DNA of 51,014 nucleotides from Rhizobacter sp. Root1238 (GTDB lineage: Bacteria > Pseudomonadota > Gammaproteobacteria > Burkholderiales > Burkholderiaceae_C), in contig NZ_LMDM01000021.1 in NCBI RefSeq assembly GCF_001425825.1, positions 1-51,014 of the forward strand, read 5' to 3'. The notes under the pieces were generated by a model. The model made no database searches. It was not told where the DNA came from and worked only from the letters and a program-made list of their open reading frames with translations. Shown here piece by piece: positions 1-51,014 of this stretch (its first letter is position 1; every line of letters starts with the position of its first letter). Position numbers and translations under genes: made by a program.

Positions 1-2360
1 CCTGCCGGTGGGCACCGTCGTAGTCGAAGCCCACCCAGCTGCCGTTGTCGAACGTGACCTTCTTCAGCTGACCGGCTTCGTCGTAGGCATACGTGGTCGT
101 CTCGCCACCGATCTTGTTCGTCAACAGCCGTTGCCGCAGGTCATAGGTGTTCACCGTCACGATCCCCTGCGGGCCGGTGCTCTGCAGCACCTGGCCGTAG
201 CGGTTGTAGCGGTCGAAGGTCGTCACCTTGCCGAGCGAGGTCGTGATCGACTTCAGGTCGCCCCGCTGGTGGTCCTCGTTCGTCTCGGCGTGGTACGCCA
301 AGGTGGTCGTGTCGGTGTCGCTGTCGGTCGAGCTCAGCACCCGGCCGTCCACGTCGTACGTCCAGGTCTGCACCGTGTCGAGTGTCGCTGTCGGTCGAGC
401 TCAGCACCCGGCCGTCCACGTCGTACGTCCAGGTCTGCACCGTGTCGAGGGTGCCGGCCTGCCGCGTGGCGGCGAAGCCGAGGTGGCCGTCGGCATCCGT
501 CGTCGCCTGCGTCACCCGCTTGCACAGCGCGGCCATCGGCTGGCCGTCCAGCAGTCTTGCCGTGGTCGGTGCGCAGCTCGCGACCGCGTCGGCGTTGAGC
601 GGATCGGGCTGGCCGTTGTAGACGTAGCTCGTCATCTGGCCAGGCGCTGCCACCTTCGTCGGCAAGCTCCAGTCCGGGTGCCACTGCGTGCTGGTCTTGA
701 GCGCCCCGGCCGGCAGCGCGGCGTTGCTTGCCGTGACCGCCGCACAGTCCTGGCCCGTGCCCAGCGAGGCGACGCTCACCGTCTGCAGGTTGCGCGTCAG
801 GTCGCTCAGGTAGCAGCTGCGCGTACCGTTGAAGTCGTCCCGGCTCGCGATGTTGCCGTTCGCGTCGTAGCTCTGCGCCCGGCTGCTGGCCAGGCTGCCC
901 GCACCGGCCGGCTGGCCCTGCGCACTGAAGTAGTTCTTGCCGTTCAGGCTGATCGCGCTCCAGGTCGTCGTGTGCCCGCTCGGCTCGGTCATCACCATGC
1001 CTTGCGGTGCGATCCAGTCGTAGGTCCGCGCCACGTAGAGGCCCTCGCGCTGCTCCGTCACGCGGATGCTCGGCGGCGTCGTGTAGCTCACCGTGTACTT
1101 GTCCACCCCGCCGGCATGCTCGGTGCTGATTGCTCTTCCTTCGGCGTCGTAGCCGAAGAAGGAGTACCGCACACCGCGCTCGTCACTGACGCCGGTCAAC
1201 GCCCAGGGCAGATCCGTGCGCTCGTACAGCAGGGTCTTGGTCCTCCCGTCGGGCCAGGTGACGCTCGCGAGGTTGTTCTGGCTGTCGAAGCCCAGCGTCG
1301 TCACCTGTCCGTTCGCATCGGTGATCGCGCGAATCCGGGTACTGCTCTCAGGCCCGGCGATGTACGCGAAGTTCAGACTGTGCCCGCGGTTGTCGCTCGC
1401 CTGGGTCAGCAGGCCCGCACCGTCGTGGCTGAAGTTCACCTGCGTGCCGTCGGCCCAGGCCATGGCCGTCAACCGGCCCGCATCCGTGTACGCCTCCTGC
1501 ACATTGCTCTTGCTGTCGATATAGACGTGGCCTCCGCCGGCGAGCGGGATGAATCGGTCCGCGTTGCTCGGCTCGGCCGTCAACGGAGCGGTTCCGATGC
1601 TGGTCATCGTCCTGAAGACACCATTGCCGCGGTTGAACACGGTGGGTGTAGGCAGCGTCGGTGCCATCCCTTCCCGGCTCTGCCCCGGGCTCACGCTGCG
1701 GTGCAGGTTGCTGAACCACAGCCGGCTGCCCAGCCAGCCATAGGATTGCTCGGTGCCAGGGACGTTCGGCGGCAAGCCGCTCCACACCCTGGGAATCTTG
1801 CCGCCGTTGTCATAGATGAACCGCAGCGTCGTGTTGCCTATCGGCAGGCCGGTGTCCACCATCTCGCGCTTGGCACCACGCAACGGGTAGATCGGGTTGC
1901 CCTTGCAAACCTCGCACTCCGGAGGCGGTGGATCCATCGCCAGCAAGACCGGCAATTCGATCTCGCAATCCCACGCAGACTGCGCCTCGTCGCGACCCAA
2001 CCCCGCACGCATCGTGCTTCCATGGCCACAGAGGAATCGCGGGCCCGCCGTCCACATGAAAGTCGCGCCGTCCCCCAGGCCGGAGGAATGAATCTGTACC
2101 ACGCAACCTCCCCCGGGTGTGGGCGGCGGAACGAGGATGCTCACCGTCGCATTGGGAAAAGGCAGCGGGCAGGACGCGGCGGCCGCAACACACGCCGCCG
2201 TCGAATCCTCACGCCAGATGTATGGCGCGCTGCAGTACGTGAACTCCTCGATCAGCGGCCACGGCGCAATGGCCACCTGGGCCTGAGTACACAGGCTTGC
2301 GACGCACAGCAGCGCTACACCAACGCACCGACTGGCGCGCAGCGTGATTGAAAACGGCAC
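1..2360 (-). CDS. RHS/YD-repeat secreted protein, frameshifted, 3' part outside window
   Basis: The protein opens with a signal peptide (hydrophobic VGVALLCVASL, then TQAQ) and a cysteine-rich N-terminal region of about 200 residues. YD/RHS repeats follow, such as YDVDGRVLSS and YDANGNIASRDD. RHS proteins are large surface or secreted proteins, often polymorphic toxins whose variable C-terminus carries the effector; that end is not visible here. I chose the GTG at 2360 because a GGAGGG ribosome site (complement of about 2367-2373) sits just upstream and the signal peptide then begins properly; longer frames start at 2429. The reading frame breaks at a 67-bp tandem duplication (315-448). Read past it in another frame, 1-315 continues as clean repeats (for example YAYDEAGQLKKVTFDNGSW) and runs off the left edge. 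It is either a true frameshift or an assembly error. Confidence 0.8.
315..448. repeat. 67-bp exact tandem duplication inside the RHS gene
   Basis: Units 315-381 and 382-448 are identical, beginning gtgtcgctgtcggtcgagct. Since 67 is not a multiple of three, the second copy shifts the RHS reading frame. Removing one copy restores a continuous YD-repeat frame to the window edge. Confidence 0.9.
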
Positions 2361-2565
2361 GGAAACTCCCTCCTCGATCGACCGGATGACACGATCGCGG
2401 GGCCACACGACACGCCCCACTTGCCGCATCGAGCCTTCGGGCTGGACTGCTTCTGCGACGCGGCAGGCGCATTAGACGTGAACGAAATTACCGACGCAAG
2501 TGGCCGGTGCGAGCGGCTAACAATCGTTGAAGATCTGCAGTTTCTTCACGGAACGCAAGCTTGCG

Positions 2566-4197
2566 TCATACCGGCGCGAAATGATGAGATCCGTCGCATT
2601 TCAGCTGCGCGACCAATCCGAATTCCCAATCAAGGTACGCCTGCATCGCGGCCTGCGCGTTGTCCGTACCCTCATACGGCCGGCGGTAGCGATCGGTGCG
2701 AGGCGACGCGAGCCGCTGTTCGCCCGCCTCCACCGGCAGCCCGGCATCGGCCCATGCGGCCGTGCCGCCTTGCAGCACATGCACTTCGGCCTGTGAACCC
2801 AGCAGCTCCTGCAGATCCTGCGCCGCGAACGGCGCGAGCAGGCTGGTGCCGCAGGTCACCACATGGCGCTTCGCCGCAGGGAGAACTTTCAGCGCCTCGC
2901 GCAGCTGCGACCGCAGCACGAACCACGCGCCGGGGATGTGGCGCTTCACATGGCTCGCACTGGTCGCCACGTCGATCACCTGCACATCGGCGCCGGGGCT
3001 CGCGAGCCAGTCGGCCAGCGTCGCTGGCGTGATGCCGTGCACCTGCGGCGGCGCCGGGCGCGGCGGCGCATCGGCGCCTGTCTCCAGGCCATCGGATGCC
3101 GCATCGGCATCAAGCAAGGCCACCTCCCAGCCCATCTGCGCCAGCCACGACGCGCTCATCTCGGCGCGCACGCCCGCGTCGCGCGACCCGGCCGGCGTGC
3201 CGTCGTGGTCCACCAGCACGATGCGCGCGCCGCGCACCGGTGCGTGCACGTCGGTCTCCTGCACCAGCTGCCCACCGGGCGCACTGCGGAAGCCTTGTCG
3301 ATGACCAGCCGCGTACTCCTCCGGCGTGCGCACGTCGAAGCGATACGTCGTGCGGCCCGGCTCGGCCACCCAGTGCGCCAGCTGCGCGGCTCCGATGCGC
3401 CGCACGCCGGCGCGCTCGGCCACGGCCCTTGCATCGTTCCGCGCGGCATCGCGTGCCGCCGTGCTCGCCGGCTTGAACCGTCGCGCAGCACCCTGCTCCA
3501 GCGCCTGCCCGGCCAGCGTCCAGCCGATCGTGCCGTTGCGCAGTGCGCTCACCGGGTTCGGGATCCCCGCATTCACCAGCGATTGCGTGCCGATGATGCT
3601 GCGCGTGCGACCCGCGCAATTGACGATCACCCGCGTGGCCGGATCGGGCGCCAGATCGCGCACCCGCAGCACCAGCTCGGCACCCGGCACGCTTGTCGAG
3701 CCGGGGATGTTCATCGTCTGGTATTCGTCGAAGCGCCGCGCATCGAGCACCACCACGTCGGCCTTCGCGTCGAGCAGCGCCTGCACCTCCTCGGCCGCCA
3801 GTGATGGCGTGTGGCGTGCCGCTTCGACCCACTCGCCGAACGACTTGCTCGGCACGTTGACGTCGCGGAACAGTTCCAGCCCCGCCGCCTCCCAGCCCGC
3901 CAGGCCGCCGGCCAGCAGGTGCACCTGCGTGTAGCCGAGGCCGCGCAGGCGCTGCGCGGCACGCACGGCGTCGTCCGCGCCATCGCCGTAGACCGCGATG
4001 CGCGTGTCCCGCCGCGGGATGCGCCCCCACGCGTCGAGCTCGATGCGCCCAAGCGGAAAGTTCGCTGCCCACAGCGGGTGCGATTGCGCGAACGGGTCTT
4101 CCTCGCGCACGTCGAGCAGCGCGATCTCGTCGCGTGCCAGCAGCGCGGCATGCACGTCGGTCGGGTTCAGCGCGGGGATCACGGTGGTGTCGGTCAT
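2566..4197 (-). CDS. Multidomain rhodanese-like sulfurtransferase (four modules)
   Basis: This 543-residue protein consists of four rhodanese-like modules: about 10-110, 130-235, 265-365 and 385-490. Rhodanese folds move sulfane sulfur through a persulfide on a loop cysteine. Here module 2 has a candidate (VNCAGRTRS, Cys194) and module 4 another (TCGTSLL, Cys449). Modules 1 (VYGDGADD) and 3 (VDHDGTPAG) have Asp or Gly at that position and look non-catalytic. Each module keeps the L-D-x-R-xx-x-E/F start (LLDVREEDPF, LDARRFDEY, FDVRTPEEY). It lies 15 bp downstream of a thiol dioxygenase gene on the same strand and beside sulfonate-type genes, so a role in handling sulfur released from organosulfur compounds is inferred. 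No signal peptide is seen, so it is probably cytoplasmic. Confidence 0.85.
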   Translation of the reverse strand: MTDTTVIPALNPTDVHAALLARDEIALLDVREEDPFAQSHPLWAANFPLGRIELDAWGRIPRRDTRIAVYGDGADDAVRAAQRLRGLGYTQVHLLAGGLAGWEAAGLELFRDVNVPSKSFGEWVEAARHTPSLAAEEVQALLDAKADVVVLDARRFDEYQTMNIPGSTSVPGAELVLRVRDLAPDPATRVIVNCAGRTRSIIGTQSLVNAGIPNPVSALRNGTIGWTLAGQALEQGAARRFKPASTAARDAARNDARAVAERAGVRRIGAAQLAHWVAEPGRTTYRFDVRTPEEYAAGHRQGFRSAPGGQLVQETDVHAPVRGARIVLVDHDGTPAGSRDAGVRAEMSASWLAQMGWEVALLDADAASDGLETGADAPPRPAPPQVHGITPATLADWLASPGADVQVIDVATSASHVKRHIPGAWFVLRSQLREALKVLPAAKRHVVTCGTSLLAPFAAQDLQELLGSQAEVHVLQGGTAAWADAGLPVEAGEQRLASPRTDRYRRPYEGTDNAQAAMQAYLDWEFGLVAQLKCDGSHHFAPV

Positions 4198-4212
4198 GGT
4201 GAAGATCTCGAA

Positions 4213-4779
4213 TCAAGGCAGGGGCGAATAGCCCGAAACGAAGCTGCGTCGCTGGCCGTCCTCGGTGTAGACCGAGCGCTCGACCGCGCCGATGTCGGCG
4301 CCATAGACGTGGATGCTGATCGACGTGCGGTCGACGAAAGCGTTGGCCACGCGGTGGATGTCGCCGACGCTCGGCGACACCGCATCGACCGCGCCCTGCT
4401 CCAGCCGCACCGGCGCGCCGGCCGGCACCAGCCTGCCGGGCCCGGCGAAGCGATACCCCTGCGACACCTCCGCGCCGCGCAGCACGCCGATCAGCCCCCA
4501 CACCGTGTGGTCGTGGATAGGGGTCGCCTGCCCCGGCCCCCAGACAAAGCTGACGACCGAGAACCGGCCCTGCGGATCGCGGTGCAGCAGGTACTGCCGG
4601 TAGCGGTCGGCACCGGGCTGCGCATGGGTTGCCGGCAACCAGTCGTCGTGCGCCACCAGGTCGGCCAGCAGCGCGCCGACATCGCGGCGAACGGCCGCCT
4701 CATCGCCGCGCTCGTCGAGCCGGTGCGAGACCTGGCCGATGAAATCCTGCAGCGCACGGTCGCCATGATCGGTCGGCAT
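4213..4779 (-). CDS. Cysteine dioxygenase-family thiol dioxygenase, Gln-type (3-mercaptopropionate-like)
   Basis: This 188-residue cupin non-heme iron thiol dioxygenase oxidises a thiol to the sulfinate with O2. Visible residues are the iron ligands His89 and His91 (TPIHDHTVWG) and His142 (GDIHRV), plus the Ser-His-Tyr triad Ser155/His157/Tyr159 (SISIHVYG). In mammalian cysteine dioxygenase a Tyr-x-Arg places Arg60 against the substrate carboxylate. Here the motif is YRQYLL, putting Gln at residue 62, as in bacterial Gln-type enzymes that prefer 3-mercaptopropionate. The specificity is inferred. The ATG at 4779 was chosen over one 15 codons upstream because AAGGAG lies 8 nt before it. The gene probably forms an operon with the downstream rhodanese and diverges from the SsuD-like gene. 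Confidence 0.87.
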   Translation of the reverse strand: MPTDHGDRALQDFIGQVSHRLDERGDEAAVRRDVGALLADLVAHDDWLPATHAQPGADRYRQYLLHRDPQGRFSVVSFVWGPGQATPIHDHTVWGLIGVLRGAEVSQGYRFAGPGRLVPAGAPVRLEQGAVDAVSPSVGDIHRVANAFVDRTSISIHVYGADIGAVERSVYTEDGQRRSFVSGYSPLP

Positions 4780-4847
4780 CGTCGAGTCTCCTTCGTGTCC
4801 GCAAAACGGTGACCGGGACCGCACAGGCTACACGGACGCGCGCCTTC

Positions 4848-4867
4848 TGCGAATCATGCAGATCGCA
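4848..4867. promoter_or_regulatory. Candidate LysR-type operator in divergent organosulfur promoter
   Basis: An inverted repeat TGCGA-N10-TCGCA lies in the 176-bp gap between the divergent thiol dioxygenase and flavin monooxygenase genes. Its size and the T-N11-A style core fit a LysR-family site such as CysB/Cbl use. No regulator gene is present in the window. Confidence 0.3.
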
Positions 4868-4955
4868 TAACCAGCCCCGAAATCGTTCGTTGCGGCGATC
4901 GCGCCGTCGTCGCTACTGTCCACCTCCTCCGACATCTTCCGACAGCAGGCACGCA

Positions 4956-6047
4956 ATGAGCATCGAATTCATCGGCATGATCCAGACGCAGAAAGTCTCG
5001 GAGACGCATGCCGCGCACGGCCCGGCGATCGACCGCGACTACGTGCGCCGCTTCGCGCAGGCGCACGAGCAGGCCGGCTTCGACCGCATCCTGGTGCCGC
5101 ACCATTCCACCGGCCCGAGCGCGACGCTGACGATCGCCTATGCCGCGGCGCACACCGAGCGCATCCACTTCATGCTGGCGCACCGGCCCGGCTTCACCGC
5201 GCCGACGCTCGCGGCGCGCCAGATCGCGTCGCTCGACCAGTTCAGCGGCGGGCGCCTGGGCGTGCACTTCATCTCGGGCGGCTCCGACGACGAGCAACGG
5301 CGCGACGGCGACTGGCTCACGCACGACCAGCGCTACGAGCGCACCGACGAGTACCTGACGGTGCTGCGCCGCATCTGGACCGAGGACCAGCCCTTCGACC
5401 ACGACGGCAGGCACTACCGCTTCCAGGCCGGCTTCTCCGAGGTGAAGCCGCTGCAGCAGCCGCACGTGCCGATCTACTTCGGCGGCGCCTCCGATGCGGC
5501 GATCCCGGTGGCCGCCCGGCATGCCGATGTCTATGCGCTGTGGGGCGAGTCGCTCGACCAGGTGGCCGAGCTGACCACGCGAGTGCGCGCCGAGGCTGCG
5601 AAGCACGGGCGCAGCGTGCGCTTCTCGGTGTCGTTCCGGCCCATCCTCGCGGCCACCGAAGCCCAGGCCTGGGCGCGCGCCGAACGCATCCTCGAAGAGA
5701 CCCGCCGGCTGCGCGTGCAGGCGGGCTACAGCCGTGGCGGGCCGCAGCAGAGCGTCGGCGCGCAGCGGCTGCTGGCGGCCGCGGCCCAGGGCACACGCGT
5801 CGACAAGCGGCTGTGGACGGCCATCGCGCAGGAGACCGGCGGCCGCTCGAACAGCACCGCGCTGGTCGGCACGCCCGAGCAGGTGGCCGAGGCCTTCCTC
5901 GATTACCACGCACTCGGCGTGACGACCTTCCTGATCCGCGGCTTCGACCCGCTGGAAGACGCGATCGACTATGGCCGCGAGCTGATCCCGCGCACCCGCC
6001 AACTGGTGGCCGAACGGCTGGCCGCCGGCACCCGCCGCGCCGCCTGA
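4956..6047 (+). CDS. LLM-class FMN-dependent monooxygenase, SsuD-like
   Basis: This 363-residue protein belongs to the bacterial-luciferase-like family closest to alkanesulfonate monooxygenase SsuD, which uses reduced FMN and O2 to cleave C-S bonds and release sulfite. Family features seen are an early beta strand (FIGMIQTQ), the SATLTIAYAAAHTERIHFML core, SGGRLGVHFISGG, the conserved block around DEYLTVLRRIW, and a late GTPEQVAEAFLDYHALGVTTF flavin/dimer region. The length fits SsuD (about 380). I used the ATG at 4956 because the family N-terminus starts there; an upstream in-frame ATG at 4809 would add a non-family extension across the promoter. It is followed 10 bp later by an SsuA-like gene, so the two are probably co-transcribed. 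The exact sulfur substrate is unknown. Confidence 0.85.
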   Translation: MSIEFIGMIQTQKVSETHAAHGPAIDRDYVRRFAQAHEQAGFDRILVPHHSTGPSATLTIAYAAAHTERIHFMLAHRPGFTAPTLAARQIASLDQFSGGRLGVHFISGGSDDEQRRDGDWLTHDQRYERTDEYLTVLRRIWTEDQPFDHDGRHYRFQAGFSEVKPLQQPHVPIYFGGASDAAIPVAARHADVYALWGESLDQVAELTTRVRAEAAKHGRSVRFSVSFRPILAATEAQAWARAERILEETRRLRVQAGYSRGGPQQSVGAQRLLAAAAQGTRVDKRLWTAIAQETGGRSNSTALVGTPEQVAEAFLDYHALGVTTFLIRGFDPLEDAIDYGRELIPRTRQLVAERLAAGTRRAA

Positions 6048-6057
6048 AGGAGACACC

Positions 6058-7011
6058 ATGACCCACCGCCACATCACACGCCGCCACCTGTTGATCGGCA
6101 GCGCCGCCGTGCTCGGCGTCGGCGCGGGCCCGGTGCACGCCGCCGAGCGCGTGCTGCTGAAGGCCGGCGACCAGAAAGGCGGCCTGCGCGCGCTGCTCGA
6201 ATCCGCCAACGAACTGCAAGGCCTCGCCTATGACATCCAGTGGGCCGAGTTCCCCGCGGCCGCGCCGCTGGCCGAGGCCCTGAACGCCGAGGCCGTCGAC
6301 CTGGGCCCGATCGGCGATGCGCCGCTGATCTTCGCGCTGTCGAACGGCGTGCGGGTGAAGGCGATCGGCGTGAACCGCTCCGATCCGTACGGCACCGCGG
6401 TGCTGGTGCGCCCCGATTCGCCGCTGAAGAGCGCGGCCGATCTGAAGGGCAAGCGCATCGCGACCAACCGCGGCTCGATCGGCCACCACGTCGCGCTGAA
6501 GGCGCTGGCCTCGGCCGGGCTGAAGCCCGATGCCGACACCTTCCGCTTCCTGCCGCCGGCCGATGCCAAGCTCGCGCTGACACAGGGCTCGGTCGACGCC
6601 TGGGCCACCTGGGAACCCTACACCGCGATGGCCGAGACCGCAGGCCACGCCCGCGTGCTGGTGAACGGCCGCGGGCTGTCATCGGGCCTGAGCTTCCTCG
6701 CGGCCACCGACAGCGCAATCGCCGCGAAGCGCGCCGCGCTGCAGGATTTCGCGCAGCGCGTCGTGCGCTCGCAGCGCTGGTCGTACCAGCACGTGCCGGA
6801 GTTCTCGGCCGCGCTGGCCCGCATCATCGGCATCCCGCCCGAGGCGGCGCGGCTGCAGTTCGAGCGCCGCCAGCAACGCTGGGTTGCGGTCGATGCGCAG
6901 GTGCTGGCCGACCAGCAGGCCACCGCCGACTTCTACCTCGAGGCCGGGCTGCTGAAGCAGCGGCTCGAGGTGCGCCAGACCTTCGACGGCGGCTTCGCGC
7001 CCGCCGGCTGA
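6058..7011 (+). CDS. ABC transporter substrate-binding protein, sulfonate/taurine (SsuA) type
   Basis: This 317-residue periplasmic binding protein is of the NitT/TauT/SsuA class. The N-terminus has a twin-arginine-like motif (TRRHLLIG) and a signal sequence ending near VHAAE, so Tat export is possible. Conserved features are GDQKGGLRALLE, the VDLGPIGDAPLIFA strand, DLKGKRIATNRGS, and the GSVDAWATWEPYTAM segment typical of alkanesulfonate binders. It follows the SsuD-like monooxygenase after 10 bp and is preceded by a GGAG ribosome site. No permease or ATPase gene lies next to it, since the following genes are on the opposite strand and unrelated. It must use membrane components encoded elsewhere. 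Confidence 0.88.
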   Translation: MTHRHITRRHLLIGSAAVLGVGAGPVHAAERVLLKAGDQKGGLRALLESANELQGLAYDIQWAEFPAAAPLAEALNAEAVDLGPIGDAPLIFALSNGVRVKAIGVNRSDPYGTAVLVRPDSPLKSAADLKGKRIATNRGSIGHHVALKALASAGLKPDADTFRFLPPADAKLALTQGSVDAWATWEPYTAMAETAGHARVLVNGRGLSSGLSFLAATDSAIAAKRAALQDFAQRVVRSQRWSYQHVPEFSAALARIIGIPPEAARLQFERRQQRWVAVDAQVLADQQATADFYLEAGLLKQRLEVRQTFDGGFAPAG

Positions 7012-7020
7012 AAGGGTCGC

Positions 7021-7818
7021 TCAGCGCAGCCCGGCCACCAACGCCTCGACCGCCTTCGGCACCTGCTCGTCGATCAGCGCCTTCAGCGCATCGATCTTGC
7101 CCTTCGGCGTGAGGGCGTCCCAGGCGTCCGGCGACTGCGCGACGCCGGTCGACGCGCGCGAGAAATTCGCCTTGATGCGGGTCTCCTTCACGACCTCCAG
7201 CGACGCGAGATCGATCAACGACACCCGTGCGAAGAAGTACGGCGCAAAGAACCCGCGGCCGGTCTCGCCGGTGTCGGGGTTGATCATGCCGACGGCACGG
7301 TCGATGTAGAAGCCCAGGCCCTCCAGTTGGCCGCTGCCCAGGCTGTCGTGATCGCCGGCCTGCAGCCGCGCCGTCGCGAGTTGCTTCGTGACGAGCAGCA
7401 GGTGCGTGGCACCGTCCTTGCGCATCGCCGCGACCACCGCCGGCGAGAACTTCAGCCGACCGCCGTCGAGGAACCGATCCTGCTGCTCGAACATCGCCGG
7501 CGACGAGAGGTCGTAGAGCGACACGCGCGCACCGGCATCGAGGCGCTTCAACGCCGCTTCGGCCTGCGTCATCGCGTCGGCATCGAACACCCCGCCGCTC
7601 ACCGGCAATGCCTGCGTGCGGTTGCGCTCGATCGTGGTGCCGGTGCCCGCCTCGTGCGTCACCACTGAGAGCTTGTCGCCGATCAGCGAAACCACCGCAT
7701 AGCCGGCCGGCGGCACCGCTTCGGCAGCCATCGCCACAGCGCAGGCCGCCAGCAGCAGGCCCCCGAAAAACCCACGGGCCATCCGGCCCCCCATCACCAC
7801 GCCCATCACTGCTCCCAT
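7021..7818 (-). CDS. Uncharacterised exported protein, possible lipoprotein
   Basis: A protein of about 265 residues, with several possible start Met codons (7818, or the later MARGFFGG). It has a hydrophobic export signal containing LLAAC, which could be a lipobox; alternatively signal peptidase I could cut after AMA. The mature part is soluble, with the strands YAVVSLIGDKLSVVT, THLLLVTKQL and YFFARVSLIDLASLEVV, and I do not recognise a family. Its ATG overlaps the stop of the upstream decarboxylase gene as TGATG, so translation is probably coupled. It converges on the SsuA-like gene, with stops 9 bp apart. Confidence 0.7.
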   Translation of the reverse strand: MGAVMGVVMGGRMARGFFGGLLLAACAVAMAAEAVPPAGYAVVSLIGDKLSVVTHEAGTGTTIERNRTQALPVSGGVFDADAMTQAEAALKRLDAGARVSLYDLSSPAMFEQQDRFLDGGRLKFSPAVVAAMRKDGATHLLLVTKQLATARLQAGDHDSLGSGQLEGLGFYIDRAVGMINPDTGETGRGFFAPYFFARVSLIDLASLEVVKETRIKANFSRASTGVAQSPDAWDALTPKGKIDALKALIDEQVPKAVEALVAGLR

Positions 7819-10079
7819 CAGGTTTCCTTCACGCAATCCACGTGGTATGTGCGCGAGCCTTCGCCGCTGTCGTGTTCCACCAGCCCGTGCACGTCGGTGT
7901 CGAAGCCGGGAAACTTGCCGTTGAACTCGCGCGTGAACTTCAGGTAGTCGACGATCTTCTTGTTGAAGCGCTCGCCGGGGATCAGCAGCGGGATGCCCGG
8001 CGGGTACGGCGTCAGCAGCGAGGTGGTGACGCGGCCTTCGAGGTCGTCGATCGCCACCCGCTCGGTGTCGCGGTGCGCAATGCGCGCGAACGCATCGGTC
8101 GGCTTCATCGCCGGCTGCAGGTCCGACAGGTACATCTCGGTGGTCAGCCGCGCGATGTCGCCCTTCGCGTACATCTCGTGGATCGACTGGCTCAGGTCGG
8201 CCAGCCCCATGCGCTCGTAGCGCGGGTGCGCGGCGACGAACTCCGGCAGCACGCGCCACAGCGGCGCATTGCGGTCGTAGTCGTCCTTGAACTGCTGCAG
8301 CGCGGTCAGCAGCGTGTTCCAACGGCCCTTCGTGATGCCGATCGTGAACATGATGAAGAACGAGTACAGCCCGGTCTTCTCGACCACCACGCCGTGCTCG
8401 GCGAGGAACTTGGTGACGATGGACGCGGGGATGCCGGTCTTCGCGAACTTGCCCGAGACATCGAGCCCCGGCGTGATCAGCGTGCACTTGATGGGGTCGA
8501 GCAGGTTGAAGCCGCCCGCCAGGTCGCCGAAGCCGTGCCACTTCTCGCCGGCCTTCAGCACCCAGTCGGTGCTCTTGCCGATGCCTTCGCCGACCAGCTT
8601 GTCCGGGCCCCAGACCTTGAACCACCAGTCCTTGCCGTATTCCTTGTCGACCTTGCGCATCGCGCGGCGGAAGTCCATCGACTCGGCGATGCTCTCCTCG
8701 ACCAGCGCGCGCCCGCCCGGCGCTTCCATCATCGCGGCGGCCACGTCGCAGCTCGCGATGATCGCGTACTGCGGGCTGGTCGACGTGTGCATCAGGTAGG
8801 CCTCGTTGAAGAGGTGCGTGTCGAGCTTGCGGTGCTGCGCGTCTTGCACCAGCACCTGCGAGGCCTGGCTGATGCCGGCCAGCAGCTTGTGGGTGGACTG
8901 CGTCGCGTAGACGATCTGGTCCTTCGGGCGCGGCCGGTTGCGGCCCATCGCATGGAACTCGCCGTAGAACTCGTGGAAGGCGGCGTGCGGCAGCCAGGCT
9001 TCGTCGAAGTGCAGCGTGTCGATGTAGCCGTCGAGCGATTTCTTGATGCTCTCGGTGTTGTAGAGCACGCCGTCGTAGGTGCTCTGCGTCAGCGTCAGGA
9101 TGCGCGGCTTGACCTTCTTCGCATCGACGCCGGCCAGCAGCGGGTTCTTCGCGATCTTGCGGCGGATGGCCTCGGGCGAGAACTCGGCCTCGGGGATCGG
9201 GCCGATGATGCCGTAGTGGTTGCGCGTGGGCGGCAGGAACACCGGCACCGCGCCGGTCATGATGATCGAGTGCAGGATCGACTTGTGGCAGTTGCGGTCG
9301 ACCACCACCACGTCGCCCGGCGCCACGTTGTGGTGCCACACCATCTTGTTGCTGGTGCTGGTGCCGTTGGTCACGAAGAAGCAGTGGTCGGCATTGAAGA
9401 TGCGCGCCGCGTTGCGCTCGCTCTCGGCGATGGGGCCGGTGTGGTCGAGCAGCTGGCCGAGTTCGTCGACGCTGTTGCAGACGTCGGCGCGCAGCATGTT
9501 CTCGCCGAAGAACTGGTGAAACATCCGCCCGACCGGGCTCTTCAGGAACGCGACGCCGCCCGAGTGGCCGGGGCAGTGCCAGGAGTACGAGCCGTCCTGC
9601 GCGTAGTCGACCAGCGCGCGGAAGAACGGCGGCGCGAGGCCGTCCATGTACGACTTGGCTTCGCGGATGATGTGGCGGGCCACGAACTCCGGCGTGTCCT
9701 CGAACATGTGAATGAAGCCGTGCAGCTCGCGCAGCACGTCGTTGGGCAGGTGCTGCGAGGTGCGCGTCTCGCCATACAGGTAGATCGGGATCTCGGCGTT
9801 CTTGAAGCGGATCTCTTGAATGAACTTCCGCAGGTTCAGCACCACCGGGTCGAGCTCGGGGCCCTGGGTGAACTCGTTGTCGTCGATCGACAGGATGAAG
9901 GCGCTGGCGCGGCTTTGCTGCTGCGCGAACTGCGACAGGTCGCCATAGCTGGTGGCGCCCAGCACCTCGAAGCCCTCTTTTTCGATGGCCGCGGCCAGCG
10001 CCCGGATTCCCAGGCCCGAGGTGTTCTCGGAACGGAAGTCTTCGTCGATGATGACGATCGGAAAGTTGAATCGAAGCAT
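7818..10079 (-). CDS. Orn/Lys/Arg decarboxylase, biodegradative PLP type
   Basis: This 753-residue fold-type I PLP decarboxylase has the family's three parts: an N-terminal wing domain (IVIIDEDFRSENTSG, response-regulator-like), the PLP core and a C-terminal domain. The Schiff-base lysine is in QSTHKLLAG (Lys398), with HFDEAW (Asp359) for the pyridine nitrogen and HCPGH near the start of the core. The length matches E. coli AdiA/LdcC. Substrate choice between arginine, lysine and ornithine cannot be read safely. Such enzymes consume protons and make polyamines. The ATG at 10079 is preceded by GAGGTGACC. A longer frame starting at 10295 overlaps the divergent promoter region and was rejected. 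It is coupled to the downstream exported protein. Confidence 0.93.
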   Translation of the reverse strand: MLRFNFPIVIIDEDFRSENTSGLGIRALAAAIEKEGFEVLGATSYGDLSQFAQQQSRASAFILSIDDNEFTQGPELDPVVLNLRKFIQEIRFKNAEIPIYLYGETRTSQHLPNDVLRELHGFIHMFEDTPEFVARHIIREAKSYMDGLAPPFFRALVDYAQDGSYSWHCPGHSGGVAFLKSPVGRMFHQFFGENMLRADVCNSVDELGQLLDHTGPIAESERNAARIFNADHCFFVTNGTSTSNKMVWHHNVAPGDVVVVDRNCHKSILHSIIMTGAVPVFLPPTRNHYGIIGPIPEAEFSPEAIRRKIAKNPLLAGVDAKKVKPRILTLTQSTYDGVLYNTESIKKSLDGYIDTLHFDEAWLPHAAFHEFYGEFHAMGRNRPRPKDQIVYATQSTHKLLAGISQASQVLVQDAQHRKLDTHLFNEAYLMHTSTSPQYAIIASCDVAAAMMEAPGGRALVEESIAESMDFRRAMRKVDKEYGKDWWFKVWGPDKLVGEGIGKSTDWVLKAGEKWHGFGDLAGGFNLLDPIKCTLITPGLDVSGKFAKTGIPASIVTKFLAEHGVVVEKTGLYSFFIMFTIGITKGRWNTLLTALQQFKDDYDRNAPLWRVLPEFVAAHPRYERMGLADLSQSIHEMYAKGDIARLTTEMYLSDLQPAMKPTDAFARIAHRDTERVAIDDLEGRVTTSLLTPYPPGIPLLIPGERFNKKIVDYLKFTREFNGKFPGFDTDVHGLVEHDSGEGSRTYHVDCVKET

Positions 10080-10221
10080 GGTCACCTCAAGGAAACGCCG
10101 GGGGGCAACGGAATGGAAGGCGCGAAGTGTAGGGCCGTTCGATGACGGGCGTGGGGCCCCCTTACACTGCCCTTCGGTGCGTGCGGGGTGGACGCAACAG
10201 ACCTTCAAACGAGGAGAGGCC

Positions 10222-10662
10222 ATGGACATGAGCCCGTCGACGTTCTGGTGGGTGGCAGCGGGGCTGGCGGTGGCCGCCGAGCTGGCCACCGGCACCTTCT
10301 ACCTGCTGATGTTCGCGCTCGGCCTGGCCGCCGCGGCGCTGGCGGCCCTGCTCGGCTTCAAGCTGCCCGGCCAGCTGGTGATGGCGGCCGTGGTGGGCGG
10401 CGGCGCGGTCGCGCTGTGGCACTGGCGGCGCCTGCAGCGGCCGGCGTCCGGCCCGGTGCGCGAGAACCGCGACGTCAACATCGATATCGGTGAGCGGGTG
10501 AGCGTTGCGGCCTGGGCCGACGACCGCACCGCCCGCGTGCCCTACCGCGGCTCCACCTGGACTGCGCGGCTCGCCCCCGATGCCCCCGCGTTGCCCGGCG
10601 AGCACGTGGTGCAGGCGGTGGAAGGCAACTGGCTGGTGCTGGTGCCCGCCGCGGGCCGCTGA
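10222..10662 (+). CDS. NfeD-family membrane protein
   Basis: A 146-residue protein with two or three transmembrane helices in the first 70 residues (WWVAAGLAVAAELATGTFYLL and a following helix), then a short linker and a C-terminal OB-fold beta domain (GERVSVAAW to GNWLVLVPA). This is the short NfeD form. NfeD proteins pair with stomatin/SPFH proteins and are thought to help organise membrane microdomains. GAGGAGAGG lies just upstream of the ATG. It precedes the QmcA-like SPFH gene by 37 bp, the typical arrangement. Confidence 0.9.
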   Translation: MDMSPSTFWWVAAGLAVAAELATGTFYLLMFALGLAAAALAALLGFKLPGQLVMAAVVGGGAVALWHWRRLQRPASGPVRENRDVNIDIGERVSVAAWADDRTARVPYRGSTWTARLAPDAPALPGEHVVQAVEGNWLVLVPAAGR

Positions 10663-10699
10663 TTCCCTCTCCCCTCCCCTACTCCCTGGAAAGCCCCTC

Positions 10700-11617
10700 A
10701 TGGAAATCGCGTTGATTCTGGTGGTGATCGTCGGCATCTTCATCGTGCGCACGCTGAAGATCGTGCCGCAGCAGCATGCCTGGGTGGTCGAGCGGCTGGG
10801 CAAGTACGACCGCACGCTGGTGCCGGGGCTGAGCTTCGTGGTGCCCTTCATCGAGCGGGTGGCCTACAAGCATTCGCTGAAGGAAGTGCCGCTCGACGTG
10901 CCGAGCCAGGTCTGCATCACGAAGGACAACACGCAGCTGCAGGTCGACGGGATCATCTACTTCCAGATCACCGACCCGATGCGCGCGAGCTACGGCTCGA
11001 GCAACTACGTGTTCGCGATCACGCAGCTGGCGCAGACGCTGCTGCGCTCGGTGATCGGCAAGATGGAGCTGGACAAGACCTTCGAGGAACGCGACACGAT
11101 CAACGGCGCGGTGGTGAGCGCGCTCGACGAGGCGGCCGGCAACTGGGGCGTGAAGGTGCTGCGCTACGAGATCAAGGACCTGACGCCGCCGGCCGAGATC
11201 CTGCGCTCGATGCAGGCGCAGATCACCGCCGAGCGCGAGAAGCGCGCGCTGATCGCCGCGTCCGAAGGCCGCAAGCAGGAGCAGATCAACATCGCGACCG
11301 GCGAGCGCGAAGCGTCGATCGCCCGTTCCGAAGGTGCGCGGCAGGCCGAAATCAACAAGGCGCAGGGCGAGGCCGCGGCGATCACCGCGGTGGCCGACGC
11401 GACGGCCGGTGCCATCCGCAAGATCGCCGAGGCGATCCGCGAGCCTGGCGGTGAGCAGGCGGTGCAGCTGAAGGTGGCCGAGAAGGCGGTCGACGCGTAT
11501 GCCCACCTGGCGCAGAAGAACAACACGATGATCGTGCCGGGGAACATGACCGAGGTGGCGGGCCTGATCGGCACCGCGATGGCGCTGATGAAGGCCAAGG
11601 CACCGGGCCAGCCCTGA
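10700..11617 (+). CDS. qmcA: SPFH/stomatin family membrane protein QmcA
   Basis: A 305-residue protein, the same length as E. coli QmcA. It has an N-terminal membrane anchor (IALILVVIVGIFIV), an SPFH/band-7 domain (QQHAWVVERLGKYDR, DGIIYFQITDPMRA, SVIGKMELDKTFEERDTIN) and an Ala/Glu-rich coiled coil (about 165-245) with repeats around EREKRALIAASEGRKQEQIN. Stomatins form oligomeric membrane scaffolds that influence proteolysis and membrane organisation. The upstream NfeD gene is the usual partner. tRNA-Ser follows on the same strand. Confidence 0.93.
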   Translation: MEIALILVVIVGIFIVRTLKIVPQQHAWVVERLGKYDRTLVPGLSFVVPFIERVAYKHSLKEVPLDVPSQVCITKDNTQLQVDGIIYFQITDPMRASYGSSNYVFAITQLAQTLLRSVIGKMELDKTFEERDTINGAVVSALDEAAGNWGVKVLRYEIKDLTPPAEILRSMQAQITAEREKRALIAASEGRKQEQINIATGEREASIARSEGARQAEINKAQGEAAAITAVADATAGAIRKIAEAIREPGGEQAVQLKVAEKAVDAYAHLAQKNNTMIVPGNMTEVAGLIGTAMALMKAKAPGQP

Positions 11618-11630
11618 GCGAAATTCCCGC

Positions 11631-11650
11631 GGGGCCGGGTCGAAGGCCCC
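11631..11650 (+). terminator. Weak hairpin after qmcA
   Basis: GGGGCC, an 8-nt loop, then GGCCCC lies 13 bp after the qmcA stop. There is no T-run, so intrinsic termination is uncertain. Confidence 0.35.
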
Positions 11651-11662
11651 CCGGACCTGGGC

Positions 11663-11668
11663 TAAACT
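11663..11668 (+). promoter_or_regulatory. Candidate -10 box of the tRNA-Ser promoter
   Basis: TAAACT is followed by CGCC, 10 bp before the tRNA 5' end, a suitable place for a sigma-70 -10 element. No good -35 is seen. Confidence 0.35.
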
Positions 11669-11678
11669 CGCCGGCTCC

Positions 11679-11769
11679 GGAGAGATGGATGAGCGGTTTA
11701 AGTCGCACGCCTGGAAAGCGTGTGGGGGTTAATAGCCCCCCGCGGGTTCGAATCCCGCTCTCTCCGCCA
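11679..11769 (+). tRNA. tRNA-Ser (GGA anticodon)
   Basis: The 91-nt gene has a 7-bp acceptor stem (GGAGAGA with TCTCTCC), discriminator G and an encoded CCA at 11767-11769. The anticodon stem CACGC/GCGTG carries loop CTGGAAA, giving anticodon GGA at 11713-11715, which reads UCC/UCU. A long variable arm (GTGGGGGTTAATAGCCCCC) and the T-loop GGTTCGAATCC are typical of class II serine tRNA. Its 3' end is repeated at 13869-13882, suggesting use as an integration site. Confidence 0.97.
11756..11769 (+). repeat. tRNA 3'-end core, left copy of att-like repeat
   Basis: CGCTCTCTCCGCCA at the tRNA-Ser 3' end recurs exactly at 13869-13882. tRNA 3' ends are the usual target of tyrosine integrases. Confidence 0.5.
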
Positions 11770-11808
11770 CTGGTTTTCCAGGGCCGCTCGCGCCCTTCCC
11801 GCCCCACC

Positions 11809-11906
11809 CCGACCGTTCGCCCTGAGCAGGGACCGAGCTTGTCGAGGGGCCGTGTCGAAGGGTTGCAGCCGAAGCGCGTGTGCCAGCGCCGACGGCGCCT
11901 TCATCC
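11809..11906. repeat. 98-bp dispersed repeat, copy 1
   Basis: It matches 14175-14272 at 96 of 98 positions. It contains TTCGCCCTGAGC, GAGCTTGTCGAGGGGC and TCGAAGGGTTG, which look like pieces of the short intergenic TTCGCCCTGAGC/TTGTCGAAGGG repeat common in Burkholderiales. It lies 40 bp after tRNA-Ser. Confidence 0.9.
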
Positions 11907-12255
11907 CGCTATCCGCCTTCCACGCGGCGCTCCGTCGACGCATGTCGTGGATTGCGTTGATCTTGATGTAGTCGATTCAAGCAGACAGCCGTATTGGGCC
12001 GACGGGCTCGAAAGCTGTCTTCAGGACTGAAGAACCTCATCCCGCTGGAGGGTTCAGCCGAAAACTTGAGTCCCAAGTGTCTCGGACGTGACTTGAAAAC
12101 CCGTCGGGCCGGTGACCTCTTGGACCTTCCGCTGCGCGCCGGACCTGCTCAGCCGGTCTCCAGCTGCGCGGTCGCTGCGGCCCAGGATCCGTTGATCGAG
12201 CGTGACAGCCATGGGACCATCCGGTTCACAAGCTGACGTCGGCAGCTGCCCGCGA

Positions 12256-12450
12256 CCGACCGTGGAGATCGCCCGCCGCGCGCGGCAGCGGCCGCCTCGC
12301 AGCAACTGGGGCGCCCGCCGCATCAGCAAGAAGCTCGAGGAGTTGGTGGGCGTGAAGCGCCTCAGGTCGGAACCCTCGCGAGTGCCAATGACAGCGATGA
12401 CTTCTCGGACGGTGGCAACGTGCTCGCTGCGGCGGGATTCCGCTGATTGG
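12256..12450 (+). pseudogene. Degraded transposase remnant (IS481/IS3-like), tentative
   Basis: A frame encodes RPPRSNWGARRISKKLEEL followed by TSRTVATCSLRRDSADW. The order, WGARR-I-x-x-x-L-E-x-L then S-T-V-x-x-I-L-R-R-H-G-L-like, is that of the helix-turn-helix to catalytic-core junction of IS481/IS3 transposases. The catalytic DDE core, the start and the terminal repeats are missing. Confidence 0.35.
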
Positions 12451-12680
12451 CCGCGTGACCAGCATTCAAATCAAAAAATGCCGGCAACCACTCGCGCCCC
12501 ACACTATCCGATTCGCACCACGCGACACCCCTCGACCTACCCCCATCCCGGAGTCGCTCAGACCTCCCTCCGATGGCATGGCCAACGAGGCGACGATCCT
12601 CACTGAGGCGCTGCAGAGCAGCATGGCGAACGAGAGGAAGGCTTGGGAGTCCAGGTGGCGAAGGTAGCCACGCCATCCGC

Positions 12681-13118
12681 CTACTTGTGAAAAAGGGCGT
12701 ATCCACCGCCGCCATCCACCGTCACCATCAACCAACCCTCTTGCATGACTTGTGCAAACGTCATCTGTTTCGTGTCGGTCGGCGCCGAGCCCTGAACGCA
12801 ATTTGCCGGCGGCGCACCCGGCAGCGCGCGAACCCAGGCAGCGACGGTCGACGCTGTGACACAAATCAATTGGTCGGTCGGCTTGGCAATCGCCACTTCG
12901 AGCTTGGTGAGTCGGCCGTCCTGCGCATCGACCTGCGTTTCCAGCTTGGTCAGCCGGCCGTCTTGACCGTCGGCCTGCCCCTGCAATGCGCTGAAGTTCC
13001 CATTGACCTCCGCCGACTTGATGGCCGTTCCGGCACTGAAGGTGTATGGAATCGCCGCGGTCGCCGCAGCGGCCGCAAAAGCCAACGCGCCGAGCGCAAT
13101 CATGGCATTCTTCTTCAT
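12681..13118 (-). CDS. Small secreted protein with coiled-coil stalk
   Basis: This 145-residue protein has a clear signal peptide (MKKNAMIALGALAFAAAAATA) and then IPYTFSAGTAIKSAEVNGNFSAL, a signature found at the N-terminus of many exported proteins of unknown function. Two near-identical heptad segments follow (GQDGRLTKLETQVDA and AQDGRLTKLEVAIA), predicted as a short coiled coil. A C-terminal domain of about 65 residues contains two cysteines (ICVTAS, NCVQGS) that could form a disulfide. A GAGGAGGAAA ribosome site precedes the ATG at 13118. It lies 12 bp after a tiny lipoprotein gene on the same strand, so the two are probably an operon. Confidence 0.8.
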   Translation of the reverse strand: MKKNAMIALGALAFAAAAATAAIPYTFSAGTAIKSAEVNGNFSALQGQADGQDGRLTKLETQVDAQDGRLTKLEVAIAKPTDQLICVTASTVAAWVRALPGAPPANCVQGSAPTDTKQMTFAQVMQEGWLMVTVDGGGGYALFHK

Positions 13119-13130
13119 CAAGTTTCCTCC

Positions 13131-13280
13131 TCAGTTCCAGGTTGCAGAGTCCCAAGCCGCGGTGCCGTCCCAACGGCTTGTTGCGTCTGGAGGTGTAGTT
13201 GAGTTGCTCGATGAACCGCCGCCACATGCCGGCACCGCCAGCACGAGCAACGTCATGAGCGCCGCAGCGATGCGTCGCAT
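13131..13280 (-). CDS. 49-residue putative lipoprotein
   Basis: A very short gene: ATG at 13280, stop TGA at 13131-13133, with GGAGGG 7 nt upstream of the start. The peptide is a lipoprotein-type signal (MRRIAAALMTLLVLAVPAC, lipobox VPAC, Cys19), then GGGSSSNSTTPP and a Trp-rich tail with TSRWDGTAAWDSATWN. After lipidation only about 31 residues would remain, with a flexible GS/TP linker and three tryptophans. It sits immediately before the coiled-coil secreted protein. The function is unknown; together they could form an envelope-anchored pair. Confidence 0.6.
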   Translation of the reverse strand: MRRIAAALMTLLVLAVPACGGGSSSNSTTPPDATSRWDGTAAWDSATWN

Positions 13281-13868
13281 TCGGATCCCTCCACGTGAGT
13301 GACTGCGATTCGAGCAGCCTTTGGTGGGTCGATCATAACGGGTCGCGCTCCGGATTCGCTATTGCGCATCCGAGTAAGAGGTCGCATGGCGTACTGCTCG
13401 GAATCGGAGATCTTCCTAGCATTCGCAAGCATGAGGCAGAAGCGCGCGCACCTCCGTTCGCCGTCAACGCTGCGAATGTCAGCCGGTCTGGCGCCCTCTA
13501 CATCGTCAAGGACGTGCTGCGCGGTCGACGACATCGCGCTGTCGATCGGTGCGAGCGCGACGCTCGACGTCACGCAGGCTGAGGAGGCGTCGACGCTGAT
13601 CGCGTCGGCGTCGGCGATGCTTCAAATCCGTCTGCCTTCACGCCCTTGTCAGTAAGGAAATCAACGGGCTTTAGTACCAAGTCTAAGTTGTTGATAAAGG
13701 TTCTTTGCCTCCAGAAAAACAGGCAATTCGGTCCCGGCATATTTCCGGCCGCGCCACGTGCGCCAATGCTGGCGGTCACGTCCTTGCGAATCATCGCGGG
13801 TGGAAAGTTCTGGTACGACCGCTCGGTGCCGGCAAGCGACCCGCCAAGGAACTGCAGCGCAAGCGCGT

Positions 13869-13882
13869 CGCTCTCTCCGCCA
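13869..13882 (+). repeat. Second copy of tRNA-Ser 3' end (att-like)
   Basis: CGCTCTCTCCGCCA is identical to 11756-11769. It overlaps by five bases (CGCCA) a 17-bp sequence that recurs at 14859-14875. Confidence 0.5.
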
Positions 13883-13894
13883 GTTGTCAGTCGC
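13878..13894 (+). repeat. 17-bp repeat shared with the right boundary
   Basis: CGCCAGTTGTCAGTCGC is identical to 14859-14875, where it covers the stop codon of the histidine kinase gene. Confidence 0.6.
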
Positions 13895-14040
13895 AGGACC
13901 TCTCTGGTCCTCGATTCGCTCGGCACAAGCGCTCAGCGACAGCCCTGTCACTGGACTCAAGGAGTAGCTCCGGCCTGTCATGATCGTGAGGCGGCTACCG
14001 AACACCCCACGAGCAGCTCGTCGCGCGCAAGCCTTGCCTT

Positions 14041-14174
14041 TCAGCGAATCTGCAGGTTCTCCAGCGCCAGCGGCACCGCGTTCCAGGCGGCCCCGCAGCC
14101 GGTCGGCGACGCGTACTGAAAATCGAACACCAACTCGTGTGCCGCGTTCAAGCCCATCAGGCGGGCGCCCCATT
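14041..14174 (-). pseudogene. 3' stub of a broken gene
   Basis: The minus strand encodes a natural-looking C-terminus (GLNAAHELVFDFQYASPTG and GAAWNAVPLALENLQIR, then stop). Its upstream side is cut off by the 98-bp repeat at 14175-14272, beyond which the frame reads only the repeat and unrelated sequence. It is probably the remnant of a secreted or structural protein; the family is not recognised. Confidence 0.45.
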
Positions 14175-14272
14175 CCGACCGTTCGCCCTGAGCAGGGACC
14201 GAGCTTGTCGAGGGGCCGTGTCGAAGGGTTGCAGCCGAAGCGCGCGTGCCAGCGCCGATGGCGCCTTCATCC
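14175..14272. repeat. 98-bp dispersed repeat, copy 2
   Basis: It matches 11809-11906 in the same orientation with two mismatches. It lies directly at the broken edge of the gene stub ending at 14174. Confidence 0.9.
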
Positions 14273-14314
14273 TGCGCGCCAGCGGCCAGCACTACTTCGA
14301 TCAAGGTGCGCGCT

Positions 14315-14524
14315 CTAGGGCATCCGCTTCGGAGGCCCCAAGGTGCCACAAAGCACGTATGCGAGCGCCCAGCTGGGAAGGGTCACGAGGCCCCAGACGA
14401 CTCCGACGATGAGGACCTTCTTGTCCAGGTTGGGGATGAAGATCGCTGCGGCCGCCGCGCCAAAGGCGCCGAGGGCACCGAACCACCAGATCACTTGACC
14501 AAGTCGAAACAACATTTCCTTCAT
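14315..14524 (-). CDS. Small two-helix membrane protein
   Basis: A 69-residue protein from the ATG at 14524. It begins MKEMLFRLGQVIWWFG and has two hydrophobic segments (about 8-33 and 40-60: VIWWFGALGAFGAAAAAIFI and VLIVGVVWGLVTLPSWALAY) joined by a short charged loop (PNLDKK). The tail is basic. It resembles the many short inner-membrane proteins of unknown function. A GTGGGGA sequence upstream could serve as ribosome site. A longer in-frame start at 14653 adds a non-conserved basic extension and was not used. Confidence 0.55.
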   Translation of the reverse strand: MKEMLFRLGQVIWWFGALGAFGAAAAAIFIPNLDKKVLIVGVVWGLVTLPSWALAYVLCGTLGPPKRMP

Positions 14525-14867
14525 GTGATCCCCACTCGATGCCGCTGTAGCCCGCGGCAGGCACTGCGAAAGCCAGCCGATCAGAGGTTTCCGCCGCGCC
14601 GCCGCAGCACCAACTGGTCGTCCACGCTGGGGCCACTCGATGAAGACTTCCATGCATCCTCCCCGGCCTCGGCAGGCTCGCTGCGGTTCGACCGACTGGG
14701 CGTGAACCAGCCCGCGGCCACGGGCGAGATCATCACTCGCGCTGCCGCGCGCGTCAAAGCCGACCTCGGGCGAGCGCCTCGGTGTTCACCCGCAGCCGGG
14801 GCCTCACCTATGAACAGGGGTAGCACGACCAGTCTGTATCGAGGAATAAAAGTCCTGGCGCCAGTTG
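14525..14867. other. Intergenic, no gene seen
   Basis: No supported gene in about 340 bp. It ends at the 17-bp repeat overlapping the histidine kinase stop. Short minus-strand frames lack ribosome sites. Confidence 0.5.
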
Positions 14868-14875
14868 TCAGTCGC
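14859..14875 (+). repeat. Right-hand copy of 17-bp boundary repeat
   Basis: CGCCAGTTGTCAGTCGC is identical to 13878-13894. Its last bases are the complement of the histidine kinase C-terminal codons and stop. Confidence 0.6.
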
Positions 14876-16259
14876 GGGGCCAGCGCACGGTCACCCGCAG
14901 CCCGCGGCCTTCGGGGCCTTCAAGGCCATCCGCCAGCTCAACCGTCGCCCCATGCCGATCGGCCACCGACTTCACGATGGCCAGCCCCAGCCCACTGCCC
15001 GGCTGCGCCTGGTCGGGCACGCGGAAGAAGCGGTCGAACACGCGCTCGCGCCAATCCGCCGCGATGCCCGGACCGGCATCCTCGACCACCAGCGTCGCAT
15101 CGCCCCCCACCCGCACCGACACCGTCGCCCCGGCCGGCGAGTACTTGATCGCGTTCTCGACCAGGTTGTCGACCAGCGACGTCAGCCCTTCACGCTCGGC
15201 CTCGATCTCGCAGCGCTCGGCGGACACCAGCTCCAGTTCGACACCACGCTGCGTCGCCAGCCCCGACAGCGCCGCCAGCCGGTCCTGCACCAGCCCATCG
15301 AGCGACAGCCGCACGGCCTGCGCGCGCCCGCTGTCGCTGCGCATCAGCCCCAGCAACTGCGCCACCAGCCGGCTCGCCCGCTCACCGCTGCGCACCAGCC
15401 CGTCGAGCAGCTCGGCATCGCGCGCGTCGCCGCGGTGGGCCTGCAGCGCCTCGACGTTGATGCGCATCGCGGCCAGCGGCGTGCGCAGCTCGTGCGCCGC
15501 GTCGGCGATGAAGCTGCGCTCGCGCGCCAGGCTCGCCGCCACGCGCGCGAGCAGCGTGTTCACCGCATCGGCCACCGGCCGCAGCTCGCGGTAGGCGCTG
15601 CCGAAGCGCAGCGGCGCCAGGTCGCCGGGGCTGCGCGTCTCGATCTCCTGCGAGAAGCGGCGCCAGGGCCGCAACGCCAGCCGCACCGACCACCAGGCCG
15701 GCAGCACCAGGAAAGGCAGGCTGATCAGCAGCGGCAGGATCAGGATGCCGCGTTCGCCCAGCGCGAACAGGATCGACACCGCGTGGCCCGAACGGATCAG
15801 CGTGACGCGTGCCGCGGACCGTGCCGACTGCTGCGTGTAGGTGCGCCACGGCAGGCCGTCGATGTCCAGCTTCTCGAGCCGGCGCTGCTGCGTCGTCGGC
15901 ACCACGCCGGGCGAGCCGGGCGAGGCATAGAGCAGCCGGTCGCCGAGCCAGACGTTCATCGACATGCGCAGCGCCAGGTCGTCTTCTTCATGGTTCTCGC
16001 GGCGCTGGAACACGTCGAGCTTGCGCAGCACCTCCTGCAGCTGCTCGGGCCGGTCGGCCAGGCTGTCGACCAGCGCGAGGATCATGTCGGCCCGCGGGCC
16101 CATGTGGCCAGGCTCGAAGATCTCGTCGTAGCGCGCGGTGTCCCAGACGAAATAGGCCATCGCCGCCGACCACAGCAGCAGCACCGTCAGCATCTGCGCC
16201 GCCACCAGGCGGCTGACCAGCGAGCTGCGCAGCCGCTGCCACAACGCCGCGGGCGTCAT
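14868..16259 (-). CDS. Two-component sensor histidine kinase
   Basis: A 463-residue inner-membrane kinase. TM1 is about 15-37 (VSRLVAAQMLTVLLLWSA), the periplasmic sensor is about 40-165 and rich in acidic and His residues (RRENHEEDD), and TM2 is about 170-192. A HAMP-like linker is followed by the phosphoacceptor His256 (ADAAHELRTPLAAM) and the ATPase with N-box LVENAIKYS, G1 EDAGPGI and G2 GSGLGLAIV. It senses an unknown envelope signal and phosphorylates the response regulator encoded just upstream. Its ATG overlaps the regulator stop (ATGA). The family is the QseC/PmrB/TctE type. Confidence 0.93.
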   Translation of the reverse strand: MTPAALWQRLRSSLVSRLVAAQMLTVLLLWSAAMAYFVWDTARYDEIFEPGHMGPRADMILALVDSLADRPEQLQEVLRKLDVFQRRENHEEDDLALRMSMNVWLGDRLLYASPGSPGVVPTTQQRRLEKLDIDGLPWRTYTQQSARSAARVTLIRSGHAVSILFALGERGILILPLLISLPFLVLPAWWSVRLALRPWRRFSQEIETRSPGDLAPLRFGSAYRELRPVADAVNTLLARVAASLARERSFIADAAHELRTPLAAMRINVEALQAHRGDARDAELLDGLVRSGERASRLVAQLLGLMRSDSGRAQAVRLSLDGLVQDRLAALSGLATQRGVELELVSAERCEIEAEREGLTSLVDNLVENAIKYSPAGATVSVRVGGDATLVVEDAGPGIAADWRERVFDRFFRVPDQAQPGSGLGLAIVKSVADRHGATVELADGLEGPEGRGLRVTVRWPRD

Positions 16260-16948
16260 GCCCCGCCCTTCGCCGGAGCGGCCCGGTCGATCACGTAGCC
16301 CACGCCGCGCACCGTGCGGATGTAGCCCGGCCCGATCTTGCGGCGCAGGTTGGACATGTGCACGTCGAGCACGTTGCTCTCGTTGTCGAGCCCGCCGGGC
16401 AGCACCTGCTCTTCGAGCACGCGGCGCGTCAGCACGCGGTCGGCGCGCTTCATCAGCAGGCACAGCAGCTCGAACTCGCTGCGCGACAGCTCGACCGCCC
16501 GCTCGTCGACCGTCACGCGCATCGTCGCCTCGTGCAGCGCGAGCTGGCGGATTTCGATCGTGTCGTTGACCAGGCCGAAGCTGCGCCGCGCCAGCGCGCG
16601 CACGCGCGACAGCAGCTCGGCCAGCGCGAACGGCTTCACCATGTAGTCGTCGGCACCGCTGTCGAGCCCGGCCAGGCGGTCTTCGAGCGCATCGCGCGCC
16701 GTCAGGATCAACACCGGCATCGGCAGGCGCTCGCGGCGCAGGCGCGCCAGCAGCGCCAGGCCGTCGCCGTCGGGCAGGCCCAGGTCGAGCAGCACCAGGT
16801 CGCAGGCCTGGGTGTCGATCGCGTGCAGCGCGTCGCCCAGCCGGCGCACCCAGGTGACCTGCAGGCCCTGGTCTTCGAGCGCGATGCGCACGCCGTTGCC
16901 CAGTTCGAGGTCGTCTTCGATCAGCAGGATCTTCATGGCATGGCTCAT
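16256..16948 (-). CDS. OmpR/PhoB-family response regulator
   Basis: A response regulator of about 230 residues. The receiver domain starts MKILLIEDD and has phosphoacceptor Asp in LVLLDLGLPDGDG (Asp51 counted from MKI), a T in LILTAR and K in MVKPF. A winged-helix DNA-binding domain ends with SNLRRKIGPGYIRTVRGVGYV. Possible starts are GTG 16954, ATG 16948 (used) and ATG 16936; no clear ribosome site separates them. It is co-transcribed with the kinase. Two hexamers at 11-bp spacing upstream (16973-16989, reading on the minus strand) suggest autoregulation, and four more lie before the divergent MipA gene. Confidence 0.93.
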   Translation of the reverse strand: MSHAMKILLIEDDLELGNGVRIALEDQGLQVTWVRRLGDALHAIDTQACDLVLLDLGLPDGDGLALLARLRRERLPMPVLILTARDALEDRLAGLDSGADDYMVKPFALAELLSRVRALARRSFGLVNDTIEIRQLALHEATMRVTVDERAVELSRSEFELLCLLMKRADRVLTRRVLEEQVLPGGLDNESNVLDVHMSNLRRKIGPGYIRTVRGVGYVIDRAAPAKGGA

Positions 16949-16972
16949 GGACACCGATTGGAGACGCCGAAC

Positions 16973-16989
16973 CTGAAGGTTCGGTGAAG
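16973..16989 (-). promoter_or_regulatory. Response-regulator box before the two-component operon
   Basis: Read on the minus strand it is CTTCAC-CGAAC-CTTCAG, two hexamers 11 bp apart. This is 15/17 identical to the box at 17014-17030 that faces the opposite gene. Direct hexamers at 11-bp spacing are how PmrA/QseB-type regulators bind. Confidence 0.6.
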
Positions 16990-17013
16990 CCGCGCCGGGG
17001 TCGCGGCGGGCGC

Positions 17014-17052
17014 CTTCATCGAACCTTCATCAACGGTTCAGGTTCGCTTCAG
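17014..17052 (+). promoter_or_regulatory. Array of four hexamers before mipA/ompV-like gene
   Basis: CTTCAT (17014), CTTCAT (17025), GTTCAG (17036) and CTTCAG (17047) occur every 11 bp, one DNA turn, as expected for tandem OmpR-family dimers. The array ends 71 bp before the MipA-like start codon. Confidence 0.6.
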
Positions 17053-17123
17053 GCGGGGTTCCGACACTGCCGTCCATCCCAACGTTTTTCACCTGACCCC
17101 CAAGCAACCGAGCGAGACTCCCG

Positions 17124-17981
17124 ATGTTCACCGATTCCAACGCCTTCCGAAAGACCTGCATGATGCTGCGCCAACGCCTCTTCCATCCGATGACCCCGAC
17201 CCTCCTGACCGGCGCGCTGGCGCTGCTGAGCGCGACGCTCGCGCTGGCAGAGGAACCCGCCGCGCCGGCCGACGACGGCTGGCAGTTCACCGCCGGCCTC
17301 GGCGTCGGCAGCATTCCCAAGTACCCCGGCAGCGCCGAGCACAAGGTGCGCGCCTTCCCGGTGCTGGCCGCCAACCACGGTCGCTACTTCATCGGCGGCG
17401 TGCCCGGCGCCGGCGTGCCGGCCGGCATCGGCGCGTTCATCATCACCGACCCGCACTGGCGCGTCGGCCTGGGCATCGGCGGCGACCTCGAGAAGCCGCG
17501 CAAGGAATCCGATGCCGACCGCCTGCGTGGCCTGGGCGACATCGACGGCACCGCGCTCGGCGCGGTGTTCGCGAGCTACTCCGACGGCTGGTTCACCGCC
17601 CGCGGCAACGTGGTCGGCGACATCGGCGGCAAGCACCAGGGCGGGCGGCTGTCGTTCGACGTCGAGGGCAAGTACGCCCCGGCGCCGGGCCTGATGCTGT
17701 CGGCCGGCCCGGGGGTGACCTGGGCCAGCCGCAGCGCGATGCAGACCTACTTCGGCATCGACGAGCAGCAGGCGGCGCGGTCGGGCCGCGCGGTGTACAC
17801 GCCGCGCTCGGGCATCGAATCGGTGGGCTTCACCGTCGGGGCCGACTACCAGATCGACAAGAAGTGGGGCATCGGCACCCGCGTGTCAACGCGCCGCCTG
17901 CAGCGCGACGCGGCCGACAGCCCGATCACCGAGAAGAAGTCGCAGAACAGCGCCGTGGTGTTCACGGCTTACCGGTTCTGA
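17124..17981 (+). CDS. MipA/OmpV-family outer membrane protein
   Basis: A 285-residue protein. Its signal peptide (PTLLTGALALLSATLALA, then EEPA) is followed by the MipA/OmpV opening WQFTAGLGVGSIPKYPGSAEHKV, alternating beta strands, and a C-terminal strand ending in Phe (VVFTAYRF), the outer-membrane insertion signature. MipA-type proteins are beta-barrels linked to murein synthesis complexes or envelope stress. Start codons at 17124, 17160 and 17163 are all possible; the last two give a more usual signal length. The divergent two-component system and its likely binding array suggest direct control by that regulator. Confidence 0.88.
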   Translation: MFTDSNAFRKTCMMLRQRLFHPMTPTLLTGALALLSATLALAEEPAAPADDGWQFTAGLGVGSIPKYPGSAEHKVRAFPVLAANHGRYFIGGVPGAGVPAGIGAFIITDPHWRVGLGIGGDLEKPRKESDADRLRGLGDIDGTALGAVFASYSDGWFTARGNVVGDIGGKHQGGRLSFDVEGKYAPAPGLMLSAGPGVTWASRSAMQTYFGIDEQQAARSGRAVYTPRSGIESVGFTVGADYQIDKKWGIGTRVSTRRLQRDAADSPITEKKSQNSAVVFTAYRF

Positions 17982-18019
17982 GGCGTTGGTCAGGCTCTGC
18001 GAGTGCTGGGCCGCTTGGC

Positions 18020-18325
18020 TCAGCCCTGTCGGCGCCCGGCCCCATCGCCTTGCTTGCCGCTTGAGCGACCGGTGTCTGGTGAGGCTTGCTGCCCCTGCTC
18101 ATGCCGATGCACCGCGCGATGCATCGACTCCCCGATGCGCGCCCAGTCCGACGCAAGCGCAGCCGCGATCTCCCGACCCGATGCAGGTGGCTCCACCCTC
18201 TGAACGCCGGGCAGTGACGGCGCTTCGTTGTGCACGAACAAGATCACGGGCGACGCCAATCCACGCATGAACCCCCGAGCGAACGCCTCCTTGGGATCCA
18301 ACGCGAAGTCGATGATGAAGCCCAT
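18020..18325 (-). CDS. Hypothetical protein, 101 residues
   Basis: The frame from ATG 18325 gives MGFIIDFALDPKEAFARGFMRG, a hydrophobic SPVILFVHNE segment, a helical region (REIAAALASDWARIGESMHRAV) and a charged Gly/Arg-rich tail. Composition is protein-like and start and stop are clean, but there is no strong ribosome site and I recognise no family. It converges with the MipA-like gene. Confidence 0.45.
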   Translation of the reverse strand: MGFIIDFALDPKEAFARGFMRGLASPVILFVHNEAPSLPGVQRVEPPASGREIAAALASDWARIGESMHRAVHRHEQGQQASPDTGRSSGKQGDGAGRRQG

Positions 18326-18645
18326 GGCCTGGATGCTCCGATGTTGGGTTGCACAGAAATTCTCTCATGCAGCTATGTGACTTCGCAGCGTGCTCGGTTC
18401 CACATGCTGGCGGGCAAATCATTGCAAGTGGTGGCACTTCGAGATGCTGGGGGGATGGGTGTCGATGGTTTCGCAGCGCATGAGGGTCACGCCAGCCAAG
18501 GTCAAGATCATCATCCGATCGACCCATTTACATCCACCCGCCCCCGGTTTCAGCTTTAGTACCATTTAAGTACCACTGAAGGTCCTTCGCGGTTCCAGAC
18601 TTCATGTCGGGAGATGTCTTGCCCGCCAACAACGAAGGAAACTCC
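18326..18645. other. Intergenic region upstream of the metzincin gene
   Basis: About 320 bp without a supported gene. It carries an A+T-richer patch with two AGTACCA repeats 11 bp apart (18558-18575), the likely promoter or operator zone for the gene at 18646. Confidence 0.45.
18555..18576 (+). promoter_or_regulatory. 11-bp direct repeat upstream of protease gene
   Basis: Two copies of TWAGTACCAYT in tandem (AGTACCA at 18558 and 18569), in a locally A+T-rich stretch about 70 bp before the start codon. One-turn spacing fits a transcription-factor site. Confidence 0.35.
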
Positions 18646-20259
18646 ATGAAGATCAACAGGACGGCGTGGGTAGCCGCCGCGTTGCTGGCGGGCTTGCCGC
18701 TCGCGTCGCAGGCGGCATCGGTGTGCTTCTACGAACACGCCAACTACGTCGGCGAGAGCTGGTGCGCCGAGGCCGGCAGCGCGACCACGCCGGCCGGCTG
18801 GAACGACCGGGTGTCGTCGGTTCGCGTGCCCGCGGGATGGTCGGTGACGCTCTACGAGCACATCGCGCAAGGCGGCGCCACGCTCGCGCTGACGGCAGAC
18901 GAGCCGAACCTGGTCAACCGCGCCTTCAACGACAGGCTGTCGTCGTACCGCGTGGTGGCGCCAACCGTGCCCACCGCAGCGGCACCGGTGTGCCTGTACG
19001 AGCATGTCGGCTTCGCCGGTGCATCGCTGTGCCTGGCCGAGGGCAGTGCCTCCCTGCCGGCGGCCTGGACCGACTTCGCCTCCTCGGCGCGCATGCTCGC
19101 CGGCTACCGGGTCGAGCTGTTCGAGCATGCCGGCTTGCAGGGCCGGCGTCTGGTGCTGGCCGCCGACGAGCCCAACCTGGTGCCGAGCGATTTCAACGAT
19201 GTCGCCAGCTCCTACCTCGTGGCCAAGGGCGCGTCGGGCTGCGAGCCGAACTGCACGATCCAGGCCGACGTCATCGCGATCGGCGTGACGAATGCCGCCG
19301 GCCAGGCACCGGCCAAGGGCGATGCGTTGAAGGTGTCGATCACCGTGCGCAACCTGAGCGGCAATGCCGGCACCGTGAAGCTCACGCCGACGCTCGCCAG
19401 CACGCGCTTCAGCGATTTCAGCACCGTGCCGCTGGGCACGATCGAGGTCCCACTGGCCGCCGGCGAGACACGCACCGCATCGTTCGGCGCCGGCCCGTTC
19501 ATCGACGACACCGCGCGCGCCAAGCACTATGCCGTCGGGCGCGGCGCCTACCGCATCGACGGGGTGCGCCTGCAGAGCGGAGGCAGCACCACGGTGGACA
19601 CCGCCTACAGCGGCGCGGCCTTCAGCGTGGCGCCGAGCAGCCACGTGCTGGTGAGCACCGTCTACGACCAGAGCTACTTCACGCGGCTGAACTACACGCG
19701 CTCGCCGGAAATCTTCCTCGGTGAGGTCTTCACGCGGCCTGGCGAGGTCTTCACGCCGACGACCGCCGGTGGCAACGCCGGCACCTACCAGTCCTTCCCG
19801 GGCGGCTTCGATCAGATGATGGGCGTGACGCAGCACTTCCGTGCCATCCCGGGCCTGACGCTGGACACCAGCAAGGGCCTGTGCGAGCAGGCCGCGGCCT
19901 ACGGCGGCAAGGTGCTGGGTCTCGCGCGCGACTGGACCACCGGCGGCTCGGTGCGCACGAGCGTCGACAACCACGGCTTCGACTACCTGATCGCGATGTC
20001 GCCGCAGATGGTGGGCGGCGTGGCCTGCGGATGGCTCGGCGTGCAGGTGAGCGGGCAGTTCTTGTTCGACATGTCGATGAACCGCACGCAGATCCTCGCG
20101 GTGCACGAGTCGGGCCACCTGTTCGGCGCGCCGCACTGCGATCCCTTGCAGGGCTACGTGATGTGCGCCGGCGAGCTGCACGACCATTACCGGCAGAACG
20201 GGATGTACGTGTGGCACCGCGTGTCGCGCGACGCGATGAAGGGCACTTTGTTCGACTGA
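18646..20259 (+). CDS. Secreted beta/gamma-crystallin plus metzincin-type metalloprotease
   Basis: A 537-residue protein with signal peptide MKINRTAWVAAALLAGLPLASQA. Two beta/gamma-crystallin-like domains (about 25-104 and 113-193) each contain a VCFYEHANYVG or VCLYEHVGFAG opening and paired Greek-key motifs ending NDRVSS, NDRLSSY or NDVASSY. A CARDB-like beta domain (about 205-330) follows, with VTNAAGQAPAKGDALKVSIT. The catalytic region carries the metzincin zinc motif HESGHLFGAPH (His487, Glu488, His491, His497) and a Met-turn candidate (YVMCAGE, Met506). It should be a zinc endopeptidase outside the cell. AAGGAA precedes the ATG at 18646. Confidence 0.83.
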   Translation: MKINRTAWVAAALLAGLPLASQAASVCFYEHANYVGESWCAEAGSATTPAGWNDRVSSVRVPAGWSVTLYEHIAQGGATLALTADEPNLVNRAFNDRLSSYRVVAPTVPTAAAPVCLYEHVGFAGASLCLAEGSASLPAAWTDFASSARMLAGYRVELFEHAGLQGRRLVLAADEPNLVPSDFNDVASSYLVAKGASGCEPNCTIQADVIAIGVTNAAGQAPAKGDALKVSITVRNLSGNAGTVKLTPTLASTRFSDFSTVPLGTIEVPLAAGETRTASFGAGPFIDDTARAKHYAVGRGAYRIDGVRLQSGGSTTVDTAYSGAAFSVAPSSHVLVSTVYDQSYFTRLNYTRSPEIFLGEVFTRPGEVFTPTTAGGNAGTYQSFPGGFDQMMGVTQHFRAIPGLTLDTSKGLCEQAAAYGGKVLGLARDWTTGGSVRTSVDNHGFDYLIAMSPQMVGGVACGWLGVQVSGQFLFDMSMNRTQILAVHESGHLFGAPHCDPLQGYVMCAGELHDHYRQNGMYVWHRVSRDAMKGTLFD

Positions 20260-20322
20260 ACGCTCAAGTGGCGCGCGCTTCGGTCGACAACCCGAAGAGC
20301 CCTTCACCCCCGGCCACGACCC

Positions 20323-21852
20323 ATGCGTTCACTGCGATTGACCCTGGTTCTCCTCATCGGCTCGGGCATCGCCGCGGCCAGCGTGCTGATGGCGGTGTCG
20401 CTGTGGGGCGCCGGCGCGGCGGCCGATGCGGCCCAGCGCACCTTCGTCGCGAAGGACGTCACCGCCGACATCCTGCCGCCGCCGATGTACCTGATCGAGC
20501 TGCGGCTGGTGCTCTCGCAGGCGGTCGAAGGCAGCATCGCGCCCGAGAAGGCGCAGGCCGAGGCGGCTCGCCTGGAAAGGGAATACCAGGAGCGGGTCGC
20601 CTACTGGCGCGCCCACCCGCCGTATGGCCTGGAAGCGCAGTTGCTGGGCCCGCAGCACGAGGCCGGCGAACGCTTCATTGCGGCGTCGCGCGCGGTGCTG
20701 AAGGCCACTGCCACTGGCGACGCCTCCGCCGCGCAGGCGGCCCTGAAATCGGCCGACGCGCTGTACCTGCAGCACCGCGCCGGCGTCGACGCCACGGTCA
20801 AGGCCTCGACCGCCTTTGCCGACGCGGCCTCGGCCACCTTCGATGCGACGCTCACGCGCGTGGCGTGGTCGCAATGGAGCGTCTTCGCCGCGGCCGCCGT
20901 GCTGCTGCTCGGCTTCGGCCGCTTCGCGTGGAAGTCGGTGTGGGGCCAGGTCGGCGGCGAACCGGCCGACGTGGCGGCGGTGGCCAATGCCGTCGCGGCC
21001 GGCGACCTGCGCCAGCGCGTGCCGCTGGCGCCTGGCGACGACACCAGCATCATGGCCGCGATGGCGGCGATGTGCGAACGGCTGACGCAGGTGGTGGCCA
21101 CCGTGCGCGCCAGCAGCGATTCGATCGCGACCGGCTCGCAGCAGATCGCGCGCGGCAACGCCGACCTGAGCCAGCGCACCGAGCTGCAGGCCGGCAACCT
21201 GCAGCAGACCGCCGCGTCGATGGAACAGCTGACCGGCGCCCTGAAAGCCAGTGCCGATGCAGCCCGCAGCGCGGCGCTGCTCGCCGCCGAGGCAGGCGCG
21301 GCCGCGAGCCAGGGCGGCGCGGCGGTGCAGCAGGTGGTGCACACGATGGACAGCATCGCCGAGGGCTCGCAGAAGATCGGCCAGATCGTCTCGGTGATCG
21401 ATGGCATCGCGTTCCAGACCAACATCCTGGCGCTCAACGCGGCGGTGGAAGCGGCGCGTGCCGGCGAGCAGGGCCGCGGCTTCGCGGTGGTGGCCGCCGA
21501 GGTGCGCGCGCTGGCACAGCGCAGTGCCGCGGCAGCCAAGGAAATCAAGTCGCTGATCGGCTCGAGCGTCGAACGCGTGCAGGCCGGTGCCGAGCTGGTG
21601 AACAGCGCCGGCCGCCACATGGGCGGCATGGTCGAACAGGTGCAGCGCGTGGCCGGCCTGATCGCCGAGATGGGCCAGGCCAGCCAGCAGCAGACGGCGG
21701 GCGTCGACCAGCTGAACGCGACGGTGGCCGGGCTGGACGAAGCCACCCAGCGCAATGCCGCGCTGGTCGAGCAATCGGCCGCTGCCGCCGACAGCCTGCA
21801 TGTGCAGGCGCACCAGCTGGTGGCGGCGGTCGGGGTGTTCCGCCTGGCCTGA
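20323..21852 (+). CDS. Methyl-accepting chemotaxis protein
   Basis: A 509-residue receptor with TM1 about 5-27, a helical periplasmic domain of about 155 residues, TM2 about 187-203 ([17 protein letters not shown]), a HAMP-like linker ([16 protein letters not shown]) and a long signalling coiled coil. The hairpin tip is [20 protein letters not shown] followed by [21 protein letters not shown], the invariant MCP motif that contacts CheA/CheW. There is no C-terminal CheR-docking pentapeptide. The ligand is unknown. It sits 63 bp after the metzincin gene on the same strand; no other chemotaxis genes are nearby. Confidence 0.95.
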
Positions 21853-21893
21853 GCCGTAACAAAGCCGTGACAGCTTCGCCTGCGCGCCGCAGG

Positions 21894-21899
21894 TAAGCT
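21894..21899 (+). promoter_or_regulatory. Candidate -10 box before the Ser/Thr kinase gene
   Basis: TAAGCT followed by CGCC, about 39 bp upstream of the kinase ATG. It resembles the -10-like boxes before tRNA-Ser and the CDF gene. Confidence 0.3.
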
Positions 21900-21937
21900 C
21901 GCCCTCCCCGCCCCCACCGGGCGGACAGGGAGCCTCG

Positions 21938-24544
21938 ATGGAAGCAACTGCACGCAGCGGCGACGACCGCGCGGCCGGGACCGGCAACGCCGCTTGCGAT
22001 CCCGCGCCCGACCAGCCCATGACCCTCGACCGCGAACGCTGGCAGCGCCTGAAGGAGCTGCTGGCCGACACGCTCGAGCGCCCCCCGCGCGAACGCAGGC
22101 ACTTCATCGCGCAGGCCTGCCCCGACGATGCCGCGCTGCGCGCCGAGCTCGAATCGCTGGTCGCCGCGGCCGAAGGCACCGGCCCGCTCGACCAGTCGCC
22201 CGCGGCCGGGTTGCTCGATGCGCTGTCGGCCGAAGCCGCCGCGGCGCCGCACGACGCGAGCGGCCAGCGCCTGGGCGACTACCGCCTGATCGCGTTGATC
22301 GCCCGCGGCGGCATGGGCGAGGTCTACCGCGCCGAGCGCGCCGACGGCCAGTACGAGCAGCAGGTGGCGGTGAAGATCGTGCGCGAAGGCGCCGACACCC
22401 GCTTCCTGCTCGACCGCTTCCATGCCGAACGGCGCATCCTCGCGACGCTCGACCATCCGAACCTCGCGAAGCTGCTCGACGCCGGCGTGTCGCCCGAAGG
22501 CGCGCACTACGTCGTGATGGACCTGGTCGACGGCGGCCTGCCGATCGACGCCTGGTGCACCGAGCACGCGCTGCCGGTGGCCGAGCGGCTGCGCCTGTTC
22601 CGAAGCCTCTGCCAGGTGGTCGACTACGCGCACCGCCAGGGCGTGGTGCACCGCGACCTGAAGCCGGGCAACATCCTGGTCGGTCGCGACGGCGTCGTGA
22701 AGCTGGTCGACTTCGGCATCGCGAAACGCCTGGACGCCGGCGCCGGCGATCGCACGGCCACCGCGATGCGCGCGCTGACGCCGCAGTACGCCAGCCCCGA
22801 GCAGGTGCGCGGCGAAGCGGTCACCGCGGCCAGCGACATCTACTCGCTCGGCGTCGTGCTGTACCGCCTGCTGACGCAGGCGAGTCCCTATGGCAGCGCG
22901 ACCGAAGACAACTACGCGCTGACGCGTGCCATCTGCGACACCGAGCCGCCGCCGCCGAGTCGCGCGCTCGACGATGCGCCGCGCGCGCGGCGGCGCCAGC
23001 TCGAAGGCGACCTCGATGCGGTGGTGCTGATGGCGCTGCGCAAGGATCCGTTGCACCGCTATGCCTCGGCCGAGGCGATGGCCGACGATGTGTTCCGCCA
23101 CCTCGAAGGCCTGCCGGTGCAGGCGCGCCGCGGCGCGTGGAGCTACCGCGCCGGCCGCTTCGTGCTGCGCCACCGCGCGGCGGTCGGTGCGGTGATGCTC
23201 GCCAACCTGGCGCTGGTCGCCGGCATCGCGTTCGCCGGCTACCAGGCTTACGAGGCGCACCGCCAGCGCGAACGCGCAGAGCGGCATTTCGCGAACGTGC
23301 GCAAGCTGGCGAGCTCGATGATGATCCCGATGCACGACGCGATCCGCGTGCTGCCGGGCTCGACGGCGGCGCGCAAGCTGCTGGTCGAGAACGGCATCGC
23401 GTACCTCGAAGGCATCGCGCCCGAGGCGCAGCAGGAACCGGCGCTGCAGGTCGAGCTGGCGAACGGCTACCGCAACATCGGCGACATCCAGGGCCGGCCC
23501 GGGGTGGCGAGCCTCGGCGATCCGCAAGGCGCGCTCAGGAGCTACGGCCGCGCCATCGAGCTGCTGGCGCCGGTGCTCGCCGCGCGTCCCCCGCACGATG
23601 CGGTGTACCGCGACGCGCAGCAGGAAGCGGCGGTCGCGCACCAGCGCGAAGGCGCGGTGTTCGGCTTCATCGGCAAGTTCCCCGAGGCCGTGCGCACGCT
23701 GCGCGCCGGCATCGCGGTGGCCGACGACCTGGCGGCCGCCGACCGGTCGAACCGGGTGTACCAGCTGCTGCGCGCCACGCTGTACGGGCAGCTGAGCCAG
23801 GTGCAGATGTTCTCGGGCGACATCGACACCTACCTGAAGACCTCGGACGACGCCGCCGCGCAGCTGGAAGCCCTGGTCGCGCGAGACCCGGATGACACCG
23901 ACGCCGGCCTGAACCTCGCATCGAACTACTCGACGCGCGGCGAGCAGCTGATCCAGCGCGACGCCACCCCCGCCAGCGCGCAGCTCGCGCTCGCCGCCTT
24001 CCGCAAGAGCCTGGCGGTGCTGGAGCGGCTGGTGGCGAAGAACCCGCAGAACACGTCGCTCGAGCGGCACGTCGCGACCGACCTGGAGAACATCGCCTGG
24101 TGCCTGCGCCGCCTCGATCAGCCACCCGAGGCGGTGGCGCACGCACGGCGCGCGCTCGACATGATGCGCGGGCTGAGCGCGAAGGACCCCGGCAACACCC
24201 AGTTCCAGGCCGACGTGGCAAGCATGCAGACCTCGCTCGGCGAGGCCTTGCTGGCCGACCGCGACGCGCGCGGCGGCGTGTCGGTGCTGACCGAGGCGGT
24301 GGCGTCGTTCGCCGCGTTGCCGGCCGGCCTGCGCGAGGACAACTACGTGCACCACCACCAGGGCCTCGCGCACCACCTGCTGGGCGTGGCGCTGCAGGCG
24401 CGGCAGCAGCCGGGCGATGCCGGCGCGGCCTGCGCCCAGCAGCGGCTCGCGCTGCCGATCCTCGAAGAGATGGACAAGCAGGGCATCCCGCCCGGCGTCA
24501 CCGGGCCGGGGCCCGTGCGCGACGCGTTGAAGGCGTGCGGATAG
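21938..24544 (+). CDS. Hanks-type serine/threonine protein kinase with TM and TPR-like C-terminus
   Basis: An 868-residue protein. An N-terminal segment (about 28-100) with RERWQRLKELLADTLERPP and LRAELESLVAAAEG is typical of bacterial TPR-kinases. The kinase domain (about 115-395) has the glycine loop IARGGMGEVY, VAVK (Lys146), HRDLKPGN (Asp240), VDFGIAK (Asp258) and APE-like ASPEQVRG. One transmembrane helix is about 410-432 (VGAVMLANLALVAGIAFAG). The extracytoplasmic part (about 440-868) is helical with TPR-like repeats such as AALQVELANGYRNIGD. All catalytic residues are present. GGAG precedes the ATG. Substrate and signal are unknown; the chemotaxis receptor lies directly upstream. Confidence 0.92.
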   Translation: MEATARSGDDRAAGTGNAACDPAPDQPMTLDRERWQRLKELLADTLERPPRERRHFIAQACPDDAALRAELESLVAAAEGTGPLDQSPAAGLLDALSAEAAAAPHDASGQRLGDYRLIALIARGGMGEVYRAERADGQYEQQVAVKIVREGADTRFLLDRFHAERRILATLDHPNLAKLLDAGVSPEGAHYVVMDLVDGGLPIDAWCTEHALPVAERLRLFRSLCQVVDYAHRQGVVHRDLKPGNILVGRDGVVKLVDFGIAKRLDAGAGDRTATAMRALTPQYASPEQVRGEAVTAASDIYSLGVVLYRLLTQASPYGSATEDNYALTRAICDTEPPPPSRALDDAPRARRRQLEGDLDAVVLMALRKDPLHRYASAEAMADDVFRHLEGLPVQARRGAWSYRAGRFVLRHRAAVGAVMLANLALVAGIAFAGYQAYEAHRQRERAERHFANVRKLASSMMIPMHDAIRVLPGSTAARKLLVENGIAYLEGIAPEAQQEPALQVELANGYRNIGDIQGRPGVASLGDPQGALRSYGRAIELLAPVLAARPPHDAVYRDAQQEAAVAHQREGAVFGFIGKFPEAVRTLRAGIAVADDLAAADRSNRVYQLLRATLYGQLSQVQMFSGDIDTYLKTSDDAAAQLEALVARDPDDTDAGLNLASNYSTRGEQLIQRDATPASAQLALAAFRKSLAVLERLVAKNPQNTSLERHVATDLENIAWCLRRLDQPPEAVAHARRALDMMRGLSAKDPGNTQFQADVASMQTSLGEALLADRDARGGVSVLTEAVASFAALPAGLREDNYVHHHQGLAHHLLGVALQARQQPGDAGAACAQQRLALPILEEMDKQGIPPGVTGPGPVRDALKACG

Positions 24545-24556
24545 CGGGAGCGGCCG

Positions 24557-25156
24557 TCAATCCACTCGCATGAACTGCTGCCGCACGTGATGCCGGTCGA
24601 GCATCTCGAAGTGCCACCATTCGTTGTCGATGCCGTTGAAGCCGGCCGCGGTCAGCGCGTCGCGCAGCAGCCGGCGGTGGCCGACCTGCGCCGGCGTCAG
24701 CGCGCCGCTCGCGAGGTGCGCCGCTTCGAGCACCGGATGCGACAGCGCCGTCATCTCGTCGAAGCCGCTGCCCATGTCGAGCTCGCGGCCCTGCGTGTCG
24801 AGCACGGTCGCGTCGAGCGCCATGCCGAACGAATGGATCGAACCGCGCGCCGGGTCGGCAACGTACTGGCGCAGGCCGGTGCCGTCGAGGTGATCCCACA
24901 GCTCGATCTGCACGCGGTGCGGGCGCAGCGCGTCCAGCACCAGCAACCGGTGCCCCGGCGCCGCTTCGGCCAGCCGGGCCGCGGCCCGTGCGAGCCCGTC
25001 GGCCGCCAGCCGGTGCAGCCAGGCGCAATCGAGCGCGCCATACAGGTCGCGCCCGACGAAATTGCGCACGCTGGCGTAGCGCAGGTCCACCGCGACGCCG
25101 GCGATCGTCGACAGCCGGCGGAAATCGGGATGGGTGGCGATGGCTTCGCAGCGCAT
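24557..25156 (-). CDS. ddpX: D-alanyl-D-alanine dipeptidase (VanX/DdpX family, M15D)
   Basis: A 199-residue zinc dipeptidase. Seen are the Arg of DALRPHRV (Arg78), the zinc motif SIHSFGMALD (His108, Asp115) and the catalytic EWWHFE (Glu179, His182), spaced as in VanX. It hydrolyses D-Ala-D-Ala, for example for peptidoglycan dipeptide recycling. There is no signal peptide, so it is cytoplasmic. It begins two bases after the stop of the MgtC-like gene, hence the same operon. No VanA/VanH-type ligase genes are near, so a resistance role is unlikely. Confidence 0.9.
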   Translation of the reverse strand: MRCEAIATHPDFRRLSTIAGVAVDLRYASVRNFVGRDLYGALDCAWLHRLAADGLARAAARLAEAAPGHRLLVLDALRPHRVQIELWDHLDGTGLRQYVADPARGSIHSFGMALDATVLDTQGRELDMGSGFDEMTALSHPVLEAAHLASGALTPAQVGHRRLLRDALTAAGFNGIDNEWWHFEMLDRHHVRQQFMRVD

Positions 25157-25158
25157 GG

Positions 25159-25635
25159 CTACTTCGGCTTCGAACCGCGGTCGACGATGCGCGGCACCAG
25201 CGCCAGCACGATCAGCGCGAGCAGCGTGCTCAGCAACGCCGTCGACTCGCGCCCGAGCCCGCAGGCCACGCCGATGGCGGCGGTCATGAAGACGCCGGCC
25301 GCGGTCGTCAGGCCCAGCACCTGTTCTTCCGATCGCAGCTTCAGGATCGCGCCGGCCCCGAGGAACCCGACACCCGCGACCACGCCCTGGATCACGCGGC
25401 TCAGGTCGGCCACCTGCATGCCGCCCTGCTGCGGCACCAGCACGAACAGCGCCGCCCCCATCGCCACCAGCATGTGCGTGCGGACGCCGGCCGCCTTGCC
25501 CTGGCTCTGCCGCTCGTAGCCGAGCACGCCACCGAGCAGCGCCGCGAGCGTCAGGCGCAGCAGCACACGCGTGATCTGCTGCGGATCGCCCAGGTCCGAA
25601 AACTCTTCGCGCAAGGCCCGCATCACCTGATCCAT
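25159..25635 (-). CDS. MgtC/SapB-family inner membrane protein
   Basis: A 158-residue protein with four or five hydrophobic segments. It carries the family signature LLRLTLAALLGGVLGYERQ, then AAGVRTHMLVAMGAALFVLV, the GVVAGVGFLGAGAIL motif and LTTAAGVFMTAAIGVA. It lacks the long cytosolic ACT-like tail of virulence MgtC, so it is the short YhiD-like form. Its function is likely Mg2+- or acid-stress related but not settled for the family. ATG 25635 has AAGGAG 7 nt upstream; longer frames to 25743 were rejected. Confidence 0.9.
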   Translation of the reverse strand: MDQVMRALREEFSDLGDPQQITRVLLRLTLAALLGGVLGYERQSQGKAAGVRTHMLVAMGAALFVLVPQQGGMQVADLSRVIQGVVAGVGFLGAGAILKLRSEEQVLGLTTAAGVFMTAAIGVACGLGRESTALLSTLLALIVLALVPRIVDRGSKPK

Positions 25636-25711
25636 CGGCACTCCTTCGTTCACGTCGTCGGATGCTACTGCCCGCGTGGCGATCCCACCCACGGTAACGA
25701 GCCGATACGAC

Positions 25712-25775
25712 CGTAGGAGCGCACCTACGCCGAGTCGCGCCAATCCGCCTTGTTGGTGCCAGGGCCGGCTCCTAC
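25712..25775. promoter_or_regulatory. Alternative inverted repeats before the PEP-CTERM genes
   Basis: CGTAGG/CCTACG (25712-25717 and 25724-25729) forms one hairpin. GTAGGAGC (25713-25720) can instead pair with GCTCCTAC (25768-25775). They lie in the gap between the divergent mgtC-like and PEP-CTERM genes, and a -10-like TACAGT follows at 25773. Confidence 0.35.
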
Positions 25776-25821
25776 AGTCGTCTCAGGTTCGCGCCGCGGC
25801 GCGCGTTCAAGGGGGAGAACC

Positions 25822-27006
25822 ATGAAGACATCCGCGCGCCTGCTGGCGTCGCTTGCGCTCGGTTGCGGCCTGGCGGCATCGCTGCCCGCGCAGGCCACCG
25901 ACTACACGCTGTTCGATCTCGGTTCGCTGACGCCCGGCCAGGCGATGTGGGCGACGGGCATCAACGATCTCGGCCAGGTCGTCGGCTATTCGTATGGCGA
26001 CGGCCGCAACGGCGATTCGTCCAGCAACCTGTACAACGCCTTCGTGACCGGAGCGAACGGCACCGGCCTCACCGGCCTGGGCACGCTGGGCGGCAGCTGG
26101 AGCCGCGCGTTCGGGATCAACAACGCCGGGCAGGTGGTCGGCGATTCGCAGACGGCGTCGGGCGGGTTCCGCGCCTTCATCGGCACGGCCGGCGGCCCGC
26201 TCAACGACATCGGCACACTCGCCGGCAGCATCAGCAGCAGTGCCACCGCGATCAATGCCAGCGGCCAGGTCGTCGGTGTCGCGATCGACCCGATGGGCGG
26301 CGACCCGCGTGGCTTCGTTTCCGGCCCGAACGGCAGCAACCTGCAAGCCCTCGGCACCCTGAACGGCCAGCCACTGCATGGCCACGACATCAACGACAGC
26401 GGCCAAGTCGCCGGCGGCGTGAGCTACTCCTACCTCAACACCAGCTTCGTGACCGGCCCGAATGCCACCTCGCCCAGCGGCGTCTTCGCCGACACCAGCC
26501 GCGTCAACGCGATCAACAACCACGGGCAGGTGGCCGGGACGTACGGATCGGACTTCACCTACACGGACGCCTTCGTCGGCACGCCCGGGGGAACCGAAAC
26601 CCACCTCGACTTCCACGGCGTGGCGAACTACGAGTTCGGCAACCTCGGCGGCTTCGGCCAGTACGGTCCGATCTCGCAGAGCCAGGCGCTCGCGCTGAAC
26701 GACAGCGGCCAGGTGGCCGGCACGTTCAACAACGGCCGCATCGCGGACTACTTCGCCTTCATCACCGCCGCCAACGGCCAGGGCGTCGTCAACCTCGACA
26801 GCCTGTTCACGCTCGGCGACGGCGACCATTTCATCTACGCGACCGGCGTCAACAACGCCGGCCAGTTCATCGCGAACACCGCACTGGGGCATGCCTACCT
26901 GATCTCGCCGATCCCCGAGCCGGTCACGCTCGCGCTGTGGACGGGCGGGCTGCTGCTGATCGGATGGCGTGGCCGTCGCGCCACCACAACCAGGGAAACC
27001 ACATGA
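25822..27006 (+). CDS. HAF-repeat PEP-CTERM exported protein, first paralogue
   Basis: A 394-residue protein. After a signal peptide (LLASLALGCGLAASLPAQA) come seven or so beta-propeller-like HAF repeats of the form LGTLGGSWSRAFGINNAGQVVG. The C-terminus is a PEP-CTERM sorting tail: IPEPVTLALWTGGLLLIGW and then GRR. Such tails are cut by an exosortase that anchors or releases the protein, often with exopolysaccharide or biofilm. No exosortase gene is in the window. GGGGGAGA lies before the ATG. The stop overlaps the next ATG (ATGA). Confidence 0.9.
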   Translation: MKTSARLLASLALGCGLAASLPAQATDYTLFDLGSLTPGQAMWATGINDLGQVVGYSYGDGRNGDSSSNLYNAFVTGANGTGLTGLGTLGGSWSRAFGINNAGQVVGDSQTASGGFRAFIGTAGGPLNDIGTLAGSISSSATAINASGQVVGVAIDPMGGDPRGFVSGPNGSNLQALGTLNGQPLHGHDINDSGQVAGGVSYSYLNTSFVTGPNATSPSGVFADTSRVNAINNHGQVAGTYGSDFTYTDAFVGTPGGTETHLDFHGVANYEFGNLGGFGQYGPISQSQALALNDSGQVAGTFNNGRIADYFAFITAANGQGVVNLDSLFTLGDGDHFIYATGVNNAGQFIANTALGHAYLISPIPEPVTLALWTGGLLLIGWRGRRATTTRETT

Positions 27007-28280
27007 AGACTCCGAACTTCCTCGCCTCGCTGGCGCTCGCCGCCGGCCTCGCCTGCACCGCGACCGCCCACGCGCAGACCACGCAGTACCAGCTGTTCGA
27101 CATCGGCCAGCTGAGCCCCGGCGACGGGATGTACGCGACCGGCATCAACAACAGCGGGCAGGTCAGCGGCTATGCGTACACGAACGGCTTCAACGGCTGG
27201 TCGTCGGTCGGCGACTATCGCGCCTTCAGCACCGGCGCCAACGGCAGCGGCGTGACCGCCCTCGGCACGCTCGGCGGCAGCTGGAGCAAGGCGTACGGCA
27301 TCAACGACGCCGGCCAAGTGGTCGGCACGGCCCAGACGGCCGGCGGCAGCTTCCACGCGTTCCTGCGCGGCAGCACCGGTCCGATGCAGGACCTGGGCAC
27401 GCTGGGCGCGGTCAACAGCATCGCCACCGCGATCAATGCCAGCGGCCAGGTGATCGGCCGCACCGGCGGCGGCCCGTTCTCCAGCGATCCGGACTCGCTC
27501 GACCCGCAGCAAGGCTTCATCACCGATGCGAACGGCCAGGCGATGCGCTCGCTCGGCAGCCTGAACGGCCAGCCGCTGTTCGGCAACGGCCTCAACGACG
27601 CCGGCCGCGTGGTCGGCCACATCGGCTTCAGCGAGCTGAACCAGGCGGGCACCTTCGTGACCGGCGCGAACGGCAGCGCACCGGTGGCGCTGCCGGCGGC
27701 GGTGCACTACCAGGAGAGCTCGATCAACAACGCCGGCCAGATCGCCGGCACCTACATCGGGCCGCAGGACCAGATCGGCCGCAACGCCTACATCGGCAAC
27801 GATTCCGGCACCGTGAAGCCGCTCGATTTCTCGCATGTCGCGAACTACGCCCAGGGCAACCTGGGCGGCTCGGGCCAGTACGGCCCCGCGTCGTTCAGCG
27901 ACACCGCCGGCATCAACGAGTTCGGCCAGGTGGCGGGCACGATCCACAACCTCCGCTTCGGTCGCGACTTCGCATTCATCACCGGCGCCAACGGCCAGGG
28001 CGTGATCGACGTCAACAGCCTGTTCACGCTGGCCGACGGCGACTGGTTCCGCACCGTGACCGGCATCAACGACCAGGGGCAGTTCGTCGTCAACAGCGGC
28101 TACGGGCACGCCTACCTGATCTCGCCGATCCCCGAGCCGGCCACGCTCGCGCTGTGGGGCGTCGGCCTGCTGCTGATCGGCGGCGCGGCGCGGCGCCGGA
28201 TCAATGCAGCAACGGGGTCAGCAGGCCGCCCCACTGCCACAGCGCAAAGCCTGCGAGCAGCAATGCCGATGCCTTGTTGA
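27003..28280 (+). CDS. HAF-repeat PEP-CTERM exported protein, second paralogue with extended tail
   Basis: A 425-residue tandem paralogue of the preceding gene: the same signal peptide type (FLASLALAAGLACTATAHA), aligned HAF repeats (ALGTLGGSWSKAYGINDAG) and the sorting tail IPEPATLALWGVGLLLIGG followed by ARRR. Normally the protein stops just after the Arg cluster. Here it reads on for about 27 residues (NAATGSAGRPTATAQSL and more), overlapping the 3' end of the convergent LysE gene by 80 bp, so an original stop may have been lost. Its ATG overlaps the previous stop by four bases. Confidence 0.87.
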   Translation: MKTPNFLASLALAAGLACTATAHAQTTQYQLFDIGQLSPGDGMYATGINNSGQVSGYAYTNGFNGWSSVGDYRAFSTGANGSGVTALGTLGGSWSKAYGINDAGQVVGTAQTAGGSFHAFLRGSTGPMQDLGTLGAVNSIATAINASGQVIGRTGGGPFSSDPDSLDPQQGFITDANGQAMRSLGSLNGQPLFGNGLNDAGRVVGHIGFSELNQAGTFVTGANGSAPVALPAAVHYQESSINNAGQIAGTYIGPQDQIGRNAYIGNDSGTVKPLDFSHVANYAQGNLGGSGQYGPASFSDTAGINEFGQVAGTIHNLRFGRDFAFITGANGQGVIDVNSLFTLADGDWFRTVTGINDQGQFVVNSGYGHAYLISPIPEPATLALWGVGLLLIGGAARRRINAATGSAGRPTATAQSLRAAMPMPC

Positions 28281-28839
28281 TCGCCCGCCGCCACGCGGGC
28301 CGGAAGCTGTGGCGCAGCCGACCCACCGTGACGGACAGCAGCAGCCACCACAGCGCCGAGCCGACGAACACGCCGGCCACCATCACCAGCGGCGAACCGC
28401 CGGCCACCTGCGCGCTCATCGCGCCGAAGATCGCGATGAAGGACACGATGGTCATCGGGTTCGACAGCGTCAGCGCGAAGGTGGTCGCGAAGCAGCTCCA
28501 CAGCGCCGGCACCGGGGCCGGCGCAGCACCGGCGTCGTCACCGGCCGCCTGGTTCCAGCCCGACCACGCCAGCCGCAGCAGCACCAGTCCGCCGAATACC
28601 GCGAGCCAGAGCTTCGCGCCGACCAGCCACGCGATCAGCGCGGTGGCGCCGAAGGCCCCGACCGCGCCGTAGACGGTGTCGGCCGCTGCTGCGCCCATGC
28701 CGGTCGCGAGGCCGGCGCGCCAGCCGCCATCGAGCGTGCGCTGGATCGTCAGCAGCCCGATCGGGCCGACCGGGGCCGCGATCGACAGGCCGATCAGCAG
28801 CGATTGGAAGAAGAGAAGCCAGGACGTCGAATCGGTCAT
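28201..28839 (-). CDS. LysE/RhtB-family amino-acid exporter
   Basis: A 212-residue inner-membrane protein with about six helices. The family signature is at the start: LLIGLSIAAPVGPIGLLTIQ, then GLATGMGAAAADTVYG and the conserved FALTLSNPMTIVSFIAIFG. The family exports amino acids such as lysine, homoserine or threonine; the substrate here is unknown. It begins at ATG 28839 just after the c-di-GMP enzyme gene on the same strand (36 bp), and its end overlaps the convergent PEP-CTERM gene. Confidence 0.92.
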   Translation of the reverse strand: MTDSTSWLLFFQSLLIGLSIAAPVGPIGLLTIQRTLDGGWRAGLATGMGAAAADTVYGAVGAFGATALIAWLVGAKLWLAVFGGLVLLRLAWSGWNQAAGDDAGAAPAPVPALWSCFATTFALTLSNPMTIVSFIAIFGAMSAQVAGGSPLVMVAGVFVGSALWWLLLSVTVGRLRHSFRPAWRRAINKASALLLAGFALWQWGGLLTPLLH

Positions 28840-28874
28840 GGCCGCATTGTCGTGCGACGAAGTCCAGGGCCCGG

Positions 28875-30875
28875 TCAGATCACCGGATCCAGCGTGCTCA
28901 GTCGCGGCTCGCTGCGCGGCGACCGCCAGCCTTGCGGATCGTCGTGCCGCAGCTGGTGCGCCGGCACCGGCCGGCCGAGCAGGAAGCCCTGGATCTCGTC
29001 GCAGCCGTGGGCCCGCAGCCGCGCCAGCTGCGACGCCGTCTCGGCCCCCTCGGCATTGACCTTCATGCCCAGCGCATGCGACAGCGAGACGATCGAGCCG
29101 ACGATCAGGTCGACCTTCGGGTCGCGCTCCATGTTCTGCGTGAACGCGCGGTCGATCTTCACCTTGTGGAACGGGAAGCGCCACAGGTAGGCCAGGCTCG
29201 AATAGCCGGTGCCGAAATCGTCCATCACGATGCGCGCGCCGAGCGCCTGCAAGGTCCGCAGCGTCTGCAGCACCTGCTCGGTGTTGCGCATCAGCAGCGA
29301 TTCGGTGATCTCCAGCTGCAGCCGCTGCGGCGCGAGGCCGGAGCGCACCAGGCATTCCGACACCACGCCGACCAGGTCGCCCTGGAACTGCGCGGCCGAC
29401 AGGTTCACCGAGACGTCGAACTGCGACGGCCAGCGCACCGCCTCTTCGCAGGCGCGCAGCAGCACCCAGCGGCCGAGCGGCTCGATCAACCCGGCCTGTT
29501 CGGCCAGCGGGATGAACTCGGCCGGCGAGATCGCGCCGCGATCGGGGTGCGACCAGCGCGCGAGCGCCTCGTAGCCGCTCAGGCGCAGCGCCTCGGCCTC
29601 GAACAGCGGCTGGAAGTGCAGCGTCAGCTGGTCCGCCGCGATCGCATGACGCAGGTCGTGCACCAGCGCGCGTCGCAGCTGCAGTTCGGCATCCATCGCG
29701 GCGTCGTAGAAGCTGAACTGGCCGCGGCCGTCGGCCTTCGCGCGGTACAGCGCCAGGTCGGCCTTGTGCAGCAGCTCGTCGCGCGTGAGCCCGTCGGTGC
29801 CGTAGATCGCCGCGCCGACGCTCGCGCCGCCGTCGACGCGGGCATCGCCGAGCTCGTGCGGCGCCGCCAGCACCTCGACCACGCGCTGCGCGAACGACGA
29901 CACGTCGTCCGAGCCGCGCACGCCGCCCTGCAGGATCGCGAACTCGTCGCCGCCCAGCCGCGCCACCAGGTCGAACTGCCGCACCACCTCGCGCAGCCGT
30001 GTCGCCACGCTGCACAGGCAGGCATCGCCGGCCGCCTGGCCGTGCGTGTCGTTGATCAGCTTGAAGTGGTCGAGGTCCAGGCACAGCACCGCGAACTTCG
30101 GGCCGCCCGCACGCGAGCGTGCCTCGGCCTCGCTGAGCGCGGCATTGAAGCTCGCGCGGTTCATCAACCCGGTCAGCGGATCGTGTTCGGCCAGGTAGCG
30201 CACCTTGTCTTCGGCCTGGCGCTCGCGGCGCGTGCGCACGATCCACTGCCACAGGCTCAGCCCGAGCAGCAGCGCCAGCGCCGCCACCACCGCGATCGCC
30301 ACCCGCAGGAAGGCCGACGCGATGCGCGCCGCCCGATCGGCCTGGTCGACATACACCTCGACCACGCCGCCGATGTTGCCGTTGCCGCCCTGCACCGGGA
30401 TGTAGGCCTCGCTGTACACGCTCGGCCGGTCGACGCGCTGCCCGTGCCGCAGGTACACGATGCTGCGCCCGCTGAGCACCAGGTCGCGCACCTCGGGGCT
30501 GCGGGCGAGCGTGTCCAGCGGTGCGGCGGCGCGCGCCCGTGCGAGCTCGTCGGCGCCGAGCCCGAGCTGCTCGGACACCAGCAGTTCGCGGCCGTGCGGG
30601 TCGTAGAGCTTGAAGCGGAACACCTCGCCCAGGTGGCGCAGGCGGTTGAGCTGCTCGATGGCGGCCGGCGTCAACGGCCCGCCGGCGAAGATGGTGTCGA
30701 GTTCGGGCACCGTGTCGCGCACGTAGCTGGCCCACTGCAACGCGCTGTGTTCCGCATCGGCACGCAGCTGCGCGCGCGACGCCGTCTTCATCGCCCAGGC
30801 CACCATCGCGCAGGCGAGCGCGCCGGCCAGCAGCCAGCCGAGTAGTGCGCGCCAGGTGGGATTGAGCGAGGTCAT
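28875..30875 (-). CDS. Membrane GGDEF-EAL cyclic-di-GMP enzyme
   Basis: A 666-residue protein. TM1 is about 8-29, a periplasmic sensor is about 30-185 (with VVEVYVDQADRA before the exit) and TM2 is about 190-212. The GGDEF domain has an intact GGDEF at 308-312 and an inhibitory I-site RQFD at 299-302. The EAL domain starts with EALARW at 436 and keeps DDFGTGYSSL and NAEGAET. Both catalytic motifs are present, so it may make and degrade c-di-GMP. The start at 30875 is the first Met before TM1; a ribosome site is weak. It is divergent from another GGDEF gene. Confidence 0.93.
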   Translation of the reverse strand: MTSLNPTWRALLGWLLAGALACAMVAWAMKTASRAQLRADAEHSALQWASYVRDTVPELDTIFAGGPLTPAAIEQLNRLRHLGEVFRFKLYDPHGRELLVSEQLGLGADELARARAAAPLDTLARSPEVRDLVLSGRSIVYLRHGQRVDRPSVYSEAYIPVQGGNGNIGGVVEVYVDQADRAARIASAFLRVAIAVVAALALLLGLSLWQWIVRTRRERQAEDKVRYLAEHDPLTGLMNRASFNAALSEAEARSRAGGPKFAVLCLDLDHFKLINDTHGQAAGDACLCSVATRLREVVRQFDLVARLGGDEFAILQGGVRGSDDVSSFAQRVVEVLAAPHELGDARVDGGASVGAAIYGTDGLTRDELLHKADLALYRAKADGRGQFSFYDAAMDAELQLRRALVHDLRHAIAADQLTLHFQPLFEAEALRLSGYEALARWSHPDRGAISPAEFIPLAEQAGLIEPLGRWVLLRACEEAVRWPSQFDVSVNLSAAQFQGDLVGVVSECLVRSGLAPQRLQLEITESLLMRNTEQVLQTLRTLQALGARIVMDDFGTGYSSLAYLWRFPFHKVKIDRAFTQNMERDPKVDLIVGSIVSLSHALGMKVNAEGAETASQLARLRAHGCDEIQGFLLGRPVPAHQLRHDDPQGWRSPRSEPRLSTLDPVI

Positions 30876-31011
30876 TCGAATTCGAAACTCCGGCAACCGT
30901 TCGAGCCCGGTCCAACGGTCGGGCGACGGCTTTCCATCGCGGGATATCGGCAGCGCCGGCCACGACCTGAGGCGCTGCAGGCACACGCCCTCCCCCTTCG
31001 CGTGAGGTATG

Positions 31012-31044
31012 CACGGCCGCGCGCCCCCCGGTGGTGCGGCCGTG
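31012..31044. promoter_or_regulatory. Inverted repeat between two c-di-GMP genes
   Basis: CACGGCCGC (31012-31020) and GCGGCCGTG (31036-31044) form a perfect 9-bp stem with a 15-nt loop. It lies in the divergent intergenic region and could be an operator or a 5' leader hairpin of the plus-strand gene. Confidence 0.35.
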
Positions 31045-31100
31045 GACGATGGCACGCGCCGCCTGCTCAAGAAGCAGCCTTGAAGGCCGAGATTGAAGGC

Positions 31101-32249
31101 GTGCCCACCCTGCCCCACAGCCTGCAAACCGTTCCATTCCCCGCCGCCGGCAGCCACCTGCCGCCGACCGCACCGGAAGACCCTGAGGCCCGCGCGCTGC
31201 GCCGCCGCGGCGAGCGCATGCGCATGCTGCGCATGGGGGTCGGCAGCTGCGCGATCGATGCGGTGCTGCTGTTCCTGCTGCATGCCGCCGGTGCGGTCGG
31301 GCTGCTCGCCCCGTGGGTCTGCCTGGTCGGCGGCGCGCTCGCCGGCGGGGCCTTCTACCTGATGCTGCACCGCGGCTGGAGCGAGCGCTTCGCCGACCCG
31401 TACCTGACCGGGCCGCAGATGCTGACGGCCGCGGGCCTGCAACTGGTGATGGTGGTGCTGGCCCCCGAGGTCGGCGTGCTGTCGATCACCATCGTCTTCA
31501 TCGTGTTCGCGTTCAGCGCGCTGCGGCTCACCCCGCGCCAGCTGATGCCGCTGTGGATCGCGATCTCGCTCGGGCTGGCGCTTGCGATCGGGCTGGCGCG
31601 CAGCGCGCCGGCATTGCCGTGTGCCACGCCGTGGCAGGCGGCGCTGTCGGCCATGTGGCTGTCGCTGGCGATCGGGCGCTGTGCGGTGGTCGGGCTGTAC
31701 GGTGCGTCGGTGCGGCAGCTGCTGGGCACGCGCAACCGCGAACTCGCGCAGGCGCAGAACCAGCTGCATGCGCTGGCGACGCGCGACGAGCTGACCGGCG
31801 CGCTGAACCGCCGCGCGATCCTCGGCGCACTGGACGACGCGCTCCGGGCCGGCGCGCGGCCGTCGGTCGCGCTGATGGACCTCGATCACTTCAAGCAGGT
31901 CAACGACGGCCACGGGCATCTCGTGGGCGACACCGCGCTGCGGCGCTTCGTGCTCGGCGCGGTGCGTTCGCTGCGGGCCGACGACCGCATCGGCCGCTAT
32001 GGCGGCGAGGAGTTCCTGCTGCTGCTCGCGACCAGCGAGCCGCCCACCGCCCTGGCGATCACCGAGCGGGTGCGCCGCGCGGTGGCCGGCGAGAGCTGGG
32101 GCGATGTCTCCGACGGCTTGCACATCACCGTCAGCATCGGCCTGGCGACGGCCCGCGAAGGCGAGAACGCCGAGCAGCTGCTGCAGCGCGCCGACGAGGC
32201 GCTCTACCGCGCCAAGGCCGAAGGCCGCGATCGCGTGGTGGCGGGATAG
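31101..32249 (+). CDS. Membrane diguanylate cyclase (GGDEF)
   Basis: About 382 residues from the GTG at 31101 (chosen because upstream codons lie in the leader; a later ATG is also possible). The first 210 residues hold about five or six transmembrane helices (VLLFLLHAAGAVGLLAPWV, LQLVMVVLAPEVGVLSITI and others). A short coiled linker leads to the GGDEF domain, with DELTGALNRR, DLDHFKQVND, active site GGEEF at 301-305 and I-site RADD just before. It should make c-di-GMP from GTP under product inhibition. It forms a divergent pair with the GGDEF-EAL gene, so local synthesis and breakdown may be balanced. Confidence 0.88.
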   Translation: MPTLPHSLQTVPFPAAGSHLPPTAPEDPEARALRRRGERMRMLRMGVGSCAIDAVLLFLLHAAGAVGLLAPWVCLVGGALAGGAFYLMLHRGWSERFADPYLTGPQMLTAAGLQLVMVVLAPEVGVLSITIVFIVFAFSALRLTPRQLMPLWIAISLGLALAIGLARSAPALPCATPWQAALSAMWLSLAIGRCAVVGLYGASVRQLLGTRNRELAQAQNQLHALATRDELTGALNRRAILGALDDALRAGARPSVALMDLDHFKQVNDGHGHLVGDTALRRFVLGAVRSLRADDRIGRYGGEEFLLLLATSEPPTALAITERVRRAVAGESWGDVSDGLHITVSIGLATAREGENAEQLLQRADEALYRAKAEGRDRVVAG

Positions 32250-32282
32250 CACCGACTTGAAACCGCGGGGATCCGCTCCCAG

Positions 32283-33305
32283 ATGGGCAGTCTGGAGGAT
32301 CTCCCCGTGGGTGCGAACGACGGCTTTCTGCTCGATGCCTATTCACAGACCGTGTCCGACGTCGTCGAGCGCGCCGGGCCGAGCGTCGCGTCGGTCAAGC
32401 TGGTCGGCAGCAGCAGCAACCGCGATGCCGCGGTCGGCGGGGGTTCCGGCTTCCTGTTCACGCCCGACGGCTACCTGCTGACCAACTCGCACGTGACGCG
32501 CGCCGGTGCGGCCACGCTGCCGTCGCCGCAGGTCACGCGCCAGCGGGTGTCGCTGAGCGACGGCCGCGAGTTCGACGCGCGCTGGGTCGGCGACGATCCC
32601 GACACCGACCTCGCGCTGCTGCACATCGACGGCATGTCGCGCGGCGGGCTCACGCCGCTGCCGCTCGGTCGCTCGGCGCTGCTGCGGCGCGGCGAGATCG
32701 CGATCGCGATCGGCAACCCGCTCGGCTTCGAGCACACCGTGACGGCCGGCATCGTCAGCGCGCTCGGCCGCAGCATGCGCGCCGGCACCGGGCGGCTGAT
32801 CCCCGACGTGATCCAGACCGACGCCGCGCTGAACCCCGGCAACTCCGGCGGCCCGCTCCTGAACTCGCGCGGCGAGGTGGTCGGCGTCAACACCGCGATC
32901 ATCCGCGGCGCGCAGTCGATCAGCTTCGCGGTCGCCATCGACATCGCCGAATGGGTGATCCCGCAGCTGCTGCAGCACGGCCGGGTGCAGCGCGGCTACC
33001 TCGGCGTCGGCGGCAGCACGACGGCGCTCGACCGCCGCATCGTCGTCGGCCTCGGGCTCGCGCAGTCGCACGGCGTGCGGGTCTCGGCGGTCGAGCCCGG
33101 CAGCCCGGCGGCGCGCGCCGGGCTGCGCGAAGGCGACCTGCTGATCGGCATCGACGGCCTGGCGATCGAATCGGTCGACCGGCTGCACCAGGCGCTCGAC
33201 GCGAGCCGCATCAACCGCGACTGCGTGCTGAAGCTGCTGCGCGGCAACGCCACCGGCCAGCCGACGTACCTGACGGTGCGGCCGCTACCGCAGGCCTCGC
33301 GCTGA
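32283..33305 (+). CDS. HtrA/DegP-like S1C serine protease with PDZ, no signal peptide
   Basis: A 340-residue protein. The trypsin fold has a full triad: His70 (LLTNSHV), Asp109 (PDTDLALL) and Ser188 (NPGNSGGP). A PDZ domain follows at about 237-335 (RGYLGVGG, SPAARAGLREGDLLIGIDG). Unlike periplasmic DegP/DegS it starts with a soluble segment (MGSLEDLPVGANDGFLLDAY) and has no signal peptide or membrane anchor, so it is probably cytoplasmic. Next comes a Trypco1 gene, whose family is named for co-occurring with trypsin-like proteases in conflict systems, and then a convergent CHAT/STAND operon. I infer it is an effector or processing protease of that system rather than a general folding-stress protease. 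Confidence 0.88.
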   Translation: MGSLEDLPVGANDGFLLDAYSQTVSDVVERAGPSVASVKLVGSSSNRDAAVGGGSGFLFTPDGYLLTNSHVTRAGAATLPSPQVTRQRVSLSDGREFDARWVGDDPDTDLALLHIDGMSRGGLTPLPLGRSALLRRGEIAIAIGNPLGFEHTVTAGIVSALGRSMRAGTGRLIPDVIQTDAALNPGNSGGPLLNSRGEVVGVNTAIIRGAQSISFAVAIDIAEWVIPQLLQHGRVQRGYLGVGGSTTALDRRIVVGLGLAQSHGVRVSAVEPGSPAARAGLREGDLLIGIDGLAIESVDRLHQALDASRINRDCVLKLLRGNATGQPTYLTVRPLPQASR

Positions 33306-33411
33306 ACGCGGCGGCGGCGCATCCCCAACCCTGACGACGGCGCCGCGGCCCGGGCGGCCTATGCTCGGTGCAGCCCTGAACTTCGCGCGGCAACGCGCCG
33401 GGAGAACCGCG

Positions 33412-33759
33412 ATGGCCACACGAGAGATCCTGATCGACGGCGTGCTGCTGAGCGTCGAGGTCGATGCCACCGACGTGATCGTGACGCCGCCCCCCGCCGG
33501 CCTCGTCGAGCGCGGCGGCCTGGTCGAACGCGGCGTGGTGGCCGACAAGGTGCGCGACATCGGCCAGGAGATGCGCAGCCTGCTGTCTGCGGTGACGCGG
33601 CCGGTGCGCGAGGCGCTGGAGGCCACGCAGCCCGACAGCTGGAGCGTCGAGCTGAACCTCGGCTTCAAGGGCGAGGCCGGCATCCCCTGCCTCACCAAGG
33701 GCGAGGCCAACGGCTCGATCAAGGTCAGCGCGAGCTGGAAGAAGCCCGCCGCGGCGTGA
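33412..33759 (+). CDS. Trypco1 (trypsin-co-occurring domain 1, CU044_2847 family) protein
   Basis: A 115-residue protein from ATG 33412 (GGGAGAA upstream). Order: a beta-hairpin start (TREILIDGVLLSVEVDAT), a helical middle (VADKVRDIGQEMRSLLSAVTRPVREAL) and a C-terminal beta region (WSVELNLGFKGEAG, then GSIKVSASWKK). This layout matches the small Trypco1 family found next to trypsin-like proteases and STAND NTPases in NTP-dependent conflict systems. The family call is from pattern memory. It lies 106 bp after the protease gene. Its last 35 bp overlap the 3' end of the convergent STAND gene. Confidence 0.72.
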   Translation: MATREILIDGVLLSVEVDATDVIVTPPPAGLVERGGLVERGVVADKVRDIGQEMRSLLSAVTRPVREALEATQPDSWSVELNLGFKGEAGIPCLTKGEANGSIKVSASWKKPAAA

Positions 33760-36700
33760 GCTTCTTGCCCAGGCAGCCGACCGGCGCGCCGAGCAGCCGG
33801 CAGCGCTCGCCGGGGTCGAGGTCGCGGCTGGCCTGGGCCTGCGCTTCCTCCATCACGCGCCGGCCGTCGGTCGGGACGATGCGGCCGTTGCGGTCGACCA
33901 TGTAGCCGCCCTGCGGCGTCAGCTGCGTCGCGGAAAAGCCCTGCAGGTCGGTCTCGAGCACCGGCTCGGTTGACGGCAGCCGGTAGAGGCGCAGCCGCTG
34001 CTGGTCCTGCAGGCGCACGGCCATCACGTTGCCGCTGCGGCTGAAGGCCGGCTGCGCCGGCCAGCCCTTCAGCACGATCGGCGGCGCCGCCGGGTCGTCG
34101 AGCAGGCGCAGCTCCAGCCCGTCGCCGGACGCGCTCTGGCCGAACGCATGGCGCCCGCTCGGGTCGACGTCCATCTCGGCGCGCAGCCCACCGAGCAGCG
34201 CACCGCCGTGCAGGTCGAGCAGGTCCCAGCCGGACGGAGTGCGCAGCGCGACGAGGCCGGTCGCCTCGTTGACGACCAGCCGGCCGCGCGCCGACGCGCC
34301 GAGCTCCATCGCCGGCGTCGGCGCATCGCTGCGCAAGTCCCACAGCTCGGTGTGCCGCGCGTCCCTCAGCTGCAGCACCCCGCCGCCGCCGAGCAGCGCG
34401 ATGTTCATGCCGTCCGGCGCCGGCCGTTCGATGCGGCGCAACACCCGCGCCACGCCCTGCTCGATCGCCTGCACCTCGATCCGCACCCGTCCCGGCAGCA
34501 CGGTCTTGGTCGCGAACAGCCGGGCGTGGCCGAGCACCAGCGCATCGGCGCGCGGGTTGGCGCGGCTCACGCGGCTCTCCCGGGCAGCGCCCTCGGGCTC
34601 GGGCATGCGGAACACCGGCTGCTCGGCGGCGGTGTACAGCAGCCACTCGTCGCCGTCGCGCACCAGGTGCAGGTCGTCGGCACGGGCGATCACGCCATCG
34701 TGCCGGTGCCGCGACAACGGCCGGCCGCTCGCGAGGTCGAAGCCGCTCAGGCACCGCCGCTCGGCGCTCTCGCAGCGGCCCGACAGCACCAGCTGCGACT
34801 CGTCCGGCGACACGCCGATCTCCGCCGGCGAGTCGTGCAGGTCGGGGGTGTCCAGGTGCTGCAGCAGCTGGCCGTCGCGCAGCCTGCGCAGTTCCAGCCC
34901 GTCGCCCGCCGGACCGCGCATCGCGACCAGCATGCGCGTCTCGTCGCGGCTGACCCACCAGGGCGCGACCCGGTCGCCCAGCGGGCGCAGCCGCGGCCGC
35001 AGGTCGTAGATGCGCACCGCGTCGTCGGCCGCCTTGATCGCCAGCCGGTTGCCCTGCTCGCTCAGGCTCACCAGCGACTCGTAGGAATCGCGCACCGGCA
35101 TGTCGAACGCCCCCTGCAGGCGCCACAGCCCGGTCGACACCAGGTCCGACACCTGCACCTCGCCGGCGCCGCGCAGCAGCTTGACGATGCGCCGGCCGTC
35201 GCGGTTGATGACGATGTCGTCGACGCCGCCCGATTCGCTGCGGTCGATGTGCTGGTACGGCACCCGCCGTTCGCCCTGCAGGCGTTGCAGGTCGAGCAGG
35301 CACAGCTGCGGGATGACCGACACGCCCAGCGTGCCGCCGCCTTGCGCGAAGGCATAGCCGAGGTCCTTGCAGGGCTGCGCGTCGACGCTCGAGGCCAGCG
35401 TCCCGCGGGCGTCGTAGCTGAACAGGCGCACGCCGAAGCCGGGCCAGCCGGGCCGCTGCGCCGCGACGATCTCCTGCCCGCCGTTGCGGAACACCGCGCC
35501 CATCAGCCCGCCGACCAGCCCGGTGTCGACGTTCTCGGGGCGCCGGCTGAACAACAGCCTGCCGTCGTCGACCGACCACACCCGCAGTTCGTTCGCATCG
35601 GCGGTGATGCCCGCCAGCAACCGACCGTCGGGGCTGAAGTCCAGGTGGCCGACATCGCCGCTGCCGTCGAGCGCGCGCGGCGCCGCCGCGGCGGTGGCCG
35701 TCGATGGCGCCGGCCACAGCACCACGCCGGCGTCGGTGGCGGCCACCACCTGCCCGTTCGGGCCGTAGGCGACGTGGTGCACGGTGCCCGGCGTCGCCGG
35801 CCAGGCCAGGCGGCGCTGCGGCCGCAAGGCCGGCAGCCCGAGTTCCCATTCGCCGATGCCGTCGGCCCCTGCCACCAGCAGGCGCTGGCCGTCGGGCGCC
35901 AGCGCCAGCGCGTCGACCGGCCCGAGCTGCTCCCGGGTCAGCCGCTGCGAGGCCCAGCGGTACTGCGTCGCCTCGATCACGGCCGGCGCCACCGCGTTCT
36001 GCCGCAGCGGGTCGTGCTCGACGACGTCGTTGGCGAGCGCCAGGCTCTGCTCGGCGTTCACCGCGGCGACGCTGCCGGCGCGCGAGGCCAGCATCGACAG
36101 CCAGGTGTCGTCGCGCTGGCGCTCCGCCCTCGCCGTGGCCGCGTTCGCCGCGGCGGTCTGCCGCTGCGCCGTCGCGGCCTGTTGCCGCGCCTCGTTGCTG
36201 ACCTGCGTCGCTTCTTCGCTGGTCTTCACCGCGGCCTCGCTGATCTTGCGGGCCTCGACCTGGGCGGCGTTGGCATTGGCATAGGCCACCTGGGCGTCCG
36301 CCTTCGCCCTGCGGAGCAGCGCGACGGCCTCTTCCTTCGCCCTGTCCTTCTCGCGTTCCGCCTGCTTCTGCGCGGCCGACGTGGCGATCCAGCCCAGGAT
36401 CGCCAGCACGAACAGCCCGAGCGCCGAGAAGCCGGCGATCGTGGCCCAGCGCAGCCGCTTCGCGATGCGGCGGTTCGCATGCTCCTGGGCCGCCTTGGCC
36501 TCTCTGGCGATCAACTCGCGCGCCTCCGCCAGGTCGGCGCGCTCGCTCTCGACGGCGATGCGCCTGGCCTCCTCGTCGGCCCGCGCGTACTGCAGCGCCA
36601 GCTCCGCCGCATCGCTCGCATCGAGGAACTCGCGCTCCAGCGGCGTGATCGCGCCGCGGTCGAATTCCGCATTGGCCTGCTCCAGCGCCAGCCCGCCGAG

Positions 36701-38296
36701 CAGGAACGCCTTGTCGAAATCGCCCTCGCGCCATTTCTCGGCCTGCTTGCGCAGGAAGGCGCGGCGCTCGCGCTCCACCCGCTGCTCGGCGAACAGGTGG
36801 TCCAGCAGGTCCCAGTTGCGCAGCAGCGATTCGTGCGCGACCTCGGCCACGTCGTCCAGCGGGTCTCCCGACGCGGCCGGCGTCAGCCGCACCAGCCGCG
36901 CCCGCACGAACTTGTCGAGCACCGCCTCGACGTTGGTCGGGTCGGCCACGCCGTGCAGCACGCGCCGCGTCGCGCGGCTGCGGAACACGCTGGCCGCCTC
37001 GCCGGGGCGCGACAGCGCGAGGAACACCTTCTGCGCGGCCAGCTGCTGCTCGCGCGACAGCTGGTTCTCGTACACCCGCCGGGCCGCCTCGGCCATCGCC
37101 TGGCGCGGGCTGCCGACCTCGCGGTAGGCGTCGCGCGTGATCAGGTTGCCCTTGCGCCGCGCCCACAGCGAGGTCAGGCTGAACTGCAGCAGCGGCAGGC
37201 TCGCGTCCTCGCCGACCACGCTCTTGATCAGCTCGTCGACCAGCCCGGCCTGGAACTTCAGGCCGACCTGCTGGGCCGGGCGCTCGATCGCCTCGCGCAG
37301 CCGCGCGGCCTCCATCGAATACACCGAGAACTCGGCCTCGCCGTAGCGCCGGTTCAGGTCGGGGTATTCGCGCGCCAGCTGCGGCTCGACGTCCTTGCGC
37401 ATCGTCGCGACGACGCGGTGCGCCGCGCCGGGCGCGTCGACCACCGCGCACAGCGCGGCGACGAACGCCAGGTGCGAGGCCGAGGTCTGCTCGGTGCGCA
37501 GCGTCAGCGCCTCTTCGAACTGGTCGACGACCAGCGCCGCCGGCTGCACCAGCGGCGACAGCATCGCGACCGCATGGTCCGGGTCGCGCAGCAGCCGCGC
37601 GGCGTGGTCGGCGATCGTCGCATCGTCCGGCTCGGTGGGGCCACCCGCCGCCAGCAGCAGCGCGTGGGCCAGCTGCCGCAGCGGCGTCACGCCCGGCGTC
37701 AACGGCGGCGGGTAGACCCAGCCGGCGCTGCCGTCCACCGCACCGCTGCGCAAGGCCGGCAGCAGCCCGGCCAGCACCAGCGACGACTTGCCGCTGCCCG
37801 ACGCGCCGGTGACGATCAGCAGCCGCTGCCGCCGCAGCCGCTCCAGCAGCGCGGCGATCTGGTCGTCGCGGCCGAAGAAATGCTTCGCATCGGATTCGCC
37901 GAACGCGGCCAGCCCGAGGTAGGGGCAGGCCTCGTCCGACAGCTGCGGCAGCAGCGCGGGGTCGTGCGGCACGAGCAGTGGCCGCGTGACGTCCAGGCCG
38001 TGGCTGTAGCAACGGCCGGCCCAGTAGTCGAGCATCGCCTGGCAGGCGCGCCGCTCGCGGGTCTCGTCGAGGTAGGCGCCGCCGGCCGCGCCGCGCTGCA
38101 GGAACGCGGCGACGTCGGGGAACATGCCCAGCAGGTGCTGCCGCTCGCGCTCGGCGTGCCCGTCGTCCCGGGCGTCGCCCACCTCGGCCATCACGTCGGC
38201 CTCGATCTCCACCTGGTCCATCCGCAGCATCAAGGCCTCGTGGACCTCCTGGAACTCGGCGATCGTCTGGAACGGCAGTCGCTCCGGCAGGTTCAT
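33725..38296 (-). CDS. nSTAND1-type NTPase with TM, coiled coil and WD40-like repeats
   Basis: A 1523-residue protein. Residues 1-115 are an unassigned helical N-terminal domain (FQTIAEFQEVHEALMLRMD, RGAAGGAYLDETRERRACQ). The NTPase begins at about 124 with CPYLGLAAFGESDAKHFFGR, the nSTAND1 signature. Walker A is GASGSGKSS (Lys170) and Walker B is ALVVDQFEE (Asp258), followed by a helical winged-helix/lid region to about 560. A coiled coil leads to one TM helix (about 619-640), then an Ala/Glu/Arg-rich coiled coil and, from about 800, WD40-like repeats to the end. STAND proteins oligomerise on sensing a target and switch on an effector. Its ATG overlaps the CHAT gene stop (ATGA), so the CHAT protease is the likely effector. 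Confidence 0.9.
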   Translation of the reverse strand: MNLPERLPFQTIAEFQEVHEALMLRMDQVEIEADVMAEVGDARDDGHAERERQHLLGMFPDVAAFLQRGAAGGAYLDETRERRACQAMLDYWAGRCYSHGLDVTRPLLVPHDPALLPQLSDEACPYLGLAAFGESDAKHFFGRDDQIAALLERLRRQRLLIVTGASGSGKSSLVLAGLLPALRSGAVDGSAGWVYPPPLTPGVTPLRQLAHALLLAAGGPTEPDDATIADHAARLLRDPDHAVAMLSPLVQPAALVVDQFEEALTLRTEQTSASHLAFVAALCAVVDAPGAAHRVVATMRKDVEPQLAREYPDLNRRYGEAEFSVYSMEAARLREAIERPAQQVGLKFQAGLVDELIKSVVGEDASLPLLQFSLTSLWARRKGNLITRDAYREVGSPRQAMAEAARRVYENQLSREQQLAAQKVFLALSRPGEAASVFRSRATRRVLHGVADPTNVEAVLDKFVRARLVRLTPAASGDPLDDVAEVAHESLLRNWDLLDHLFAEQRVERERRAFLRKQAEKWREGDFDKAFLLGGLALEQANAEFDRGAITPLEREFLDASDAAELALQYARADEEARRIAVESERADLAEARELIAREAKAAQEHANRRIAKRLRWATIAGFSALGLFVLAILGWIATSAAQKQAEREKDRAKEEAVALLRRAKADAQVAYANANAAQVEARKISEAAVKTSEEATQVSNEARQQAATAQRQTAAANAATARAERQRDDTWLSMLASRAGSVAAVNAEQSLALANDVVEHDPLRQNAVAPAVIEATQYRWASQRLTREQLGPVDALALAPDGQRLLVAGADGIGEWELGLPALRPQRRLAWPATPGTVHHVAYGPNGQVVAATDAGVVLWPAPSTATAAAAPRALDGSGDVGHLDFSPDGRLLAGITADANELRVWSVDDGRLLFSRRPENVDTGLVGGLMGAVFRNGGQEIVAAQRPGWPGFGVRLFSYDARGTLASSVDAQPCKDLGYAFAQGGGTLGVSVIPQLCLLDLQRLQGERRVPYQHIDRSESGGVDDIVINRDGRRIVKLLRGAGEVQVSDLVSTGLWRLQGAFDMPVRDSYESLVSLSEQGNRLAIKAADDAVRIYDLRPRLRPLGDRVAPWWVSRDETRMLVAMRGPAGDGLELRRLRDGQLLQHLDTPDLHDSPAEIGVSPDESQLVLSGRCESAERRCLSGFDLASGRPLSRHRHDGVIARADDLHLVRDGDEWLLYTAAEQPVFRMPEPEGAARESRVSRANPRADALVLGHARLFATKTVLPGRVRIEVQAIEQGVARVLRRIERPAPDGMNIALLGGGGVLQLRDARHTELWDLRSDAPTPAMELGASARGRLVVNEATGLVALRTPSGWDLLDLHGGALLGGLRAEMDVDPSGRHAFGQSASGDGLELRLLDDPAAPPIVLKGWPAQPAFSRSGNVMAVRLQDQQRLRLYRLPSTEPVLETDLQGFSATQLTPQGGYMVDRNGRIVPTDGRRVMEEAQAQASRDLDPGERCRLLGAPVGCLGKKLTPRRASSSSR

Positions 38297-40335
38297 GCGC
38301 GCCGCCCGCCGGACACCCGGTCCTTCATGTCGCCGCACAGGTTCTTCAGGTCGGTGTCGATGGTGTAGAAGCCGTAGTCGAAGTCGTCGCAGAACTCGCC
38401 GAAGGCGGTGCAGGTCGACAGCGCATCGTTGGCGGCGACGCCGATGCGCAGCAGCTCGGCATGGCGGCCCAGGTCGGCGCAGCCGGCCGAGGTCCAGTCG
38501 GGCAGCATGCGCGCGATCGAATCCGACAGCATCCGCCACTGCCGGCGGATCTCGTGGAAGCGCTGCGCCTCGGCCGCCTTGCGGATCACCGCGAGCCGGT
38601 TGTCGAGGCCCTGGCACAGCGTGTGCACCGTGGCGCCCTTGCGCAGCCTGGCCCCCAGCGCGCGGATCTCCTCGACGGCGCCGGCGTCGAAATCGGCGCC
38701 CATGCTGCCGAGGAAGGCCAGCAGCAGCTCCAGGTCCAGGTGCTTGGCGAGTGAGGCCATCGTCGTGTCGACCAGCGCCGGCTGCACCGTCAGCAGCGTG
38801 TCGAACGCGGCCAGCGCATCGTCGAGCCCCTCGAGCGAGCGCTCGACCAGCGCCTGCTCCAGCGTGCCGAGCGCGGCGGCGAATTCGGCGATCAGCGGCT
38901 GCATCAGCTGCGCGTCGCAACGCTCCTGCTGCGCGACGCGCCGCACGTCGAACAGGCACTTCTTCATGTCGCGGCAGTGCGCCGAGAACTGCGCGACCGA
39001 GCTGCCGGCCGGAAATTCGTCGCGCCGCAGCTGGATCATGTTGAAGTCGCCGCGCGCGGAGTGCAGTGCGTCGTGCACCACCTTGTGGTCGTGCAGCTCC
39101 GCGATCTCCGACAGCACGATGGCCACCTCGCTGCTGGTGCCGGACTTCGCGGCGGCGGGCGGCGCGGCCGGCGGCGCGGCAGCCGGCACCGCGAGCGCGG
39201 CCCGCAGCCCCAGCTCATGCCCTTCGGCGATGCGCATGTACAGCACCGGCGTCGCGAAATCGCGGCCGGTGGGCAGGTTCAGGTTCAGGATCGCGCCGCG
39301 CGCCTCGGCCATCGCCTCGTCGATGGTGTCGACGCGCGACAGCGCCAGGTACAGCATCTTCGAGAACGCGACCGCGCTCGCGTCGTACACCGAGTACTGC
39401 ATGCCGATCACCACCGGGATGCCGGCCCGCACCAGCGACGGCGCGACGCCGGCCCACTTGTTGCGCCCGTCGCTGCGCGCCGACTGGCAGGCCGCGAGCA
39501 CCGCGAGCCGGATGCCCTTCGACGCCAGCGAGCGCGCCAGCGCGTCGACCTCCCACGGGTCGCTGGCACCGTCGTCGCGCTGCATGACCAGGTGGGCCGA
39601 CGGCGCACCGCCGTGGGCCGGCGTCACGAACTCGCCGTGGCCGCTGAAGTGGAAGATCTCGGTGCCGTCGAGCAGCACGCGCTGCAGCGCTTCGCGGGTG
39701 GCCGGCTGGCAGACCCTCATCTCCAGGCCCGCGACGCCGGCGATCGCCTCGCGCAGGTTCTGCAGCTCCTGGTCGACCTGCAGGGGCTGGCCCGGCGTCC
39801 GGCGGTCTTCGGGCTCGCACGGCACCGCCAGCAGCCGCCAGCCGGCGCGCCGGCCCTGCACCGGCACCGCGAGCTGCGAGCAGACCTCGTAGCGAACCAC
39901 CGAGACGCGGCTGTCGCCGACCAGGAAGCCGCGCAGCCCGAGCGCGTCGCCGCTGTCGTCGAGCCCGCGCTCGACATAGGCGAACTCCCAGGGCACGGCG
40001 TCGAGCTCGATCGCGCTGCACTTGATGCGCAGGCGCAGGCCCTGCGTCGCGCCCAGCCGCGCCAGCGAGTTGGTGAAGAACTCGCGCGCCTTCGGCGGCA
40101 GCAGCAGGTCGCCGATGCGCTGGCCGAGCGCGACCAGCTCGCCGCGCTGGCCGCCCAGCCGGCGCGCGTCGAGCGCCGCGAGCTGCTGCGCCAGGTCGGG
40201 TGGCACGCGGACCTCTTCTTCCTTCTCCTGCTCGCCGACCGGCGACGCCATCACCTGCACGCGAAAGCGTTCCTCGCCCGCGGAGCGGACGTGGTCGGAC
40301 AGTCGGATGTCGAGGTTCAGGTACTCGTCGATCAT
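38293..40335 (-). CDS. CHAT-domain (caspase-like) protease with helical C-terminal domain
   Basis: A 680-residue protein. An N-terminal beta/helical region (1-160) includes IELDAVPWEFAYV, common before CHAT domains. The CHAT protease (about 165-375) has the catalytic histidine in IFHFSGHGEF (His233) and the catalytic cysteine in VLAACQSAR (Cys283), and closes with ATPVLYMRIA. An Ala/Pro linker (about 383-397) leads to a helical domain of about 280 residues that I cannot assign. CHAT enzymes are cysteine proteases of the caspase/separase clan, used in defence and cell-death systems. It is first in the operon with the STAND NTPase. Start ATG 40335 was chosen as the only Met before the domain, with a weak GAGG upstream. 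Confidence 0.92.
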   Translation of the reverse strand: MIDEYLNLDIRLSDHVRSAGEERFRVQVMASPVGEQEKEEEVRVPPDLAQQLAALDARRLGGQRGELVALGQRIGDLLLPPKAREFFTNSLARLGATQGLRLRIKCSAIELDAVPWEFAYVERGLDDSGDALGLRGFLVGDSRVSVVRYEVCSQLAVPVQGRRAGWRLLAVPCEPEDRRTPGQPLQVDQELQNLREAIAGVAGLEMRVCQPATREALQRVLLDGTEIFHFSGHGEFVTPAHGGAPSAHLVMQRDDGASDPWEVDALARSLASKGIRLAVLAACQSARSDGRNKWAGVAPSLVRAGIPVVIGMQYSVYDASAVAFSKMLYLALSRVDTIDEAMAEARGAILNLNLPTGRDFATPVLYMRIAEGHELGLRAALAVPAAAPPAAPPAAAKSGTSSEVAIVLSEIAELHDHKVVHDALHSARGDFNMIQLRRDEFPAGSSVAQFSAHCRDMKKCLFDVRRVAQQERCDAQLMQPLIAEFAAALGTLEQALVERSLEGLDDALAAFDTLLTVQPALVDTTMASLAKHLDLELLLAFLGSMGADFDAGAVEEIRALGARLRKGATVHTLCQGLDNRLAVIRKAAEAQRFHEIRRQWRMLSDSIARMLPDWTSAGCADLGRHAELLRIGVAANDALSTCTAFGEFCDDFDYGFYTIDTDLKNLCGDMKDRVSGGRRA

Positions 40336-40346
40336 CGGGGCGCCTC

Positions 40347-40435
40347 GGGGGAAACAGGCCGAGTGGACGCCACCCGATGGCGCTGCGCATCCTCATTCGA
40401 ACGGACGCCGCAGCCCGGTCCCCCTGTTTCGGGGG
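40347..40435 (-). promoter_or_regulatory. Hairpins in the leader of the CHAT-STAND operon
   Basis: A local hairpin CCCCC-TGTTTC-GGGGG lies at 40420-40435. The sequence CCTGTTTC within it is the inverse complement of GAAACAGG at 40351-40358, next to the ribosome site. On the operon's minus-strand RNA the two structures would exclude each other. Confidence 0.4.
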
Positions 40436-40523
40436 CCTGCTCGCGCCCCCTGGTTCGAGCTGTCGGACTCCCGCCCGCCTTGGCGTTTTCACGGTCGAGA
40501 GAGGCCGTGCCGCGACGCGCAGG

Positions 40524-40529
40524 TAAAGT
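40524..40529 (+). promoter_or_regulatory. Candidate -10 box before the CDF gene
   Basis: TAAAGT followed by CGCC, 31 bp before the GTG start. It resembles the boxes at 11663 and 21894. Confidence 0.35.
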
Positions 40530-40559
40530 CGCCAGCTCGATCGACTCGCCCGTCCTGCC

Positions 40560-41468
40560 GTGTCCGCTTCGTCCGATTCGCTCAAGTCCATCTTCTTCGC
40601 GCTCGGTGCCAACTTCGCGATCGCGATCGCGAAGACCGTCGGGGCGGTCTTCACCGGTTCGTCGTCGATGCTGGCCGAGGCCATCCATTCGTATGCCGAC
40701 TGCGGCAACCAGGGCCTGCTGATCTGGGGCCTGAAGGAAGCGAAGAAGGCACCGACCGCCGACCACCCGCTCGGCTACGGCAAGGCGATCTACTTCTGGA
40801 GCTTCATCGTCGCGCTGATGCTGTTCAGCATGGGCGGCCTGTTCTCGATCTACGAAGGCGTGCACAAGCTGCACGACACCGAGCCGGTGAAGTACGCCGG
40901 CGTCGCGATGGCCATCCTGGCGTTCGGCGTCGCGGCCGAGAGCGTCTCGCTGTGGGGCTGCCTGCGCGAGATCAACAAGGGCCGCGGCACGCAGACGCTG
41001 TGGCAGTGGTTCCGGCGCTCGCGGCAGAGCGAGCTGATCGTCGTGCTCGGCGAGGACCTGGCGGCGCTCGGCGGGCTGGTCGCGGCGCTCGGCTTCATCG
41101 GCCTGGCGGTGCTGACCGGCAACCCGATGTGGGATGCCGTCGGCTCGATCGTGATCGGCGTGCTGCTGGTGGTCGTCGCGATCCTGGTCGGCACCGAGGT
41201 CAAGTCGCTGCTGGTCGGCCAGAGCGCCGAGCCGACGGTGCTGGCCGCGATGCGCGCGCACATCGCCGCGCAGCCCGAGGTGGCGCAGATCTACAACCTG
41301 CTGACGCAGCAGCTCGGCAACGACGTGATGGTGGCGGTGAAGGCCCGCATGGCACCGCAGCCGTCGGACGTGGCGCTGATCGACGCGATCAACCGCGTCG
41401 AGGCCGGGTTGCGCACCGCCTTTCCGTCGATCCGCTGGATCTTCTTCGAGCCCGACCTGAAGGACTGA
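40560..41468 (+). CDS. Cation diffusion facilitator family transporter
   Basis: A 302-residue inner-membrane protein that exports divalent metal ions in exchange for protons. The first metal site is in MLAEAIHSYADCGNQ (HxxxD) and the second in GEDLAALGG, where Glu/Asp replaces the usual HxxxD; this variant is seen in the ZnT9-like branch. Helices are seen at about 8-30, 36-52, 78-100, 115-133, 155-175 and 185-205. A cytosolic C-terminal domain (about 210-302) has the ferredoxin-like fold typical of CDF dimers. The start is GTG (40560), since no ATG exists in frame before the first helix. It converges with the radical SAM gene (6 bp between stops). Confidence 0.9.
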   Translation: MSASSDSLKSIFFALGANFAIAIAKTVGAVFTGSSSMLAEAIHSYADCGNQGLLIWGLKEAKKAPTADHPLGYGKAIYFWSFIVALMLFSMGGLFSIYEGVHKLHDTEPVKYAGVAMAILAFGVAAESVSLWGCLREINKGRGTQTLWQWFRRSRQSELIVVLGEDLAALGGLVAALGFIGLAVLTGNPMWDAVGSIVIGVLLVVVAILVGTEVKSLLVGQSAEPTVLAAMRAHIAAQPEVAQIYNLLTQQLGNDVMVAVKARMAPQPSDVALIDAINRVEAGLRTAFPSIRWIFFEPDLKD

Positions 41469-41474
41469 ACCGGC

Positions 41475-42620
41475 TCAGAACAGCTCTTGTTGTCCGTTGG
41501 CGGGTGGCAGCCGCGGCTTGCGGAACTGCGTCAGGTCGAGGTCGGTGCGCACCCGGTTCATGCCGTGGCGCGCACAGGCCTTGTGGAAGCGCTGCGAGAT
41601 CAGCTCGGCCCACACGCCCTCGCCTTTCATGCGCTTGCTGAAGGTGGCGTCGTAGTCCTTGCCGCCGCGCATGTCGCGGATGCGTGCCATCACGCGGGCC
41701 GCGCGCTGCGGGAAATGCTGGTCCAGCCACTGCTGGAACAGCGGGTTCACCTCCCACGGCAGCCGCAGGATGATGCTGAAGGCCGAGCGGGCGCCGGCCT
41801 CGGCGGCGGCTTCGACGATGCGCTCGATCTCGGGCTCGTTGATGAACGGGATCACCGGCGAGATGCTGACTCCGACCGGCACGCCGGCCTCGGCCAGGGT
41901 CTTGATCGTGCGCAGCCGGCGCTGCGGCGACGCTGCGCGCGGCTCGAGAATGCGCGACAGCCCGGCATCGAGCGAGGTCACCGACACGTAGACCGCCGCG
42001 AGGCCGCGCGCGGCCATCGGCGCGATCAGGTCGAGGTCGCGTTCGACGCCGGACGACTTGGTGACGATCGAGAACGCGTGGTCGCACGAATGCATCACCT
42101 CGATCACCGAACGGGTGATGCCGAGCTTGCGTTCGATGGGCTGGTAGGCGTCGGTGGCCGAGCCGATGTTCAGCATCTGCGGCTCGTAGGCGCGGCTCGC
42201 GAACGCCTCGCGCAGCCGCTCGGCGGCATTGACCTTCGCGATGATGCGGGTCTCGAAATCGAGCCCGGGCGACATGTTGAGGTAGCTGTGCGTCGGCCGC
42301 GCGAAGCAGTAGATGCAGCCATGCTCGCAGCCGCGGTACGGATTGATCGACAGGTCGAAGTGCACGTCGGGCGATTCGTTGCTCGCGAGGATGCTCTTGA
42401 CCCGCTCCTCGATGATCTGCGTGGCGGGCGGCAGCTGCTCTTCGCTCGCCTGCTGGTCCAGCGTGCCCCAGCCGTCGTCGAAATCTTCGCCGCCCTGCGT
42501 CGTGAAGCGGTGCTCGATGGCCCAGGTGGTGCCGCGGCCCTTGGCGGCGCCGGGCGCGGGCATCGGCACGAGCGGCTGGATCGGCGGGCGAGGCTGGATG
42601 GGATTGAATTTCGGCGGCAT
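41475..42620 (-). CDS. PA0069-family radical SAM protein (SPL-like)
   Basis: A 381-residue protein. The [4Fe-4S] motif CEHGCIYC (Cys98, Cys102, Cys105) and the preceding NPYRGCEHGC are hallmarks of the spore-photoproduct-lyase-like PA0069/Rv2578c family. SAM-binding stretches such as LNIGSATDAYQP and VYVSVTSLD follow. The N-terminus is Pro-rich (MPPKFNPIQPRPPIQPLVP). The reaction is not established, but relatives are suspected in DNA repair. A perfect TACTGT-N8-ACAGTA LexA box ends right at the start codon, so SOS control is likely. No Shine-Dalgarno is visible because the box occupies that space; leaderless translation or a later start is possible. Confidence 0.92.
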   Translation of the reverse strand: MPPKFNPIQPRPPIQPLVPMPAPGAAKGRGTTWAIEHRFTTQGGEDFDDGWGTLDQQASEEQLPPATQIIEERVKSILASNESPDVHFDLSINPYRGCEHGCIYCFARPTHSYLNMSPGLDFETRIIAKVNAAERLREAFASRAYEPQMLNIGSATDAYQPIERKLGITRSVIEVMHSCDHAFSIVTKSSGVERDLDLIAPMAARGLAAVYVSVTSLDAGLSRILEPRAASPQRRLRTIKTLAEAGVPVGVSISPVIPFINEPEIERIVEAAAEAGARSAFSIILRLPWEVNPLFQQWLDQHFPQRAARVMARIRDMRGGKDYDATFSKRMKGEGVWAELISQRFHKACARHGMNRVRTDLDLTQFRKPRLPPANGQQELF

Positions 42621-42639
42621 ACTGTCAATATATACAGTA
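42620..42639. promoter_or_regulatory. LexA (SOS) box
   Basis: TACTGT-CAATATAT-ACAGTA is a perfect 20-bp match to the CTGT-N8-ACAG LexA consensus with TA/TA flanks. It lies immediately upstream of the radical SAM gene and overlaps its first base. Confidence 0.85.
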
Positions 42640-42661
42640 TTCACCGCCGAAGCCAGCCGGA

Positions 42662-43714
42662 TCAGATCGCGCCGACACTCCCCGTCACCGGCAGCACGAT
42701 GCCGGTGATGTAGCCCGAACACGCCGGCGACGCGAGGAACACGTAGGCCGGCGACAGCTCCTCGGGCTGCGCGGCGCGCCGCATGTCGGTGCTCTGCCCG
42801 AACTCGGCGACCTTCTCGGCCGGCGAGTCGGCCGGGTTCAGCGGCGTCCACACCGGCCCCGGCGCCACCGCGTTGACGCGGATGCCGCGCTGCAGCACGT
42901 TGCTCGCGAGCGATTTCGTGAAGGCGTGGATCGCGCCCTTGGTGGTCGAGTAGTCCAGCAGGTGCGCGCTGCCCTCCAGCCCGGTCACCGAGCCGGTGTT
43001 GATGATCGCGCTGCCCTTGCCCATGTGCGGCAACGCGGCGCGGGCCATGTGGAAGTAGCCGTAGACGTTGGTGCGCAGCGTCTCGTCGAAGCGCTCGTCG
43101 GTGATGTCCTCGATCGACTCGGCGTGCTCCTGGAACGCGGCATTGTTGACCAGCACGTCGATCTTGCCGAAGGCCTTGACCGCCTGGTCGACGGCATGCC
43201 GGCAGAACGCCGGGTCGCGCACGTCGCCGGGAATCAGCACGCAGCGGCCGCCTTCGGCCTCGACGCAGCGCTTCGTTTCCTCGGCGTCTTCATGCTCGTT
43301 CAGGTAGACGATCGCGACATCGGCGCCTTCGCGGGCGAACAGCACCGCCACCGCGCGGCCGATGCCGGAGTCGCCGCCGGTGATCAACGTCGCGCTGTCC
43401 TGCAACTTGTGGCTGCCTTCGTAGTACGGCGCGAGGAACTTCGGCTTCAGCTGCAGTTCGGCCTCCAGCCCCGGCTTCTCGATGTGCTGCGCCGGCAGCT
43501 TGACCGGCTGCTCGCGCGCGCCGGCCTGCACCGGGGCCTTGTCGGCCGGCTTGCCGCCGGGCGCCTTCTTCGCGTCGGCGTGGTCCTGGATCGCCTGGAT
43601 GCGGCGCTGCTTCACGGCCACCGCTTCGCCATCGTCGGCATGCGGCCGGTCGGCCTTCACGGTCTTGGCGGTCTTGGTGGTCGGCGAGGTCTTGCTGGAA
43701 GTCTTGGTCGGCAT
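42662..43714 (-). CDS. SDR-family oxidoreductase with disordered N-terminal extension (YghA/GspS39-like)
   Basis: A 350-residue protein. The Rossmann core starts at about 105 with the cofactor motif TGGDSGIGR (112-119), then NNAA at 190-193, Ser242 and YSTTK (Tyr255, Lys259), so the catalytic set is complete. Relatives such as YghA and general stress protein 39 reduce aldehydes with NADPH. The first 65 residues are Lys/Thr/Ala/Pro-rich (TSSKTSPTTKTAKTVKADR), far longer and more basic than usual, and likely disordered. ATG 43714 has GGAG upstream. Its stop lies 22 bp before the LexA box of the following gene, so read-through transcription into that gene is possible. Confidence 0.9.
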   Translation of the reverse strand: MPTKTSSKTSPTTKTAKTVKADRPHADDGEAVAVKQRRIQAIQDHADAKKAPGGKPADKAPVQAGAREQPVKLPAQHIEKPGLEAELQLKPKFLAPYYEGSHKLQDSATLITGGDSGIGRAVAVLFAREGADVAIVYLNEHEDAEETKRCVEAEGGRCVLIPGDVRDPAFCRHAVDQAVKAFGKIDVLVNNAAFQEHAESIEDITDERFDETLRTNVYGYFHMARAALPHMGKGSAIINTGSVTGLEGSAHLLDYSTTKGAIHAFTKSLASNVLQRGIRVNAVAPGPVWTPLNPADSPAEKVAEFGQSTDMRRAAQPEELSPAYVFLASPACSGYITGIVLPVTGSVGAI

Positions 43715-43810
43715 GCTGCGCTCCGGTTCGGGTCGATGCCCGAACGGCGGCAAGCCGCATGCCTGCGGCGCCGGGATCCGTGCGCCGCCCCTGCCGGGCG
43801 GCCTGTCAGA

Positions 43811-44515
43811 TCAGACCGGCAGCAACTGGCTGTCGCTGCGCCAGCTGGCGCGCACCGCGTTGTGCGTCAGCGCGCGCGCGGCACGCACGGCGGCGGTGGC
43901 GCCGGAGCGGCGGCTGGCCACCTGGTCGAGCCAGGCGGCGAGGATCGGATTGCGGCGCGCGAGCGTGGTCCAGCTGCTGCGCCAGCAGCGCGCCAAATCG
44001 GCGTGCGGGTGCAGCTGGCGGCGCGCGCTGCGCGGCAGGTCCTGGCCGGCGTGTTCGCTGAACACCTTGCCGAGGTCGAACAGGAACGCGCTGGCCGAGC
44101 ACACTTGCTGCAGCTCCGAGACGATCGGCGGCAGCGGCTTGCGGCTGCGCGCATCGTGGTCGGCGTTCATCGCGAACTCGGCCGCGGTGATGCTGGCTTC
44201 GAGCAGGCCGTACATCTCCGGATGATGGTCGGTCGCGGCGGGCTGGGTCAGGAAGTGATCGAGGTTGCCGCTGCGCTCCAGCACCTGCGCGATGAACTCC
44301 TGCAGGTCCGGCGACCAGCGGCTGCACAGGCAGGCCAGGCGGTAGACCAGGTCGGCCGGCACGCCGAGGTAGGCGAGGTTGCCGGCGTTGATGCGGCGCA
44401 CCAGCGTGGCCAGCAGGTTGTCGACGCCCTGCCCGTGCTCCTCCAGGAAGCCCGACAGCGGCAGACGCAGCGCCGGCAGTGCGCGCCAGGAACGGTCGAT
44501 GGAATCAGAGTTCAT
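43811..44515 (-). CDS. Uncharacterised protein, 234 residues
   Basis: From ATG 44515 the protein starts MNSDSIDRSWRALPALRLPL. It is mostly helical, with LVYRLACLCSRWSPDLQEFIAQVL, AEFAMNADHDARSRKPLPPIV and a basic C-terminus (CWRSSWTTLARRNPILAAWL). No signal peptide or TM is seen, and I do not recognise the family. A tandem 11-bp repeat lies about 60-80 bp upstream. A longer frame reaches 44827 but would overlap the upstream gene. Confidence 0.6.
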   Translation of the reverse strand: MNSDSIDRSWRALPALRLPLSGFLEEHGQGVDNLLATLVRRINAGNLAYLGVPADLVYRLACLCSRWSPDLQEFIAQVLERSGNLDHFLTQPAATDHHPEMYGLLEASITAAEFAMNADHDARSRKPLPPIVSELQQVCSASAFLFDLGKVFSEHAGQDLPRSARRQLHPHADLARCWRSSWTTLARRNPILAAWLDQVASRRSGATAAVRAARALTHNAVRASWRSDSQLLPV

Positions 44516-44575
44516 GCAGGTCTCGCTGGTGTATCCCTGAAAACGGATTCTGCGGGGACCACGCCGGGGCGAGAG

Positions 44576-44597
44576 CGGCAATAGCGCGGCAATAGCG
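44576..44597. repeat. Tandem 11-bp repeat upstream of the 234-residue gene
   Basis: Two exact copies of CGGCAATAGCG head to tail, in the promoter region of the gene starting at 44515. One-turn spacing suggests a protein-binding site. Confidence 0.5.
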
Positions 44598-44661
44598 TGT
44601 CTATTCCGCAAGGGCGTCGGATGGGGAGTAACAGGTGTGAAACACCTCGCGATCCGGTGCA

Positions 44662-47600
44662 TCAACCGGACATCGTGGCGCTGGCCTCCGACAGTTCGGT
44701 CCGCAACGCGCTGAACCAGCTGGGCGCCAGCAGCCAGTGCTGAACGCGGTGCGCGTGTTGTCTGGCCCGGTCGAGCTGCTGTCGGCAACGCAGGCCGCAA
44801 CCCGCATCGAACCACAGTGCAGCGCACATCAGCCGTGCGAGGCTCGCGGCTTCGAAGCTGTCGGCCACGGGCAGCGGCTTGTCTTCGATCAGGTAGAGGC
44901 AGGTCAACAGCGCCGCGAATGCGAACAGCCCTGGCTCGCCCTTCGACCTGATCGCGCGCCCTTCCGAACTGATCGCCCGCCCGCCTTGCGATGTGATGAC
45001 CGATTCGACTTCTGCCGGGTCGCTCAAGGGTGGGAAGAGCCGGAAGAAGGCCCGCGATGCTTCCCCGGGTCTTTCACGAATCAGGCGCAACGTCAGTCGA
45101 ACGATGTCCACCAGGTGCTGCGCTTGCTCGCGGCCATCGGCCGATGCCGCGCCCGGCAAGGCTTCGTGCAGAAGCAGCAGGCCATCGGCCAGCGGCGCGT
45201 TGTTCGGGTTCCGCGACGACGCGCGTTCCGAAGCGCCCAAGGAATCGGCCATCGCTGCACCCAGTGCCGCGATTCGCAGGCGCCGATCGGGTTCGATCTC
45301 GCCCATGCGCCTGAGCAGTTCGCCGATGCCTCCCTGGCCAACCCGCCCGCCTGGGACGAACAGGAAGGACAGGTCCCGCGGCGGCTCGAATCCGATCGTC
45401 TCCGCACGCTGCTGCCGCTCGTGCAGTGGCAGCAACAGCAGGCACTCGAGCACGGCCGGGCCGACCTGCTTGTCGGATCGGGCCAGGGTCTCGAACAGCA
45501 CCGGATGCAGTGCGCGGCTGGCGGGATGAACGCGCTCGGCGCCGAGCAGACGGTAGAGCAAGTCGCGCACCGGTCGGCGTTCCAGCAGCATGGGATCCGC
45601 CATCACACGGACCAACAGATCGTCGAGCATCCGGCGACCCGGCACGGAAGCAGCTGCGCGGTTGAACATATCGCTCCCCATCAGGTGCTTCAGCAAGACG
45701 CGCACCGTGTTCGATTCAGGCCTGACCAGCTTGTGCGCCGCCAACTGGACGCTCGACTCCAACGCGTCGACACCGCACCGGGCGATCGCTGCATGGACGG
45801 TGCGCGGCTCCAGCGCAAGCTTGTCCAGCCCTTCCCGCAGCGCGATGCCGTCGAGCAATTCCTTCGACCGGCCGATCGCGCGCACCGCCAACGCGAGCAA
45901 GGTCGCCCGGTCCTTCGAATGCTGGAGCCGGCGGTCCACGCGCACGATGTCGAACCACTGCTGCATCTCCGCCGGGTCCATCTCCGATGACTGGTCGAGC
46001 CGAGCATGCGCGAAGGCCATGAACGCATCGCCGTGCCGTGCCCAGGTGAACCCGGGTTCTCGCCGGGACAGGTCGGCTTCCCAGGAAACAGCAGACGACC
46101 CGGAAGTGCGAACGATCGTGAACGGAAAGCCGGCCGCCAGCAACCTGCTGCAAGCCGCCTTGATCGCACCCTGGTCGCGTCGTTCCGCCAGGGTCGCCAG
46201 GAACTCCGGATGCCAACGGCCGGCGACGGCCTTGTCGCAGCATCGGACCGCCTGCTCGATCGCTTCGCGTCCCCAACCGGCGCCATCCGATGCCACGTCG
46301 GCCGCGACGCGGAGAATCGACGTCCGGCGGCAGGCGAACCACTCATTCGACGCGGCCGCCTGCAAGACATGGCCGACGCTGGCCAGGTCGTCGAGGCGCA
46401 TCGGCCTGCCCTCGAGGGATGGCAGCGAGATCTCTTCGAGCAGGCGTGTCGCGTTCCTGGCTTGCCCTTCCCCGCAGACCAGGCCGCAGTCGATCAGCAG
46501 CCGCAGGTGCCGGGCGATCCGCAACAAGGTCCGTTTCGACACATCGTCTGCGCCAGCCTGCCTCCACAGCGTGGCGCACAGGCGCAAGAGACGATCGAAG
46601 CCGCCATCGTCCTCGTCGACCAGCGATCGGCTCAGCGCATGGGCAGCAAGCAACTGGACAGCCAGCGGGTGCGTGTCCTGGGCGGCAACGGCACTCGCCA
46701 TCTCGGCGACATCGGCCGAAGACACCGCGACGATCGGCGCGAAGCCGGCGACACGCGGCTTGCCGTCGGACCCGCGCTCGAACTCCGGTTGCAAGGCCAG
46801 CGCATCGGACGCCCGGATGAAAGCCCCGAGCGCGTCCTCGTCGCGCAAGCAATCGTCGATCTGCCAATGGGTCAGGCCCCAGCGCTGCAACGCCGCGGAC
46901 ACCTGCCGGGCCTTCCGGCCGTTCACCTTGGCCTCGAGTTCGCCCACCTTCGTCCGGGCGAGGCCAATTCCAATTCCACCGCCACCGCCATCGCCACCAC
47001 GGCGCTCGAGCTGTCCGAGGATCTGCCGCGCGGCAGCGAGCTTTGCCGCGTTCTGCTGCTGAGGATCGAATTCCGCGACATCGAGCAAACCGTGGATCAG
47101 ATCGGTGAGTGGGTCGGGGTTCTCCGGCACGAGCAGTTCTTGCACCACGCGGCAGTGGTGCAGCAGGTCACCCAATCGGCACTGCGACGCGACATCGAGC
47201 GCACCTCGCACGGAAAGCTCGCGGGCCTGCTTCAGGCAGTCGTCGGCCTCGGCAATGAACTGCGCGGCATCGCCTGCACAAGCGAGCGCCGACGAGATCG
47301 ACTTCTGCAGGCCGCCGGTCGTCGGGCTGCCTTTCAGCATCGACGCGAGCAGCGACCATCCCGGCGTGGAGCCCGCGTTCGACTCCATCGTCTGCGCCCG
47401 CCGAGGCTCGGTGGCCTGCGCAGGCTGCAAGGCATTGCCATGGACCCGCTCGGGCAGCGTGTTCCTCACCGTCGGATCAACGCCCTCGTGCGACGGCGCC
47501 AGGGTCAGGCGAAAACGCTTCAGGAACTGGCGGCTGCCGTCGCACTGGGCTCGATGCTTCTCAGCCGGCTCCCGCGGCGTGTTCGGCGGGGTGTTCGGCG

Positions 47601-47670
47601 GCGTGTTCCGCGGTATCCGCGTCGACTTCGAGGTCCTCCTGATGACGAACACCTGCTGCGTCGATTCCAT
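44662..47670 (-). CDS. Large uncharacterised helical protein, 1002 residues
   Basis: A 1002-residue protein from ATG 47670 (GAGGGG upstream). Residues 1-100 are basic and disordered, with a threefold NTPP repeat encoded by a 12-bp tandem repeat. Residues 100-1002 are almost entirely helical, with repeated LL/AA-rich pairs (LRIARHLRLLIDCGLV, VRVLLKHLMGSDMF, DLLYRLLGAERVHP) suggesting HEAT/ARM-like solenoids. A Gly cluster lies at about 227-236. No TM, signal peptide or known motif. A disordered basic N-terminus with a helical-repeat body is also seen in some type III effectors, but no secretion evidence is visible. Confidence 0.65.
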   Translation of the reverse strand: MESTQQVFVIRRTSKSTRIPRNTPPNTPPNTPREPAEKHRAQCDGSRQFLKRFRLTLAPSHEGVDPTVRNTLPERVHGNALQPAQATEPRRAQTMESNAGSTPGWSLLASMLKGSPTTGGLQKSISSALACAGDAAQFIAEADDCLKQARELSVRGALDVASQCRLGDLLHHCRVVQELLVPENPDPLTDLIHGLLDVAEFDPQQQNAAKLAAARQILGQLERRGGDGGGGGIGIGLARTKVGELEAKVNGRKARQVSAALQRWGLTHWQIDDCLRDEDALGAFIRASDALALQPEFERGSDGKPRVAGFAPIVAVSSADVAEMASAVAAQDTHPLAVQLLAAHALSRSLVDEDDGGFDRLLRLCATLWRQAGADDVSKRTLLRIARHLRLLIDCGLVCGEGQARNATRLLEEISLPSLEGRPMRLDDLASVGHVLQAAASNEWFACRRTSILRVAADVASDGAGWGREAIEQAVRCCDKAVAGRWHPEFLATLAERRDQGAIKAACSRLLAAGFPFTIVRTSGSSAVSWEADLSRREPGFTWARHGDAFMAFAHARLDQSSEMDPAEMQQWFDIVRVDRRLQHSKDRATLLALAVRAIGRSKELLDGIALREGLDKLALEPRTVHAAIARCGVDALESSVQLAAHKLVRPESNTVRVLLKHLMGSDMFNRAAASVPGRRMLDDLLVRVMADPMLLERRPVRDLLYRLLGAERVHPASRALHPVLFETLARSDKQVGPAVLECLLLLPLHERQQRAETIGFEPPRDLSFLFVPGGRVGQGGIGELLRRMGEIEPDRRLRIAALGAAMADSLGASERASSRNPNNAPLADGLLLLHEALPGAASADGREQAQHLVDIVRLTLRLIRERPGEASRAFFRLFPPLSDPAEVESVITSQGGRAISSEGRAIRSKGEPGLFAFAALLTCLYLIEDKPLPVADSFEAASLARLMCAALWFDAGCGLRCRQQLDRARQHAHRVQHWLLAPSWFSALRTELSEASATMSG
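47578..47613. repeat. Threefold 12-bp tandem repeat in the 1002-residue gene
   Basis: Units CGTGTTCGGCGG, GGTGTTCGGCGG and CGTGTTCCGCGG encode the NTPP-type repeats near the N-terminus. The length could vary by slippage without a frameshift. Confidence 0.8.
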
Positions 47671-47758
47671 CCGCCACCCCTCGCGCGTTCAACAAGCCGA
47701 TGAGTGCCTGCATCGCTGCGATGGTTCCATCGGATGGCGAATCACCGCTCCACGCGGC

Positions 47759-49180
47759 TCACTCCGTCCCCTTCTCCTGCCCTGGCCCCTTCAACAGCGA
47801 CCACGCCATCGCCGCCATCAGCGCGACGCCCGCCACCAGCGCGCCCCACAACCACGCGCGCGACAGGTCCGGCTGCACCGCGGGCATCGGCACCGACGCC
47901 GCCTTCACCACCGCTCCCACCGGTGATGGCGGCGTCGTCTCATCGGCCTGCAACACCGCCCGGTCGGCCGGCAGCAAGTCGCCGCTGCGGCGTGCAGGCA
48001 TCAGTTCGGCCAGCGTCATCGACGGCGCGGCGGCCGCCGGTTCGACCCACGCGGTGCGGTACGGCGCCGCACCACGCGCCAGCATCACCAGCGTTCGCGG
48101 GCGCACGCCGATGCGCAGCCGCGGCGGCTGCGTGCCGAGCTGCGCGACGCCGCCGGCCACCTGCAGCCGCAGCTGCGGGTGCACCGCGCCATCCAGGTGC
48201 TGCACCGGCGAGCGCGATTCGCCGGTCGGCAGGCGCAGCCACCAGACGCTGCCCTCGGCCAGCGGCTGCCAGCCCGGCTCGGGCGCCGGCAGCGGCGGAA
48301 TGCGCTTGTCGCGCAGCGCGTGCAGGTTGTGGTGCAGGCTGTGGTGCAGGTGCCGGCGCAACCCGTGCCGGTGCGACTGCTGCAGCGGCGCCCCCTCGCC
48401 GCGCGCCAACCAGCCGACCTGCGCCACCGTGTTCGCATCGTGCGGCAACACCTCCACCGCCTCCAGCGCCACCGCCGGCAGCGCGTAGTCGCAATGCTGC
48501 GCATCGCAGCCGGTCGGCGCGATCGGCTCGCTCCATTGCAGCGCGGGCTGCGGCCACTGCAAGGTGGCCGTCGTGACCTCGGCACCGGTCAGCTCGGGCA
48601 CCGGGCCGCTGCCGAGGCTGCGCAAGCGGAGGTAGGTCGCACGCACGCCGCCCAGTTCGAGCACGCTGCTGTCCAGCCGCTGCCCCTGGTGCTGCAACGC
48701 CACCAGCTGCACCTCGCTGCGCACGGTGCGCCAGTGCGTCAGGTCCTCGCTCGCCTCCACCGCCACCGGATAGACGCCGTTCGCGCGGTCGGGCAGCGCG
48801 AGCGCCACCTCCATCACGGCGCCCTTCGCGCCCCGCAGGTCCAGCACCCAGCCGCGCGGCGTGTCGTCGGGCGCGTCCTTCTTCGCGGGCTTCGGTGCCG
48901 GCAGCTTGAAGACCGGCACGCTGCCGGTGGCCAGGCTTTGCTGCGCCGGCGCGGCATCGGCCCAGGCGTACGGCAGCGGCTCGCCGAGCGCGTTGCGCAG
49001 TTGCAGCCCGCGCAGGTCGGTCGTGCCGGCCTGCACCTGCCACGCGAGCGGCAGTTCGAGCGTGTAGTACGGCCCGACCCCTTCGAGCCGCAGCACGCTC
49101 GACGGCGCGGCGGCCACCGCGGCCACCGTCAGCGCGGCGGCTGCCGACACCGCCGCCATCGCCAGCCGGTTCGTCTTCAT
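47759..49180 (-). CDS. DUF3999-family exported protein
   Basis: A 473-residue protein. A signal peptide (LAMAAVSAAAALTVAAVAAA) is followed by a mostly beta exported region and one C-terminal TM helix (about 447-465: AWLWGALVAGVALMAAMAW) with a short charged tail. The layout and its position directly after a DUF2339 gene are typical of DUF3999. A His cluster at about 270-287 (HRHGLRRHLHHSLHHNLH) has eight His in 18 residues and could bind metal. The function of the family is unknown. The ATG overlaps the stop of the DUF2339 gene (ATGA). Confidence 0.85.
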   Translation of the reverse strand: MKTNRLAMAAVSAAAALTVAAVAAAPSSVLRLEGVGPYYTLELPLAWQVQAGTTDLRGLQLRNALGEPLPYAWADAAPAQQSLATGSVPVFKLPAPKPAKKDAPDDTPRGWVLDLRGAKGAVMEVALALPDRANGVYPVAVEASEDLTHWRTVRSEVQLVALQHQGQRLDSSVLELGGVRATYLRLRSLGSGPVPELTGAEVTTATLQWPQPALQWSEPIAPTGCDAQHCDYALPAVALEAVEVLPHDANTVAQVGWLARGEGAPLQQSHRHGLRRHLHHSLHHNLHALRDKRIPPLPAPEPGWQPLAEGSVWWLRLPTGESRSPVQHLDGAVHPQLRLQVAGGVAQLGTQPPRLRIGVRPRTLVMLARGAAPYRTAWVEPAAAAPSMTLAELMPARRSGDLLPADRAVLQADETTPPSPVGAVVKAASVPMPAVQPDLSRAWLWGALVAGVALMAAMAWSLLKGPGQEKGTE

Positions 49181-51014
49181 GCGGCCACCTCGCCTTCGGC
49201 CACCGCCGCCGCGCGCCGCGGTGGCACCGGCGCAAAGTAGCCGACCACCAGCAGCAGCACGCCGACCACGATGAAGGACACGATGCGGTACAGCCCGCCC
49301 TGGTCGGCCAGCTCGACGAAGAACAGCTTCAGCACCACCACGCCCAGCAGGCCCGCGCCGACGATCCACACGGTGCGCATCGCGCGCCGGTGGCCGAGCA
49401 GCATCAGCCCGACGCCAACCAGCGACCACGCGACCGACAGCATCGCCTGCGTCAGCGTCGATTCGAACAGCGAGGCCTCGTCCCACGGCACGCCGGCCGC
49501 ATGGTGGGCGAGCCGCAGCACCAGGCCGGTGCCGACCGCGAACGCACTCAGGCCCAGCACGCCACGCACCACGGCCGGCGGCACCTGGTCGCGCACCGCC
49601 TGCGGCAGCGCCCGCCCCCACAGCGCGAGCACCAGCAGCGCCAGGCACAGGCCGATCTCCAGCGGATTGAGCAGCGGCAGGTACGGCAGCGGCGCGGCCG
49701 TGCCGTCATGCGCATTCGCCGCCCACACCCACAGCAGCAGGACGAGCGCGAGCGGCGCGGCGCCGGCCACCAGGTAGGCGTCGCGGAAATCCGCGACCGG
49801 CCAGCGGCGCAGCACCGCCGGCCGCGTCAGCGCGAACACCGCGGCGGCGATCACCGGCACCCAGCCGAGCACGCGCCAGGCCGAGCCGGGCTCGCTGGCA
49901 TCGGCCAGGTGCTGTGCCAGCTCGGTCGACGCCAGCCCGACGAACAGCCACAGCCCGAGCACATGCAGCGCCTGCAGCGGCCAGCCGCCGAACCAGCCGG
50001 CCTGCCGGCGCAGCAACAGCCCGTGCCACAGCAAGGCCACCGGCCACGCGAGCCAGCCGAGGTGGGCCGACGGCGTGAGCTCGAGCGCCGCCATGCCGAG
50101 CGCGACCAGCACCAGGGCCGGCAACGTCAGTGCGGTGGCCTGCCCGAGCACGCGCCAGTCGCGCCAGGCCGCGAGCATCGTCGCGAGCAGCGAACTCGCG
50201 ACCACGCAGCCGACCATCGCGGCCGGCCAGCCGTGCAGCGCCTGGGCCTGTCGCAGCAGGTGCAGCACCTGCGGCACCAGCATCAGGCTCCACCACGCGA
50301 GCGACCAGCCGACGATGCCCCATTGCACGACCGCCTGCCGCGTCCATGCGAGCGCCGGGCTCGAAGCCGGCCGTGCCGCACGCTGCAACGCATCGCCGGC
50401 CAGCAGCCCGGTCAGCGCGAGGCCGAGCGGCAGCCCCAGGCCGAGGCCGCCGAACGGCGCGTCGGCGAGCAGGTCGGGCCCGAACGCCAGCGTCGCGATG
50501 GCCGCGCCCACCTGCAGCAGCAGCCAGCCGAGCGCCAGCGCCGGGTGCGCGATGCGCAAGCCGAGCCACAGCGCGCCAACGCCCAGCCACGGCCACACCA
50601 GCGCCGCACGCTCTGCCGGCAACACGCACAGCAGCCCGAGCGCCACCACCGCCAGCCCGGCCAGCAAGGCCGCGCCGCTCGCCAGCGACCAGCGCGGCAA
50701 CCCGTCGCGCTCGTCCAGCGCTCGCAGTTGCGCACGCAGCTCCAGCCACGCGGTGGCCAGCAGGCTGCCGCCGACCAGCAGGGCCGCGACCAGCCCCGGC
50801 CAGCCGTCGCGCGGCGCGTTCCCGGGGTCGAGGTGCAACGAACCCGCCAGGCCGGCCAGCGCGACCAGGTGCAAGGCGCCCGCGCACGCCGCCAGCACGC
50901 GCAGCGCAAAGCGGTGAGACAGCGCGGCCAGCACCAGCGCGAGCAGCGCCGTCGCGACCGAGGCCCACAGCGGTACCAGCAGCATCCCGCCCGGCAGTGC
51001 CGCCGCCGCGGCGG
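49177..51014 (-). CDS. DUF2339-family multi-pass membrane protein, 5' end outside window
   Basis: The frame is open to the right edge, so the N-terminus is missing. The visible 600+ residues hold about 20 hydrophobic helices rich in Leu/Ala/Trp (such as VVALGLLCVLPAERAALVWP, and GAGLLGVVVLKLFFVELADQ near the end). The last segment, KLFFVELADQGGLYRIVSFI, is a DUF2339 hallmark. These are very large inner-membrane proteins of unknown function, often paired with DUF3999 as here. Translation is coupled to that gene by a four-base overlap. Confidence 0.88.
   Translation of the reverse strand, partial: AAAAALPGGMLLVPLWASVATALLALVLAALSHRFALRVLAACAGALHLVALAGLAGSLHLDPGNAPRDGWPGLVAALLVGGSLLATAWLELRAQLRALDERDGLPRWSLASGAALLAGLAVVALGLLCVLPAERAALVWPWLGVGALWLGLRIAHPALALGWLLLQVGAAIATLAFGPDLLADAPFGGLGLGLPLGLALTGLLAGDALQRAARPASSPALAWTRQAVVQWGIVGWSLAWWSLMLVPQVLHLLRQAQALHGWPAAMVGCVVASSLLATMLAAWRDWRVLGQATALTLPALVLVALGMAALELTPSAHLGWLAWPVALLWHGLLLRRQAGWFGGWPLQALHVLGLWLFVGLASTELAQHLADASEPGSAWRVLGWVPVIAAAVFALTRPAVLRRWPVADFRDAYLVAGAAPLALVLLLWVWAANAHDGTAAPLPYLPLLNPLEIGLCLALLVLALWGRALPQAVRDQVPPAVVRGVLGLSAFAVGTGLVLRLAHHAAGVPWDEASLFESTLTQAMLSVAWSLVGVGLMLLGHRRAMRTVWIVGAGLLGVVVLKLFFVELADQGGLYRIVSFIVVGVLLLVVGYFAPVPPRRAAAVAEGEVAA

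Follow-up and report, generated by a model that had tools for sequence, protein, structure and literature searches.

Trypco1, CHAT and nSTAND1 genes beside an HtrA-like protease in Rhizobacter sp. Root1238: a candidate unfused conflict module

Two protease genes, a STAND NTPase gene and a small Trypco1 gene lie side by side in the 51,014 nt stretch of the soil bacterium Rhizobacter sp. Root1238 that was analysed here (contig NZ_LMDM01000021.1, positions 1–51,014; hereafter the window), and the question is whether they form a single conflict system. A first-pass annotation had proposed that they do, with the STAND protein activating CHAT, which would then cut or release a trypsin partner. All four open frames were present, with family scores above the Pfam cut-offs.

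Gene content and predicted proteins

The locus comprises the following features.

32283..33305, + strand: serine protease of HtrA-like type carrying a single PDZ domain, 340 aa (H70/D109/S188); uncertain whether part of the system
33412..33759, + strand: Trypco1 protein; 115 aa when counted from the conserved ATG (longest frame from 33361)
33725..38296, − strand: nSTAND1 NTPase, TM helix, coiled-coil-like stretch and WD40-like propeller, 1523 aa
38293..40335, − strand: CHAT protease, 680 aa (H233/C283); stop overlaps the STAND start
40336..40517, − strand: conserved stretch ahead of the CHAT gene; the related genomes G005 and G008 are collinear up to 40517

The two gene pairs converge, as had been described, with a 35-base overlap between the 3′ ends of the Trypco1 and STAND genes, and the STAND start at 38296 falls within the CHAT stop codon (overlap ATGA). 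All four frames were intact in G005 and G008 with dN/dS values of 0.10–0.47, and were therefore considered genes under constraint. The catalytic residues H70/D109/S188 and H233/C283 and the STAND residue K170 were found as claimed (motif positions 68, 107, 186, 229, 281 and 164). The Trypco1 gene probably starts at 33412 instead of 33361, since the G008 frame begins at the equivalent position and the ATG with its preceding GGAGAA is kept in all three genomes. Scans for promoters and terminators found none.

The nSTAND1 profile (PF20703) matched the NTPase with 320.7 bits (cut-off 27.1) over approximately residues 123–524 (numbered from 38290; two are added for the true start). The motifs GASGSGKSS and LVVDQFEE, which we take to be Walker A and Walker B, were both found with K170 in place, in agreement with the earlier description of a Walker A/B STAND ATPase. 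The TM helix and WD40-like repeats were likewise recovered, as a single hydrophobic segment at about residues 620–638 and WD40-like matches from about residue 784 onward. Lysine and arginine counts flanking the helix are 6 before and 5 after, so that charge does not decide its orientation. Identity to the G008 protein was 89–98 % over residues 101–600, 49 % over 601–700 (TM helix and coil) and 70–84 % over 701–1500; as synonymous rates were also higher in the propeller part, its divergence may reflect allele replacement.

The CHAT profile (PF12770) matched with 89.3 bits (cut-off 24), and the His/Cys dyad of the proposed Cys-type protease was present, H233 in HFSGHG and C283 in AACQS. No solved structure matched CHAT at E ≤ 0.1. 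Neither the CHAT C-terminus nor the STAND N-terminus had Pfam matches at E ≤ 10, and no relatives of the 300 aa CHAT C-terminal region were detected outside the genus. A homotypic adaptor formed by these two regions, or an effector-associated domain common to both proteins as in EAD-linked systems, was considered; BLASTP found no similarity between the regions, though remote homology is possible.

The small protein proved to be Trypco1, as named, scoring above the curated cut-off of PF19493 (53.7 versus 24.6 bits) and also that of NCBIfam NF041216 (47.7 versus 23). Used as a single query, it matched only the two already known relatives in the genome contigs and nothing on plasmids at E ≤ 1e-5. 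Its profile matched solved structures only weakly, with E no better than 0.015 and chiefly among helical or designed proteins, which was judged to be chance, and the structure models of CHAT and Trypco1 were too poor for fold searches (mean pLDDT 39.9 and 48.7, respectively). The literature searched gave no function for Trypco1 and describes it as a trypsin partner. Trypco1/2 were defined as neighbours of the trypsin-like peptidases that belong to VMAP ternary systems (PMC7159879), and Trypco2 is known from a DGR locus whose target is CHAT-TIR (PMC10907252).

The HtrA-like protease and the distribution of the four genes

The gene at 32283 had been called a trypsin. Its product is indeed a serine protease with a full triad (Trypsin_2, 116.9 bits, cut-off 27.6), but it is HtrA-like, with a PDZ domain after the protease domain in the HtrA/Deg layout (PDZ_6, 47.8 bits, cut-off 27), and unlike the usual trypsins beside Trypco1. 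It reached just 10 bits against a profile from six Trypco1-linked trypsins and was unmatched at E ≤ 1e-3 by nine such trypsins used as single queries. The 60 listed solved-structure relatives were of the HtrA/Deg type. The cut-offs of the named NCBIfam HtrA/Deg models were not reached (best degP_htrA_DO, 275.2 versus 416.2 bits), and the protein is therefore termed HtrA-like without assignment to a named member. As it lacks a hydrophobic or signal-peptide-like N-terminal segment, it is probably cytosolic.

All four genes occurred together in three of 11 genus genomes. The HtrA-like protein was 97–100 % identical among these three, while the other eight held only 39–47 % matches, mostly without residues 1–40. 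The two halves of the locus thus do co-occur in two other genomes, but these are close relatives with a largely collinear window, and a flanking transporter has the identical 3/11 distribution; co-occurrence within the genus is therefore not independent evidence and was rejected as proof of one system. In G005 and G008 an extra gene block lies next to CHAT, beyond 40517. It was dismissed as an essential component, since G000 is without the block here yet keeps the four genes under constraint; the VanY/M23 protein of the block had no match in G000.

Across the order the parts were sparse. In the sample examined, CHAT matched in 3 of 399 genomes and Trypco1 exceeded its cut-off in 2 of 399 (own genome counted in both). 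Two further Trypco1 places in this sample, in G227 and G239, scored below the family cut-off. No locus with separate CHAT, nSTAND1 and Trypco1 genes was found outside the genus. Among 464 plasmid records with relatives of the HtrA-like protease, five were examined, and none had Trypco1, CHAT or STAND within 8 kb.

Trypco1 loci in other lineages

Of 48 sampled Trypco1 loci, 34 had a detected trypsin, 11 had CHAT or a caspase but no trypsin that was detected, and three had neither; trypsin and a caspase-fold protease were found together in none of these 48 other loci. A first count with the six-trypsin profile had given 30 with trypsin, 11 with a caspase-fold protease and seven with neither, and the recount, in which stop-to-stop frames were searched with nine trypsins, three CHATs and a caspase as queries, added trypsins in L133, L134, L136 and L137 (three Pfam-confirmed). 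The loci with neither were L073 and L102, in which Trypco1 is close to the end of a contig or at it, and L074, in which a match to the HtrA query turned out to be a PDZ domain alone, carried by a protein of ChaN type. The census was non-random: one locus was reached via CHAT (L066) and one via STAND (L064), the plasmid part covered 20 of 43 records (these two and 18 hand-picked), and the search of one family was prompted by a caspase in its first member. Sample members supplied the profiles and queries for trypsin, CHAT and STAND, and these members match by construction. Distant trypsins are detected with limited sensitivity, so a locus counted as lacking a detected trypsin may still have one.

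Trypco1 adjoins protease–nSTAND1 proteins in many of the sampled loci. On a Streptomyces plasmid it lies immediately before a trypsin–nSTAND1–WD40 gene, and on an Arthrobacter plasmid CHAT and Trypco1 form an overlapping gene pair. A caspase–nSTAND1–WD40 gene next to Trypco1 recurs within one family of the window's class (that of G855). In the eight caspase loci, Pfam checks covered the caspase domain in five (L103, L127, L129, L131 and L132) and nSTAND1 with WD40 in four (L103, L128, L130 and L135); four of the 28 pairs of loci have a flank protein in common. The trypsin-type protease that is usual, though not universal, beside Trypco1 is not matched at this locus, where the HtrA-like protein scores 10 bits and the STAND-linked protease is CHAT; Trypco1 is adjacent to this STAND-tied protease, overlapping the STAND 3′ end as STAND overlaps CHAT.

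A predicted switch, its alternatives and known relatives

These results support the proposed conflict system for its CHAT, nSTAND1 and Trypco1 part, which fits the known logic of such systems. They do not support the HtrA-like protein as the trypsin partner cut or released by CHAT: it is a different type of protease, its five examined plasmid relatives stand apart from Trypco1, CHAT and STAND, and the two protease classes were not seen together at the 48 other Trypco1 loci. On balance, and with modest confidence, we favour the explanation that Trypco1, CHAT and the nSTAND1–TM–WD40 protein are an unfused caspase-fold version of Trypco1/protease–STAND conflict systems (a grouping of our own), to which the HtrA-like protein may be a co-opted cytosolic protease or a mere neighbour.

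Three other explanations were weighed. It is unlikely that the locus is one four-gene system with a two-protease cascade, in which STAND would activate CHAT, and CHAT and the cytosolic HtrA-like protease would act in series with Trypco1 gating the latter, a scheme close to the first-pass proposal. In its favour, the HtrA-like and Trypco1 genes share a strand and are separated by 106 bases (counted to the conserved Trypco1 start), a gap in which no terminator-like site was found; the near-identical HtrA accompanies Trypco1 and CHAT in the genus; and proteolytic activation of a second enzyme, a nuclease, by a trypsin or caspase is established (PMC12799240). Against this stand the distance from Trypco1-linked trypsins, the five examined relatives, the 48 loci without both protease classes, and the dN/dS of this gene, which at about 0.10–0.12 versus 0.15–0.47 shows the strongest constraint among the four. 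The same HtrA results weigh against chance neighbourhood, with CHAT–nSTAND1 a complete pair and HtrA–Trypco1 a separate stress-protease pair: no such second pair was seen among the five relatives, and the Trypco1-linked trypsin profile barely matches this HtrA. The pairs do lie on opposite strands, the CHAT–STAND overlap is self-contained, and on a Tolypothrix and a Ruegeria plasmid an ATPase gene adjoins CHAT while the stretch fetched contains no Trypco1 match; but Trypco1 next to protease–nSTAND1 is common in the sample and the Trypco1 and STAND 3′ ends overlap, and we regard this explanation as quite improbable.

Least probable, in our estimation very much so, is a signalling module of a regulatory or housekeeping kind, such as one for stress or development, rather than an anti-phage or cell-death one. 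Speaking for it, PADLOC defence models matched neither STAND nor Trypco1, Pfam detected no mobile-element families among the seven window proteins scanned, and CHAT weakly matched the HetF cell-division model (36 bits, cut-off 1200). The PADLOC result, with weak partial matches only for CHAT (SAVED_CHAT, 34.5 bits; BovA, 23) and HtrA (RT-Protease_XI, 39.6 bits), also counts against the favoured explanation. The sparse distribution in the order argues against it, as does the presence of related parts on plasmids and beside DGR genes or restriction-modification-like genes.

Under the favoured explanation the module is a predicted STAND-gated conflict switch, for cell death or defence, with any phage or death phenotype likewise a prediction. 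The nSTAND1 protein would be an ATP-dependent switch anchored at the inner membrane via its one helix, with the faster-diverging propeller as the likely sensor. On a stimulus it would oligomerise, gathering and activating the CHAT protease encoded by the overlapping gene. Related single-gene systems have protease and nSTAND1 directly fused; at this locus the connection would presumably form between proteins, possibly through the orphan STAND N-terminal and CHAT C-terminal regions.

Trypco1 would be the small partner accompanying STAND-gated proteases. As it is found with proteases of the chymotrypsin fold and of the caspase fold alike, we think it more likely an adaptor or a cleaved substrate or effector than an inhibitor of a single protease class, against which the caspase-fold neighbours in 11 of 48 loci argue. 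A bolder proposal, which we consider quite doubtful, is that Trypco1 is misnamed and partners STAND-gated proteases of two folds in general, most probably as their common effector or cleaved substrate, and that it is acted on here by a cascade of CHAT and cytosolic HtrA; if so, two unrelated protease folds would converge on it in one pathway under one membrane-anchored STAND sensor. Whether Trypco1 is cut by a STAND-gated protease is now concretely testable, and this locus is well suited to such work, since separate genes encode the switch, the protease and Trypco1 and each can be deleted or mutated alone.

The closest counterparts are the two-gene loci of Trypco1 with trypsin–nSTAND1–WD40 on Streptomyces and other plasmids, where Trypco1 is annotated as CU044_2847 family. 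They likewise encode Trypco1, nSTAND1, WD40 and a protease side by side, but their protease is a trypsin, mostly fused to nSTAND1, with Trypco1 upstream on the same strand, whereas the window has CHAT in a separate overlapping gene and a convergent Trypco1. The G855-family pairs share a caspase-fold protease, nSTAND1, WD40 and Trypco1, with trypsin undetected, and differ in having a single fused protein, head-to-head with Trypco1, with a caspase (C14) in place of CHAT; no HtrA match was found in these stretches. In the VMAP/MoxR ternary systems, as described by Kaur 2020 (PMC7159879), Trypco1 likewise partners a protease in an NTPase-switch system, built there of MoxR, vWA and VMAP; the window NTPase is nSTAND1. 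MoxR was unmatched in the window by our own four-sequence profile (frames of at least 70 aa, E ≤ 1e-5), and vWA and VMAP were not among the matches of the seven window proteins scanned. The protease-activated nuclease systems (AVAST/Hachiman pairs and Canu), as described in PMC12799240, also use a trypsin- or caspase-fold protease as activator, but none of the four window proteins matched a nuclease family (Pfam, NCBIfam and PADLOC). The HtrA-like protein resembles DegP, DegS and HhoA in its protease domain with triad and PDZ, and differs in its N-terminus and in scoring below the named models. The parts are known from other bacterial conflict loci, but it is their unfused arrangement with two proteases that is unusual.

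Gene layout and occurrence in related genomes

The first-pass annotation had proposed a four-gene conflict system; all four genes were found where it placed them, and the residues it named (H70/D109/S188 in the serine protease, H233/C283 in CHAT and K170 in the STAND Walker A motif) were correct on the translated frames. Its interpretation stood in part.

32283–33305, + strand: serine protease with PDZ domain, HtrA-like
33412–33759, + strand: Trypco1, probably starting at a conserved ATG
33725–38296, − strand: nSTAND1 protein (STAND), nSTAND1 family match
38293–40335, − strand: CHAT protein, CHAT family match

The CHAT stop and STAND start overlap in a joint ATGA, and 35 bases are common to the 3′ ends of Trypco1 and STAND. 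The 17 codons that open the longest Trypco1 frame were not conserved in G008, one of two genomes of the window's genus (G005 and G008) with the same locus, where the frame begins at the ATG equivalent to 33412. In the alignment G008 also lacks about 26 bases at the HtrA 3′ end (window about 33280–33310), and its protease consequently has a different C-terminal tail.

Trypco1 and CHAT were both present in the same three of 11 genus genomes, as was a close HtrA (97–100 % identity), the remaining eight having only 39–47 % matches. The flanking transporter showed the same distribution (E ≤ 1e-60), a flanking GGDEF protein was about 90 % identical in these three genomes only, and the window was largely collinear among them. 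Co-occurrence of the four families in G005 and G008 is therefore shared ancestry and not proof of one system; independent evidence can come only from other lineages. Among 399 genomes sampled from the order, CHAT matches (E ≤ 1e-10) were found in three, including the window's own, the other two being partial (34–35 % identity), and Trypco1 exceeded the cut-off in two, again including the window's own.

An additional block of genes, running divergently from CHAT, is carried by G005 (C11, about 162500–171900) and G008 (C40, about 82300–91600), with its breakpoint at window position 40517; the window's genome has no block there. The block encodes a large VanY–peptidase M23–3D domain protein, unmatched in the window's genome (E ≤ 1e-5), and further proteins without a Pfam match over the cut-off. 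Two adjoining stretches at 25820–28189 cross-match each other's counterparts in G005 and G008 (68–70 %, same orientation), probably reflecting a tandem duplication.

All four genes had dN/dS below 0.5 against both G005 and G008 (respectively 0.10 and 0.12 for HtrA, 0.47 and 0.43 for Trypco1, 0.29 and 0.43 for STAND, and 0.15 and 0.35 for CHAT). CHAT residues 137–340, which include the dyad, were 93–99 % identical and the first 136 residues 71–78 %. Identity of STAND to G008 was 84 % over residues 1–100, 89–98 % over 101–600, 49 % in the TM/coil block 601–700 and 70–84 % over 701–1500; since dS was also raised in the propeller part, this part may have been swapped for a diverged allele.

Trypco1 neighbourhoods and the HtrA-like protease

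Trypco1 neighbourhoods were compared in 48 loci outside the window: 20 on plasmids (L064, found via STAND; L066, found via CHAT; and 18 hand-picked from 43 records) and 28 genome stretches (L045, L068–L075, L102–L104 and L123–L138). The search yielding L123–L138 centred on the family of genome G855, chosen for its caspase, so the counts are not frequencies. Trypsin was detected in 34 loci; in the 18 plasmid loci selected by hand it mostly shares one frame with nSTAND1. Another 11 loci, in which no trypsin was detected, had a caspase-fold protease, either CHAT (L066, L069 and L071) or caspase (L103, L127–L132 and L135); three (L073, L074 and L102) had neither class, and none of the 48 had both.

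Most caspase proteins of the G855 family are caspase–nSTAND1, encoded head-to-head with Trypco1. By Pfam, the caspase was confirmed for L103, L127, L129, L131 and L132, and both nSTAND1 and WD40 for L103, L128, L130 and L135. The 25 families listed for L132 included WD40 but not nSTAND1, while L127 encodes a short caspase protein without nSTAND1. The Trypco1 proteins of the caspase loci are related (50–97 % identity). As only four of the 28 pairs of these loci share a flanking protein at >40 % identity, the Trypco1–caspase pair appears to occupy different genomic sites.

Other arrangements were also observed. In L045 and L104 Trypco1 adjoins a trypsin, which in L104 is accompanied by an NTPase domain, and genes resembling, by eye, type I restriction-modification. 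The cyanobacterial plasmid loci L088 and L089 combine Trypco1, a serine protease, a MoxR-type ATPase and formylglycine-generating-enzyme proteins beside diversity-generating retroelement genes. CHAT is fused to DUF7379 in L067 and L043 (genome G277, 6416–11058), where the fusion gene follows an eCIS_core protein.

The serine protease of the window had been labelled a trypsin; its best NCBIfam model (degP_htrA_DO, 275 bits, below the model's cut-off of 416) and the solved relatives listed for it (HhoA, DegP, DegS, HtrA2 and similar) identify it instead as HtrA-like. It scored 10 bits against a profile of six Pfam-checked, Trypco1-linked trypsins, and none of nine such trypsins matched it as single queries (E ≤ 1e-3). 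Relatives were found in 464 plasmid records; the five examined (two Caballeronia, two Sinorhizobium and one Thermomicrobium; nearly full-length, 46–55 % identity) had no Trypco1, CHAT or STAND within 8 kb. HtrA is therefore either a recruit or a bystander. It is probably cytosolic, as its first 60 residues contain no hydrophobic segment (best 19-residue hydropathy 0.65).

Putative mechanism and described systems

STAND would act as the switch, with its propeller as sensor, CHAT as the effector protease and Trypco1 as a partner. Use of ATP would place the NTPase part in the cytosol, and the propeller would be periplasmic if the helix crosses the membrane once; the flanking charges (6 versus 5) do not decide orientation. 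The last 300 residues of CHAT and the first 120 or so of STAND may supply the link made elsewhere by fusion. These regions are mutually dissimilar and matched no Pfam family at E ≤ 10; a comparison with 4226 frames from the collected loci at E ≤ 0.05 recovered only the copy in the window's own genome (L030). A low-confidence structure model of Trypco1 has a strand–strand–helix–strand–strand layout, which was given no weight.

No paper describing the exact four-gene set was found in the main texts of the open-access literature searched. Among the STAND clades of conflict systems, nSTAND1 is one that has been named (PMC8195603), and activation of nucleases by trypsin and caspase has been shown in defence (PMC12799240). 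Trypco1 and Trypco2 were named as neighbours of the trypsin-like peptidases of VMAP systems, a figure legend in the same source giving Trypco–trypsin and hydrolase–caspase pairings as mutually exclusive (Kaur 2020, PMC7159879). The association of Trypco with caspase-fold proteases is thus already partly in print (see also PMC10907252, PNAS 2024).
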